Source: Plumapathes pennacea
Taxonomy: Eukaryota; Cnidaria; Anthozoa; Antipatharia; Myriopathidae
Length of the DNA: 64,000 nt
NCBI GenBank assembly: GCA_964036295.1
Contig: OZ038469.1
Span: 5,968,067-6,032,066, forward strand
Reading direction: 5' to 3'
Part shown: piece by piece, positions 1 to 64,000 of the stretch
Position numbering within the stretch: the first letter of the stretch is position 1
Layout: each line of letters begins with the position of its first letter
The notes under the pieces: generated by a model
Told to the model about the DNA's origin: nothing
What the model saw: only the letters and a program-made list of their open reading frames with translations
The model's database searches: none
Position numbers and translations under genes: made by a program

Positions 1-592
1 TCATCATTCGAGGAAGGTGGTGTTTGACCACTGACGGTCCTATAACGAAAGATAGGTGCTATACATAAGCGTTCCAGTGCTACACATGACTAACAAATAA
101 AGTATTTCCCGCTTTCTTCGGGTCGAGCAGAATCGTGCGGTTGTTGCTGTATTTAGTTGCGAATAAGCCATTTTCAAAATCATGCGTAGTAGTAAACAGC
201 ACTTTTTACTCCCCCATAGATGACTGTCTGTTAAGTAAATCTCTCTGCTAAGCTTGCTTTTGTTTTCATATAACTACATTATGACCAAATAATCAGTTAT
301 TCACTCTGCCCGCCAAGTTTTGTCGTCAGTTGGCCGCCACAATATCTGCGCTTCACGAACTGCGCACGACCGTGAAACTGTGGGCTTATACATGTAGCAG
401 TCTCACACGGTTCGTCTGTGAAGCATGCACTTCAACATCCAAATAATTACTGTGTATCACCTTCAAAATATACATATAGTAAAAGGAGCTTTGCTTGTTG
501 TCGGGCGTTGTAGTTTGGTATGATTTGCCAGCTTCCAAAGAGCCTCTCATTCGCCTTGCGGGCCTATGTTTATGACTTCTGTTACGCCTTAC
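1..592. other. HEATR5 intron, no exon recognised
   Basis: This stretch lies downstream of the last HEATR5 exon I can place (donor at 592). On the minus strand it should be intron plus further 3' exons of that gene, but I found no segment that continues the HEAT-repeat protein. No repeat or RNA gene is obvious. Confidence 0.4.
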
Positions 593-3500
593 CTAAAGTC
601 ATGAGTGCTCCCAGCAGAACCCAGCCAGCCTTCGCTTTGTAAAGCGCCAGTCTATGATTCTGACTTGCAGCTTTCAGCAAATCCAATGCAACGTTGAACA
701 CCATCTGAAAACAGACAGAAAAATCTCAAGTTATTCTGCATTACAACGACGCGGACAAACAGAATAGTTAATTCGCGGTAGAAGCTGCCAGAAGGCCGCG
801 CAATCAGTTTTCCTAAAGCTAAGTACAAAACATTCACACTTAGTCCGCTACAATGTGGCCGTCTATCCAAGATAGTGCAGCGCTTTCACACCGTCAAAAA
901 ATCAGATAAGCTGATCTCAGACCGATGTAACACAAGCCTGCTTCATTTCTTGTTGACGAATGTGTCTCCAGAAGTTCGCTTGTCTTTCCGTTCACATCCC
1001 AGTGGCGTGTATACTTTCTCTTTCGCTTTCGAAGCCGAACAATTGGGATGATTCGTTTGGCCAATACTTGGACTGGTGGGATCAAACTCTTCCACTTAAT
1101 TTCTTAATTTGCCGATACTCGCTAGTCTAACGATTATGTCTTGTTCTTGCCTGTTTTTTTTTGTTTTGTTTTGTTTTGTTTTTTGTTTGTTTGTTTGTTT
1201 GTTTTTCGTTCTCCAAGACGGACGTTCTCGTGAACCTGATGCGTTTGCAGTTCTCCAGTTTCTCCGCTTGACAAATAAAAATCGTCCCAAGTGTTGACGT
1301 GAGTCAAATCGTAAATTGTTCTGCAAACGGCTAACAAAACCTATGGCGCGCTAAATCCAACTGGACATCAGCCATCTGCTTGTAATGCGTGACCTACAGA
1401 ACTTACCTTTCCTCTGGCGTGCGGGATTCCGAGTGGACAGCAGTGAACTCCTCCAATAAGAGCGGCGAGAGTGTGCGCATAACCACCGACAGCTTCCCCG
1501 GAAGACTTGAGGGAAGTTAAACGCTCAATGCACCTGTCTATGAGTGGTGTCAACTGGGAAGGCACGGCAACTGTGATACATCTCAAACACCACGCTGCTA
1601 CAAGCTGTGGCGCCGGAGCGGGGTGAAGCAGGATGGAAAGAACATGATCCAGTAGATTCTCTTGAATAAGTGCGAGGGCTGAAGTACTGAGACCCTCCAC
1701 TAAACAGCCGAGCTCTTGCAAAGCGCAGACCAGGACATGCTGTGTACTGATCACGTCATCCATGCTTTGAACTGAGCCAGCCCCATCTGCTGCACTGTGG
1801 ACAGCATCATTTACCATATTCATCTGTTTAGTGATCATGTTACAGAGTTCTTTGGCAGCAATGATTTGAGCAGATTCATCCAAGAGTCTTCCTAATACTG
1901 CACGGAGGATGAATGAGACGCATCTCCTAGAATATACAGCATCAACATGCGTCTGTGTGGCTTTTGGACTCGATAGAAGTTCCAGGATATGTGTTAAGAT
2001 CAAACCAATGTTCCTTACTACCCATGCGCTGCCCATCTCAGTGAAGAGGAGAACATAGGCCTAGAAGGAAACAGCAAAGTTCAAATGTTAGAATTCACAA
2101 AAATTATAAACAAATATACAAATATCACTGCACTGCAGCGGACATAACATAACATAACATAAACTTTATTTAACGTGGTCAATACACTTAGCTCCAAGGA
2201 TCTTTCTATGCGGGATGGTCCAGCTAATTTACAGGTATGCCACAAAACTACTCTAATCACATTATAAGATACTGCTTGGCAGTATTAGGAATAAAATAGT
2301 AATAGTTAAGATGCCTAAATTTACTTAAAATAGACCAACTCACTACCCACCCTTGGCCCATCCCCCTAAAATTCAACTTCAACTCAATATCTCTTCCCTA
2401 ACTGTACCTTGTTGAGATTGATCGAATTTCACCCCGCTCCATACTTCCCACACCACTCGCAAATCCACAAATAACTGCATTAGGGTCTGCACACCCGTTT
2501 CACAGTTTCGAAATTTGGAGCCGCTAGCTACCTTTCACGACATTGCCTATTCACGTAACATGCCTGTATTTCAATCAGCCTCGCCATTAAATATGTTCAA
2601 TATATGCCAAGGTAACTTTCTTGAGTAACGGGATATAATAGGCAAAACCTTACTAACAATTTGTCTTGTTACGATTTACGTATGAGAAAGCAAATATACA
2701 GTATATAAACTGCGGATAGAGAATAATAGTGAAAGTGACCTTTGCAGTAATAAAGCAACTTAAGCAGTTGCAAAGATAGTCCGGTAAAAAAAAAATCGTC
2801 TTATGGCAAACCGAAAAACAGAACAAGGACACCGTTACTTGATAAAACAACACCCGTAATACCTGATAACAAACCATAACTAACCTGAGTTACACCAACT
2901 CGGACTTCTCTTGGTGCTGAACTCTTCAGAAGCTCCCCGCCACTTGCTTTGAGAAAGCCAATGCCTCCCCTTAAGAAGCCTCCAGACATGTAGTTCAGTA
3001 CTTCCTCAAGAGTGACTTTCTTAAGCTTGGGATGACTTCCCTGAGGTGAAGGCTGCTGTGTTGTGGCCATCAGCGTCCCAAGAAGCTGGGCAATGCACAC
3101 TCGCACGTCGTAGTTGGAACCCTCGAGAGCTCTGAAGCATGTAGACACCATGTTGTCCAGCTCACTGGTGTATGTAAAACTAGCTTGTTTTATTAACTCG
3201 AGAGCACACTGGCAGGAAATGAAGAGACACGAATCAGTTAGTCCTTCAGTTAGTCCACGTGGACAATAATCAAATGTGGGCAACTTAATAACTGGCAATC
3301 TTTCTAGCACAGGATATCACAGGGCAAGTAGCACCCAAGGTAATGTCACCAGAAAAGCCACAAAGAGACTTGCATTACAACTGTGACTGACCGTTCAATG
3401 ATCTCCACAAAAGAATACACCGGTAAACAGGAGCAAATACATGTACTCCAGTGTACTGGATATACAAAGAGGTTATTACACGGGAAGGAGTGCAATACGG

Positions 3501-6500
3501 CGGAGTATTTTTACGAGTCGGTTTTATTTTTTCGAGCCTGAAGCAAAATAGAGAAAAAATAAAACTGACGAGTAAAAATACAGCCGTATTGCACGAATTT
3601 TCGTGTAATAAATTGTTTATTACACGACAAACGAAGCAGGGCAAACATTCTCGCCACGCGCAAAATGGAACAAAAAATGACGCGTTCGTAAACTTTGCTT
3701 CCGAAAACTGATCACGTAAGTTAATGAACCAGTTGATCTGGTTCCTGACGAGTGCAATACGCTCCCATCTTTGCACTCGTTTTGGCCCGTATTTGCATTC
3801 GAAAATGTGAAGTCGTGTAATAAATGTATGTATTGGAAATGTCCAATTGCAAATTACTTTGAAATGTGGTTGGTTGAAAGTACTCTATATACTTTATTGG
3901 TTTTGGCTTGACAAAAGCCGAGAGAAATGTGTTCCATGCGAAATCAAATGTAATTTTTGAAACGGAAGATAAAGGGCTTCAATTTCAAAATTTCGATTCC
4001 AGAGCACAAAAAAATAACTGTGATCGAGCATTACAAAAGCAGTTTCACCAACATATGAACAGCATCTTCTAGCGTGTACCTTTGAGGCAGCACAGCGTAC
4101 TGGCATGGCCCGATCTGTCATGCCTCCACGAACAGCTTTAAATATCTCTTTATGAGATGATGCACCACTGTTCCCTAATCCAGCTAATATACACTGTAGG
4201 CACAACATAATCTCACAGCGACCTTGGGACTGAAGAACAAGAATCATGTGAACATTGTTGTTGACCTACAGTAAACAAGAGTTCAGGATATACACGCAAC
4301 AGACGGGGCACAAGGAAAGAACTCAGATAAACAACCATGACAGCAAGAACGGCAACAAAACAGTGACAACAATAACCTGAGTATCAGGATTTTTTCTGGG
4401 GTTTCTGAAGAGAAAATATGTGATAGAGTGAGAAAATAGCATAATTTTCCCTTCACTCCTCTCTCCCCAGTCTCCCCCCGTCTTTCTCTCCTCTCTCCCC
4501 AGTCTCTTAATAGGCTGGAGAGAAAATTAGCCTGATACTCAAGTTATGACAGCTATAACAACAATGAAAGCGACCGTGGCGACAAGGGCCACAACAGTGC
4601 CCAGGAAACAACAATGACAACAAGAGCAAGGACAAGCACCAATGACCAGGAAATGACACAAACAACAAAGACAACCGTAACGACAAGACAACAATGGATG
4701 GCCTGCAAATGAAAGAGCCGCATTGACTGAGCCATTAGCCTTAATGTCAACTTTCATGCTCGGGGTAAGGGTGTAAAATAATCTTGGGTGTAAACATGAA
4801 GAGCTTATCTCTATTACTGCAGTTACATATGTTCTTTATAATTTTGCAATTGTTTGGTATTTCTGAACAACCATTAAAATGTGAGTAACAACATGCATTT
4901 CCATGAAAAAAAAAAAGCTTATCGAAGCCAAACAAAATTACCAGGTGAGCAGTCAGAATGTTTAACCTTTCCGCCCCAACTGCACTTTAACAACCAAGGT
5001 TCTATGCTATGTTCCAATAAACTTGTACACATACTGTACCTCTGCATTTTTTATGGCCTTGATAGAATTTTGCACCATCTCTTGACATGAACTACCCACC
5101 TACAATAAGAAGGAAAAAATGCGTGCTTGCATCAAGTACAAATTCTCCTAACTTAACGGACCAATCACTTCAACAACCAGAGATATATATACCACCATCT
5201 GACAAATACTTTCACTTGACTCTGAAGATGACTTCTGCTCAGGTAGTCGAAACGTCAGTCACCAACAACAGTCTTTCTGAAGACTACTCTAACCCAGACG
5301 ATCACAACCAACCTACCAAAATAATTTTAATTACTCTGTACTAATTTGTTATTAGTACAGTGTTAATGGGTCCAAGGGAAATGAGCTGTGGTTCAAATAC
5401 TCAAGAGTTTAAAAAATCAGAATTCCACTGTACTGAGCTACATGGTACAGTACTGCATAAATTTAATATGTTTTTCATACAAATTATCTTTTTAAAGATA
5501 ATTAAAATAGCCATACAGACCAACAATTTGTATCCTTTTTGCTATACTTGAAATAAGCATGTGGTACTGTACATATACATCTTCTCCTATGGTTTAGCAC
5601 ATAATATGGGGTGGTATTTCTCAACTAAAAGTGTCCTTTGAATCTTTTAACTGATAACTATTTAATACGCAAATAGCATGAACTCACCATCCGTCCAACT
5701 TTCTCAAAAATAGCGCCCAAACATGCCACAGCAGCCCTAAAGAAAAAGCTTTATTCAGAACACAAAAATTTCCAGACAGTACTACTTTACTGTACCAAAA
5801 CTAGTTAAAAGCTCCCAGACAACAACCCACTTAGTGTTTTAAGGACCTTTTAAGACAACAATATTTTGCAAATCAACAGTTTCTCTCACATTTTAATCCA
5901 CAGTGGTCATGTCTTATGGCTACAGCGTATGATTCTGTGTTATTCAGATCGAGTTGTGAACTTTACTTTTAAATTTTACAAATCATCTCTTATAAGAGTG
6001 ATCAACTTTAAATTTCTTCAGTTTCTCACCAGAAATATGTGACAGTAAGGAGAACTTGGCTTTTGATAGCTGGCTCAGATGAGAGCCGATTGAGCTATCA
6101 ATTCTCACTACATAACTCATACTTTTTCCTCTTGAATGATTGGGAGAATGTGCATTATGAACTTGGGAGTGAAAGGGTTAAACACGAGGGCGCAGTATAA
6201 AAGGGCGCTTCCCAGGGAAGTCAATCAACAGCGACTGAGACAACAGCTTCTAATTAGTAAAAAGCCAAAAATGTCAAAATTTTTTGTTTTTCCTTGTACT
6301 TGAATACCACGCAAAACAAGATAATGTTGCCTCATCAATTTTCCATCACATACTGTAAACATTCATTTTGAGTGCAATTTGAGTAAAATCCAAGAATAAT
6401 CTTCAAAGTAAGAAATTAAATATGCTTGGTGGGCAGCCATGCATCGCATTGCACCATGAAATTTAAAATGTATTTTGGCAGCCAAGAGGAAAATTTCGTT

Positions 6501-8947
6501 CCAAACCCTTCCGTCCAGGACTCCACATTAAAGTTGCCCGCATGTGTTTAATTTTAGGTATACTTTTAGTTGCTAAGCTGCAGAGAAATTTCATGGACAG
6601 AGCGACTTCTGAACACTGTGGACACATGTGCGATTCAATAAACGTTATGCAAATTTGATGTCGAAAAAGGCGGAGCCAATGGCCTTTTATAGCGTGCCTT
6701 CGTGTTTAAGGGCCACAACTTATTATTGTTTCTACACTGTATTTAGTGTTTACCCTCTTGAAAAAAGGGCTTTGTTATCATATTATTACAACTAACTTAC
6801 ACAGTATGCAACCTCAACAAGGTTCAAATGCTCAACTCTGAGACACTGGGTTCCAGTTCAATTTTTGCTGCCACAGGTACATTCTTCCCAATATTGCTAC
6901 AGTATTACAACAATACACAGAACTAAAGAATAAACTAAAAAGAAAAGTGTCACAAGGGCTCCTCAGAATAATTTAACTTCCAAAATAGCCATTATTAGGA
7001 ACATCCATTTGATTATGAAGTACAGTTGGTATAACAGTCACTTGTCTAAAAATTATCAAGCATAATACCTTGTACTGTATCAACTTTTATGCTATTTTTC
7101 TCCCCCCAATACACCGAGGTGTACTGGGGGGGGGGGGGGGGGGGGGGAGGGGGGGAGGAAATCAGTATGATGGTCCATCAGCACTGACATGATCTGTTAC
7201 TATTAGTTGGAATTAAACTTCCAAGCCAGCCAGACCAGAAAAAGAGCAGGATCCATACTGAACAGCAGAACTTACAGTTTGACAGGCAAATATGCCTGGG
7301 ATTCATCCTTGGATTTGAAGATGTCAGTGCACTTGTTGACTGTTTCATAAAGTGTGAAGGTGTCTCCAACACTGTAAAGTACAGCAAAACATTTTGCCAA
7401 CAGTTGCCTTGTTGCAGGACCAAGGCCACTAGTCAGTTGATTGGACAGCTGCTCTGTTAGTTTCTTCTGATTCTTCTTCAGTTGAACCTGCATCAAAACA
7501 GAAATTTTGCCAAAGCATCATGTACATGATTTTATTACACGACTTTACATTTTCGAGTGCAAATACGGGCCAAAACAAGTGCAAAGATAGGAGCGTATTG
7601 CACTTGTCAGAAACCAGAACAACTGGTTTATTAGCTTACGTGATCAATTTTCGCAAGCAAAGTGTACGAACATGTCATGTTTTGTTCCATTTTGCGCGTG
7701 GCGAGAACGTTTGCCCTGCTTCATTTGTCGTATAATAAACAATTTATCACAAAAAGTCGTGCAATACGGCTGTATTTTTACTCTTCAGTTTTATTTTTTC
7801 TCGCCTGAAGCAGGCTCAAAAAAATAAAACCGACTCGTAAAAATACTTCGCCGTATTGCACTCCTTCCCATGTAATAACCTCTTTGTATTTTAGAACTAC
7901 TGTATAATATACTGCAAATACACTTGTTATTTTAATTTAATTGACGTAGAAAATTTCTCTAATATACTGTAGCCACCATGAAGAAGATATGTATCGGTAC
8001 CTTTCCACAACAGACTGAAGTGATAAAATGCACCTACTCATTTCTTCAGTACATTACTGTACATTACTGTACACTGTGTGGTGAGGCAAAACAACATCAA
8101 AATCTCATATTAGTTTTTCGACTTTTTGTGCATCCACTTCCACCAGCCCCATAACCAGTAACCTGATACCTCATCTTCTCTTTCTAAACTCATTAACAAC
8201 TTCAAAAAGAACTACAGGGATGTTTGGCAAAAAAGCTAAATGTTTTGACCGGGCAGCCACGTTTGATTTCATTCACCGTGACATTACTGAGAGAGAACAG
8301 GAAAGGGAGTTACACACAAAAACACAGATGCAATGCACAATATTTTATACAAAAATACAATATTACAATAGATAATTTGTAAACAGTTATATTGCGCATT
8401 TTTATTCACACAAAAATATATCTAATTGTTAGTTGAAATGATACTGTATCAAAGCACCATTGATGTCTTTTGGTCAGAGAATGTGATTTGATTATAATAT
8501 AACAATTACTTTATTATTGTAATAAACAGTAATAAAATTAATACATTTTTATAATAACTATTCCTTTAAAACTTCTCTCCCTCCCCTCCCTCCTGTCATG
8601 GTTAAAACTTCAAATACCAGATGTCCACTGCAGCTAACATGTACTTTTTTTACAACAATGACAAATTGTTGTTGGACAGATCACAATGTGGCAAATATAT
8701 CAGATACCTGATTGGCAGTGATATTATGAGGGAGAAGTATTTTCACACAGTGATATATACATGGTGTGAGTTTAGTGCTGGTTTCACATGACTACAGCAG
8801 TTCAGTGTCCCAAAATTCAAATTTTACACAAACATAATTATTATACAATAATATCACTGAGTCGTGAAGCCTACAATCAAATGCAAAAGTAGTTGAGACA
8901 CTGTGCATATTTTGAGCAATTTATCGGCTTTTAAGTTTTGTTGATTT

Positions 8948-8978
<31 letters not shown>

Positions 8979-9620
8979 GTCTCAATGTTGTTCGGGCCTG
9001 AAATCTCGTCGTCGTGCAATATTGGATACTCAACATTGAAACGGGGGAGGGGGCGAAAGATGATGTCAAATGAAATCCAGATGAGAGTGAGGGAATAGAA
9101 GAGAAGAATGGGTCTTTTTCTGCGAGTGTCTCAACCATTTTGCATTTGATTGTAGCTTTAGGAGAGGTTCTATAGAATCATTCCCTTTGAAGTTTGACAA
9201 ATGACTGGGCATCAAACTTCAATGTTATAGCGCTGTAAGGTAGCCAGCCACTCCAGTTTAATATTTTATACACGGACATAAAATGAGCGACCACGCGACC
9301 AAAGTGAAAGAATACTACTGCACACTGAGTCAACCGTAATAATTACCAACAGAAACAGACATTGCGTCCCATGAGACGTGGTGAAACGTGCAAGAAGAGC
9401 AGTCATAAGGGCTATCACTTGTTTTCGCGAGGATCGTAAAGACAGTAGTTATGAATATGAACAACAAATCGAAGTGCAAGAAAATCACCGGCCTTACCTT
9501 TGACACCAAAGGCACGTCATCCTCAAGATTTCTTAACCACTCATAAATGAATATAGAACGCTCATTTGGTGGCGTTCTGGCGTATGCTTCTTCATCATAA
9601 GACAGCAATGACACCGCCAT
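593..9620 (-). CDS. HEATR5B: HEAT repeat-containing protein 5 (5' half, 7 exons, partial)
   Basis: Known role: HEATR5 proteins (yeast Laa1 relatives) are large cytosolic HEAT-repeat scaffolds that work with the AP-1/aftiphilin machinery in endosome-to-Golgi traffic. Exons seen, in transcript order: 9498-9620 (ATG at 9620-9618), 7276-7487, 5688-5736, 4080-4265, 2885-3208, 1407-2060 and 593-704. All junctions are GT-AG and the phases agree. Diagnostic stretches: [88 protein letters not shown] and [13 protein letters not shown]. Together they cover roughly the first 380 residues of a protein usually near 2,000. Between exons 3 and 4 about eight residues expected from the vertebrate protein are missing, so a tiny exon near 4.3-5.7 kb may be undetected. 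No stop or frameshift was seen. Vertebrates have A and B paralogues; invertebrates usually have one gene, so the symbol is by similarity. Confidence 0.93.
1155..1207. repeat. T-rich microsatellite (TTTTG/TTTG)n
   Basis: A short T-rich run passes from TTTTG units to TTTG units within a HEATR5 intron. It makes low-complexity ORFs on both strands that are not genes. Confidence 0.8.
2144..2185 (-). repeat. Retroposon 3' tail with (TTATG)n in HEATR5 intron
   Basis: Read on the minus strand, unique sequence is followed by AAGTTTATG and then repeated TTATG units. This is typical of the 3' end of a LINE- or SINE-type retroposon. The body upstream (about 2185-2500) is AT-rich and not assigned to a family. 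Confidence 0.4.
3471..3823 (+). mobile_element. MITE copy 1 in HEATR5 intron
   Basis: A non-coding element of about 350 bp, starting GGTTATTACACGGGAAGG and ending AAGTCGTGTAATAA, so its ends are inverted (TTATTACACG/CGTGTAATAA). A second internal pair of the same motif lies near 3600-3630. A second copy in the opposite orientation is at 7531-7880. It has no coding capacity and the superfamily is not assigned. Confidence 0.75.
4266..5687 (-). other. HEATR5 intron 3
   Basis: This intron holds CT-rich sequence near 4390-4510 and AT-rich sequence elsewhere. A segment near 5220-5330 can be read as [16 protein letters not shown], a string I associate with repeats recurring in cnidarian genomes, so it may be a retroelement scrap. 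The tiny missing HEATR5 exon, if it exists, should be here. Confidence 0.4.
6178..6709. mobile_element. MITE with TTAA target duplication
   Basis: The left end reads TTAAACACGAGGGCGCAGTA and the right end, reverse-complemented, TTAAACACGAAGGCACGCTA. The element is therefore about 530 bp with terminal inverted repeats starting ACACGA, flanked by TTAA on both sides. TTAA duplication is typical of piggyBac- and Kolobok-type elements. It lies in HEATR5 intron 2 and has no coding capacity. Confidence 0.7.
7126..7158. repeat. Poly-G tract (22 G, then G-rich)
   Basis: An uninterrupted run of 22 G on the plus strand is followed by GA-rich sequence. It sits in HEATR5 intron 2, just before exon 2 in plus coordinates. 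Run length may be affected by sequencing error. Confidence 0.9.
7531..7880 (-). mobile_element. MITE copy 2 in HEATR5 intron (inverted relative to copy 1)
   Basis: The reverse complement matches the element at 3471-3823 over its whole length with scattered substitutions and small indels. The ends are TTTATTACACGACTTTAC and ATGTAATAACC. It lies in HEATR5 intron 1, so the two copies flank exons 2-4 in opposite orientation. Confidence 0.75.
7881..9497 (-). other. Rest of HEATR5 intron 1
   Basis: AT-rich sequence with no exon signal. It contains a 28-base poly-C run at 8951-8978, so the transcript carries a G run there. No RNA gene was seen. Confidence 0.6.
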
Positions 9621-9934
9621 TGCTTGACTTCTTTCATCTCCAGTCCCACGCGCGCAAGTAAACGCAAAATTGACAAGAGGGTGGGGGTGAGGAGGCACAT
9701 GGTTACTATTCGGCGCCCGCGATCCTCCTCACGACAGATAGGAATCAAATCAATGAAGCGCGGAGGAAACAATACGTGTGGTTTATAGCAACAACAGGCG
9801 TAAACAAACATCTCAAGCTACAGTAATCGAGTTGACTGCTCGCACGAAGGGCCCGAGTACGAAGAACAAGACGTCTTAAAATGTTTGGTCTTTGATCAAC
9901 AAATCTAACCGGGACAGATCTATCAACTGAGAAC
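9621..9934. promoter_or_regulatory. Shared divergent promoter region, HEATR5 / EF-hand gene
   Basis: The start codons of two divergently transcribed genes are 314 bp apart. The spacer is richer in G and C than the flanking introns and shows no obvious TATA box. A shared bidirectional promoter is inferred from position only. Confidence 0.6.
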
Positions 9935-11553
9935 ATGGCAGAAGGGCCCAATAATGGTGCAGAAGAAGGGCGCAATCAGACAACACATGACTTCGTGACC
10001 GGACTGAAAGAAAGAGAGGAATTGAAAGCGAAGCTGCAAGAAAGAGAACGGGAGAACAATGTACTCAAAGGACAAATTTACGATCTTATGAAGAAGCTGG
10101 AAACCTTGGAGAAGGTATTAAGTTATGTATGATCAGTAGTGTGATATCATTCGTGTTTCCGGTTTATACGAACTGAGATAGAGCCACTTGGTGCTTCGCC
10201 ACAAAATGCCCCTCGGCTGTTTTTTACAGCTTTCCACGTTCCGTGAAAAGTCTGCCAAACGTCCGCATCCAAATTGATGTGCACGTTATGTGCACGTCGA
10301 TCGCCGCCTTCCATGCGATCTCTTGTTTTAATATATCTATTGGAATTTTTTCATCAGAAAAAGGTGTAAATATTGTCTCTTTCTTTTTTCGCAAAATTGA
10401 GTCTCTTAGCTGCCTCCCTTCCCATCCAACAACCGAGTGGGACCCAGACCCCTGGCATTGGCATCTGAGTTGTTTTCTAAGTTTTGAGAATAAGGAAGCA
10501 CAGCTTACAGATGTTTCTAATATACAGTAAGCCCTGTCATCGGAGAGCCCTGTGAGGTTTGTGGTGGAGGTGTACTGTATATGTAGACTGGACCTTATGG
10601 GACCATGGAAAATTATGCTTGTACATGTATGAGAATTTTGAATAATTAGTTCAAACTACATAACTAAAGGCCAGCTGGCAAAACGAGAGTCGCACGTGCA
10701 TGTTTCCCAAATATGTTGCCCCGTTTTGGCACATGCAAAACATTTGTTGTGGACACAAATTATTTTGTGCAGTAAATGTCATAGTGATCTGGTAAATGTG
10801 AAACTGCAGTTAATGAGCCTGTAATGGAATTATGCAAATCTGAACTAAAACTTATAGTAAAATGTTATCAAATGTCAGGACCAACAAGGATCCAATATGT
10901 TCTCATACAGTAAAAAGGCATATACTTGAAATTATTAAGTGGCCCACACACAAAAATGTGACAGTTATGATAGCTGGTTTAATATTCGCAGTTAGAGCTA
11001 AGTCAGATGATCTGGATATACTCGTCATAGCCTGAGCAAATTATGATCAAACTTGTAAGTTTCTTTTAATTGGGATGCAGTACAGCAGCAGTATCTGTTA
11101 TTTAATTATTCATATTATGCTATAATAACAATAATTTTATTGATATAATTATAGCATAATTATATTATAGCATAATTATATTAGCTCTGATATTTTGTCC
11201 CCAATCTTTAGACATCCAATCACTGATCACTCCAATTGGCTTGTGGTTGGACTTTTTTGTGTTTCACCAGCCTGAGATTATTCTTACCCATGCCCCCCCA
11301 GCTGCAAGCAAATGCTACAGAATATCACCATCATGGTCTCTTGGTCAATATTATTAGTAAAGAGTCTAGTGATGCATAACCAAAGGGAAAACTCTAAAAT
11401 TTTCCTGCTGGTGCAGCTGTGTAGCTGTATTAGGAAAAGAGTATCATTAGCGCATGATGCCACATTTTGCACAAACCTAGCTGATTTCACATCACCCGGG
11501 AGAAGGGTTTTGAGCTAATGACATACATTATCTTTTTTACGTTCCTAATATTA

Positions 11554-11631
<78 letters not shown>

Positions 11632-11696
11632 TATTATTATATTGTTATTATTATTATTATTATTATTACTACTATTATTATTATTAATATTATTAA

Positions 11697-11736
<40 letters not shown>

Positions 11737-14700
11737 ATTAGTATTAATATTAATATTATTATTATTATTATATTTATAGTTATCATTATAAATTATTATT
11801 ACATTTATAGTTATCATTATTATTATTTCCAGTTGATTGTCGTTCCAGGAAGGGGAAGGTGGGAGTGGGGAAGGGGGCACTCGATGGTAGAGTGGATTTA
11901 ACGCTATACATCTTCAAGACACAAATTTGCAAATTTCACACCCTAAGACAGAGAGCTTTATTTAATTGCTACCTTTTTTTATAAAGACTTAAATTGACCC
12001 CACAATCTTTCAGTTTCAGTGCTAGAAAGGTTTTAGGTTGGTTGATGGAAGTACTGACCTCATGCAACCTGTTTTAAACATCAAATTTTGCAAATACAGT
12101 GTAAATTGGCTAGCTTTTGCTCATTTGTATTGTATTCAACCCCAACTTGTGAAGTTCGACATTTGAAACACTGGTCTTATGGTTGCCTGCAGTACGATTT
12201 TGGTTGCCCTGGTCATAACACCCAAAAACGGATGCTCTGCCAACTTATTTATTATATTACTTTTGTTGTTATTTTTTTGTATTATTTTCATTATCAAAAC
12301 TAGTCATTATTATTTTGTTATTATATTTATTTTCAACCTTTGTTACTGTATCTTTTAGGGAGAAACCAAGAAGCGCCGTCCATCCAGTGCACGAGGGAGG
12401 CGCAGGCGCCCTGCTGTGCGAACTGTGAAGGAAAAAAATGCCAATGGCGCTACCCAGTTGGCACCCACAGACAAAGAAACGAAAGAGATGGACCCAGAAA
12501 AAATGTACCAGGTCAGTTCATATACAACAAAAGTTTCTTGTCATAACAGGCAATTGGTGACTGTGAGAAGGGGTAACAGGGTCAGACAGCAAAGGACTTG
12601 TTTCTTGACTTCTTAGCACTTTCTGCTCAATATACTATCTGGGGTCAATTCAATAATCATTTACACTAGGTCACATGTATTTTACAAATTTTGGACCATC
12701 TTCTCACACCACTAGACTGACTTCTACTGTAGTACGACTATAGTCTGTAAAAAGTCCATTTCCATGTGCACCATATTTAAAAAGGCGTGTCCTCTGTGTT
12801 ACAGCATTGCTGCATCAGTGCGAGAATTTATTTGTGCATTGGAAGCACTTACCAAAATTAGAAACCTTGAGAAATTTGATAAGTTTGCTTGAATTCAGTA
12901 TACACCATTGAAAATATACAAAGCTACTATTTAAACTATGGCCTTTGATGTGGTGTCGGAACTTTTATCTTAACAGTTACCCTTTAAGGGCATGTAAGTC
13001 AGGTCTGTGATTTATGAAAGCTAACGTGTACAGAATGCAACTGTAACTGCATGGCAATTGCATGTAAGTATCGGAGTTGGAAAATTGGTATATAACTTGT
13101 TAGTTACACAAATTTAATTGAATTGACCCCAGTATAAGATTCTTCATTATGCATTAGGACTGGACAAGGTGACTGCTTGTTCATAAAGGTTTGCTTCAAT
13201 AAAAAGCTTTGAAACAAAGTAAATGGTAAAAAAAACTTAAACACACTTTTAGACCTCCATTGGCCCTTTCATATGCCATTGGTTTCGTTGATTTCGCTGC
13301 AATCGGTTGAAAACTGAGGGACATAAAAAAACATGTGACGTCAATAATTGCGCAATAATTAACGTTTGCCATATTTGGTATCAGTGACAGAAATTAGTAG
13401 AGGGGGCAGCTAGACAGTTTTATAACAAGCAGTTTGATAGTTATGTAACACGTCTATGTTTAGGTATTTGTTCATGGTGACATTTAAATAGAAATCTGCT
13501 GGAAAGTGGTCATTGAGGGGTCTAAAAGCGCAAATTTTGTTCTGAACTAGGGTCGAAAATCGCAAATTTTGGTCCGAAATAGGATAAGGGTTTCCAGTTC
13601 CGGGCGGCACACTCCCACCCAAAATTTTGAGGAGCGACGTTAAATTATATTTCTGCCGTGTAACACGCAGTTTGCAAGTCCGTTCTTAACTCTTTTCACC
13701 TCCATTCCTCGTATCTGACGTAATCAATTCCAAAACTATCCGCTGAGTCCACAACATTTTAGCCATTTATGAATAAGGTGTATTTAACAAATTTCCACTG
13801 GTTTGCCGTGGTGTGGACTCTTACGATAAAGTTCCGACACCTCATTAAAGGTCATATTACAAATAGTAGCTTTGTGCAATTTTAACAGTGTATACTGAAT
13901 TTATGCGAAATTATCCGTATGTAAAGTGCAGCAAATACATGAAAGCGAGGCTTGTGAGACAAGACTGTCTTTTTCCATACAAATCTCTACAAATTGAAAC
14001 AGCTTAGTTTAGTTTAGTTTATTAAAATCGTCATACACACACTAAATAAATACAAGCTGCAACTTTGCAGACTTTTAAGATAAAATACAGTACACTCAAA
14101 CTTCTCAAGGTTTCTAATTTTGGTATGTGCTTCGATGCACACAAAATTAAAAAGTATTGCACTGATGGGCTCTCGCACTCACAAGATTACTTGCATACAA
14201 TAATTTACTTCGCGCAATTTTTGCTCGTTGGGGCGTAGCCCCGACGAGCTTAGTTCTGCACTCCGTGTCTTCTTCTTCATCATAATCTTTTCTTCTGGGT
14301 TACGAATCAGCACACGGTGATTGGTTCACATTGCCACGTGATATGCGATGACGTAAGGTGACTTCGCAAGCAACTTGAGATGTGGGCGCCACGATTGAAT
14401 TGTACGTTGGCACAATTGTGTGTAAAGTTAGCTGTATCCCATCCAAACTCAACACCGTTGGCTCTGTGGAACATGCACGGACAAGCTGGGTTTTAAAGGA
14501 ACGATTTTGGCTTGCGTTCTTAAGTTCACCGTCATAGCCGTAAACAAATGTTTGATGGATTCGATTTTATTTAATGGATACCGCTACGGAATTGCAAATA
14601 ATTCTGTCGCCGCTAATTCTTTAGTCCCGACGAACTTCCTGTGGCAACACGAAATACCTCTGGGAAGAAACCAGGTCGAAAACGGACACCAAAGCCATGA

Positions 14701-16842
14701 GGAACTTTAGCCGTAAACAACGATGACTTTAATATGCTTTACACTGTACATGACATCTGTTGCCTCGTACATACTGTAGCTGTTTTGTAAAGTTTTTTCG
14801 TCGAAAGTATATTTGTTTTCGTGATAAAAAATATAAATTATTACGGTTTAAGACTCAGCGCAACGCTGCTTTGTGAATATATTACATGTTCATGCTGCGC
14901 GCGAGCGTGACAGTTGTCAAAATGCTTCGGCTTATTGTACAGCGCCTGTTGAAATATTTCTTCCATTCGATCATGTAGCCTTTGTTTCGTAGTGGTAATT
15001 GTATACTAGAAATGAAAAATACATCGAAATAATTCTGAGCATTGAGTTTGTAGGTCACAAATGACTGAACACGCTGTGAACAAAACCGCAATAATATTGT
15101 AAACAAGTATCGTGTTACTTTCCTCGCTGTCAAATTTATATTTGTTACGGAGCGGGAATACTCGAAAACCTCAAAGAAGAAACGCATTCAGTAAAAAATA
15201 TGTACATAAACATTGAAGCTAGGCTAGATTATCGTGGCCTCTGATTAAAAATAAGTGTTCAAGGTCAAACTGTCAAAATCGACTGAGCATGAAAAGATAA
15301 GTCACGCATTACTCTTTTCTTGTGGGCTAACCTTTTCACTCAAAAGCTCAAAATGCAGAGTCATTCAACCTTTAAGGAGCAAGTGTTTTGAGTGTTGTAA
15401 TGATAATTTAAAGTAATAGGTTTCATTTGAGCAAGGTATCAAAAGTCAAGTTCTCTATACTGTATGATATTTTTCTGGTGAGTGAAACTGAAAGTCTCTT
15501 TTGGGAGTCTCGCTCTTGTCCCTACTTTCCATGTTAGTTTCTTCTTGTCTCGACCCCACCCACGAGCTCACTGGCAACTCCAGTCTTGTTTTCAATTTCG
15601 TTACAATTCACAAGTGTCTCTCAAGAACTTTGTTTTCTCGCAAACAGAATCGGAATCGTCCTGTGGAATGAAAACACGCCCTTTTGTTTTGTTTGGCTTC
15701 GCAAATACGCGCGCTAGCTGTCGGCAATTTTTAATTTCAAATTTCTGCACTGTTAATTTCACATTTTGCACTGTTTGGGATAAATTGACGTGCGCTCAGC
15801 CAATCAGAATGCAGAAATTATTGTATGCATGTTATTATTAACAAGTAATCACATGGTTTCTCGTGCAACTTTGGAATAAATGAGCACTCGTAAAGTTTTC
15901 AAAAACCACAAATTGCTCATGCTATTTTGTGGTCTTTAGAAATTTACTCGTGCTCATTTATTCCAAGTTGCACTCGAAATCATGCGATTACCTTTACCAA
16001 GTGGGATTAATTAAAGTTTTGTTGCAGGAGATTGCCTTAAAGTTTCCTGACCTTCCACTGTCAACAGTCCTCCGGGCAGAAAAGCAATTTGTCGAAGCGG
16101 ACACAAATGGAGATGGCGTATGTGTGATACACTTAGTTTGTTATTAAACTGATAATTGTGTCCGTTCCCTGATTTTAAACTCTGTGGCGATTACTAAATT
16201 GTTTCCTTTATTTATTTCGTGTACGTTTTACTTGATCAGTTATCTTAGGGCCTCTTCATATAAGCCTCATTGACCGGGCCATCCCGGTTACCGAGATCTC
16301 GCCCTCTCACTATTTTCTTTGTAAAAGATCGATGTGCTCATATGAGAAGGCGGGCCAGCCCGGTTAACCAACTAAGATCTCAGTCTTTGCGACCGGGATC
16401 TCGGTTTAACCGGGCTGGCCTGTTTCTCATATGAACACTCCAGCCTGGTCAATCGGGATGAAAATGTTTCAGTTACACGAGCCTGAAATGTACTTGCCAC
16501 TTTCTTACTTTTTAATTTTGCCATTGATGAAAGAGTTGGCAAAAACGTTTGCGTCATGGTCACTTAATCTCGGTTACCCGAGCTGAAATTTCTCATATGC
16601 ACACACGACTGGGCTGACCCAGTTGACCAAGGTCAGTGTTTTTCACACTTTAAAGATGAAACTTTAAGCCGTCCATGTTTTTGCTTCAGACCATAGATTC
16701 AAAGGAATTGGAACACATGTTGGACACTGCAGCCAAATCTCAAGCAGGTTCTCCAATGTTAACAAAGAAACAAGTGGAAGACATCTTGAAAAAAATCGAC
16801 TTAGATAACACCAATTCCATTGATTTCATGGAAAGTTTAGCG
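9935..16842 (+). CDS. Coiled-coil, EF-hand calcium-binding protein (3' end not found)
   Basis: Four exons join in frame with GT-AG borders: 9935-10114, 12359-12511, 16028-16117 and 16690-16842 (158 codons). Residues 22-60 form a highly charged coiled coil (KEREELKAKLQERERENNVL). A basic Arg/Lys stretch follows (KKRRPSSARGRRRRP), then an EF-hand pair. The first loop, DTNGDGTIDSKE, is split exactly by the intron at 16117 and has every ligand position of a canonical loop. The second, DLDNTNSIDFME, is also canonical. Calcium binding is therefore likely. The last exon ends in phase 0 with GTAAGC and I found no continuation before the repeat-rich region, so the gene is incomplete here. I do not recognise the family; a cytoskeletal or regulatory calcium sensor is only a guess. 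It starts head-to-head with HEATR5. Confidence 0.8.
10115..11548 (+). other. First half of EF-hand gene intron 1
   Basis: AT-rich intron with no supported exon. Short palindromic AT repeats (TTATAGCATAATTATA) lie at about 11130-11180. Confidence 0.5.
11549..11828. repeat. (ATT)n microsatellite
   Basis: About 280 bp of near-perfect ATT/TTA trinucleotide repeat with occasional interruptions. The long Leu/Ile/Tyr or Asn/Ile ORFs here on both strands are artefacts of the repeat. Confidence 0.95.
12512..16027 (+). other. EF-hand gene intron 2
   Basis: A 3.5 kb intron with no supported exon. At 13785-13830 there is a single-arm relative of the hairpin MITE at 41712-41910 (shared string CCACTGGTTTGC). 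Near 14006-14060 a (TTTAG)n stretch followed by AT-rich sequence looks like a retroposon 3' end on the minus strand. Segments near 15850-15990 repeat a CTCGTG..TTCCAAGTTGCACTCG motif in both orientations, which suggests another inverted-repeat element. Confidence 0.45.
16251..16645. mobile_element. Probable non-autonomous inverted-repeat element
   Basis: The strings CTCATATGA, CCGGGCTGGCC, GATCTCGG and their complements recur several times in about 400 bp. The left end CTCTTCATATAAGCCTCATT pairs loosely with the right end. It sits between the exons coding the two halves of the first EF-hand loop. The borders are uncertain. Confidence 0.45.
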
Positions 16843-17667
16843 GTAAGCCAATTTCTACTAACTGTACAGTGTTAATGGACTTTATTATACAACAATGCAC
16901 ATACAGTATGCCTGCTTCCTCCACAGGCTCATTCTTTTTTTTCTCGCGATGGCGTGTTTACCCTTCCCATTGCCCCTCGCGCAGGCAGCGCCTATATAAC
17001 GACTTTAACTTGTATATGATTGCAACAGCAATGTTGATTAAGAAGGCAAAAAAGTTCGCTTGCTTAGCAAAAAGCCTAGGGTATACTCACTGGTATGGCA
17101 AAAATACTTTTTACCGGTACTTGCTTTCTCATTTGCAGATGCTGGATTTACTCAGGCAAAACAGGATTGTAGGCATACCTCAAACATTACAACAACAATA
17201 CAGTAACAACAAAAGTTCAGTGTGCTCCATTCAATAACGACCTTACAATGTTTCTGATTATTAAAAGTAACTATTTTTCTAAGAGGACTCTTGACGGTTG
17301 GGACTCTGTGACATGTAAATATGAGCTCTTCTATTAACCCCTTTCACTCTAAGCTAAACACGGGGAGCTCACCCTGGATATTCTAGCGAAACTATGGCCC
17401 GAAACGGTCAAAACCTTATTGAGATACGATTGCCCGTCCCGGTCCCGCGCGGGTCAGCGCTAAGTGTAGCGAGTGAACGCTGTGTTTGACTCATGTGAAG
17501 TTCGGCGTTTGAAACAGGTCTAAAAATGGTGATTTACCTATACCGAAGTTTAGTTGAAGTGGGAAATTTGTTGTACTCGTAGTCACGTGGTGAACATGTG
17601 AAGCGGCTTGTTCCGTATCAGGAACTCGGGCACAGTTTGTCTCCATACGTACCTTCCGCCCATTAAA
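16843..17667. other. Region after last EF-hand exon
   Basis: No exon could be linked to the EF-hand gene and no repeat family was identified. Small ORFs here have no recognisable domain. Confidence 0.4.
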
Positions 17668-17969
17668 TAACATATATAAAATAAAATAAATAAATCACTT
17701 TATTTAAGTCTCGATGTATTTAGCACTGCCGTGCTAATTGGGGAGACTTGAAAATGCAGAAACGAAATATCATAAACTGAACACAAATTTGTTAAGAATC
17801 CCAACTGGTCGGAGGCTAACCAGTTGGCTATTTACATAGTGTGGCCGAGGATTTGAACTCAGGGCTACCGTGTTGCAAATAATTCAGCTAGTGGTCAGAA
17901 CGGGACTTGAACCTGGGACCTCCGGATTTCAAGTCCGGCGCCCAAACCACTCGGCCACACTGCCTCCTA
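17668..17969 (-). mobile_element. tRNA-derived SINE
   Basis: Read on the minus strand the element begins GGAGGCAGTGTGGCCGAGTG, an A-box-like start. It continues through an anticodon-like arm with loop CTTGAAA and a B-box-like GGTTCAAGTCC. A second B-box-like GAGTTCAAATCC lies about 60 bp further on. A unique body follows, and the element ends in an AT-rich tail of TTTAT/TTTTA units. The head resembles tRNA-Ser(UGA) but lacks the long variable arm and a clean acceptor stem, so this is a retroposon and not a working tRNA. Confidence 0.75.
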
Positions 17970-18067
17970 TATAGATTCATAGAGGATATTACACGGCGGC
18001 GCGAAGATATGAATATAAAGATATGAATTATATTTCGAGTGGCAAAAACAATATTTTACGAACGAGC

Positions 18068-19226
18068 GGTCTAAACCATGGTTGTGCCGTTTCAGGTATT
18101 CTTTAAGGAACAGGGTATACAACTGAACGACCCATTATCATTCTCTCACCTGATATCCGAAACTCTCCAAGCATTTCTGCCTTCAAAACAAAACTTAAAA
18201 ATAGCCTACTTTGCTAGATACCTACAACCCAGAATTTGTCGTATTCTTTGTTTGGCTTACTTTACTTTACTGCACTTTTTTCTCTATTTGCACTGCACTT
18301 CCGCAATACTGCACTTGTATAGAGCTAGCTTTCATCCTTGTAACGAGGAAGCCTAGATATCATAAGCCCCCCTGGCTTCTTTCTGGGCTTCCTCACCACA
18401 AAATTTCTCAGTACGTAAGTTATGCTTTGTAAGATAAATGATGTGTGTGGTGAATCAAATAAAAATGAAATGAACCCTTAGCACAGAGCGGTACTTGGGA
18501 CGGATGTTCCGCAGTGTCCAGTAGATCGCGCCCGTTAATAGATAGATATTTTGACAATGAGCCAAACTGTACATGCGAAGGACACAGCTGCAGTTAAAGC
18601 AGGTCGCAAATCTATAATACCCGTGTGCGTGCGTCCGTCCGTTTGTCTGTGTATGGTGCCCTCATTCCTAAATCTAACATGGCGGAGGAAGCGGAAAGAT
18701 CGATCTTTCGGTGAAATTTCAGCGTTTACGTCGACTGCAGTTCTTTATGAACTAGGAAATTAGTTTGAATAAAGAAGATGGGTTTCCACGCTATTGGATG
18801 CATCGCCGATGGGGCTTGATGTTACAAAACCGAACAAGTCATCGGAGACTGCCACGGGCGATGCACAAGTCGAGTGCACTCCAACTGAAGTCAATGGAGG
18901 TTAAACACCGCAATAATTAACCAAATATGTATCAGTCAAAAAGATAAAAAGGGGAAATAACTCAAGAAAGAACAAAAGTATTCTCGAATTTTACGGGAGT
19001 CCCGCTAGTATGTTCATAATTTGCACATGTCTTATACCGGTAACTCACCTACAACAGTAGTTTTTGAAGTGAGGGGATTGATGATCTCGAAGTCATCGTA
19101 GTACAAAAACAACTGAAGGGCTGTTGGATGCTTCCGAAACACCTCTCTGTCACAGAAATCAGCCAGTTTACCACCCTCATCGAGATGGGGGAGAGTGCGT
19201 ACCTGTAAAACAAGAAGTCGCTACAC
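18068..19226 (-). pseudogene. Duplicated exon pair of the transposase-like gene (copy A)
   Basis: This segment is nearly identical to 25828-26688, in the same orientation. It contains, on the minus strand, one exon (19049-19202) encoding the LADFCDGEVFRQH type sequence of the family, and the remains of the next exon (YWTLRNIRPNYRS type). Copy A has an in-frame 18-bp deletion in the first exon (154 against 172 bp) and a retroposon insertion at about 18131-18477 in the second. It is therefore a dead partial duplicate. Confidence 0.8.
18131..18477 (+). mobile_element. 3' fragment of a LINE
   Basis: About 347 bp that interrupts duplicate copy A and is absent from copy B. The plus strand encodes SISAFKTKLK near its start, like the C-terminal end of cnidarian LINE reverse transcriptases. 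It ends in an adenine-rich tail (AAATAAAAATGAAATGAA). It is a severely 5'-truncated insertion. Confidence 0.7.
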
Positions 19227-19775
19227 TACCCTTACCAAAAAAGTAGTATGGACCATATATGGGCCTGATATGGGTCTTATATGGAATTATACATGGGCAC
19301 AATATGGTTGTTATATGACATTTACATGGCCATGTTTAAGCCATACCTGATAAATGTGATGGCCATATTTTTGTGCAACTGAGTGCTCTTTCGCACTTAA
19401 TAATATAGATGCAAAAATACTCAATTCTGATTGGCTGAGAACAGGGGTGTTATATTTAAATTTAGTGTGCAAAAAAGGTAATCAGATGTGCAAAAGTAGT
19501 TAATCAGAGTTAATTTGCACAGATTAATTGATTTTGCACACTTCGTTGCCATGACAATCACGCAAGCAAGTCGCAAGCTCAACTTTTGGATCGAGAAAAA
19601 ATGGTTGCCAAGAACGAGAGATTCCCAAAACAAACAAAGTAGCCCTAAAAGTTTAAACTGGGGAATTCAAACGCAGGAAATCGACTCTAAACCATGGACG
19701 AAAATGCCTGAAAGAAATTCGTGGAGGAGCGGAATTAACATCAAATGAAAGTGGAAACTCCGTAAAAATCAAAAT
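19227..19775. repeat. Unassigned repeat-like region
   Basis: Begins with a block rich in ATATGG/CCATAT words (PALINDROME-like, about 19240-19370) and continues with AT-rich sequence containing several TTTGCAC/GTGCAAA words in both orientations. It looks like the remains of one or two non-autonomous elements; no gene was seen. Confidence 0.35.
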
Positions 19776-20235
19776 CTTAAATAAGACGGTACCGTCTTAT
19801 AATAATAATAATTTGCCTTTATTGTTTTATAATTAAAGTAAGCCTATCTTTGAGATGGTACCGTCTTAAAGTAAGACGGTACACCTCTTGTTTTAAGAAT
19901 GTGAATCTTGGAGTGAGAGAACTCTTACAATAAGATTGGAGGTCCTTCTTATATTTTAAGATGGTGACGTCTTGCTTATTGAAGTGTTCAAATTATAGGA
20001 AGGATCCTCTTAGGTTTAACACAAAACCTCTTAACTTTTAAGATGCTGTATCTTAATATAAGAGGTTAAGGTCTTACTTGAAAAACGTAAGCACCTTAAG
20101 ATTTTATCGTCTTAATGTGTTATCGGTGTAAGATGTTATACTCTTAACACGCTATTTTAAGATGTTCACTCTTATTTGAGAAAAATAAGATGTTGTACCA
20201 TCTTAACGAGTTATCATTAAGAGTTGTAACGTCTT
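19776..20235. repeat. Array of AAGA..TCTT palindromic motifs
   Basis: At least ten imperfect palindromes of the form AAGAnG(4-8)TCTT occur in about 460 bp, for example AAGACGGTACCGTCTT and AAGATGTTGTACCATCTT. They differ in their middle bases. The arrangement resembles the subterminal motif arrays of CACTA-type transposons. It lies about 1 kb past the 3' end of the degenerate minus-strand transposase-like gene, so it may be that element's end. No inverted partner was seen in the window. Confidence 0.6.
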
Positions 20236-23200
20236 AATAGTAACGAACCAGCGCCACGCGTGGAAATTACCTGGATATTGTGTGGGATACCTGAAAATAG
20301 TTCGGCATTCGCCCGCGGTCTAAGTCATTCAAATTGTTTTTTTGATCGATTAGATAAAAGGGAGTTGTGTGCACAATCGTTGGAAAAGAACGATAAAGGA
20401 AATGCCAGATAAGAAAATGGAATAAGAAAAAGTAAAGAATGCTGGCGGTTCACGCACACGGCAAAGTCATTTATCAGAAATAAGGTGCTTTTAACATTGC
20501 AAACTGGGAATTTATTTACATGTAAAGAAGAGTTTCTTGCAATAAAAAATGACCCGTAATTTCATTTTAATGGGCTAACCAAGTTGGAAAACTGTAAGGA
20601 ACGTCGACCGAAGCCAGAGTTACAATAGCTGTGGTTACACACAGCCCTTTTACCGTGAGTTTAGGCAATTTTACCACGGGAAACATTTTACGTATGTGTA
20701 ACCGCAGTTTCCCCAAGCTAAATTTCCCGAGGGTAATCTCCATGGATACATCAAAAAGAACAAAAGAAAAGCCCATGACACTTCCAGAGCAAGCGAGCTA
20801 AGATTTTCTATTTAGTTTGCCGCGAATTGATCTGCGAGTTAAGCTGTGGCCTCGGAAGAACCCAAACACTTCTAGGAGCTCTGGCAAGAGGTCCACGCTC
20901 ATGTGCAATAAGCTGGCGAATTGCGAAATCAGTTCAATTGCACGGATTAGACGTAAGTGGAGGCGCCTTCTCCTCGTAATCTTAGCACGAACAATTGGAT
21001 TGACGCTGGCGAACAGCGCTGGTAAAGACAATATGATGAATGACACTAGCCCCTGTACCGTATGGCACTCACAACTTCTTTCATTCTCATTTCTACCCAG
21101 CCGGAAAACCCTAATTTGCGAGGAAACATCTGCTTTTTTCTGATGAAGTCAACAATCACAATAAATAAAATGATATGTACATCATGTTCAATTCATCCAA
21201 GCCAGGACACTTCTCCTCAATATGACGTATGCCTCTCCTTCAAACATCAGTTCTTGGATCGGCTCGTTGTTCAGGAGCTCTTCATGAAGAATAAGGGTCT
21301 TTCTCGGCGGGTCACTGGGCTCAACACGATAAGCATTCAAATGGTCTTCCAAGCCAAACGTTTCGAACACCTCCAGTAGGAAGAAAATTATCCGTCTCAC
21401 GTCGACGCAGACGATGCTGGTTATTTTCCCAAACACTGGCAGATCATCTTGCACTGCTACTACTACGAGAAACCCATCGCGGTAGAGTGTGCCGTTTACC
21501 TGCACCCATGGGCAACTGTTGGACGACATTAGTTTAAAACAGATTGAGAATGCATATAATAATTCAATGAAATATGTGAAGAAAAACGAAGAAACAAAAG
21601 TAATTGAGCATATTTCAGATTTTCTGACCACATCGTAATTGATCCCAACATACAGTATAGTTGAACACTGTCTTGCATTGATACCAAACCTTCAGCCGTG
21701 AGGGTTTGGCTCCTCTGGATCAGCTCTTGGGAGTACTCCAACTCTGCTACTTGTACTCGCCTTGCTGTAATAAATGTAAATCATTAGTTCCATGTTTATA
21801 GCCACCCCCCCTCCCCCACTTTGTAGATGGAACAGCAGACCAGAGTATAGGGAATAACTCAAAGCTTTAATGGTTCTCACGGTGCGCGCTCTACTCTCTC
21901 TACGTGTGCTCCGATCCTAACCGGTTCTAACTGGTTCTGCTTAGTAACCGCGCGTAACCTCTCCCCGTTTTTTTTTTTTAGTATAGAGAAACGCTAAAAG
22001 AAACCAATTTCCAATTTAATGTGCACAACTAACTGTTTCAATCGTGACCGATTTGAGAAAAATTAAATAAGCGTCCCCTTCGAATAAGCGTCCCCCGTCT
22101 TATGGGAGGATTTACGGTAATCGTTATTCAGAACAATTGATATGCATGTGGACTGAATTCTAACCCTTGTTGCTGCACACCACTTCAGGCTTGAAAAAGA
22201 TCCCCCTCTCTGCAAATGCAATTTTAGAAGCCATCCACATTTGGTGGTGACGGCCAAGAGACAGAAACACGTTCTTGTAGCCAATTCTTCTGGCGAAACC
22301 TTTAAAGTAGCTATGTTTGGCCTTGTACCGCATTGTCCAAAGGTGCGCAAGTGGACCCAGACTATGGAGAGAGAATATATGAAAATGAGTGCATGGTTTT
22401 GAGGGGATGTGGGAGGGATGGGGGAGGGGGGTGTTGACTTAAAATATGACTACTGTGTGGCATGAAATTTTCGCGGGAGTTTAATTTTGTGGATTGCCGA
22501 CTTTTCGCGTTTCGTGAGAACAATTTTTCACGAACTTGGATTTCCGGCTTTACTGCTGGGAACAAACTTTCGCGGATCTCGGGAAGTTCCTGTCCGGTAT
22601 TTCACGTACGGTACTGGATTTTTTATTTACTGTTCTAACGTCCCGAGTCATCGGTTACAGCTCAACGAGCTACGGTAAGTTGATTTCGAATGCCAGCTAG
22701 GTCGAGCAAAACACGTAAAATGTAGCACTGCAGTAGTAACGGGAGCGCAATGGTGTAAATTTTCGATAATTTTGTTTTTGCGGGGGTTTATTTTGGCGGA
22801 TCTCATTTTCGCGGATTACATGAAAGTTCGCGAAATTCGCGATAATTAGATCCCTCGAAAATTGATACGACACGGTACCTGAGTAGAAGTCATCCTGAGA
22901 GACAAGTGAGTAGGTCAAACCATTTGATATAACTTCTGATTGCTTCTGTCGACTTCAAAATTAGCTTTGATAAAAACTCGCTTGTATAGAAGACGAGTAA
23001 AATGGACATTGTAATGTTACTTTGGTCTGTTTGGGAGATCTGGAGACAGGTTGTTGAACTCCTCCAGATATTCCGCAACCAAGAACGCCAGAAATTGGGC
23101 AGTCTGCCTGGTATGTCTGTACGCCATGGGGAGGTACGACAAAGATAGCAGCTTTATGTAGTTCATCCAGTGTCTATCTTCGCGTGGTATGGCGTCTCCA

Positions 23201-23325
23201 ACAAGAAATGGCATTAGTGTGCAAAGCCTTCACATCTGCACGGCTGGAAACAAGAAAATAACCACCATTTCAGCTATGGTAAACTCATTAAAGCAGGAAA
23301 TATACTGTTCGCACAGATTCAAACC

Positions 23326-23328
<3 letters not shown>

Positions 23329-23371
<43 letters not shown>

Positions 23372-23403
23372 GTTAGTATTATTATTATTATTATTATTAT
23401 TAA

Positions 23404-23446
<43 letters not shown>

Positions 23447-23451
23447 GTTAC

Positions 23452-23487
<36 letters not shown>

Positions 23488-23518
23488 CATTATTATTATC
23501 ATTATCATTATTATTATT

Positions 23519-23587
<69 letters not shown>

Positions 23588-23588
23588 C
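23329..23588. repeat. (ATT)n microsatellite
   Basis: About 260 bp of ATT/TTA repeat with rare substitutions. The poly-Ile and poly-Leu ORFs in this stretch are artefacts. Confidence 0.95.
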
Positions 23589-23817
23589 CCCGAACGAAGT
23601 GAGGGAAATATTTACGACGCTAATGCAGCATAGTCGGCTCATTTGAAGACTCCAAGCGCGTCGCCATCTCGAAATCTAATGTTCGTGTGTTTGTTTGTGT
23701 GTGCGATGCGACCTTTTTAGGCCAGGTGCCTAAGGCAATGTCCAAATAAGGCAATGACGTAATCATTATCGACTAGCCACCGCCATGTTTTTAAGAAAGA
23801 TTTAAACAAAGCAACAA

Positions 23818-24306
23818 TTGTACGTAACTGCGTTCACGAAAATGAATTTGAAAGCTAGAAAACTTGAAACAGAACGATCTCGCGAAGCTCGTCTTCAAAA
23901 GAGAAGCGAACAGGCACTTCAAGAGCAAAAGCGGACCGAAGAGAAGACTCCGCAAAGACAACAGCGCATGAATGCCGACCAAAAGCGACATGAACAGAAG
24001 CGGGCAACACAGACAACTCCGCAAAAAGAACAGCGCTTGAAAGCGAATCGGGACCTTCAGGAGAAAAAGCGGGCCGAAGAGAAGACTCCGCAAAGACAAC
24101 AGCGCATGAATGCCGACCAAGAGCGACATGAACAGCAGCGGGTAACACAGACAACTCCGCAAAGGGAACAGCGCTTGAAAGCAAATCGGGAGCTTCAGAC
24201 GCCGTTTTGTGTTAAACTCAGATACTTATTTAGAAAGGACAAGCAACAAAGGTTAGTCAGTGGAAACCGAACAATCACCGTGATAAATATATTGTATCCC
24301 GTATAG
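23818..24306 (+). CDS. Charged repeat protein, Helitron/PIF1 N-terminus-like
   Basis: An uninterrupted ORF of up to 162 codons (a likelier ATG is at 23842). It encodes an Arg/Lys/Glu/Gln-rich helix built from two tandem 45-residue units of the type EEKTPQRQQRMNADQKRHEQ. The DNA repeat has a period of about 135 bp. Similar repeated TPxxRxxRL segments precede the helicase part of Helitron-type PIF1 proteins in marine invertebrates, so this may be the orphan N-terminus of such an element. No helicase or Rep motif follows. It lies inside the degenerate transposase-like gene on the other strand. Function is not assigned. Confidence 0.45.
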   Translation: MYVTAFTKMNLKARKLETERSREARLQKRSEQALQEQKRTEEKTPQRQQRMNADQKRHEQKRATQTTPQKEQRLKANRDLQEKKRAEEKTPQRQQRMNADQERHEQQRVTQTTPQREQRLKANRELQTPFCVKLRYLFRKDKQQRLVSGNRTITVINILYPV

Positions 24307-25150
24307 CTTGTAACTTGATCACTTCAAGAATGTATTAAAATCTGTATGCTGATCATTTTCCCTCGAAGTATTGTTTTACTACGCTTCTGTCGCCAGTTTC
24401 GGCTACCGTATTCGCTCAGAGCAATCGGAACTTGGAGTCTTGAATGATTTAGTCAGATGTCTTATTTTTCTGTAATCTGACACGCGGTGATTGCAGCGAG
24501 AATCGTTCACAAGCCCTTAGAAGTATTACTGGGTCTGAAGCCCGTGTATAATTTGAAGTAAACTGTTCAAGTTTTGCTTTGATTCTGGGAGAAATCTTGC
24601 TGTTTTGAGTGGGTTCACATACAAAACAATTCGAGCCTATTAAATATGCATGTCTGAATCTGGTGCATGCAGTCCAGAGTAAAAACAAATCGCACAGGAA
24701 GCCTATTTAATTGTACTGCCTATGAATTCAAAATTGGAAAATCAGTGTTCCTTTTTTCCCGTACTACGACGGCCGACCAACTTCAAACTTTGAGTATTAA
24801 ATTTTGAGAACGTGCTTGGCAGACTGCATGAATTAATTTGACGTGCCGACCGTGGGAAATACGTACTTCGTCACGCAATCGATTCTTTTTTCAACGCAAA
24901 AGTATAACACACACCATTCTTTTTCTCCTTCCTTTGCGTGTAGCACTTGACTTCGAAGAAAAGATTGAGTCAACATTTCGGTAAAACAAAGGCTACTCTT
25001 GTTGGGAGTTACCAAAGTAAAAGTCCCATCAATGGCAGAGTGAGGGGGTATCTGCGATTATCGTATTTCTAGTTATTATTATTATTATGCATGCGAACCA
25101 GCAACCAGCTCTTCAGTCTTTAAATGGGTAAAAGGGAGTACAATTTTCAC
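24307..25150. other. No gene recognised
   Basis: Short ORFs only. This is where the missing ADVMHDILEG exon of the minus-strand transposase-like copy would be expected, but I could not find it. Confidence 0.5.
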
Positions 25151-25310
25151 CTGTTAATTCCGTACACTATGGAGTAGTGATTCCGCAGGTTGTCGTCCAG
25201 TAGATTGAGGCACTGTTGTTCGTACACTTCCCTTGTTCTGGCTACAAATTCGTGCTCGAAGTACTATGATATTGAAATAAGGATGTTTGCTACTACAGCA
25301 AAAAAATCAT

Positions 25311-25405
25311 ATACAGTGAACTATCTGACAAGCAGACACCCTGAGGACCCGTATTTGGTCCATGTCCGTCTTAGAGAGACGACGCTTAAAGAGAGTTGAC
25401 TGTAT
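25311..25405. mobile_element. Short MITE, ends ATACAGTGAAC / GTTGACTGTATG
   Basis: About 95 bp with inverted ends. It belongs to the TACAGTsnAAC type of short MITE seen again in longer form at 43205-43377. Confidence 0.55.
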
Positions 25406-25827
25406 GCATGATTATCGTGTTTGCCACTGTTAAGTCTTTCACTCTGATGTTATATACCTTTGTTCTTTGGTCTGGTTTTGTAGCCATGCAGTGCCTACAA
25501 AACCTGTGGGCGAATGCCACTCCCTCTTTAAATCCAGTGAGCTTCTGGATCCCTGGTGTGTCTCCAAGACCAACAGCTAGTGCGCCATGCAGTCTGACGA
25601 TACCTCCTTGGACGTTAACGTCATAGCCATTCTCCTTTTGAAAAAAATATAGAAAAGATTGATTTATTCGATCCTCTCCTTTTCAGATTCTCTGTATAGC
25701 ATCGAGTAAAACAAAACAAGAACAGTCATAAATGAACAACATTTGGAAATGACTGACATCAATGCAGATTAACTGCCTTCAAATATTACCAACTCAGTTA
25801 TTCCCAATGTGAAATCTGACAAAATCT

Positions 25828-26688
25828 GGTCTAAACCATCGGCGTGCCGTTTCAGGTGTTCTTTAAGAAACAGGGCATACAACTGATGAATGCCCCTTAG
25901 CAAAGAGCGGTAATTGGGACGGATGTTCCGCAGTGTCCAGTAGATCGCGCCTGTTAATAGATAGATATTTTGACAATGAGCCAAACTGTACATGCTAAGG
26001 ACACAGCTGCAGTTAAAGCAGGTCGCAAATCTATAATAATACCCGTGTGCGTCCGTCCGTCCGTCCGTTTCTCTGTGTATGGTGCCCTCATTCCTAAATC
26101 TAACGTGGCGGAGGAAGCGGAAAGATCGATCTTTCGGTGAAATTTCAGCGTTTACGTCGACTGCAGTTCTTTATGAACTAGGAAATTAGTTTGAATAAGG
26201 AAGATGGGTTTCCACGCCATTGGATACATTGCCAATGGGGCTTGATGTTGCAAAACCTAACAAATTTTGCCGAGTCATCGGAGACTGCCACGGGCGATGC
26301 ACAAGTCAAGTACAGTCCACTCCAACTGAAGTCAATGGAGGTTAAACACCGCAATAAATAACCAAATATGTATCAGTCAAAAAGATACAAAAGGGGAAAA
26401 AACTCAAGAAAGAACAAAAATATTCTCGAATTTTACGGGAGTCCCGCTAGTATGTTCATAATTTGCACATGTCTTATACCGGTAACTCACCTACAACAGT
26501 AGTCTTTGAAGTGAGGGGATTGATGATCTCGAAGTCATCGTAGTACAAAAACAACTGAAGGGCTGTTGGATGCACTGAAAATACTGGATGCTGCCGAAAC
26601 ACCTCTCCGTCACAGAAATCAGCCAGTTTACCACCCTCATCGAGATGGGGGGAGGTGCGTACCTGTAAAATAAGAAGTCGCTACACTA
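25828..26688 (-). repeat. Segmental duplicate, copy B
   Basis: Direct repeat of 18068-19226 (which also carries an inserted LINE fragment). Homology starts at GGTCTAAACC and stops at GTCGCTACACTA in both copies. It contains two exons of the minus-strand transposase-like gene and the intron between them, including a GTCCGTCC microsatellite. Copy B keeps both exons open and is the more intact copy. Confidence 0.85.
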
Positions 26689-27017
26689 AGGCCTTGTTTA
26701 TATGAGAAAAAGTTGGCCCGGGGACCCGAGTCACCCTGGGTGCGCCAACAATTCATACATTTCTTCATAAATTGAAGCGAGCGTTTACATGACAAATCAC
26801 AACTTGCCTCAGGGACAAGGGTGACCCTGGGTGCAGGGACACGCGGTTGATGAGATAGGGTGACCCTGGGTGCCGGAGTAGTTATAAAATGTAGACTTTG
26901 ACTCAGACCCACCTCTCATTAACGCAAATTATGGTTGTGCTAGCACATTTTCATTTTTGAGTTTTAAAAATTGAATTTTGAAAAAATTACTTAAGGACTC
27001 ATTTTGAATATTACAAA
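26689..27017. other. Repeat-like spacer before the polymerase relic
   Basis: Contains three copies of the word GTGACCCTGGGTGC and starts GGCCTTGTTTATATGAG, which resembles the start of the element at 16251. It is probably a non-autonomous transposon. No terminal repeat of a Polinton could be identified here. Confidence 0.4.
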
Positions 27018-28304
27018 ATGCCTACGTTAACAGAATTAAGAAATGAAATTGCAAAAGAATTAGATATTAAAGGGAGGTGGAAGATGAATAAGTCAGATCT
27101 TTTGGAGGCAATTTCAAGAGCTCAGGATGAGAAGAAACCAATCATCCCTAAAAAGATTGAGACCCCAGTACCTGCCCCCAGAACTATTCTTCCTAAAGGC
27201 GTTAAACCAATCCCTAATCCAAGAAAAGAAGAAAGTTGGTTGGATTGGTTTGTGAAGAATTTAAGAAGAGTTGGTAAAGGGCTTATTAAATTAATTCCAG
27301 AAGGCAAAGTTAAGGATAGTGCGAAGAAGTTATTAAGTCATATTAAGAGAGATAAAGGAGCAATGTCTCAATCAGAATCAAAAGATCAAGAAGAAAAACC
27401 AGAGGTAGAAGAGTTTTTAGAGGAAAAATTAAAAACATTAGGATTAGAGGGCAACAACAAATGGATATTCCAACATTTTTAACAGAAATAAACAAAGGAT
27501 ATTGGAAAAAAATCGAGAATTTCCGAAGCCATTCAAGGTTAGGTTTGTTGTCATGTCTTTATAAAATGTTTAGTAAAGGAGAGTTTTTGGAAGAATCAAT
27601 TTATCATCATAGGAGTGAAATTAAGGAGGTTTATGAAAGTACTGATATTGAAGAGTTTTACAAGACAATGTCTCAATTTTTGTTGGAAAAGTCAGAGGAA
27701 TTTGTTCATCATGGATCTGGTTGGAATTTTGAGAAGGTTGAATATTTGACCATTGAAGTTGATGAATTTACACCAATATCTGGAGGAACTTATATAGATC
27801 ATCCAAAAAGGATAATTAATAGGAAGGCAGTAACCAACATAAAAAATAATGATAACGAATGTTTCAAGTGGTCTATTTTGAGAGCACTTAATCCAAAGGA
27901 GAAAAATTCTGGAAGGATAGATTCATCCTTGAGAGAGAAAATAAAGAATTTTAATTGGGAAAGTATTAAATTTCCAGTTGATATTAAGAAAGGACCATCA
28001 ATTTTTGAGAAGAATAATCCAGGACATAAGATTTGTGTAGTTGAGTAAGATGATTGTCAACGAGAGAAAGGAGGATTTTTTCCATTGAGACCAGTGAAAG
28101 AAGAATTTGGTGACAAAGTGATTGATTTATTACTTTACGAAGGACATTATTGTGTTATAAATTCATTATCAAGATTATTAAGGAGTCAATATACGAAACA
28201 TGAAAATAAGGTAAATGTTTGTAGGAATTGTTTTAACCACTGTTATGACAAATATTTCGAAGAACATAAGAATGTTTGTTTTTCAAACGAAGGATCAACA
28301 GCTA
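27018..28304 (+). pseudogene. Polinton/Maverick-type protein-primed DNA polymerase B relic, N-terminal part
   Basis: Two overlapping frames and a third piece. 27018-27482 has a SAP-like start (LTELRNEIAKELDIKGRW) and a Pro-rich linker (PVPAPRT, PIPNPRK). 27461-28048 contains the block NNDNECFKWSILRALNP, typical of the region before the exonuclease domain. 28049-28304 follows in the same frame after a TAA at 28046-28048 and has a Cys/His finger (CRNCFNHCYDKYFEEH). The codons are strikingly AT-rich compared with neighbouring genes. These polymerases copy virus-like transposons from a protein primer. Here the gene is cut at 28307 by a DNA transposon and continues at 38095. It is inactive: one nonsense codon and a frame change are visible. 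Integrase, ATPase and capsid genes are absent. Confidence 0.8.
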
Positions 28305-28307
28305 TAA

Positions 28308-28465
28308 GGGACCGTTCATTTTTATAAGGTGGGGGGGAGGGGGGGAGCTGGTGGGATTGGGGGGAGGGCCACGCGAAAAAAATGGCCTTAAAGGGGGGGG
28401 CCACGCGAAAAAAATTACCTTAAAGGGGGGCCACGCGAAAAAAAAATCAAGGAAGAGGGGAGGCA
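28308..28465. repeat. Left terminus: TIR and three subterminal repeats
   Basis: The TIR (about 50 bp, very G-rich) is followed by three copies of a GGGCCACGCGAAAAAA unit spaced about 30 bp apart. The right end (37920-38091) has related GGGGCATGTGA(A/G)A units. These look like binding sites for an element-encoded protein. Confidence 0.7.
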
Positions 28466-28715
28466 CGTGACAATTTTGACATCTCATGAGTTATTTACTA
28501 TGAAAACAATACGTGGACAAATACAACAGTATGGAAAGTTTACTAATATAAAGGCTCCCAAGCCTTACATGTAGACATTGTTGCACTAGAAAAATACAAA
28601 GTAGCAACCAGTTACGTCACTGTAAAAGCCTCTTTTTGAGAACACTTTTTCAATTCGCAACAGAAGAGATAAAGGAAACACCGTAGTTTAGTAAGAAATT
28701 AATGGACGAACAAAA

Positions 28716-30346
28716 TTACTGAGCCAGAGTGCCTTCTTCTTCCTTCTCTTCCTCTTCCTCGTCGTCGTTCTCAGCGTCCTCTTCATCGTCTACTTCCTCA
28801 TTTGTGTCGTCCTGTTGGTCATTTATTGTGTATTCCTCAGGATACAAAACGCTGTACACCCTATCTCTCACATCTGGCTTAAGATTAGTCAGCAGCCTGC
28901 TTCCTGCGGTATTGCTGAGGTAGTTGTCTTGCAGGAGATGTGCAATGTTGGGCGCATCCTGTCTAAACAGTAGTACCGCGACGGCCTCCACGTTAATGCA
29001 TACCTCTGGGATGGCCAAGGGAGGAGGATAACGGAGGCATTGGGGAAGCTCGTTGTCAAGCAGACTTGCAACGCAGATGTGGTAAACGCGTCGAACGTTG
29101 TTTTGAAACCGATTGCGCTTCCTGCATTTCACTTTACGACGGTTCTTTCTTCTTTCTGCCTTTGCTTGCATATTTACCTTTTAGGCCTTTAAAGATCTGT
29201 TAGAAGCTCTTTTCCTTCTTTTCCAAAGTTTCTAGTTCCCGTCTGATCTTTGCGTGCCTCTCCTCTATGCAAGCAATATGCTCCAGATTGAAATCGTGGG
29301 CGAAATCTTCTCCATGTTTTAGGGTAAACCCACTGGACTGGAAGAGAGTGGAGTGGAGTTCCTTGAGCTGTTTCATCAGATCATCCAGTCTTTCAAAGGC
29401 CACTTGGTGCTCTATAATGGCATTGATTTAGTTTTCTTCCATCACTTGGTTTTAACTGGTATTCCGGTTTAAGGAACTCCTTGGATCTTTCTGAGCAACC
29501 ATCTGCCCTATGAAAAGCAGACTCTTCTAATTTCAACAAATCAAACTGCCTGGAGCGTTCAGCGGTAAACCTTTGCTTGAAAGATTCATCGCTTTCGCCA
29601 TTTTTTCGTATTTTTGCATGTGTTTCTACCATGATAGACATGTAGTACTGCGACCTCTTTCCTTTCGGATTGGTGATATAACCAATAGTTGTTTTTTGAA
29701 GTCGCTTTGGAATAGTTCCGTCATCAGAAGATGTAGAGCTGCTCACCTAAAGGAAAAACAGACAGTTATAATGCCATTTCTGAACGTTTCCCGCGTAATG
29801 ACGAAGCGATGAATTCTCATTGGATTGTTCAATAACAAGACATCAATGAGAGAAACGGTCAACACTCACATCATGCTCAGTCGTGTCTTCTTCAGCAAGT
29901 TCTGTAGTTGCTTCTAGGGATTGTTTTTGGTGGCTTTTCAGACTGCCTTTAGAATGCCATTTACTCCAGCAGAGGTCACAGAATTCTAGAAAACAAACAA
30001 AAACAAAACATTTAGAAACTTGTCACTGATTCGTCAAATGTAGCTCTAAACCTTCGCTTATCGTGTGGATATTAATACGTTGATACCTCAGATATCTTTA
30101 GGAATATCCGTTTAGCTCAATAGGAGAAACTGATCGATGCATTCAGGCCTACCTTTGAATAGAACAGTGTATTGCATGGCACACAATACTTCAGCTCACA
30201 CTCTCTACAATAGAAGGTGGACTGATGCTCCTCACACTGACCGCAAATCCTGCAAATCGCATATTTTAAAGTTAGTACCAAATATGAAATAGTAGCACTG
30301 CAACATAAATAGGGCATCGTACATACCTCCAATCCACAGAACACAT
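28716..30346 (-). pseudogene. Transposon-borne zinc-finger/coiled-coil protein gene (first unit of the 9.8 kb element)
   Basis: Probable exons: 30327-30346 (MCSVDW), 30153-30249 (CGQCEEHQSTFYCRECELKY, a B-box-like Cys-rich finger), about 29875-29985 (FCDLCWSKWHSKGSLKSHQ, a second finger, then an acidic stretch), 29200-29745 (TTIGYITNPKGKRSQYYMSI and a coiled coil) and 28716-29171 (a basic start, then an extremely acidic Asp/Glu tail). The 29.2-29.7 kb exon has a frameshift and stop near 29430-29460, and the join of the two finger exons does not keep phase, so the gene looks decayed. It starts about 60 bp from the plus-strand unit, back to back. I have seen this protein type only in repeats; its role (DNA binding or accessory factor) is inferred. 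Confidence 0.6.
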
Positions 30347-33300
30347 TCTGGAGTAACTTATTTCCACTTTATCTTGCGACACAATTACGACACCTCTGCT
30401 CGGGCTGGATGCGTCAAACACAGGAAGCACGTGTGTTGGTACGGTGTGATTTCAAAACTCTATTGTTCGGGATCAAGAACGTGTTTCCTGGGACGAGTAT
30501 GACTGGACCCAACATGGCGGAAAAGCACGCAATCTACGATGATTTCCAAGTGTTTGACAAACGCAGATCGTGGATACAAAGACGATCGGAAATTCGAAGT
30601 TCCAGTCAAATTAAAGAAAATGTGAGGGTTTCTTTGCAAACACCCTATGGTTCTGATGTCGCCAAACGCCTTGCTGGTATTGCAGAAGATAGGGCAAATC
30701 AGCACCTTCGCAAGAATAGAAAAGCCATTGGCTTGATCCATGTGCTTGACGAGCTTACGGCAGTCGTCGATCCACGTTCTGGAAAAGTGAAAGGAATTTT
30801 GCATTTTCGAGAAGCATATGACCTGTTTTGCAGTGCGTTTCAACCGGAATTGGCCGTTCCTGACCGCAACAATTTCAGAGACGAACTTCTTTCAGAGGAA
30901 ATAGGACTACCCGTGACGGTAATTACATGGAACAATAACAGTTATGTTGTTCTCAACCCAGAAAAGTGGGACATCGTAAGGCTCATTGACGTTTTTTGTG
31001 AGGAAAGAAATGACACCAAATCAAACAATAGATTTGATCTCGACGCGGAATCACTGCATACCATCTTGGATTCGATGGAAACGGAGTATGACAAATCAGT
31101 TTTGCGTGCCATTCTTGCCGCAACATCTTCACGCTCTGAACTGTACGATTTGGGTATCAAACCTGATGCTGCCATTAAGAATTTGGAAAGGATGCTTGCA
31201 GTATCAGAGGAAGTTGAAAATGCAGTGGCTGCTGGAAAAGATATGACAGTCTTGGCACTGAAAGAAAGAATAACAAAGCGAGAGAATGACAGCAGAATTG
31301 AAGTCTTCAATTGAAAAGCAAAGAAACATTCGTGCTGACAGTAGGCACATTACAACAATGGAGGAAAGGATGGCAGTTTGTGCTGAAAATCTTAGGAGTC
31401 TACAAGATATCCTTGAACATAAAGACAAATATTCAAAGCAAAAATTCAATGCAGCTGATAGAAGAAGAGCACATACATTAGTGAGTGAAAACAGGCTGCA
31501 AAAGAGAAAAGGTAATTAACACTATTGCCCAATTTCCAACCTTCATTATAAGCATTTTCATAAGAAAAATGACAAACAATTAGAAAATTACTCTGAAAAG
31601 ATAATGTCAGTCCACTGCACCCAGTGATTTGTAAAAGGCAAGGTTCACCTTGTCATGTTAAATATTTTATTTTACAGTATATACTTGTCAGATGCTCATC
31701 AATCCTGCAAAAATGTGTACAAAGACTGATTGCTTTAACATTAATCATTTCTCTTGTTGTTCTGTAGTTGGTATGGATGGCACCAAGCACCAGTCCTTGT
31801 TTCAACCAACAGAGGAAAGTGGTTTGGGTATCAGAGCTCTTCCTAGCCATGACTTTTGTAATTCTCGCTTGTATGTAACTCCCTCGGCATACCGGTTTAT
31901 GTCCCATGAAGTAAAAGAAGTAGATGGTAAATTTATCTATTTTATATATATATTCATGTAGTATAACACAAGATTGTTGTGTTGTTTTACATGTTGTTGT
32001 GTTTCATGTGCAAAAAATAACATTGTTTATAAGGGATAAAAACATGGCATTTTTTTCTAGATCAAAATATAATAAACTACTAAAATGTAAAGTGATATAG
32101 AGACATCACAGGTGAGTTGCACATGTTGTATCCATGCTGTAGAGAAAGTGTATCAGATATTTCTATTTCCAACACTATTCAATATTTATAAATTTAATCA
32201 GGATCATATTTTGAGAGTAAAGTATAGTTTTGCTTTTGTTTCTCATTTAATAGGCAAGGAAAGAATGATGCTCAAAGATGACTAGTCAGTGGTGACTGTC
32301 CGCCCTAAACACTATGTAGGAAGTAGTGGAAGTGTCTGGGCCTCTGAAAAGGTGTTTTTGCGCTGGGAACACCCACGTCTATATGAAATTGAGGGTTCAT
32401 TATTTGATCCCTTACTTTGTAAGTTCACAGCAATGGTACATGATCATCCTTTTTATTTCATTGATACTACTGAAAAAGGTGATGTGAGTTGTGTGACAAG
32501 GAAAGCCCAATGTCAGTTTCGTGCCTATGAAGAGTCTCGAATAGAGCATGCTGTATCAGGCATTACAACAGCAACTGTGAACTGGAATCGGTTCCGAAGC
32601 ACGTTGGAGCCAGGACATATTGTCACAGGCGATGAAATTGCTGATTGTAATGATGCTGTGAGAGCTGAATTTGAACTGCTCAAGGAACATTTGGCTTGTT
32701 TAAGAACTACCAAAGAAGAATTGTGGCAGAAGTATGAGCATGCCGTTGAAAAATGCAAATGGTTGCTCAGCAAGATGAACCAGAGGGGGTTGCCAGTCAC
32801 TGTCCGCCTACGTCTTCTGCTGCAGACTGACAAAGGTCCTGGAGTGTCAGTGACCAACTATGAAGTTAATTTCGAGATGCTGAGTTAGCTAGAATTTTTC
32901 ACCTAGATTGGCAGATGAGAGTTCTCTATGCAGTCAATGATCCTTGCCCAGCTGAGAGGACTAATGCTTGCATAGGTATGTCATGTATTAAATGTATATA
33001 CATACTTTATACTGTAGTACTACATCCCTGAGTCTAAATGTGGTCTTATCACTCTGAATATTTGACAGGTGATGCTGTTGCAGATGGTGGGTCCCTCCCC
33101 TTTAAACAATTTGATCCGTTTGAAGGAGTCGGCAAGGATGATCTGGAAAAAGTATGTGCTTTTTATATAACTTGTTTTGCCAATGCATGTATGTTGCTTG
33201 TTTTTGGCCAATATAGAATATACATGTATACATTTATATGTGTATAAATCTTGTAGATGTCATCTAAAGAGCTACATGACCTTGAGGAACAGACAGTACA

Positions 33301-33888
33301 CATGAATGTATGGCACTGCAGTCAAGAAGTCTGTGATCGCATAGATGAAGCACCCGGACCCTATGGATTTATGTCAGCTCATGTGACACCTAGACCAGGT
33401 AACTATTAGAAAAAGAAATCGCATGAACAATGTTTGAAGTGGAAGAATTATATGTAACATATACTGTTATCAGCAACTGAGACATTTACAAAATTTGTAT
33501 TTATAATTGTTTACTAATACAATAATTGTAAAAATTATTCATAAAAACAAGAAAGTTTAAAAATATTGTATAGAATTTTAATGAAAAGCTATCTTCTTTG
33601 TCATTTCCATAGATTTCCAGTTTTTTTTACAACACACCTTACCTGGTACAGTACCACCAGTGCCATGCGGGAGCGAAAAAGGAAACCATGCCAGGTCACA
33701 GCTACTTCCAAAAGATAGAGACGTACATGGGCAAACACTTCGAGGAGGGAGAGAATTACAGGGAATTTGTGAAATTTTCATGCGAAGGAGAGGTAGGAGA
33801 ATTTTGTACTTTTTGCAATGAATGGACTGGGCCTCCAATTACAAGGTGTCCTAAGCCATCTCCCGACCATTCCTGTCTCCCCGAGTAT

Positions 33889-36800
33889 TAAATGGCGGAT
33901 CTCTTGACGACTCCTCAGGCAGCGAGGGTAATTATGATAACCATCCCTATTTTGACCTGGGCTTTGACAACAAAGGATTACGCATTGGCCACTGGAACAT
34001 AAATCGCCTGACATCCGCGAAATTCGACCAGATAAAACTGTTCCTGACTGGAAAATTCGGAAGGCCTCAGCTTGATGTCATGTTTCTAAACGAGACTTTT
34101 CTCAAGCCTGACATCCCAGACTCACTTTATGCTGTCCCGGGTTTTTCTATCTACCGTCGTGATAGATCGTCAAAGGCTGGTGGAGGAGTCATGGCATTCG
34201 TGAATGTCGAACTCATCACGAAACGTAGAACCGACCTCGAATCTGCCGAACTGGAAACTTTATGGCTAGAGATTTTTCCGTTCAAGTCCAAACGGTCTCT
34301 CCTGCTATCAGGGATCTACCGCCCGCCATCTCACGCCAAAAGCGACGATCTGAAGCTGGAAGAAAACATCGAGAAAGCTTACCTGGTTCACAAAGAAACA
34401 ATTTTATTGGGTGACTTTAACATCGATAGTATTTCCAAAGGGAGCTACAGTAAACATCGCCTATGCAAATGGTTGAAAACCATGAATTTTAAGCAGTTGG
34501 TAAACGTTGTCACACGCCCAATTAGCGGAACTTGTTTGGACCATATTTACACTAATCATCCGGAGCATTTGAAGGACGTCAGAACAATCGAAATTGGCTT
34601 ATCGGATCACCTGCCGCTGTTTGTTTCACGCAAATACAATCAAAGGGTCAAAAACAACAGTCAAAGGGCCCGCTTCATACGATACAGGAGCATGAAAACG
34701 TTCAACGAGGAGCTTTTTAAAACAACTTTAAGACAGGCCCCGTGGGACACAGTGTTCCTTTTTGACGACGTTGACGATATATTGGACTCCTGGGAACAGC
34801 TACTCATTGACGTGATTGACATCCACTGCCCGTGGCGAGAAAAAAGAGTCTCTCGGCCTAGGCAAGCGCCTTGGATGAATAGAGCTGTTTTATCACAGCT
34901 ACAACTCAGAGATGCCTGTCTCAAGACTGCAAGGTCCAGAAACACTTGTGATGCCTGGTCCAAGTACAGAAAAGAAAGAAACAAAGCGGTCGGTCTCGTG
35001 AGAACAGTAAAGCGTGAGTACTACACCAAAGTTTTCGCAGAAAACAAAAACAATTCGAAAATTATTTGGAAAACCATAAAATCATTAACCGGATCTGCTA
35101 AGGGCAAACAACCAGTCAACAGTATCAGAGATGGAGCAGATACTACGGACGATGTGAGACGCATAGCAACAAAGTTCAACCAGCATTTTTCAACTGTAGC
35201 AGAGCGTCTGAGGTCGATCCTTCCAAATGTTCCACTCAACATGGATAAGGTGACAAAGTTCGTAAATTCAAAGAAAGCCTCCGAAGTAGCCTTTGTTATC
35301 CCTCCTATCAATGAGTCCAAGGTGAGAATCAGTCTCTCAAAAATCAGCCCTAACAAAGCAACGGGTATTGACAAGATCAGTGCCCGATTACTACGGACTG
35401 CCGCTCCTGAAGTTGCTCCATCTATTACCAGGATCATAAATCACTCATTGGCGACTGGCGTGTTCCCTCGGCAATGGAAGACTGCAAGGGTTACTCCACT
35501 GTTTAAAGGCGGAGAGACTGACGAACTATCGAACTACCGGCCAATTTCAGTCTTGCCTGCAGTATCTAAAGTGATCGAAAGGCATGTACATGATTCCTTA
35601 TACGGTTACCTAACAACAAACAATCTGATATACCTCCGGCAATCAGGTTTTCGAAAACGACACAGCACAGAAACAGCCCTTATTCAAATCATCGACGAGT
35701 TTCTGTTGAACCTCGACCAGAACCGAGTAAGTGGCGTAGTCATGGTGGACTATTGCAAGGCGTTCGATATGGTTGACCACAATATTCTTTTGGACAAATT
35801 GGAGATATATGGGACCAACAGTAAATCGCTGCAATGGTTCAAGTCCTACCTAACTGACAGAAGCCAGCTCGTAACGTTAGCTGGTACCGACTCAGACAGA
35901 GCAAGCGTTAAACACGGAGTACCACAGGGTAGCATCCTTGGCCCTCTGTTGTTTCTGGTGTACATAAATGATCTGCCTTTACACGTCAGCTCTGCAAAGT
36001 TGGACCTATTTGCTGATGATACAACCGTTACTTCGTCTGCGGCTCACAACGATGCCATAAAACTGCAGGAATCTCTGAACACAGCCCTCACTGAGTTATC
36101 GGACTGGGCAGTTGCAAACAAGCTGCCTCTCAATGAAAAGAAGACTAAGGCCCTAATGATAACCGGAAAACGGCTGTCCACCAAACTAAACTATACCCCG
36201 GTACTAACAATGAATGGAAAACAACTGTCCAGTGTTCCAAATGCAAAGCTTCTTGGACTTGAAATCGACGAAAAACTCACATTTGTAGCTCACGTAGATA
36301 ACCTCTGCAAAAAGCTTTCTCAGCGCATAGGGGTATTAAGGAAAGTCAGAGCCTTTCTTCCTTTACAGCAGAGGATTCTATATTATGATAGTATGATTAG
36401 GCCTGTTATGACCTATGTAAGTGCTATCTGGACATGCTGTGACCAGGAAAGCCTAGGGCGAGTACTGAAACTGCAGAAGCGTGCGGCAAGAATAATTCTA
36501 AACACTTCTAATCAAGCCCCGTCAGTAGAATTATTCAATAGGTTGAAGTGGTTGCCATTTTATGAGGAAGCTAAGTTAGCCAAGTGTTTCTTAGTATTTA
36601 AGCGACTCAAAGGTGAAGTTCCCTCTTATATCACCAACTTACTTAAGCTCAATAGTGACCTACACTCTCGCAAGACCAGATATTCCAATTTTAATTTAGT
36701 TTGCCCCAGATTTAAGTATGAATCTGACGGAGGCAGATCGTTTGGTGTATCCGCCTGTCGGCTGTGGAACTCCTTGCCATTGGCGCTGCGTGAAATTGAG

Positions 36801-37064
36801 TCGTTTACTGTTTTTAAACAATCTTTGTGGAACTATTTTTTTAATCAACAGCAATTTTTGAACCATTTCATAGTGTAGCTTTTTATTAGTATGTTATCCG
36901 TGTAGATAGATGTAGTTTTTATCCATTGACCTTGTTAATACCTTTACTTTAAGCTTAGATTTTTTAAAGAATTGTTTAGTATATGTATGTAGAGGGCCAC
37001 ACGTTTATTAGCTCTGCTATTATGTGCTACCCTCGTTAAATAAAGATATTACTTACTTACTTAC
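33889..37064 (+). mobile_element. CR1/L2-like LINE inserted in the transposase-like exon
   Basis: The exon reading ..CLPEY stops at 33888 and resumes at 37065-37068 with HYLPYKD. The repeated TAT (33886-33888 and 37065-37067) is the target duplication. The insertion starts near the beginning of ORF2, so it is 5'-truncated and lacks ORF1. It ends in a (TTAC)n tail typical of this clade. This is the youngest layer of the nest. Confidence 0.9.
33892..36878 (+). CDS. LINE ORF2: apurinic endonuclease + reverse transcriptase
   Basis: The frame is open from the LINE start through to a TAA at 36876-36878; the first ATG (34080) lies inside the endonuclease domain, so the true start was lost by truncation. 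Endonuclease signatures: HWNINRL, MFLNETFL (catalytic Glu), GIYRPP, LLGDFNID and GLSDHLPLF. Reverse transcriptase: NYRPISVLPAVSKVIERHVH, QSGFRKRHST, DYCKAFDMVDH, GVPQGSILGPLLFL and LFADDTT with the catalytic Asp pair. A C-terminal region (CRLWNSLPLALRE) typical of cnidarian LINEs follows. No stop or frameshift was seen in about 990 codons, so the insertion is recent. Confidence 0.92.
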
Positions 37065-37799
37065 TATCACTATCTGCCATACAAGGACACCCCAAATGAA
37101 GGACGGGATCCAGACGATTGACAGCCAAGAGTCCAATTGAAGAAGGAGCACGCCAGTGGGAGGCTAGCATTGTCAGATGAAGAAAGCGCAGCTGCATTTT
37201 CCGACAGATTCATTGTAAAGACCAGATTTGTTGTAGACTATCTAGACCATCTTGAAATGATAGAATTTAAACGGAAGAAGAGAGCAGAAGAAAGGGCAAG
37301 AGAAAGCAGGGAGGCAAAGGGAAAAGTTTATGGTGATTATGATTGGGTGGATCTTTGCCAAGATGTCACAAAACTGAAAAAGCTTCACGTGCCAGAGTTG
37401 GACAAATACCTAAAACAACATGGGCTGAACCAGCACCTAAAGAGCACCAAGGACAACAAAGTAAAAGAAATTTTAAGACATAGACAGAATTGGAGGAATG
37501 AGGAAGATTTGGGAATCAGAGATGAGAATGACAGCGAAGCCACGGATTCCACTGATGCCATTGAATCTGGGGGCGAGGATGACTCAAATGATGTCATTCT
37601 CGCCTTCATTAGTGATGAGCAATATGCTGCAGAAGAGCCCCAAGTAACAACACGCTCGGGGCGTGCCATAACCGAACGATCGGAAATAGACTTTTCTTTT
37701 GATTTAACAAGAGTGTGTTGCACTAAACTCAGCGTGGCATTGCAAAAGAACAAAAACTCTCTGCAGAACAAAAGCTCTTTTTCCTGAACACAGCTGGAA

Positions 37800-38091
37800 A
37801 ACTAGCTCTGTGAAATATTAAAATAGTTCAATGTTTCGAGCGCTAGCCCTGTCTGTGAACATGAGGAATTATGGGTATCAGAGGAGGGTTGAAGAGGTGC
37901 AATTAACCCTGTGAGGGCATGTGAAAAAAATGGCTGGCTGAGGGAGGGGGGGGGGCATGTGAGATAAATGGCAGGCTGACAGGGGGGGCCATGTGAAAAA
38001 AATGGCAGGCTAGGGGGGGTCATGCAGTTTCCAAGTGGGACTTCCCCAAATCCCACCAGCCCCCTCTACCTCATAAAAAATGAACGGTCCC
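37800..38091. repeat. Right terminus: subterminal repeats and TIR
   Basis: Three to four G-rich units carrying GGGGCATGTGA or GGGCCATGTGAAAAAAATG precede the right TIR, which is the reverse complement of the left one. The subterminal units point in the same direction as those at the left end. Confidence 0.65.
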
Positions 38092-38094
38092 TAA

Positions 38095-39390
38095 TGCCAA
38101 CTCATGAAAAAGTTTGTAAGTTTAAGAATTATTATAAGTTTAAACTTCCTTTTGTGATTTATGCAGATTTTGAGTCTTTCAACAAAGTGATTGTAGACGA
38201 TGAGTCTAAGATGAGTGAAGAAACAAAACAAAGATTGTTAAAACTTGGAATGAAAAAACGAGAAAATAAAGAAAAATCAAAATCAAATAAGAAATCTTTT
38301 ACCACAAACATTCAAGAATATATTCCATGTGGATTTTCATATACAATTGTTTGTTTTGATGAAAATCTCATGAAACCGAAACAAGTAGTTTACACAAAAG
38401 AATGTGAATCAACAAATGTTGAAAAGTTCAATTCTATGATTGATTGTGAGATAAGAGAGATTTATGAAAAATATTTGAAAAATCCGAAGGAGATGATTTT
38501 TGGTGAGAAAGAAAAAGAATTATACCATTCTCAAGATGTTTGTTACATTTGTAAAGGTTCAGAGGGAGAGTTTAATTCAAATAATATGAACTTACGAAAA
38601 GTCAGAGATCATTGTCATTTGGCAGGAAAGTTTAGAGGAGCAGCACATTCTAAATGTAACTTGAAAGTCAGAACACAAAGAACGATTCCCATTATTTTTC
38701 ATAATCTTCAAAATTATGATGCACATTTGTTCATAAAAGAATTAGCAAAAGATGGAGAAAGAGTAAATTGCATTTCACTTAATGAAGAGAAATATATTTC
38801 TTTCACTAAATACGTAAAAGTTGATGAGGAGGTTGCTCGGGATAAAAAAGGAAATACAATAACGAATGAAGATGGTTCAGAGAAAATGACATCAATAAAT
38901 ATGCAAGCAAGATTCTATTGATAGTTATAAGTTTTTGTTGAGTAGTCTTGACGGAATGGTTCAGACACTTGAAAATGAAGATTTCAAAATAACATCACAA
39001 TTTCTTAAAGGAGATGAGTTGAATCTTTTAAAAAGGAAAGGTGTATATTCTTATGATTATTTTAACTCTTGAAAGATTCGAAGAAGAAAAGTTACCACCC
39101 TTAGAGATGTTTTATTCGATTTTGAGTGAAAAGGATATTTCGAATAGTGATTATGAACATGCACAAAAAGTTTGGAAAACTTTCAATATGAAAAATTTCA
39201 AAGAATATCATGATCTTTATTTACGAACGGCTGTTTTACTCCTTGCTGATGTTTTTGAAAAATTCCGAAGTGTTTGTATGGAATCATATGGACTTGATCC
39301 TGCTCATTATTAGACATCACCTGGTTTGACTTGGGATGCATTTTTAAAGATGAGTGGGGCTGAACCAGAATTATTAAAAGATTACTAGAA
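38095..39390 (+). pseudogene. Protein-primed DNA polymerase B relic, exonuclease/HNH part
   Basis: Continuation of the relic at 27018-28304 after the inserted transposon. Seen: FVIYADFESFNK (exonuclease I motif with the catalytic Asp and Glu), an endonuclease-VII-like Cys/His block (CYICKGSEGEF, RDHCHLAGKFRGAAHSKCNL) and IIFHNLQNYDAHLF (exonuclease II). The frame is lost near 38912, changes again near 39058 (EEEKLPPLEMFYS, then YEHAQKVWKTFNM), then runs into TAG at 39313. Similarity continues to about 39390 with another stop. The polymerase catalytic motifs are missing, so the gene ends in the middle of its domain. AT-rich codons as in the first part. Confidence 0.8.
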
Positions 39391-39881
39391 ATACGATATT
39401 CCCAGATAATCCCACGCCCATGTAATCGGTTTTATTTATAATTATATCTATATCTATAGTTCCTGTTTGAAGAAATTGAATAACCATTACCCAGTTTATA
39501 ATTAGGCGTTAGTTGAAGGAAAACTACATCGACATGAAGTAACCGGGAACGGATGATGCGTACGCCTTTTGCGTGTAGAGAAGCGGTGCAGCATTGTGGT
39601 TTTCCCTTTTGTTGGTGTCGTTTTTCCCGACCGACGGAACGGATCATCTCTCTCTTGATGGCCTGGGGCGATAGCAATGGAGACGCGAGCGCACAAGTCA
39701 AATGGCAAATGCGCGGGAAATTTTGGCGCGGCCGTGCAAACGAAAAACAACAGAAAAGCTTTTGTTCCCGTGAGGAGAGTTGAGAGTTGAGGTAGGTTTA
39801 AATAGAATTGCTATTTTTTTCTGCTATAATTAACGACATACTATTGGTGGCCAGCCATAAACTTGTGCAGTACTGTTGGTG
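39391..39881. other. Spacer between polymerase relic and the next transposon
   Basis: No recognised gene. A 76-codon ORF at 39553-39783 has no known domain. The expected 3' half of the Polinton-type gene is absent. Confidence 0.5.
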
Positions 39882-40270
39882 CACACTAAATTTTATAGTG
39901 TAATATTACACACAGGAGAAGTGTAAATCTTGCAGCTGGGCACACTCTGTGCAAAGTGTAATTTTACACCAAAAGTTTAATTTTACACTAGGTGAAGTGT
40001 AAAGTAACACCAACTAAAGGTGTATCTTTACACCAAAAGTTTTACCCTTTATGTAGTGTATTTTTACACCATATATTGGGTAAATGTACACTTCATTCGG
40101 CGTAAACGGTAATGCAGCTGGGGGCACGCCAAAAAGAGTGTAAATTTACACTTATCCACATTTTACACTACAAGAGGTGTATTTTCACACACCTAAAAAG
40201 TGTAAATGGTAGATGGTGTAAAACACCGTCAAAAGTAAATACACTGTCAACAGTGTAATTCTAGATGTAA
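39882..40270. repeat. Left terminal array of TTTACAC / GTGTAAA motifs
   Basis: More than fifteen copies of GTGTAAA, TTTACAC or close variants in both orientations within about 390 bp, beginning with the CACACTAAA terminus. The pattern fits subterminal transposase-binding repeats. Confidence 0.8.
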
Positions 40271-40614
40271 TAATATTGCAATCCAAAAATCTCAAAACAC
40301 TACACACTGATACACTACCCATATTTATTCGAAATGAAGTATTTGTGACAGAGAATGTTTATAATAAAAATAGTATCTTGACTTAAACAGAGCCTTTTTA
40401 AATCGAAATTCAAGGACTTTTCAAAGACTTAAATTACCTGTTAGTCCAAGTAAAATTAATGTTTAGCATTCTATGAAGATGTTCACTTTTTAATCTTCTC
40501 AACTGACTGTATCAGAACAGTTTTCCTTGAAAGGCAATTGACTTGGTTTTTCAAGGCCTCATACAAATTCAAGGACTTGCCAAGATTTTACAAACTCTGT
40601 TAAAGTATAATACA

Positions 40615-43600
40615 TCACATGCCATTTAGCTCATTCGAAAAAGTTAACACTCTTGGTGGAGTTGGGGAGGAGTCAAACAGCTCCATCACATACTTTTGTA
40701 AAAATACAAAAGTGTTTTGACAGGACTTTGGGTAATGAATATTTAAAATGTAGTAAGAAATCAGCAAAGAACGAAGGGCTGCTAAATGGCCTCCTCTAAC
40801 TTTCAGCATCACTGTGGCCTCCCCAACCACAAAAAAATCATCAGGGCCAGGAAGGTCACCGACGATTAACAATACTGGAGGAGTTCCTTCCCCAATTCTT
40901 TCTATCCCATCTTTCAAAGTTGGTGCCACCTGTAAATACATACAGAAAATCAAAATAAATGGCTAGTCTCACATTAAAAAACAATAAACAATAAAACAGT
41001 ACACAGTCAAGTTTGGTTTAACAAACTCCGACAAAATAAAAGCACACATAAAGCACTCAATCAGAGACTGCATTTCATACTGTAAAGCCACAGTCTCTTT
41101 CTTTGGAAGAAATGTGTTTGATAATATACAGATAAGCAATATTTACCTGATAGAAAGAGCTGGCTGGGTTTGGGTTTTTTTTGGTCACTTTTTCCAACAC
41201 ATGAGGCAAAAGCAGCATAGCAATAAGAGCAGTGTCTTCTGCAAAATGAGATGAATTGTACTGTAAATTTTAAGAAATTCAACAGTGATAGATACATCTA
41301 ATGATACACAACTTTAATGATGGTGTATGGATAACATTACCCACATATTGTACCATAAAATACCATGATCCCATAAGGTGTTAACCACCCCCTCAAAAAA
41401 TACCACTCCAACCTACCTTTTGCCACATACCTGTAAACAATATATTTTCACATAAAGAATTTGAAGACCCATTACCTTTTTCATGCCTTTGATTTTGTTT
41501 CAACCAGTTAAAAAATGAACTGATATTTTCCACTGATTACACAATATCTTCTGCCATATTTGGCATCAATAAAAGATAGACAAATTATAAACAATTTGAT
41601 AGAGTATATAACATGCCTATTTAGTTATTTGCTGCCACTGGTAGATAGGGGTGGTGATACCTTAATAATTAAATCAATTATTGGATAACACTTGAACTGT
41701 AAGTGTAAATAACAAATTTAATAAAGTTCCACTGGTTTGCCATGGTGTGGACTCTTATTTACCGCGATTTACGTCAACACATGGTCAAAATGTTGTGGAC
41801 TCATGAGGCGCTTTGCCGAGTGAGTCCGCAACTAATTTTGACCACGTGATGACGTAAATCGTGGTAAATAAGAGTCCACACCACGACGAACCAGTGGAAA
41901 TTTGTTTTTTACCACAAAATTTAGAAATATACAGGAAACTTTCCTTATATTTCGCTGCAAAACGTGACATGCTGGCATCAGCTGGCGTCAGCATCGTTGT
42001 CTGGACTCTTATTTACCACGCTAAATCGACCAATCAGAGAGCGAGAAACTAGTGTGTTGTGGTAAAAATAGTTCTTTATGTTTTACTGTAACTAATGAGT
42101 GATAAGTGCATTAAACACTTACCATCAGTGTTGCATCCTAAGTCTTCCTCACACCTTTCCATTTCATCCCCTGCCAATAAATCTAAGATCTCTTTTACTT
42201 TGGGGTTCTTAGACTTGGTTTTCCCATAGTGAACAATTTGCGGCGCCAGGTTCAAAAACTTTTGCACCATCCTTGAATCCAAATTGTCCACTGCCATGAG
42301 ACGGGTGAACTCATTGCACATCTGAAATAAATAAGTACTTGATTCAGAATTTTATATAAATACTCTTTAGACCAATTAGGGCAGTAACTACTCTTAAGTC
42401 TTATTTTTGCACAGTCATGTTGAGGTCATCTAATAATAATTTGTACCAGTACACTATATTATAAGTGTGACAGCGAGAAGTGATTACATCAATCTTGTGA
42501 TGGTTACAGATATCAGAGTTTCTCCACATGCACTTGTGGTTTTAATGGTACTTTTAAACATATATTCCTTACCTCAGCTTCATGAAACAGGAATGGATAC
42601 TCTTGCTTTATTTGTACGATAGTCCTTCTTTCATTATTCAGAAATTTCCTTCTGAAGGAGTACGTCAAGTCCATTTTTTCTTTAATGCCGGCAGGATCAA
42701 ATTCCCCTTTCTTGAAGTTCTTCATCATTGCTTTCACATTAACTCTGTGGGAATCTTCATTTTCCCCCTGAATTGGAGGTGGCTCCCAGAAAACCACTGA
42801 TCTCTTGACTGTTTTCTGCATGGGTGAAACCTTTGATGCCCCACTTGCTTTCTTTTTGACACCTTCATTAGGTGAAAGATGGTATATCTCGTTTTTAAAC
42901 TTGTTGGTTAGAAAGTTGTACCAAGAGTCCTGAGAGGAAAAGCAACAAACAACAAACAATAAAAATAATTTTCTAAATTATTTAGAGTTTTCCTACTCTC
43001 AAAGATGAGTAAACTTTTTCCAGAACTTATGTATGTTTGTCATTTTTGGTGTTTAACCATTGCAAAGGAAGTTATTCCAAACCCTGGTAGATTTATATTG
43101 TAAAACATGCACTGTGTGTTTCCCTGACCAAATCAAACATCAAAATCAATGCAAAAACCACCCAGAGATTCATCTGAATGGTCCTAAAACTGTTTTTCAT
43201 TTGATACAGTGGAACCTCCATTAAGGGGACATCCTCAGGACAAAAAAAGTGTTCCCTGAATGGAGGTTATCAATAGCAGGATTATATGAGCATTTTTGTG
43301 GGGGGGACAAGGCCAAGTGTCCCCTTAAAAGAAGTGTCCCCTTATTGGAGGTGTCCCAAAGTAGAGGTTCCACTGTAGTTCATATTTTAGAAACGCAAAT
43401 TGCAATGAAAGGTTAGCCAAAACACCTACTCTGCTGTTAAATTGACTTGCAATCACACAAATGCCTATCACTATCAGTAAGACACTGTCTGCAAAAACAC
43501 AAAAACCCCAATTTACATACATAACATCCAAATGCATCTTTCTGTTCCGGATACTTGCGCACAAGTTCCAAACAAACTTCACGCCGCTGGTCAGTGGTTG

Positions 43601-44415
43601 GCTTCCTAATTTGAAGAAATGAAAGACAGATTATTTAACTTTATTGCACAGAATTAGTGTTTACATGTTTTCACTTATAGTTACTTTAACAAAATTTAAT
43701 AATTTACGATAGAACTCAACTAAAATAGAGCAAGTTAAATTTATGTTATACATGATTGTGATTTGGGGAGTACTGGTACCAAGAGTTTTTTTAGAAATGT
43801 GCAATTCTTACAGTATTAGAGCTTTTTAACAACGACAGTTAACAGTTACTTCTTTGGTTTTGCCAGTCAAGAACAAAAACAAAATCTTATGCAATATTCT
43901 TTTGTTCAAAATTCTTATTGGTTTCTTCTTCAAAACCAAACAAAAATACAATATATTTTGAATCCAACTAGTGATTTTAAGTAGAGTCGAACCTTCCTAT
44001 TTTGAACTCAGTTAATTTGAAGTCCCTGCTATTTCGAAGTCAAGCCAAACCCCTTGGATTTATTTTTTCAGTTCACTTATTTACTACCTGCTATTTCAAA
44101 ACTCTGCTATTTCAAACTTCTTTTCATGTACCGTGCGACTTTGAAATAGTGGGGTTCAACTGTAATTACTGTAGTAATCAATAATACTAATAAGTTGTTC
44201 TGAATTTTGTATGCTAAACCATAACTTACGCTGTAAACTTGAGGATGTACTCATAGAGGACGCGAATAAGTTTTCTTCTGAGAGGTTTCATGCCTTGAAG
44301 GTTCTGCTTCCTGTCAAGGGCCTCCTGAATATCAGGAGGAAATTCAGGAAGGACAAATGGACAAGGCCAACCTTGACATACCACTTTACTAGTAAACTTC
44401 TGTCCAACCACCTTT
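40615..44415 (-). CDS. SAMD3-like protein (transposon-borne), six exons
   Basis: Exons in transcript order with GT-AG borders: 44230-44415 (CPFVLPEFPPDIQEAL), 43521-43605 (REVCLELVRKYPEQKDAFG), 42573-42929 (SWYNFLTNKFKNEI, EYPFLFHEAE), 42123-42321 (MCNEFTRLMAVDNLDSRMV), 41147-41238 (LLPHVLEKVTKKNPNP) and 40615-40929 (PPVLLIVGDLPGPDDFFVV, ISYYILNIHYPKS, TFVFLQKYVMEL, then TGA). This order of blocks is that of fish and cnidarian proteins annotated as sterile alpha motif domain-containing protein 3-like. The SAM domain itself is not in these exons but lies upstream at 46.3-47.2 kb on the same strand. No stop was seen inside these exons. Biochemical role unknown; a DNA-transposon accessory function is possible from context. 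Introns hold three MITEs. Confidence 0.75.
41712..41910. mobile_element. Hairpin MITE with ~95 bp arms
   Basis: The left arm (TTCCACTGGTTTGCCATGGT..) and the reverse complement of the right arm (TTCCACTGGTTCGTCGTGGT..) match almost throughout, giving a near-perfect long hairpin around about 41810. It lies in an intron of the SAMD3-like gene. A related half-copy lies at 13785-13830. Confidence 0.8.
43205..43377. mobile_element. MITE with perfect TACAGTGGAACCTC ends
   Basis: The termini TACAGTGGAACCTC and GAGGTTCCACTGTA are perfect inverted repeats of 14 bp including a TA pair. The inside repeats AAGGGGACA/TGTCCCCTT. This type is widespread in animal genomes (mariner-like, TA duplication). Confidence 0.85.
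43983..44165. mobile_element. MITE with AGTcGAACC ends
   Basis: The left end TAGAGTCGAACCTTCC and the right end GGGGTTCAACTGTA are imperfect inverted repeats. Inside, CTATTTCGAAGT/CTATTTCAAA words recur. Non-coding, in the first intron of the SAMD3-like gene. Confidence 0.7.
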
Positions 44416-44526
44416 CTATAAAACAGAAATGAAAAACCACAATTCAAAAACGTTAATCTTTAATCTATTTAACAATAACATACAGCTGTGTTGTGTATTT
44501 TTCAACATCCTGTCTCAAAATGTGGT

Positions 44527-45592
44527 TCACAAAGATTCCAAAAGAGACATGAGTGATGATGATGAGCATCGTTTACAAATTGAAGTTATGCAGCACCTAT
44601 ATACAACTCTTAAAGCTGGCACTTCAAGTTCATTTGAAAGTGATTTGATAATCCGGCCCACTGAAAATACATCACTTTGAATAGAAGGTGGGTGACTGCC
44701 TTCGACAACTTCTGGTGCAATATGACGATGGTTTACCAGGTACATTTTCTTCTCATTATCAGATAATTTTTTGCTCTTAACCTCAGAAAATTTCCTTGCC
44801 TTGCCAAAATCAATCAGGACTGGTGAATATCTGACTTCCCCTGATTCCTTTGCAACAACAACATTATCTGATTTGATGTCATTGTGAAGAATCTTCTTAT
44901 TATGCAAGTAGCATGTGGCATCTACCAACTGCTTTAAAAAATCAATACAGTTGTCTTTCAGTCAACCTCTTACAGCAATTTCTTGATCAGTAAGAACTGC
45001 ATGAAGGGTGACTGATTCACCACTTATGCCATAAAACTGAGTTATAATAGAAAATGGAGCGACTTTGCTAGCCACACCAAACAAAAATGGCAAACATAGA
45101 TGCTTTAAATTTGCTAAAATTTGGGCTTCCCTTAAATCAAAGACAGCTGAATTAGAAAATTCTTTAACAGCAACTGGAGTGTCTCGGAAATTCATTAGCT
45201 TGCATGTGCCAAATCTACCTGCCCCAATAAACTTCTCGCCACCCTTTGGACAAGCAAGCAATTCCGGCGGAAGCTCCAGCAGCTCAACAGGTGTAGACAA
45301 CTTTCCAGGAATACTTAAAGTTTTGCACCCACTTAGTCGAGAATCAAGCATAACATTTCTTGAATTTGTTATTTTCCTCTTTTCCTCTTCTGCTTTCCTC
45401 CTCATACTGAAAAACTTATTTTCTGTGCTCTTTAATTGTGCACTAAGCATTGAAACCTTTTTCTTTTCAGATTTCAGTCTTTTTCCTAAAGAATCTATCT
45501 TAATTCGCTTTGAACCCAGCTTTGGACCTTGCTTCCTTTTCCGTAAATTTCTTGATAAGCGTTGGCGGCGCCTTGCCTCACTTGACTTACTT
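44527..45592 (-). pseudogene. Protein kinase, single long exon, one nonsense codon
   Basis: The exon begins after an acceptor at 45593-45595 and runs about 355 codons to a stop at 44527-44529. A basic coiled-coil N-terminus (about 110 residues) is followed by a full kinase domain: glycine loop IGAGRFGTCKL, VAVKEF (ATP-binding Lys), REAQIL (helix C Glu), HNDIKSDNVV (catalytic loop with Asp, Lys and Asn; Asn replaces the Arg of HRD), LIDFGKAR (DFG), HIAPEVVEG (APE) and SDVFSVGRII. The only damage is an in-frame TGA at 44962-44964, between the N- and C-lobe halves. All catalytic residues are present. It resembles multicopy TKL-like kinases of cnidarian genomes. It sits between the SAM exons and the SAMD3-like exons on the same strand, inside the 12.7 kb transposon, so it is probably cargo of that element. 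Whether it is spliced to either neighbour is unknown. Confidence 0.8.
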
Positions 45593-45703
45593 CTGTAGGT
45601 GGCACACAAGAACAAAATAATACATTATGTACACATACACTGGTTCTTTCCCTCATTCTGTAGAGTTGTGTATTGCAAATACATAAAAAAGTGCTTTTAT
45701 TTT

Positions 45704-46062
45704 CAGGGCAAAGCAGTCCAAATTGATTTGAAGTAAAAACAAATGCTTCAATTTAGCAGGCTTTGTTCCATTCTATGGCACTCATTAACAGGCTGGCGAA
45801 CAACCTGAATGAGCTGTTGGTAAAAGGCGGGCGAACCACCTTACCAACTTACTGGATATACATCCAGCGCCATAGTCAGGGCAAAGCAGTCCTAATAGAT
45901 TTGAAGTAAAAACAAATGCTTCAATTTAGCAGACTTTGTTCCATTCTATGGCACTCGTTAACAGGTTGGCAAACAACCTGAATGAGCTGTTGGTAAAAGG
46001 CGGGCGAACCACCTTACCAACTTACTGGATATACATCCATCGCCATAGTCAGGGCAAAGCAC
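45704..46062. repeat. Tandem repeat, 173 bp period
   Basis: The string CAGGGCAAAGCA recurs at 45704, 45877 and 46050; the two full units between are nearly identical (CAACCTGAATGAGCTGTTGG in each). The third unit is only a start. It lies between the SAM-domain exon and the kinase exon. Confidence 0.9.
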
Positions 46063-46272
46063 TCCCAAATTGTATGAATTGAAAAAAAATGTTTCATTTT
46101 ATTCATTGTCATTGATGTCAACTCAAGTAAAAAATTGCTAATTATGCAACAGTTAAAAATTTAGCAAATCAAATTATTCCCTTTTTGCAATAAACAATAA
46201 CTTGAAATTTCACGGTTGGAAGGCCATGCGATTTGCAAATTAGCCTGCAAATTCTTAAAATATAAACACGAA

Positions 46273-47174
46273 TCACTTAACTTTAGCTGCTTTAGGTGGC
46301 GCGGCTGTTGGCGGGGTAATTGGCAACGGCCTGATGTCCATGGTAATATTTTCCTCAGCTTGGCTGGGAACATCCTCAAGGTCAATGGGCGCATTCTTGG
46401 GTGTACTGGGTGCATTCTCGGGCGTTGGAACCCGACGTCTGGCTCCCCGAATCTTCACAAACAGCTTGATCCGGTCACCAATCGAGGGAACAAGAAGTTC
46501 GGCAATTCGTTCGTTGTTCAGATCCACCATACCCACCAGCGCTTCGCCATCGATCCCTTGTTCTAAAAGGAAAAAAAAAAGGAACTAGTTAGTGGTTAGT
46601 GGCTTTAAACAGGGATGGTACAAACAGGAAGAGAAAACCAAAAGCGCACGCGAAAACAGCAAGTCCGTTGTGATCAAGGATTTGTCCTGAACGGCAATTG
46701 ACAGGCCCATTCCACTCGCGACCAGGACCTGCCACGTGACTCGTTTTGGCGCGAAAACCGGAGCGACGAGCTTTAACCGATATTTTAATCACATCAATAT
46801 TTCTGTGGTAAAACTTTAGGTAAGAATAATATGAACTATAAGTTAAATAATTTCATGCGAGATAAAGTCCTTCTTCCCAATTATCTTACCACGTGGCAAG
46901 TCACTGCCGACCAGCACCGGGCCGCCAGCTCTATATACTACTCAGAAATATCCAGTGAACCACTCAATCCGTCCAATCAACCGACTCATGCACAAACTGA
47001 AAGCTAAAAGCGCACGAAATGTGTCTGGATTTTTAACAAACTGCGACAAATAAAAATGCGAAGACATTAAAGTTTAAAGCCGAACTCACCGTAAAAACGC
47101 TCTGCGTAAGCACCAAATCCATCTTCATTCATCCATGCCTTCACAGCCTCTCTTGATGCCGGTGGAAATTCCAT
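46273..47174 (-). CDS. Small SAM-domain protein, two exons (transposon-borne)
   Basis: Exon 1 is 47090-47174 (ATG at 47174-47172; MEFPPASREAVKAWM) and exon 2 is 46273-46562, ending in TGA. The join keeps frame and gives about 124 residues. Residues 8-65 form a SAM domain: KAWMNEDGFGAYAERFYGE, then GIDGEALVGM, VDLNNERIAEL and SIGDRIKLFVKI. A Pro/Glu-rich tail follows (RRRVPTPENAPSTPKNAP). SAM domains mediate protein-protein or RNA contacts. The 3' neighbours on the same strand are the kinase and the SAMD3-like exons; an alternative splice joining them would rebuild a SAM-containing SAMD3-like protein, but no such donor is evident before the stop. Start codons of this gene and the transposase-like gene are 301 bp apart, divergent. 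Confidence 0.7.
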
Positions 47175-47475
47175 GGTCAAGACGTTAAAAAGTAAAGATG
47201 AAGTTGCAAAAGACAAGCACGAGACGTAGTTCTTCACAGCACCAGAGTGGAATACCGAAAGGGAAGATTTTTTTTTTCTTTTTGAAGCAGTGCGGTGCGG
47301 CCTGCAGTGCACAGTACCGCAGACATCCCATTGGAAAAAAAGGTGAGAAAATCTCCCAGATGCTTTCTGATTGGGACGTTCTTTTCCGGTGACAGTGGGC
47401 AGTAGTTAAATAACAATAGAGACTAAATCTCCCGCGAATCTATGACGCGCGCGGCAAAGTTCAGCCGGCGTGCTG
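47175..47475. promoter_or_regulatory. Divergent spacer inside the 12.7 kb transposon
   Basis: Lies between the SAM-gene ATG (minus) and the zinc-finger ATG (plus). It should hold the promoters of both units. No core motif is evident; an A/T run lies at 47269-47285. Confidence 0.5.
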
Positions 47476-50400
47476 ATGTATTCTTGTTATAAAGTCGAAT
47501 GCGATCACCTCGAGTTTCCTAGTCTAAAGAAGTTACTGTGCCACATTCGAGCGAGGCATTTACACGAGCCAAACTTCACGGTGACCTGCGGCTTAAACGG
47601 ATGTCAACGATCGTTCAGAGTCTGGTCTAGCTTTACATCTCACCTTTCGCGAAAGCACAAAGATGTTGACTTACACAAGGAGGTCAATGCCGTCGAAGCT
47701 GATGAAGATGAAAACTATGATGTTTGCATGGACAGCGACATAGACGACGACACTTGGAATAGGGACGATGAAGATATTAACGGAGATCAGGATCGGCATG
47801 AGCAGGCAAAGAGAACTTTGGCTCTTTAAAAGCTTAAAATGACAGAAGTCCACAGACTCAGCCAGATTGCTATGAACAGCTTGCTAGATGAAACAATGCA
47901 TCTCGTAGAAAGTTCAATAAATCATTGGAAGCGTCAAGTGAAAGGATGTCTTAATCAAGCTGGTATAGGCGTGAATGATGTAGACGGACTATGCGATATC
48001 ATGGAAGAAAAGCCTGCTATAACGCAAGTAGCAAGTGAGTTCTCTAATCGGAAAAACGTATCTGTTGGAGAACTTGAGCCTTGTGGTAAGTTGGCGAAAG
48101 ACTGGACCCCAGTTTAACTTTCTCTCAACTGTCTGAGTTGGGCCTTAGTTCATGTACATTCCGTTTTTTATAAATGTTTTATATCTCTTCGTTCTCTTTT
48201 AGGAACCGGAAGAAGTTGTATTGGGAGAAGAAATTGTACACGCTTTTAGAAAGGGACGGCGAATTCTCAAAACACGGAAGGATACATTCCAGTACATTCC
48301 CTTGACCAAAGTGCTTGAAAGGATGCTCAATCAACACGACGTTTTTACACAAGTGCGTGTCACCGGTTTGCTTCCATAGTTTCTGCCGAATTCATCATGA
48401 AGTATTATTTCGTTTATTTATTTATTTACCTATTTATTTAGATTCTATTTTTTTCAATTCTTTTTCAGGTGCAGAACTCCCACAAGTCGAATGACAACAA
48501 ACTGAGGGACTTTTGTGACGGAGAATACTTTAGTCGCCACCCACTGTTCTCGGTTGTTGCCCATGCACTTCAGTTGCTCTTGTACTTTGATGATTTTGAG
48601 GTTTGCAACCCACTTGGATCAAAAACAAAGAAACAAGATCAGTAAGTTCTGTATGAAATGCCTCTTTCCCAGTCACCACTTTGTACTTCTTTCAATTCTC
48701 TCTGCAATATTTTTCTTATTACAAAATCTTCGAAACTTTGATTTTATGGTTGTGTTTACAGTTAATACCAAGTTGGGAAGGAGGGGGGGTGGCCAGCTAT
48801 TTTAAAAATGACCTGTGTGTTTTTATTGCATCCAAATTGCATGCATTTACTAGTTTTGACAGTGTGTTGTCTTTCAGGTGCCTTCTACTTCCTTCTTGGT
48901 AATTTAGGGCCAAAGTACCGTTCCACATTAAGAGGGATACAGCTGGTATCCTTATGCCCCACAAGGCACCTCACAAAGTATGGGATTAATCGGATAATCC
49001 AGAGATTTATGGCTGATGTTCATATGCTTGAAATGGTACATAATATCTTAATAATTTTACAACTGTGCTGGATCAGTTAGCAAACTCAGCAAAGTCTTTT
49101 ATGGCAATAACTGTCAGTTGTGTTGCAGTTTCATATGAAAACTATAACCTACAGTGTTGATTGTGTTATTTTTCTTCAAGAGAGGAGGTGTGCAAGTAGA
49201 GATTGCCAATCATCCCACCTTTATCTCTGGAACCATTGCACAATGTCAAGCTGACAACTTGGCCAGTCATGCTCTTGGTGGCTTTATGGAGAGCTTTAGA
49301 GCCAACAGACCATGCAGATTTTGTATGGGAAAACTAGAAGATTTTCAAATCAGGGTATGTAAACAGTACTATATATGTTTTGAGTGAAAGTACATAATGA
49401 AAACACCCAAAGTTTCTTAGGTGTGTGCAAATGTTTATTTCTTGGTTCTGTTTAGTTTGTGGAAGAAGAATACCAGCCAAGAACATTGGCAGGGCATTAC
49501 CATCAACTACAGCAAATAGAACGTGATCGAGACCTAAGGACTGCCTTTGGAATAAGCAGGCCTTCCATTCTGAACACATCAGAATACTTCCATGTAGTGG
49601 GTGGCTTGTCTGCAGATGTCATGCATGACATACTTGAAGGAACCCTCCCACTGCATATCAAGTGTCTCCTCAAAGCTTTGGTGGCAGAGGAAAAACTTTT
49701 TACGATAGAAGACCTCAATAAGGCAATGGACAGGTTCCATTTTGGTGACAGTGATGCTAGCAACAAGCCTACCCATATTCAAACAGGAATTGTGAATTCC
49801 TCTGACAGCTCAATGAAACAATCAGGTGCAGTAATTAAACTAGAATTTTCAATTTCCTCAACAAACATTTTTACTCCATAAAAACAGTGCCATGTCAAGT
49901 CACATGTATGCAACCTTTTAGCATGCTTCCAAAACATAACGACTACATACTGTAGTGTGTTATAACTAATAAAGTGATTTGTTTATGTTAATGTAACGGC
50001 TTCTCAGACATGGTGTTTGGGAAGACTTCTTCCTCTCATCATTGGCAACATCTGGCAACTGTACCTAGACCTGCTTCAGATTGTCGACATTATGTTTGCC
50101 CCTGTGACAAGCAGAGGCCTTCTTGCTTACCTGAAAGTCCTAATTGCTGACTACTTGAAAGACTTTAAAGAGCTGTATCCAAACCGTCCACTGATTCCAA
50201 AGCAACATTTCATGGTGCATTATCCAAAGCTGACACAAATGTAATTCACATTTCCTGTACTCTCTAATTAAGGTTTAGTTGTTCACACTTAGATGTTTGT
50301 AGTGTTGCCCATGTGCTGTAAATGTGTGTGTTTGTGCATCCTATTAACGTTGTTAAATGCAGCCATTACAAGAATTAAAATGCTTGAGAACAACTTTGTT

Positions 50401-51440
50401 TTACTAACTATACAGGCTTGGACCATTTGTTCGACATTGGTGCATGAGATTTGAAGCCACGAATGGTTACTTTAAGAGGCTGACAAGTGGTATGTTCAAC
50501 TTCAAGAATGTGTGCAAGAGTCTAGCTGAGAGACACCAAAAGTTGCAGTGTTACCACATGAGCAGTAATGGAGCCTTGCTAAATTCTGCTCAGTTCCTTG
50601 GCTCAGGTTTGGAGCAATATATGTTACATAATTTTAATAAAGTCATGCCTTATGTTTTGCAGCACAGAACAATAAGTGTAAATTATTTACATGTATGCAA
50701 GTTTTTGACTGAGATCACATCTCTAATCTGACTATGCTGAATTGTAATATTGCAAAATATGTGTGTTTAATGAAATAATAATAATGAATTTGAAGATCAA
50801 AGTTTACCATGCTCTATCATTATCAGGGGACACCCTCCATCTTGAAGACCTAGTTGATGATGTAGTGAGACTGCTTCAAACTAACTATGGTCCATTGCTG
50901 GATAACTCTATTCTTCAAGGTGGGAAAAATATGAAGAGAAACACTCATTTACTGGTACATAAACATACATATATGCACACATGCTTGTCCTAAAGTACAA
51001 AATAAACATGACATACATACACATACAGTTTAATAAATAGTGCATACATGCAACTTACACTGTTAATAGTCAACTGCTGTAGCTGTATCTTATTTTTTTT
51101 ACATATCTATTTTCTAATTAGGCCAAAACAAGTGGAACTCTATGGAACAGTTTACAAAGCTGGAGCTATTGTTGTGAAAAGTCATGATGGCATCATGCCA
51201 GTCTTTGCCAGAATTCTGACTATTTTGGTACTTCCAGGTTCTAGAATTGTATTTATTTGTAACAATTGTGTGACACAACGATTTGTACCACATCTTGGGG
51301 CTTTTGAGATCAATATTATGAACAACAAATGTGTTCTAAGTTATGAATCTTTTTATGACTACCACCCACTGGATCTTTGTATCATTCCTTATCAAGGGGT
51401 AAGGAAGTTTGTAAGGCCACGATACTGGATTCATGAGTAA
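47476..51440 (+). CDS. C2H2 zinc-finger, CACTA/EnSpm-type transposase-like protein
   Basis: Ten exons: 47476-48085, about 48203-48352, 48469-48641, 48878-49035, 49181-49354, 49456-49825, 50008-50240, 50416-50606, 50827-50919 and 51122-51440. Two C2H2 fingers open the protein (CDHLEFPSLKKLLCHIRARH and CGLNGCQRSFRVWSSFTSH). Later landmarks: DFCDGEYFSRHPLFSV, GPKYRSTLRGIQLV, CRFCMGKLEDFQIR, LSADVMHDILEGTLPLHI (an acidic motif shared with CACTA-type transposases), PKQHFMVHYPKL, MRFEATNGYFKRLTSG and a C-terminal RPRYWIHE. One TAA at 47827-47829 interrupts exon 1 in frame, and the first exon junction is out of phase, so this copy may be dead or exon 1 may use another donor. A degenerate second copy is at 21188-26662. 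The product probably moves the 12.7 kb element. Confidence 0.75.
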
Positions 51441-52234
51441 AACAATCCAAACTTGTTCTGGTACATGTATATTTTTAATTAGGAAAGTATTTTTACAGTG
51501 TAAAATTGCTGTGACTTGTATTATCTCGTGCACAGAGTGTATTAAAGTTGAGTTTTGAACACTACAATATTTCTGTGTAAGCTGTATACTTAATAAAAAT
51601 TCAAACTCAGACTGAAATTTTAGAGGATTAAATATGACAGCAAGGTACGAAGCAGTAATTGCTTTTAATGAATAAATGGTCCTCCATTACAGCAACTAAG
51701 AGACATGTTACGTACGGTTTGGGAGCTTATGAAACTATAAACATGGAATCACCATGAATTCTCGTAAATTCCTACCTCTCCTTTGTTAACAAGCCGCGAA
51801 GACATGAAAGGTCGAACCAAAAAATCCTTCAACGGTCCACTTTCACTCCCTCGATCAGCGGTCAAACAAATCGCCTGCGTCGATATTCTTTCATCTATAG
51901 ATTAATCCTATCACTCACAACCAGCTCTACAGCTTCATCGGTGCTCAAATAGTCCTACGCTATGATTTCGCAAAATGTAAACAAACGTACGAGTGAAGAG
52001 AACGTCCAAATCTGGCTTATCCTGTCGCGAAGGATGGCCTATATCTTGTTTGACATGGACAACCGCTGAACAATATTAATTTCACATGCAGTTTTCGTAT
52101 GAGCAATATTTTCCTGTCTGTGGGAGGGAAGTATATTTTGTGTCGCTTTCGACCACACTCGTACGAGAAGGTTATACAAAACAATATGGATTGCAGCAAT
52201 TTGTGAGAGAAATATTCCCTCAGAGTTGAAAATT
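51441..52234. other. 3' flank of transposase-like gene
   Basis: AT-rich non-coding sequence with AATAAA-like words near 51590 and 51675 that could serve polyadenylation. No gene was seen. Confidence 0.5.
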
Positions 52235-52564
52235 TACTCTGTCAGTATTGGGTTTAAAATTTACACTGTCGCCAAAAACAGTTCACACTGTAAAAGTGTA
52301 ATTATAAAGAAATGTTAAAGAAGCACTTTACACCAAGTTCAGTGTATTTTTTGTAGTACACCAAAAGGATCTAACTTTACACCCTTTAGTGTAATATTAC
52401 TCCAGCCACTTGGTAACTTTACACTTCATTGTTGTGTAAAATTACACTTTTGTAGTGTGGTCTTCAAAATTACACTAAATATAGTGTATTTTGACAGATT
52501 ACACCTATTTTGGTGTAATTGTACACTTTTTTGTGTGTAACTTTACACTATAAATTTTAGTGTG
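52235..52564. repeat. Right terminal array of TTTACAC / GTGTAAA motifs
   Basis: About 330 bp with many GTGTAA/TTACAC words in both orientations, ending in CTATAAATTTTAGTGTG. It is inverted relative to the array at 39882-40270. Confidence 0.8.
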
Positions 52565-52664
52565 TGGGAGTATTCTCACACCAACAGTACGTACAGTACA
52601 CGAGTATTAAACATGGCAGCTTTTGTTTACTATAAAAGTTTTGTTTAAAATTTGTTTTGTCAGG

Positions 52665-53292
52665 ATGACGGAAGCTATCGTTCCAGAATCTGAACTAAAG
52701 GAAGCTGTTGCCACGACAGAAGAAGGCGTAGTAGTAAATTCGACAAGAGTCACAAACAAGTTTAAGGGGAGAGAGGAGACGAAGGTAGAGTTATCAAAGT
52801 AATTGTCTGTTACGTAAAGAGCAGGTGCAACTTTTATTGTTTTGTGACATATATTTGCTTTGCATTATGCCTACAACACAGTAGTCTTAGTCTGGCTAAT
52901 ACAATCTGTTCTGCTCTAGGAATTCAAGTGGAAAACATTTGTTTCCCTTAAATCGCAAGTGGCCCGTGACTTCAAACTCCCACGGCATCTTAAATTTCAT
53001 CTGGCCAATGGAGAGGGTGATCGTGCAACAATACGGTAAGTTTACAACAAGCTTCACTTTTAGGTGCTTAACTACAGCAGTTCTAACAAAGACATTCCTT
53101 TTCAGTGACTCCATTATGTACATTAAAGTGCACGAACGCACTCAGGCAGAAAAGCCTGCAGAAAAAGAAAAACAAAAAAAAAAAAGAAGAAAAGGAGTGC
53201 GGCCGAGCGGAGCGGAGTGGAAGAGTGGACAAGAAAGTCGAGGAAAAGACAAAGGCCAAGAAATTGGTGAAAGCGCTCAAACTGGTCCTTGA
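52665..53292 (+). CDS. Small lysine-rich protein, three exons
   Basis: Exons 52665-52784, 52920-53035 and 53106-53292 join in frame (140 codons plus stop) with GT-AG borders. The N-terminal half (VTNKFKGREETKEFKWKTF, then SLKSQVARDFKLPRHLKFHL and GEGDRATIRD) reads like a compact folded domain. The C-terminal third is a basic, low-complexity tail (EKEKQKKKRRKG). I do not recognise the family. It starts about 100 bp outside the right end of the 12.7 kb transposon; a CAG just before the ATG could be an acceptor, so a 5' exon may have been displaced by that insertion. It could equally be a repeat-derived gene. Confidence 0.55.
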
Positions 53293-54452
53293 GTGTGTCG
53301 AGGAAGATTATTAAGAAGTTTTCCGCTGTTTTTAACTCGAGTATTAATATTAATTGGATAAAACTACGAGATATTAATTTAGTTATGGCTACGGAAATTT
53401 TCCAATGTTGCGGACCTTCGTTGTTTCCTGTGTTTACTTTTTGTACAGTTCAACAAAAAACAAAAACAAATAATAAAAATAGTGGCCTTTTTTTTCTGGT
53501 GATTGTAATTGAGATTTTCTTTTGTGCACTCTTGTACACTCACAGCGGAAAACTTCTTAAAACGTCCTCGCTATATGTTAGGCCAGGGCTTTACATCGTG
53601 CAAAAGAAAAATAAATTATTGACTTGAAGAAAGGTGAACACTGATTGTTTATATTCATTCACATCATCCGATGATTAACATCGTAGAAAGCGGTTTACCT
53701 GGAAAAGAAAACATAAGAGGATTCTTACCAGTGTTGCACGAATTATTTTCAAAGGGTTCCCCGTAGCGTATAAACTGGACTGAGTAGTTCGTTTTGCAAT
53801 CGTTTAGTGTAACAGCATAACAACAATCAGACGTCAAATACATACTCAGAAGAAATAATTTGCGTATCCACCAAATCGCGAGAACATTGCTGCTGGAGGT
53901 CTCAGGTCGCTTCCCAATTCGTAGAAATGATGCTTAGTTACACAAGAATTAGACATTTTCGTCTTGGATGTTTCCTGAAAGTAAAACGCAGTGGATCTTA
54001 TTCAGCATAGGATAAAAGGATCAAAGAAATTAATTTCACAAACGAAAAGGTACCCAAGTTTGTCGTCCTGCGTGAAGTCCCGCCATTTCTGCAAACAGTC
54101 CTTGTAATCAAATAATTGCTATACCGAACATCATGGGATAAAAAGTGCATATCCATGGCTGCTGTAACATTTTCGAGTAGTGCTGGAAGAGGATTGAAGG
54201 AGTGTACGCAAGAAAATCATGCACATAAAAAGGGCGCCCTGGCTGTGCCGAAGACCACGCTGTTTGTTTATTGGCTAGAGCGCATGTACAAAGATTATTT
54301 GTATTTCTACAAGTGTACATACACATGCAGAGGTTTATATTTGTTAACAACACATAAAATGGCCAGCACTTTTAGAATGTTTTAATGTCATAAGTATAAA
54401 GTATAATTACCTTAATAATTTACATAATAATAGTACTTTTCTTCCACTATCA
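53293..54452. other. No firm gene
   Basis: Short ORFs only. Minus-strand stretches near 54065-54110 (DYKDCLQKWRDFTQDDKL) and 53870-53960 (HHFYELGSDLRPPAAMFSRF) look compositionally like coding exons and may belong to an unrecognised minus-strand gene, but I cannot link them. Confidence 0.3.
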
Positions 54453-54781
54453 GTGAGGAGAACCTCAGAGAGTTGGAGATCTTCTCCGATCGCCTCGTGG
54501 ACGTTGTGGCCAAGTTGAAGGACTACGGCCATGAAAGAGAGCTTGGAGGAGTCTCGGCGCTTTACACAGTGGTCCAGCAGAAGATGCCAAAGTCACTACT
54601 CGTGTCATACCAAGGTTGGAGACACAGCAAACGCAAGAGAGATGGCCTTGCTACGTTTGCCAAGTGGCTGGCCAAGCAAGTCATTTACCGGTTGGATGCA
54701 GAGGAGATATGTGAGAGGCCAAGGAAAAGAGAAGTCCCAAAGGAAGAACCAGAAAGCGAGCACACATTCCACCTCTGCTGA
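54453..54781 (+). pseudogene. BEL/Pao gag fragment
   Basis: Encodes the C-terminal part of the capsid-type Gag (LRELEIFSDRLVDVVAKL, YTVVQQKMPKSLLVSYQGW). The N-terminal part is lost at the element's truncated left end. The frame leaves Gag near 54720 and is picked up by the next ORF. Confidence 0.75.
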
Positions 54782-56168
54782 CACTAAAGTGAAGTGTCCC
54801 ATTTGTGAAGGAGCCCATAAGATCGCAACTTGCAAAACCTGGAAGGAGACCCCTGTAAAAGGAAGATGGGAGCTGTCCAAGAAGCACAAACTCTGCTATC
54901 GCTGCCTGGGGCAGGGCCATTTAGGGAAGGCGTGCCGAGGAAGCAGTCGTTGCAATGTGGATTCCTGCGGAGGAACTCGTCACTTCCACTTGCATGTCAA
55001 GCGCCGAGAAAGTGCAGCAGAACCCAATAGAGAGGGGGAGACTGCCACCGCTTCCAGTTCGTTCGGGGCTACCGGAAACCACCTGAAAGTCCCAGAGAGT
55101 GTGATGCTGCGAACAGTCCCAGTCTGGCTCCTTGGAGCAAGAGGACGGAGGATCCAAGTCAATGCCTTCTTAGATGATGGCTCAGACACCATGTATGTCC
55201 GGGATGACGTCGCCACAGCACTGGGCTTTACCACCGGAGATGGCCATCTAAGATTGTCTACCCTAACAGACCATGACATACAGCTAAAGAGCAGAGCAGT
55301 CTCGTTAGGCATTGAAAGCCTGGACGGAACAATGAAAACCACTGTTCGAGCATGGACAATGGAAGAGATGTGCCATGGTTTACCGATCCCAAACTGGAAT
55401 CGACACAAGGCCCGCTGGGAGCATCTAAAGGACATTCCATTCCCAAAGGCACCTGGAAGAAGGACTGTAGATGTGCTGATTGGATCTGATCATCCGGAGC
55501 TAGGCTTGGCTCTGGAGGAGCGAGTTGGTTCACTTGGGGAACCCGTAGCCAGAAGAACCCCACTAGGGTGGACATGCATTGGACGCCTACCAGTGATGAC
55601 CCACAACCAGAGCACTGCCTATGCAAGGACCTTCCGCACCCAAGCCGTGCAGGATACCCATCTCGACCAGCAGTTGTATCGAATGCGGGAGGTAGATGCC
55701 CTGGGAATTAAAAGCCCAACTGCAGACTCGTTCACCCAAGAGGAGAGGCTGGCAATCACCAAAGCTGAAGAGTCAAGGCAGTGGAAAGGTGGTCGCTATG
55801 AAGTAGCGATTCCATGGAAGGCAGAGGTTTCGCCCCTCCCAGACAAAAGATCAGAGGCTGAAAAGCGGCTCAAGTCCCGTGAGAAGAGCTTGTTGAGGAA
55901 ACCAAAGATTGCAGAACGATACAAAGAGACAATGAACGCCAACGTAGAGAAAGGCTATATGCAGAAAGTTCACCCAGATGAGGTTAGCATGGGACAGGGA
56001 TGGTACTTACCACACTTCCCAGTCATTCGAGAGGACAAGCAAACAACCAAAATACGCATAGTCTTCGATTCAGCCGCCAGGTATAAAGGAGTCTGCCTGA
56101 ACGATGTCATGCTCACCGGGCCCAAGTTGCAGAAGGATGTCCTGGAGAGTTTGCTTCGTTTTCCCTGA
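54720..56168 (+). pseudogene. BEL/Pao zinc knuckle, protease and start of reverse transcriptase
   Basis: A Cys-rich block (CPICEGAHKIATC, then CYRCLGQGHLGKAC) is followed by the retropepsin-like motif FLDDGSDTMYV, here DDGS with one catalytic Asp. An RT N-terminal part has WYLPHFPVIRED and KIRIVFDSAARYKG. It ends at a TGA at 56166-56168; RT continues in another frame. Confidence 0.85.
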
Positions 56169-57449
56169 AGCCTGTAGCCTTGGTGGCAGACATCAAAGAG
56201 ATGTTCTCCCAAGTTGTTCTGGCTGAGAAAGACTGGCCGTATCACCGGTTCTTGTGGAGGGATCTTGATCTTTCCAAGCCACCTGATGTCTATGAAGCAA
56301 GTCGATTAACATTTGGGGACCGTGCATCACCTTACCTTGCCCAATTCATCATCCGTACACATGCCAAAGATCACCAAGAGGAGTTTCCGTTAGCCGCGGT
56401 GGTCATACTCCTGAAGATGTACATGGATGACGTTCTCGACTCGGAAGATACAGACGATGAAGCCACAAAGTCAGAGAAGAGTTGACGACCCTTCTGGCAC
56501 ACGCAGGATTTTAGATCCGACGCTGGTGTAGCAACAAAGCAAATGTCTTGAGGGATTCCTGAGGAGGACCTGGCCAACGAGTTAAAGATTGAGGAGTTGG
56601 AACTACCCAGCATAAAGACCCTTGGTGTCAGATGGGATGCGGCAAGGGACATGTTCCTGTTCACTATCAACGGAATCGAGAACTTCTCCTACACGAAACG
56701 AGGACTGCTCAGCCGCATCGCAACACTCTTTGACCCTGTACAATTCCCGGCGCCGTATGTCATCCGAGCGAAAATGGCCCCGCAGGAATCTTGGTTAAGA
56801 GGGCTTGACTGGGATGAGGAGTTCCCTGAGGACCTGTGCGGAAGTGTCCAAAGGTGGATTGAACAACTTCCAAAAGTGGCTGAGACCCGAATACCGTTAA
56901 ACCTTTTGCTGCGCACAGGGTATCAGAAATCCAGCAGAGGACGGACCCAAAACAATGGCGGCATGTGCCTGGGAAAGACAACAGTGCTGACGATGCGACC
57001 AGGGGACTCAATGCAGATGAAATGATAGCAGAGAGCCGATGGTTCCAGGGACCCACCTTCCTGCGGAGGAAGCATGGCCCCCACCCCATCACGCCACTGT
57101 GCAGGACTGCACCGAAGAAGCGGGAAGCGAATTGACCGTGGCCACACTGTCATTCCACGTCGGACAAGTAGAGTTGTGGATGGATCCAGAGACAGTTCCA
57201 AGTTGGCCTAGGCTGCTGAGAGTTACCGCTTGGGCTTTACGCTTCCTATCAAAACTCAGAAGTAAAGTGAAGGAACGAAGAAGCAAAACAAGCAGCACGG
57301 ACCAAAAACCAAGCTACCAGCCCTCCAATACTGGAAGAGCCTTGGATCCAGACGAGTTGGAGGTGGCGGAGCGGTACTGGATCCGACAGACCCAACTAGA
57401 ACGATTCCCTCAGGAAATGGAAGACTTTCACAAAGTAAAGACCTTGTAA
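56169..57449 (+). pseudogene. BEL/Pao reverse transcriptase and RNase H region, broken
   Basis: 56175-56485 has ADIKEMFSQVVL and the catalytic MYMDDVLDS. After a degenerate 100 bp with stops, 56597-57025 has KTLGVRWDAARDMFLF and GLLSRIATLFDPV, typical Pao-type RT connection sequence. 57039-57449 is a poorly conserved remnant of the RNase H to integrase linker. Confidence 0.8.
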
Positions 57450-57461
57450 AAGCAGAGCAGA

Positions 57462-58697
57462 TTGAAGAAGTTGACTCCATTTCTGGATCAACATGGCATC
57501 ATGCGGATCGGTGGAAGGCTGCAGAAGTCGAACCTGCTGTACGATGCTCGACACCCAGTGATTCTCCCAAAGAAGCACCGGATCTCAAGACTGATCATCG
57601 GTAATATTCACAAGAATGGACATCACAGTCGGGGAGTGAATTGCATTCTGACCGAGCTACGGCAAAGGTATTGGATCATTCACGGACGAGAAGAAGTCAA
57701 AAGGTGCGAGCGAGAATGCAACCTCTGTAAAATCCACAGGAAGAGCCAGGGGGAGCAAATCATGGCGCCGTTACCGGAAGCAAGACTGGGAACTCCCATG
57801 AGATGTTTCGCCCGCTGTTGTGTTGACTTTGCGGGGCCATTCGCGACCAAGGTGACCTGGAGAGTTTCTGCCAAACGGTACCTTTGCCTTTTCTCCTGCA
57901 TGGCAACACGAGCCGTACATTTAGAGATGGCCTACTCCCTTGATACCAGCAGTTTCCTGAATGCGTTTTCGAGAATGGTGGCAAGGCGAGGCAAACCAGA
58001 AGAGATGGTTAGCGACAACGGCACCAACTTCGTTTCAGGGAACAGGGAGCTGCGGGAATTGGTGGCCGCCCTGAATCAAGATAAGATTAAGGACACAGCT
58101 GCAACCGACGGTGTTCGATGGAAGTTCAATCCGCCAGCTGACTCCCACAATGGGGGAGTATTCGAAGCCTTGATCAAGTCAGCAAAGAGAGCCTTAAGCA
58201 CCATTCTTGGAAATGCGGATATCAACGATGAAGAGCTGCTGACCGCCATAGTTGAAACGGAAGGCCTGATGAACTCACACCCTCTAACATACAGCAGCAG
58301 TGACCCACATGACAAGCCGGCATTGACTGCAAACCACTTCCCGTATGGACAAGCAGGTGGGCAACTTGCCCCGCGAGTGACTGACGAAATTGCGTTCAAC
58401 CCCAGGAATAGATGGCGATTCGTCCAAGACTTGGTCGCAAAGGTGTGGAGAAGATGGATGAAGGAGTATCTGTCCACCCTGAATACTCGTGGCAAGTGGA
58501 TCGAGCAGAAGAGAGACATGACCATTGGAGACGTGGTCTTGATGGTAGACCAGAACGGTTTGAGAGGAAGTTGGCCCCTGGGACGGGTGTTGGAAGTTTT
58601 CCCAGGCTCAGATGGCCATGTCCGGGTGGTGCGTGTTAAGTCCTGCAGAAGAGAGTACACTTGGCTGATCACCAAGCTATGCCTTTTGGAGTTTTAG
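57462..58697 (+). pseudogene. BEL/Pao integrase
   Basis: An open frame of 411 codons. An HHCC-like zinc part (HHSRGVNCILTELRQRYW, CERECNLC) is followed by a DDE core: CCVDFAGPF (first Asp), MVSDNGTNFVS (second Asp) and FNPPADSHNGGVFEALIK (Glu). A C-terminal part with GDVVLMVDQNGLRGSWPLG follows. All three catalytic residues are in place, but upstream frames are broken, so it cannot be made as part of a normal polyprotein. Confidence 0.88.
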
Positions 58698-58751
58698 AGA
58701 CAAACAACTTTAAGTGGACGAGAATAGAGGTCTCGTCCACGAGGGGGAGGA

Positions 58752-58991
58752 TGTTCATGCGAAACGTGTAGTTTAGTTTAGTCTAGTTTAGTTCTGTTCT
58801 GTTAGGTCGTGAACTTGCCCAGGCGTTCCTGGAGGCAGCGGGGGCCTGGGTTCAAAAAACGTGGTTGAACTGAGAGAACTGTCATGGCGTACAATGTTAT
58901 TCGGTCGGTAGTTTGTTGTTATTAAAGTTCGTATAGGTATAGTCGTCTCGCTGTAACACCCGATTCTTCCTTTTTCTTTAAACCTATCACA
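58752..58991 (+). repeat. BEL/Pao 3' LTR
   Basis: Preceded by a purine tract (GAGGGGGAGGA). Starts TGTTCATGCGAAACG and ends ..CCTATCACA, about 240 bp. A TTTAG/TCTAG-rich stretch and an ATTAAAG signal are inside. No matching 5' LTR is in the window. Confidence 0.75.
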
Positions 58992-59320
58992 CCTAATGAA
59001 GTTAAACTTGAAATTTTATCTATACCAAATAATAAATCTCATGGCTTATATTCCTGCCCTACACAACTCCTCAGATATTCATGTAACATCATCTCCTGTT
59101 CTCTCAGAAATATTTAACACATCTATTAAATTAGGGGCGTACCCTTCACAACTTAAAATGTCCAAAATTATAGCAATATTTAAAACAGACGACGAGACTG
59201 AAGCAACTAACTACAGACCAATATCTTTATTATCAAACTTCAACAGAATTTTCGAAAAAATGATGTACAATAGAATGAAAGACTTCATAGATCAAAGCAG
59301 CAAGGCAGCTGTAAGTTCGC
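58992..59320 (+). pseudogene. LINE reverse transcriptase fragment
   Basis: 59110-59305 encodes SEIFNTSIKLGAYPSQLKMS and NYRPISLLSNFNRIFEKMMY, the N-terminal RT region of a CR1/Rex-like LINE. The preceding part is in another frame (VKLEILSIPNNKSHG). It abuts the 3' LTR directly, so the LTR element probably landed in this older LINE. Confidence 0.8.
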
Positions 59321-60026
59321 GAATTTGCAAAAAGTGCTTTTGCGAGAGTAGGTATTAGAACTGGCTCAATGTCACTTTTAAAATTTGCTCAATTTTCAAT
59401 TTTAGGTAGGTGGAAGAATTCGCATATGTTTCCACGGGGCTCCACTTTCGCGGGTGTTCACAAACTGCGAGCCTATGCGAGTCGCGTTGCGAGCAATTTG
59501 TTAGCTGCGAGCCAACCGTGTTTTTTCGAATACTGCCGGGGGAGGGGGGGGGGGGGGGGGGAGGGAAGAGGGGGAACCCTGAAGATGAAAGAGGCGAGGT
59601 GCTGTTGGCTGCAACGTCGACCGGTAGTTTAAAATCGACGGATGCACAGACGTTTTTTCGCAGTGCTTAGTTCATGCGGACTTCGGAGCGTTGTCAGGAA
59701 ATTATTTCTGTTTTGCTTGTACGTGTCTGTCTGTCTGACTTGTGCTGGAGTTAGAAGTGTGAAGTGTAAAGTTTTTGAAATGTGCAGTTGGGAGTTAACG
59801 TTTTGACCTTGTCTCACTAAGGTTAGACGACTCAACTATCCATACCTATTTGTTTATCTATTTGTACCTGCGATCTACCTTTCCTGGAAATATCCCGGCT
59901 TAAGTGTTTGGGTGTACTTGCTCGTCTTTTTTCGTTACTGCTTGATTTATGTGGCTGTATTTACACAACAACTACTGAGGCCACTGGTGTTTTTATGTAT
60001 TCAATATGTCTCTTCCATTGGTGTAG
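59321..60026. other. No gene recognised; G-rich run
   Basis: Contains a G-rich stretch at 59537-59572 and otherwise unique-looking non-coding sequence. Small ORFs here have no domain. Confidence 0.5.
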
Positions 60027-60214
60027 ACTTAGGGTGTGTTTCTTTTTACGAATCCAAATCCGGATCACAAATCCAAAAACAGATTATCTGTTTCTTTACT
60101 GAAATCCAAATCCGGATAATGAATTCTTGTGATCCACACTTAGGACGGATTCACTGGATCATATCCAAATTAGATATTTTGGATCATGGATCTATTAAAG
60201 AACCGCACTCTTAG
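60027..60214. mobile_element. MITE with CTTAGGGTGTGTTTCTTT ends
   Basis: The left end CTTAGGGTGTGTTTCTTT and the reverse complement of the right end, CTAAGAGTGCGGTTCTTT, match at 14 of 18 positions. Inside are repeated AATCCAAATCCGGAT words. This resembles hAT-type non-autonomous elements. Confidence 0.75.
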
Positions 60215-60559
60215 TTCTCTTGTCAACCTTACAGCCTAGTCCAGCTTTTCCATCCCATCCACATTTATGAATAAATCTAAGAAGAAGGGAATGGGGAAAG
60301 CCCCTGTTATGAATTCCTCGCTTTCATTTTAATTTGTTGCAGCGCGAACACTGAACAGACTGATAGAAAAACTAGCAAGTTTTAAAAAATAACACACGTA
60401 ATACTATTTAGTTGGTGGAGTAAAGGTGGCGTCTGACCTACAAATGTGTAGATGTTAAGGATATAAGCTATTAAGTGTACTGTGCATGAAAACTGATTAA
60501 ATTTATGTTTTCATTCGAAGCACGGGCAGCTTTTAAGCTCAAGTAGTTTTGTAGACTTC

Positions 60560-60945
60560 AGTCAAAGCTGCCTGGGCGGACACTCGTTAGGGGAGAGCTC
60601 TACGTATAGACGCCTTCACAAAACCCCGTTTGAACTATCACTCAAACTCTATTTGCAGATTCGCGTAAGCGGACACTCTGTTGGAACAATCTTGACATTC
60701 AGTTCAATCTCTTCCTGTTCTTTAATCCAACCGGCCGTAGGGTAGAGACATGGTTTGTAACAGCACCCAGTTACGGAATTCAGTGTATGAAGCGTCGAGG
60801 TCGCTTACAAGACTCATTAGGGACTTTAAGATGCAGGACGCGAGAGGGTGAAACAATAAAACTAATCACAGAAGACAAAAGAAGCACGTGAATATCTGAA
60901 CATTTTTTCCGCTTCCCGAGGTGTCCACTTACGGGAGCTTTGACT
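60560..60945. mobile_element. MITE with AGTCAAAGCT ends
   Basis: A perfect 10-bp inverted repeat AGTCAAAGCT/AGCTTTGACT is extended by TGCCTGGGCGGACACTC against TCCCGTAAGTGGACACCTC. About 385 bp, non-coding. Confidence 0.75.
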
Positions 60946-61524
60946 CTATGAAGTTCAAATTAGTATACTTTTACAACTAATTGTTGAGAGGTGTTTAGGA
61001 ATTGGGAGACCAAATTAGTCAGTGCGGATGTCAATGTCAAAGCTAGATGACAACGGAACCACAAATTACTGGACAGTTTGAATGCAATTTGACTGCTTTT
61101 TTTATCAGTGCACGAACGCAGAACATACTGTAAGCGTGGCTTTATTTGGGTGGTGGTGCAATTTGTTCATGTGTTGCAATTCTTCAATTTCCCTTGTAGC
61201 TTTGAATTTCTATTTCTACGAGGGCGGAATTTTGGGATCGAAAAGCACCAATCAGATTTTTTGGAATTTTCGAGAGCCAGTGAGAACAGAGATAGCAGTT
61301 AAAAATAGAATTCTTGAGGTTGTTTACAATTTTTCTTTTATACTAGGGTTGCAGATCGAAATGCACCAATCATACTCACGGATATTTTTTTTTGGCCAAT
61401 AAAAAGAAAGAAAAACGGACCAATGGCTGTGTATTACATGCTCCTACAAATGTGCAAAACATGCTTTCAAGTGACAACATGATCCACAACACGAGAAAGC
61501 ACAGATTCTTCAGATACTTTCAAA

Positions 61525-62327
61525 GTAAGTGCGTCAAAAGATCTAAAGAATGCACAGTTACTAACAGTAGTGCAGAATTGTTAAATATGTTTTGTTTGTC
61601 TGCAGAACTCTTTCGACGGCGGTTTTTGAGACAAAAAAGTACTGGATTTCACTTTGCTTGGTAAGTGCGTCACAAGAGTTGGGGTGCGGTCTTGCGGTGA
61701 AATGAAGATTTTGAGTGGGGAAAGTTACCTAAAGTACTGGACAATTGCTAAATTTCTTTTGTTTGTCTGCAGAACTCTTTCGACGGCGTGATTTTGAGCC
61801 GAAAAGGTACTGGATTTCACTTTGCTTGGTAAGTGCGTCACAAGAGTTGGGGTGCGGTCTTGCGGTGAAATGAAGATTTTGAGTGGGGAAAGTTACCTAA
61901 AGCACTGGACAATTGCTAAATTTCTTTTGCTTGTCTGCAGAACTCTTTCGACGGCGAGATTTTGAGCCGAAAAGGTACTGGATTTCACTTTGCTTGGTAA
62001 GTGCATCACAAGAGTTGGGGTGCGGTCTTGCGGTGAAATGAAGATTTTGAGTGGGGAAAGTTACCTAAAGCACTGGACAATTGCTAAATTTCTTTTGTTT
62101 GTCTGCAGAACTTCTCCGACGGCGGATTTTGTGCCGAAAAAATACTGGATTTCACGTTCTGGGTAAGTGCGTCCAGGTGTGCCATTTGAGTTGTGCGTTT
62201 TAAGTCAAGATTCTAAGTGGGAAAGTTACTAGAAGTACTACGGAGTTACGAATTCTCTTTCGTTTCTTTGCAGAACTCCTTTGACTGCGGAATTTCGAAA
62301 AGTTGCAATTTTTTCGGTGAGTGCGTC
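61525..62327 (+). repeat. Tandem ~167 bp units, each with acceptor, 43-56 bp exon-like core and donor
   Basis: Five units carry an acceptor (tttgtctgcag type) followed by AACTcTTtCGACgGCG and a donor (GTAAGTGCGTC type). Exon-like cores: 61606-61660, 61773-61828, 61941-61996, 62109-62162 and 62274-62316. An extra donor at 61525 belongs to a preceding partial unit. Unit spacing is 167, 168, 168 and 165 bp. The units have diverged in the core but every splice site is kept. They lie upstream of the OB-fold gene on the same strand and may be alternative leader exons. Confidence 0.8.
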
Positions 62328-63074
62328 ATAAGGAATTGTTTGGTTGGGCGTTGTTTTTCTTGATGCGCATTTGTGCAAGTATCGTGCACATTATCAATTT
62401 GATGGCCGGGATTTTAAATAGGTGTTCAGAGCGTTATCAGAAGTGATAGAATTTCGTGGTGCTTTTTGCGTTGTTTCTATTTGGGCGCAACGAAGAGGTT
62501 TAATATTTTTCGTACTTTTATGGTGAAGACAAATGGCACGTTGATTGGTTGGCGCTATCCACGTGATGTTTGGGCTGTTACTCCAGTTGCTAAAGTTCGG
62601 CGTTCAAAATAGAAATATTTCCGAATCTTTAAAAAGGCAGCCGAGGTGGTCATTTAGCAATCAGCAGCCGAAGCGACGCAAGGACAAGAGTCTTCATTTT
62701 TATACGCGTAACAATAAGTGGACTGTTTGTTTGAGTGTGATGCAGCGTCGAATTTAACAAGCATCGAATACAATGCAAAATGAGCAAAATCTATTGTTTA
62801 TGGTTTAAATAAATACAATACTATTGCTACCAGATAAGTTAAAACTCATTCGCGCGAGTGTTTATAAAGCAATGCTTTTATTTGTATCCTGCAAAGCTCC
62901 AAGAATGTCAAGAATGTTGTTTTGATTCAGTTCGTGCATATTTAATGAGCGTATGTAATTTGAACTGTTGACACCTTGTCAAACGTTCTTCGGCACGCAA
63001 AATATGTTTTTATATTTAAACTACTTCGGCTAAGTGCAGTTTTGACTTAATTGAACTGTCTTTTTGTGTTTCAG
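62328..63074 (+). other. Probable leader intron of the OB-fold gene
   Basis: No supported coding sequence; a 70-codon ORF at 62545 has no domain. It ends with an acceptor TTTTTGTGTTTCAG at 63074. Confidence 0.5.
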
Positions 63075-63090
63075 GAGTTACAGAGGCTAA

Positions 63091-64000
63091 ATGATGGCCG
63101 AGAAAAATGTTAATCCAGATGCTGACATTACAGGTAACTTGAAAATAATATTGATATTATTACTGTTTGTGATTCCTTTGTACTCTTTAGCACAAGTATA
63201 AAATGTGTAGACTAAGACTACTTTTCATTTAAATGTTTCAGGCCAAAAAGAAATCACTGGGTACATACATAGGGTGTCACCCTTGAAAAGCTCCAAGACA
63301 CCATATTTTGATTGTTTGTTCCAAACAAAGAATGCGAGCAGAACAAGGATGGTGTGTTTCCATAAGGACTACTTGGCACAGTTCAAGGAGTTGTCCAGGA
63401 AGAAGAGACCAGTGAAGGTGGCACAATTCCGCACAAGCACCAAATTTGGGAAGCTGGATATCATTGTTGATAAAAGAACCCAAGTAAGTGAAGGAGCAGA
63501 AAAGTTACCTTTCAAACCTGCTACAGGTTTAGATTTCAAGGAGAATGTAGACATCTGTACCATAAGTGAGCTGGCCAATATGCAAACCGTAACAATTAAG
63601 GGAAAGTTGTGCCAAGTTAGCGGTACCAAAAAAGCTGCAACACATTTTGGCGAGTTGAAACAGCAAACTGGTTTCATAGTTGACACAACTGCATCAATCA
63701 GAATAGTTTTCTGGGAACGATTCACAAATGTTGCACAGGAAGGCAAAACATACTGGTTTAAGAATGTGACCGTAAAGAAAAATTCCACAAAAACGTATGT
63801 TAACACTGCTCGTACAGGATCCAGCATTGAAGAGTGTGAAGCTTTTAAAACACCACTAGCCATTCCTGAAGATTTTCCTGGGTTATCAGTGCAAACAATG
63901 CAGGCCCATTTGGTTGGTGTAAATTCTGTATCAAAGTATCGAAGTTGTGGATCTTGCTCAAAGAAGCTTCAGGTCGAAGATCATGGCATAGTGCAGTGTG
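63091..64000 (+). CDS. RPA-like OB-fold protein, N-terminal part (runs off the window)
   Basis: Exon 1 codes from ATG 63091 (a second ATG follows at once) to 63133; exon 2 runs from 63242 to the window end without a stop, about 267 codons in total. The product starts MMAEKNVNPDADITG and continues ITGYIHRVSPLKSSKTPYFD, an OB-fold start. A middle segment reads VTIKGKLCQVSG, FIVDTTASIRIVFWERF and GKTYWFKNVTVKK, the strand pattern of an RPA70-type OB fold. Near the edge is CGSCSKKL, which could open a zinc ribbon as in RPA1 DBD-C. Single-stranded nucleic-acid binding is the likely activity. RPA-like proteins of this type also occur as cargo of transposons in cnidarians, so it need not be a host replication gene. 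Confidence 0.7.

Follow-up and report, generated by a model that had tools for sequence, protein, structure and literature searches.

What is a protein kinase doing inside a DNA transposon, and does it serve the element that carries it? The question is raised by a locus of Plumapathes pennacea in a 64,000-nucleotide stretch of contig OZ038469.1, the whole of which is referred to here as the window. On the minus strand, positions 44527-45592 form a single exon encoding a protein kinase with the main catalytic motifs. In the reading that we consider likely, this exon is a kinase module of a CACTA-like element and possibly an alternative exon of a SAM gene, and it belongs to a mobile family under selection that would act on behalf of the element.

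The kinase exon and its element

The features of the element, by position in the window, are as follows.

39880..39881, plus strand: target-site duplication TG, left
39882..52564, no strand: whole CACTA-like element, 12,683 bp (12.7 kb), with inverted ends, terminal repeats and TG on both sides
39882..39914, plus strand: left terminal inverted repeat
40618..40929, minus strand: SAMD3-like exon e (approximate)
42121..42324, minus strand: SAMD3-like exon d (approximate)
42567..42932, minus strand: SAMD3-like exon c (approximate)
43515..43610, minus strand: SAMD3-like exon b (approximate)
44230..44415, minus strand: SAMD3-like exon a, with a phase-2 acceptor; has a relative in the C4 and C10 elements
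44527..45592, minus strand: kinase exon, comprising a basic coiled-coil segment (a coiled-coil helix in the predicted fold), the kinase domain and its own stop codon
44962..44964, minus strand: in-frame TGA that breaks the kinase and splits the N-lobe from the C-lobe
45703..46068, no strand: intronic tandem repeat next to the kinase exon, common to three other copies of the left end
46277..46562, minus strand: SAM exon 2, with a weak, inferred phase-2 donor GTGATT; the read-through frame stops at 46273-46275
47090..47174, minus strand: SAM exon 1 (ATG at 47174), SAM_2 when joined to exon 2
47476..48084, plus strand: N-terminal exon of the transposase, encoding C2H2-like fingers (end approximate); zf-C2H2 below the Pfam cut-off
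48206..51440, plus strand: remaining transposase exons, the CACTA-like core (a span, not one frame), homologous to a Transposase_21 protein
52532..52564, minus strand: right terminal inverted repeat
52565..52566, plus strand: target-site duplication TG, right

A preliminary description had reported a kinase with nearly complete catalytic motifs at 44527..45592, lying between SAM-domain and SAMD3-like segments of a CACTA-like element. The kinase is confirmed by its motifs and by a Pfam match of its C-lobe piece to PF00069 (1.6e-17, 64.2 bits; cut-off 31.7), and its position by the exon map within 39882-52564; the coordinates agree with a splice boundary and a stop codon, 45592 being a phase-2 splice acceptor by sequence. 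Beyond that description, we found that the kinase is interrupted by the TGA at 44962-44964 and that the N-terminal transposase exon has an in-frame stop codon (TAA, 47827-47829), so this copy of the element is dead.

The exon contains the motifs GAGRFG, VAVK, HNDIKSDN, DFGKA and HIAPE, so that by motif reading the glycine loop, the VAVK lysine, the catalytic Asp, DFG and APE of eukaryotic protein kinases are all present. HRD reads HND in seven of eight aligned family members, and HND and DFG are lost in L025, a member outside that alignment. Searched alone against Pfam, the N-lobe piece matched only PF07714 (0.0029, below that family's cut-off). With X at the stop, the best phmmer match among PDB sequences was B-raf (9.1e-10), and profile matches of the kinase family to PDB ranged widely over Tyr and Ser/Thr kinases, without pointing to a specific parent. 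A single-sequence fold with the TGA read as Arg had a mean pLDDT of 39.5 and was confident only in the coiled coil. Viral contigs searched with the window C-lobe gave no match; the family alignment found 14 viral loci at 20-43%, which we took for generic kinases and set aside.

The inverted ends of the element match at 30 of 33 bases, and the motif TTACAC/GTGTAA is clustered at both. The left end recurs at five further genome places (94-95% identical), three of which were compared and are 99% alike; their mutual similarity ends where TA meets CACACTAAAA, and this divergence of three other copies from each other at TA and CACACTAAAA fixes the left boundary. The three copies also hold the tandem repeat of 45703-46068, within 1.6 kb past the left end, and may be non-autonomous elements. 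Among the 92 kinase matches listed for the genome, none falls at the five further left-end places. The 12-mer GTACTGTTGGTG occurs in inverted orientation just outside both element ends (39870-39881 and 52579-52590) and nowhere else in the window.

Searched alone, the window transposase matched no Pfam family. Compared by hhalign with a Transposase_21 (tnp2) protein, its core scored 96.7% (E 3.7e-10, 394 columns). The core is 26% identical to the transposase of a second type, represented by loci E and M, over query residues 2-334, and the E-type transposase itself matches PF02992 at 5.2e-16 in Pfam; it is through this homology to the E/M type that the window element has a transposase of the tnp2/CACTA group. 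The relative on C4 and C10 starts exactly with CACTG and the window element with CACACTA. Target-site duplications are 2 bp long (TG in the window, TA at C4), with no clear one at C10; those of CACTA/EnSpm elements are 3 bp, or 2-3 bp by some definitions. The window element resembles CACTA/EnSpm (CMC) elements in its Transposase_21 (tnp2)-homologous transposase and repeats near the ends, and perhaps in its CACT-type inverted ends; its accessory SAM/SAMD3-like gene and kinase set it apart, and its 2-bp duplications and CACACTA terminus may do so too.

Other mobile sequences lie in the window. A long open frame at 33855-36878 contains endonuclease and reverse transcriptase domains and is a non-LTR retrotransposon. 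The frame at 37980-39313 matches Endonuclease_7 and by eye looks like a fragment that recurs beside the L028/L038 kinase copy. Retrotransposon-like frames occupy 54519-58697, where 57450-58697 matches rve (below cut-off) and DUF5641 and the first frame matches no family. At 22987-23175 (C8:5991053-5991241) there is a second, decayed match to the window-type transposase, at 33% and with one TAA.

The accessory gene runs on the minus strand, away from the plus-strand transposase, the two ATGs (47174 and 47476) being about 300 bp apart. The kinase sits in an intron of this gene, with the SAM exons on one side and the SAMD3-like exons on the other. Pfam recognised only SAM in the accessory gene, and only when the two exons were joined (SAM_2, 21.5 bits, cut-off 20.5; SAM_1 below cut-off); the window SAM sequence had no match among PDB sequences. 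The label SAMD3-like for the downstream exons follows the preliminary description and is putative. Vertebrate SAMD3-like proteins would share with this gene a SAM domain and a comparable region beyond it; the gene here differs in being transposon-borne.

Splice phases suggest a mode of expression for the kinase. SAM exon 2 of the C4 copy finishes with AGC AG^GTGAGC (phase 2), matching the phase-2 start of the kinase exon and of SAMD3-like exon a. Both acceptors are in phase 2 in the window as well, and the donor, GTGATT, is weaker. The C1 element has a phase-2 donor, and inspection of its exon a revealed no clear phase-2 acceptor. No start codon precedes the basic segment in the frame of the window kinase. 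In-frame splicing could thus carry the SAM exons either into the kinase exon, which ends in a stop codon, or into the SAMD3-like exons, and the window kinase exon may serve the SAM gene as an alternative last exon. One gene would then yield a SAM-kinase and a SAM-SAMD3 protein.

Related kinases and elements in the genome

The 290-Mb genome from which the window comes was searched with the kinase, giving 92 listed matches, a lower bound. The best-scoring matches other than the window itself, on C4 and C10, are 39% identical to it, each in an open 387-residue stop-to-stop frame; apart from the window itself, none of the 92 listed exceeds 46% identity. In both (L010 and L011), the order is SAM1, SAM2, kinase and SAMD3-like exons a and c, with the transposase beyond. 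The two elements are 99% alike across three pieces that span 9.8 kb, have CACTGCAAAAAATGCCGAGTAAA ends on both sides, and enclose kinase and transposase within common inverted-repeat ends on different chromosomes. The possibility that other copies show the same layout is borne out, in two copies of a second element.

A fourth element, at C1:13.95 Mb, has the transposase together with SAM exon 2 and SAMD3-like exons; no more than about 0.6 kb lies between the latter two, and the kinase is absent from it. This implies that the kinase is dispensable to a SAM/SAMD3 element. Of 715 residues shared by these elements, 520 are the same in C4 and C1, 319 in the window and C4, and 306 in the window and C1; in the other proteins C1 and C4 are 73% identical, and either is 43-45% identical to the window. 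Since the C1 proteins are nearer to those of C4, and since the window and C4 kinases are sisters in the tree (94/96) and lie in the same intron, the kinase was probably ancestral to the SAM/SAMD3 elements and lost in the C1 element.

How often does the kinase accompany transposons? We mapped ORFs of the window type (at least 69 matches), the Tnp2 type (at least 69) and the unclassified J type (at least 65), and merged the matches by hand to 117 places, which include many fragments. Kinase-family loci were compiled by hand from 92 and 133 match rows, with neighbouring rows merged, giving 44 loci after removal of PF00069 places (save C6:16747010), the C3 array described below and a few weak rows, such as C1:22947891, C1:22941417, C1:19372760, C2:13354043 and C2:8932085. 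Control kinase places number 128, namely 133 PF00069 rows minus five (C6:16747046 and four second pieces of counted genes); they come from the best 129 of 1022 PF00069 candidates, so weaker kinases are outside the set. Distances between places are taken from start coordinates.

Fifteen of the 44 family loci lie within 10 kb of the 117 transposon-ORF places, against 0 of the 128 other kinase places. When loci were scattered at random over the same chromosomes (2000 trials), the mean was 0.40 and the maximum 3. For the 21 loci that head the kinase list, the count is 14. The remaining 29 of the 44 have no ORF of the three types within 10 kb; the match contains a stop in 22 of them and none in seven, of which only I could be placed in an element. 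Conversely, a family kinase occurs within 10 kb of 16 of the 117 transposon-ORF places. These counts support the view that the kinase is recurrent cargo of a minority of such places. The preliminary description had gone further. Its idea that the kinase could be standard transposon cargo is not supported, given the 16 of 117 places and the C1 SAM/SAMD3 element without a kinase, nor do the elements account for the number of kinases in this genome, where the 128 best PF00069 places, 29 of which belong to a single array on C3, are not near the ORFs.

In a tree of 13 family members and nine other kinases of the same genome, eight of which were picked by PF00069 score, one branch (100/100) separates the family from the others, although this nine-kinase outgroup could have missed a closer host relative. 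Eight of the 13 members lie within 10 kb of a transposon ORF; L013, L019, L020, L023 and L024 do not. A kinase array on C3 (14.0-16.0 Mb, L029-L037) comprises 29 PF00069 places, about 30-100 kb apart, with open frames of 260-308 residues; the members compared are 71-99% alike in DNA, and by eye we take them to resemble IRE1-type kinases. We rejected it as part of the family: L029, the sole member tested, is 16-26% identical and groups with host kinases. At C1:22933808-22948340, a J-type ORF has two weak kinase matches (27%) 8-14 kb away, which were not counted in the family.

Element ends were established for the window, C4, C10, I and J only, not for D, M, G and H; those of the E/F family were sought and not found. 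The I element (4435 bp, CA duplication) holds a kinase and no J-type ORF, and the J element (8613 bp, CG duplication) also holds a kinase; they share the ends CTCAAGTAGATTAAGG, and their kinase segments are 98% identical. J interrupts a retrotransposon frame, and joining its flanks restores a continuous reading, FDFTIIYRPGKSNGDADGLSQIPQ. Matches that cover most of the J ORF, mostly at 76% identity or more, are at C5:9.57, C1:16.53, C3:10.27, C12:6.30 and C2:25.11 Mb, and a kinase lies within 3 kb at four of these five. The J ORF matched no Pfam family. Its assignment to CACTA by homology was rejected, as hhalign gave about 0.1% to both types with shallow profiles (two sequences against one). 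By eye, though, an MHD...H...E pattern of similar appearance can be made out in it.

Among Tnp2-type copies, the distance between the transposase match and the start of the kinase is 1.5-2.8 kb in E, in F and in L018, a third copy that has decayed. The neighbourhoods of E and F (L014/L044/L045 and L015/L046/L047) share a segment of 470 bp, 98% alike, which lies right of the transposase on C4 and left of the kinase on C12. The kinases of J, M and F each have, by eye, their own basic, coiled-coil-like first exon, and searches of the E, F, I, J and M neighbourhoods for the SAM exons gave no match. The E kinase groups with the J group (96/96), and no homology was detected between the other ORFs of E and J. 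This kinship of kinases despite unlike ORFs hints at exchange between transposon lineages.

Selection on the kinase

The preliminary description had proposed dN/dS as a check, with values near 1 across copies counting against its proposal. We made simple pairwise estimates. In the one subfamily that is well measurable, that of J, they are not near 1: 0.20 for J-L022 (dS 0.565) and 0.21 for J-L026 (dS 0.584). L022 and L026 are about 80% alike to J in DNA, and each has a stop and indels. Estimates were 0.14 for J-E at dS 1.7, 0.135 for J-I on three changes and 0.16 for L014-L016 at dS 2.9; J-L023 and J-L027 are saturated, as are W-A, W-L012, A-L014, W-L014 and A-L012. Between the window and C4, silent sites are saturated (pS 0.82, pN 0.43; differences by codon position 0.49, 0.39 and 0.67).

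Recent pairs range from 0.27 to 1.07 overall, on few changes. Across 1080 bases, the C4 and C10 kinases (A-B) differ by a single replacement and are identical at silent sites. The ratio is 0.56 for L014-L015, 0.63 for L020-L021 and 0.27 for L016-L017 (two changes). It reaches 1.07 in both L014-L018 and L015-L018, as expected for dead copies. Taken together, the kinase shows signs of purifying selection between element lineages, where this is measurable, and of decay in dead copies.

Proposed role of the kinase and alternative readings

The kinase module, a basic coiled coil with a kinase domain, is a component of a CACTA-like DNA transposon, and in this genome the family also rides a second CACTA-like lineage (the Tnp2 type) and an inverted-repeat element of unassigned class. 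On our preferred reading, it would serve the element, most likely as a nuclear kinase that targets either the transposase complex or restraining factors of the host, and the SAM domain or the coiled coil would tether it. More tentatively, and with less confidence than we place in the module itself, the family may be mainly transposon-living and have moved between unrelated lineages as an exchangeable transposition regulator or anti-silencing factor.

These observations could also be read as passive capture, in which random fragments of host kinases are picked up, as in Pack-type elements, and do nothing for the element. CACTA-type elements are well known to capture genes, the kinase in the window is broken, L018 gives a dN/dS of about 1.07 against L014 and L015, kinase-free elements exist, and most transposon-ORF places have no kinase near. 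Yet module and intron are constant between elements with kinases only about 40% alike, the kinases form one family rather than an assortment from the host, and a dN/dS of about 0.2 between lineages points away from capture, which we therefore hold to be improbable. Far harder to credit is a host gene family that piles up near transposons or is hit by their insertions. It could draw on the 29 of 44 loci without a nearby ORF of the three types, but different chromosomes hold 99%-identical copies in which the same inverted-repeat ends enclose both kinase and transposase, and I and J are bounded by inverted repeats and 2-bp duplications with the kinase inside; these element boundaries contradict such an origin for the C4/C10 pair, I and J.

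Two further alternatives concern how, rather than whether, the kinase belongs to the element. It might be a nested gene, driven independently from a promoter within the intron and otherwise serving the element in the same way, as the basic first exons of the J, M and F kinases and the unmatched SAM exons around E, F, I, J and M would suggest; we think this rather unlikely for the window kinase, whose frame lacks a start before the basic segment and whose acceptor phase fits the SAM exon. A somewhat better case, though still short of an even one, can be made for counter-defence against host silencing instead of transposase regulation. One kinase family across unlike transposon ORF types suits a host target better than any one transposase, but the targets are hypothetical and a general effect on replication or repair is equally compatible.

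The element has partial parallels. Pack-type gene capture is known from CACTA, MULE and Helitron elements, which likewise hold host-type genes within a transposon; here, in contrast to assorted fragments, the kinases form a single family, have an architecture in common and show purifying selection. In two other kinds of DNA transposon with a second enzyme as recurrent cargo, that enzyme cuts or modifies DNA, whereas the present one is a protein kinase. KDZ elements carry TET/JBP. KolobokP is reported to carry a homing endonuclease (PMC9587614). Among the papers listed by fixed-word searches of open-access PMC, no title or abstract opening reports a protein kinase as recurrent cargo of a DNA transposon.

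In summary, some transposons of this genome appear to employ their own signalling enzyme. If this is true, some DNA transposons carry and maintain such an enzyme, which would tie transposition to control by phosphorylation and offer a direct route to asking how transposons deal with the host. Studies of the kinome would also be well advised to keep transposon kinases apart from those of the host.
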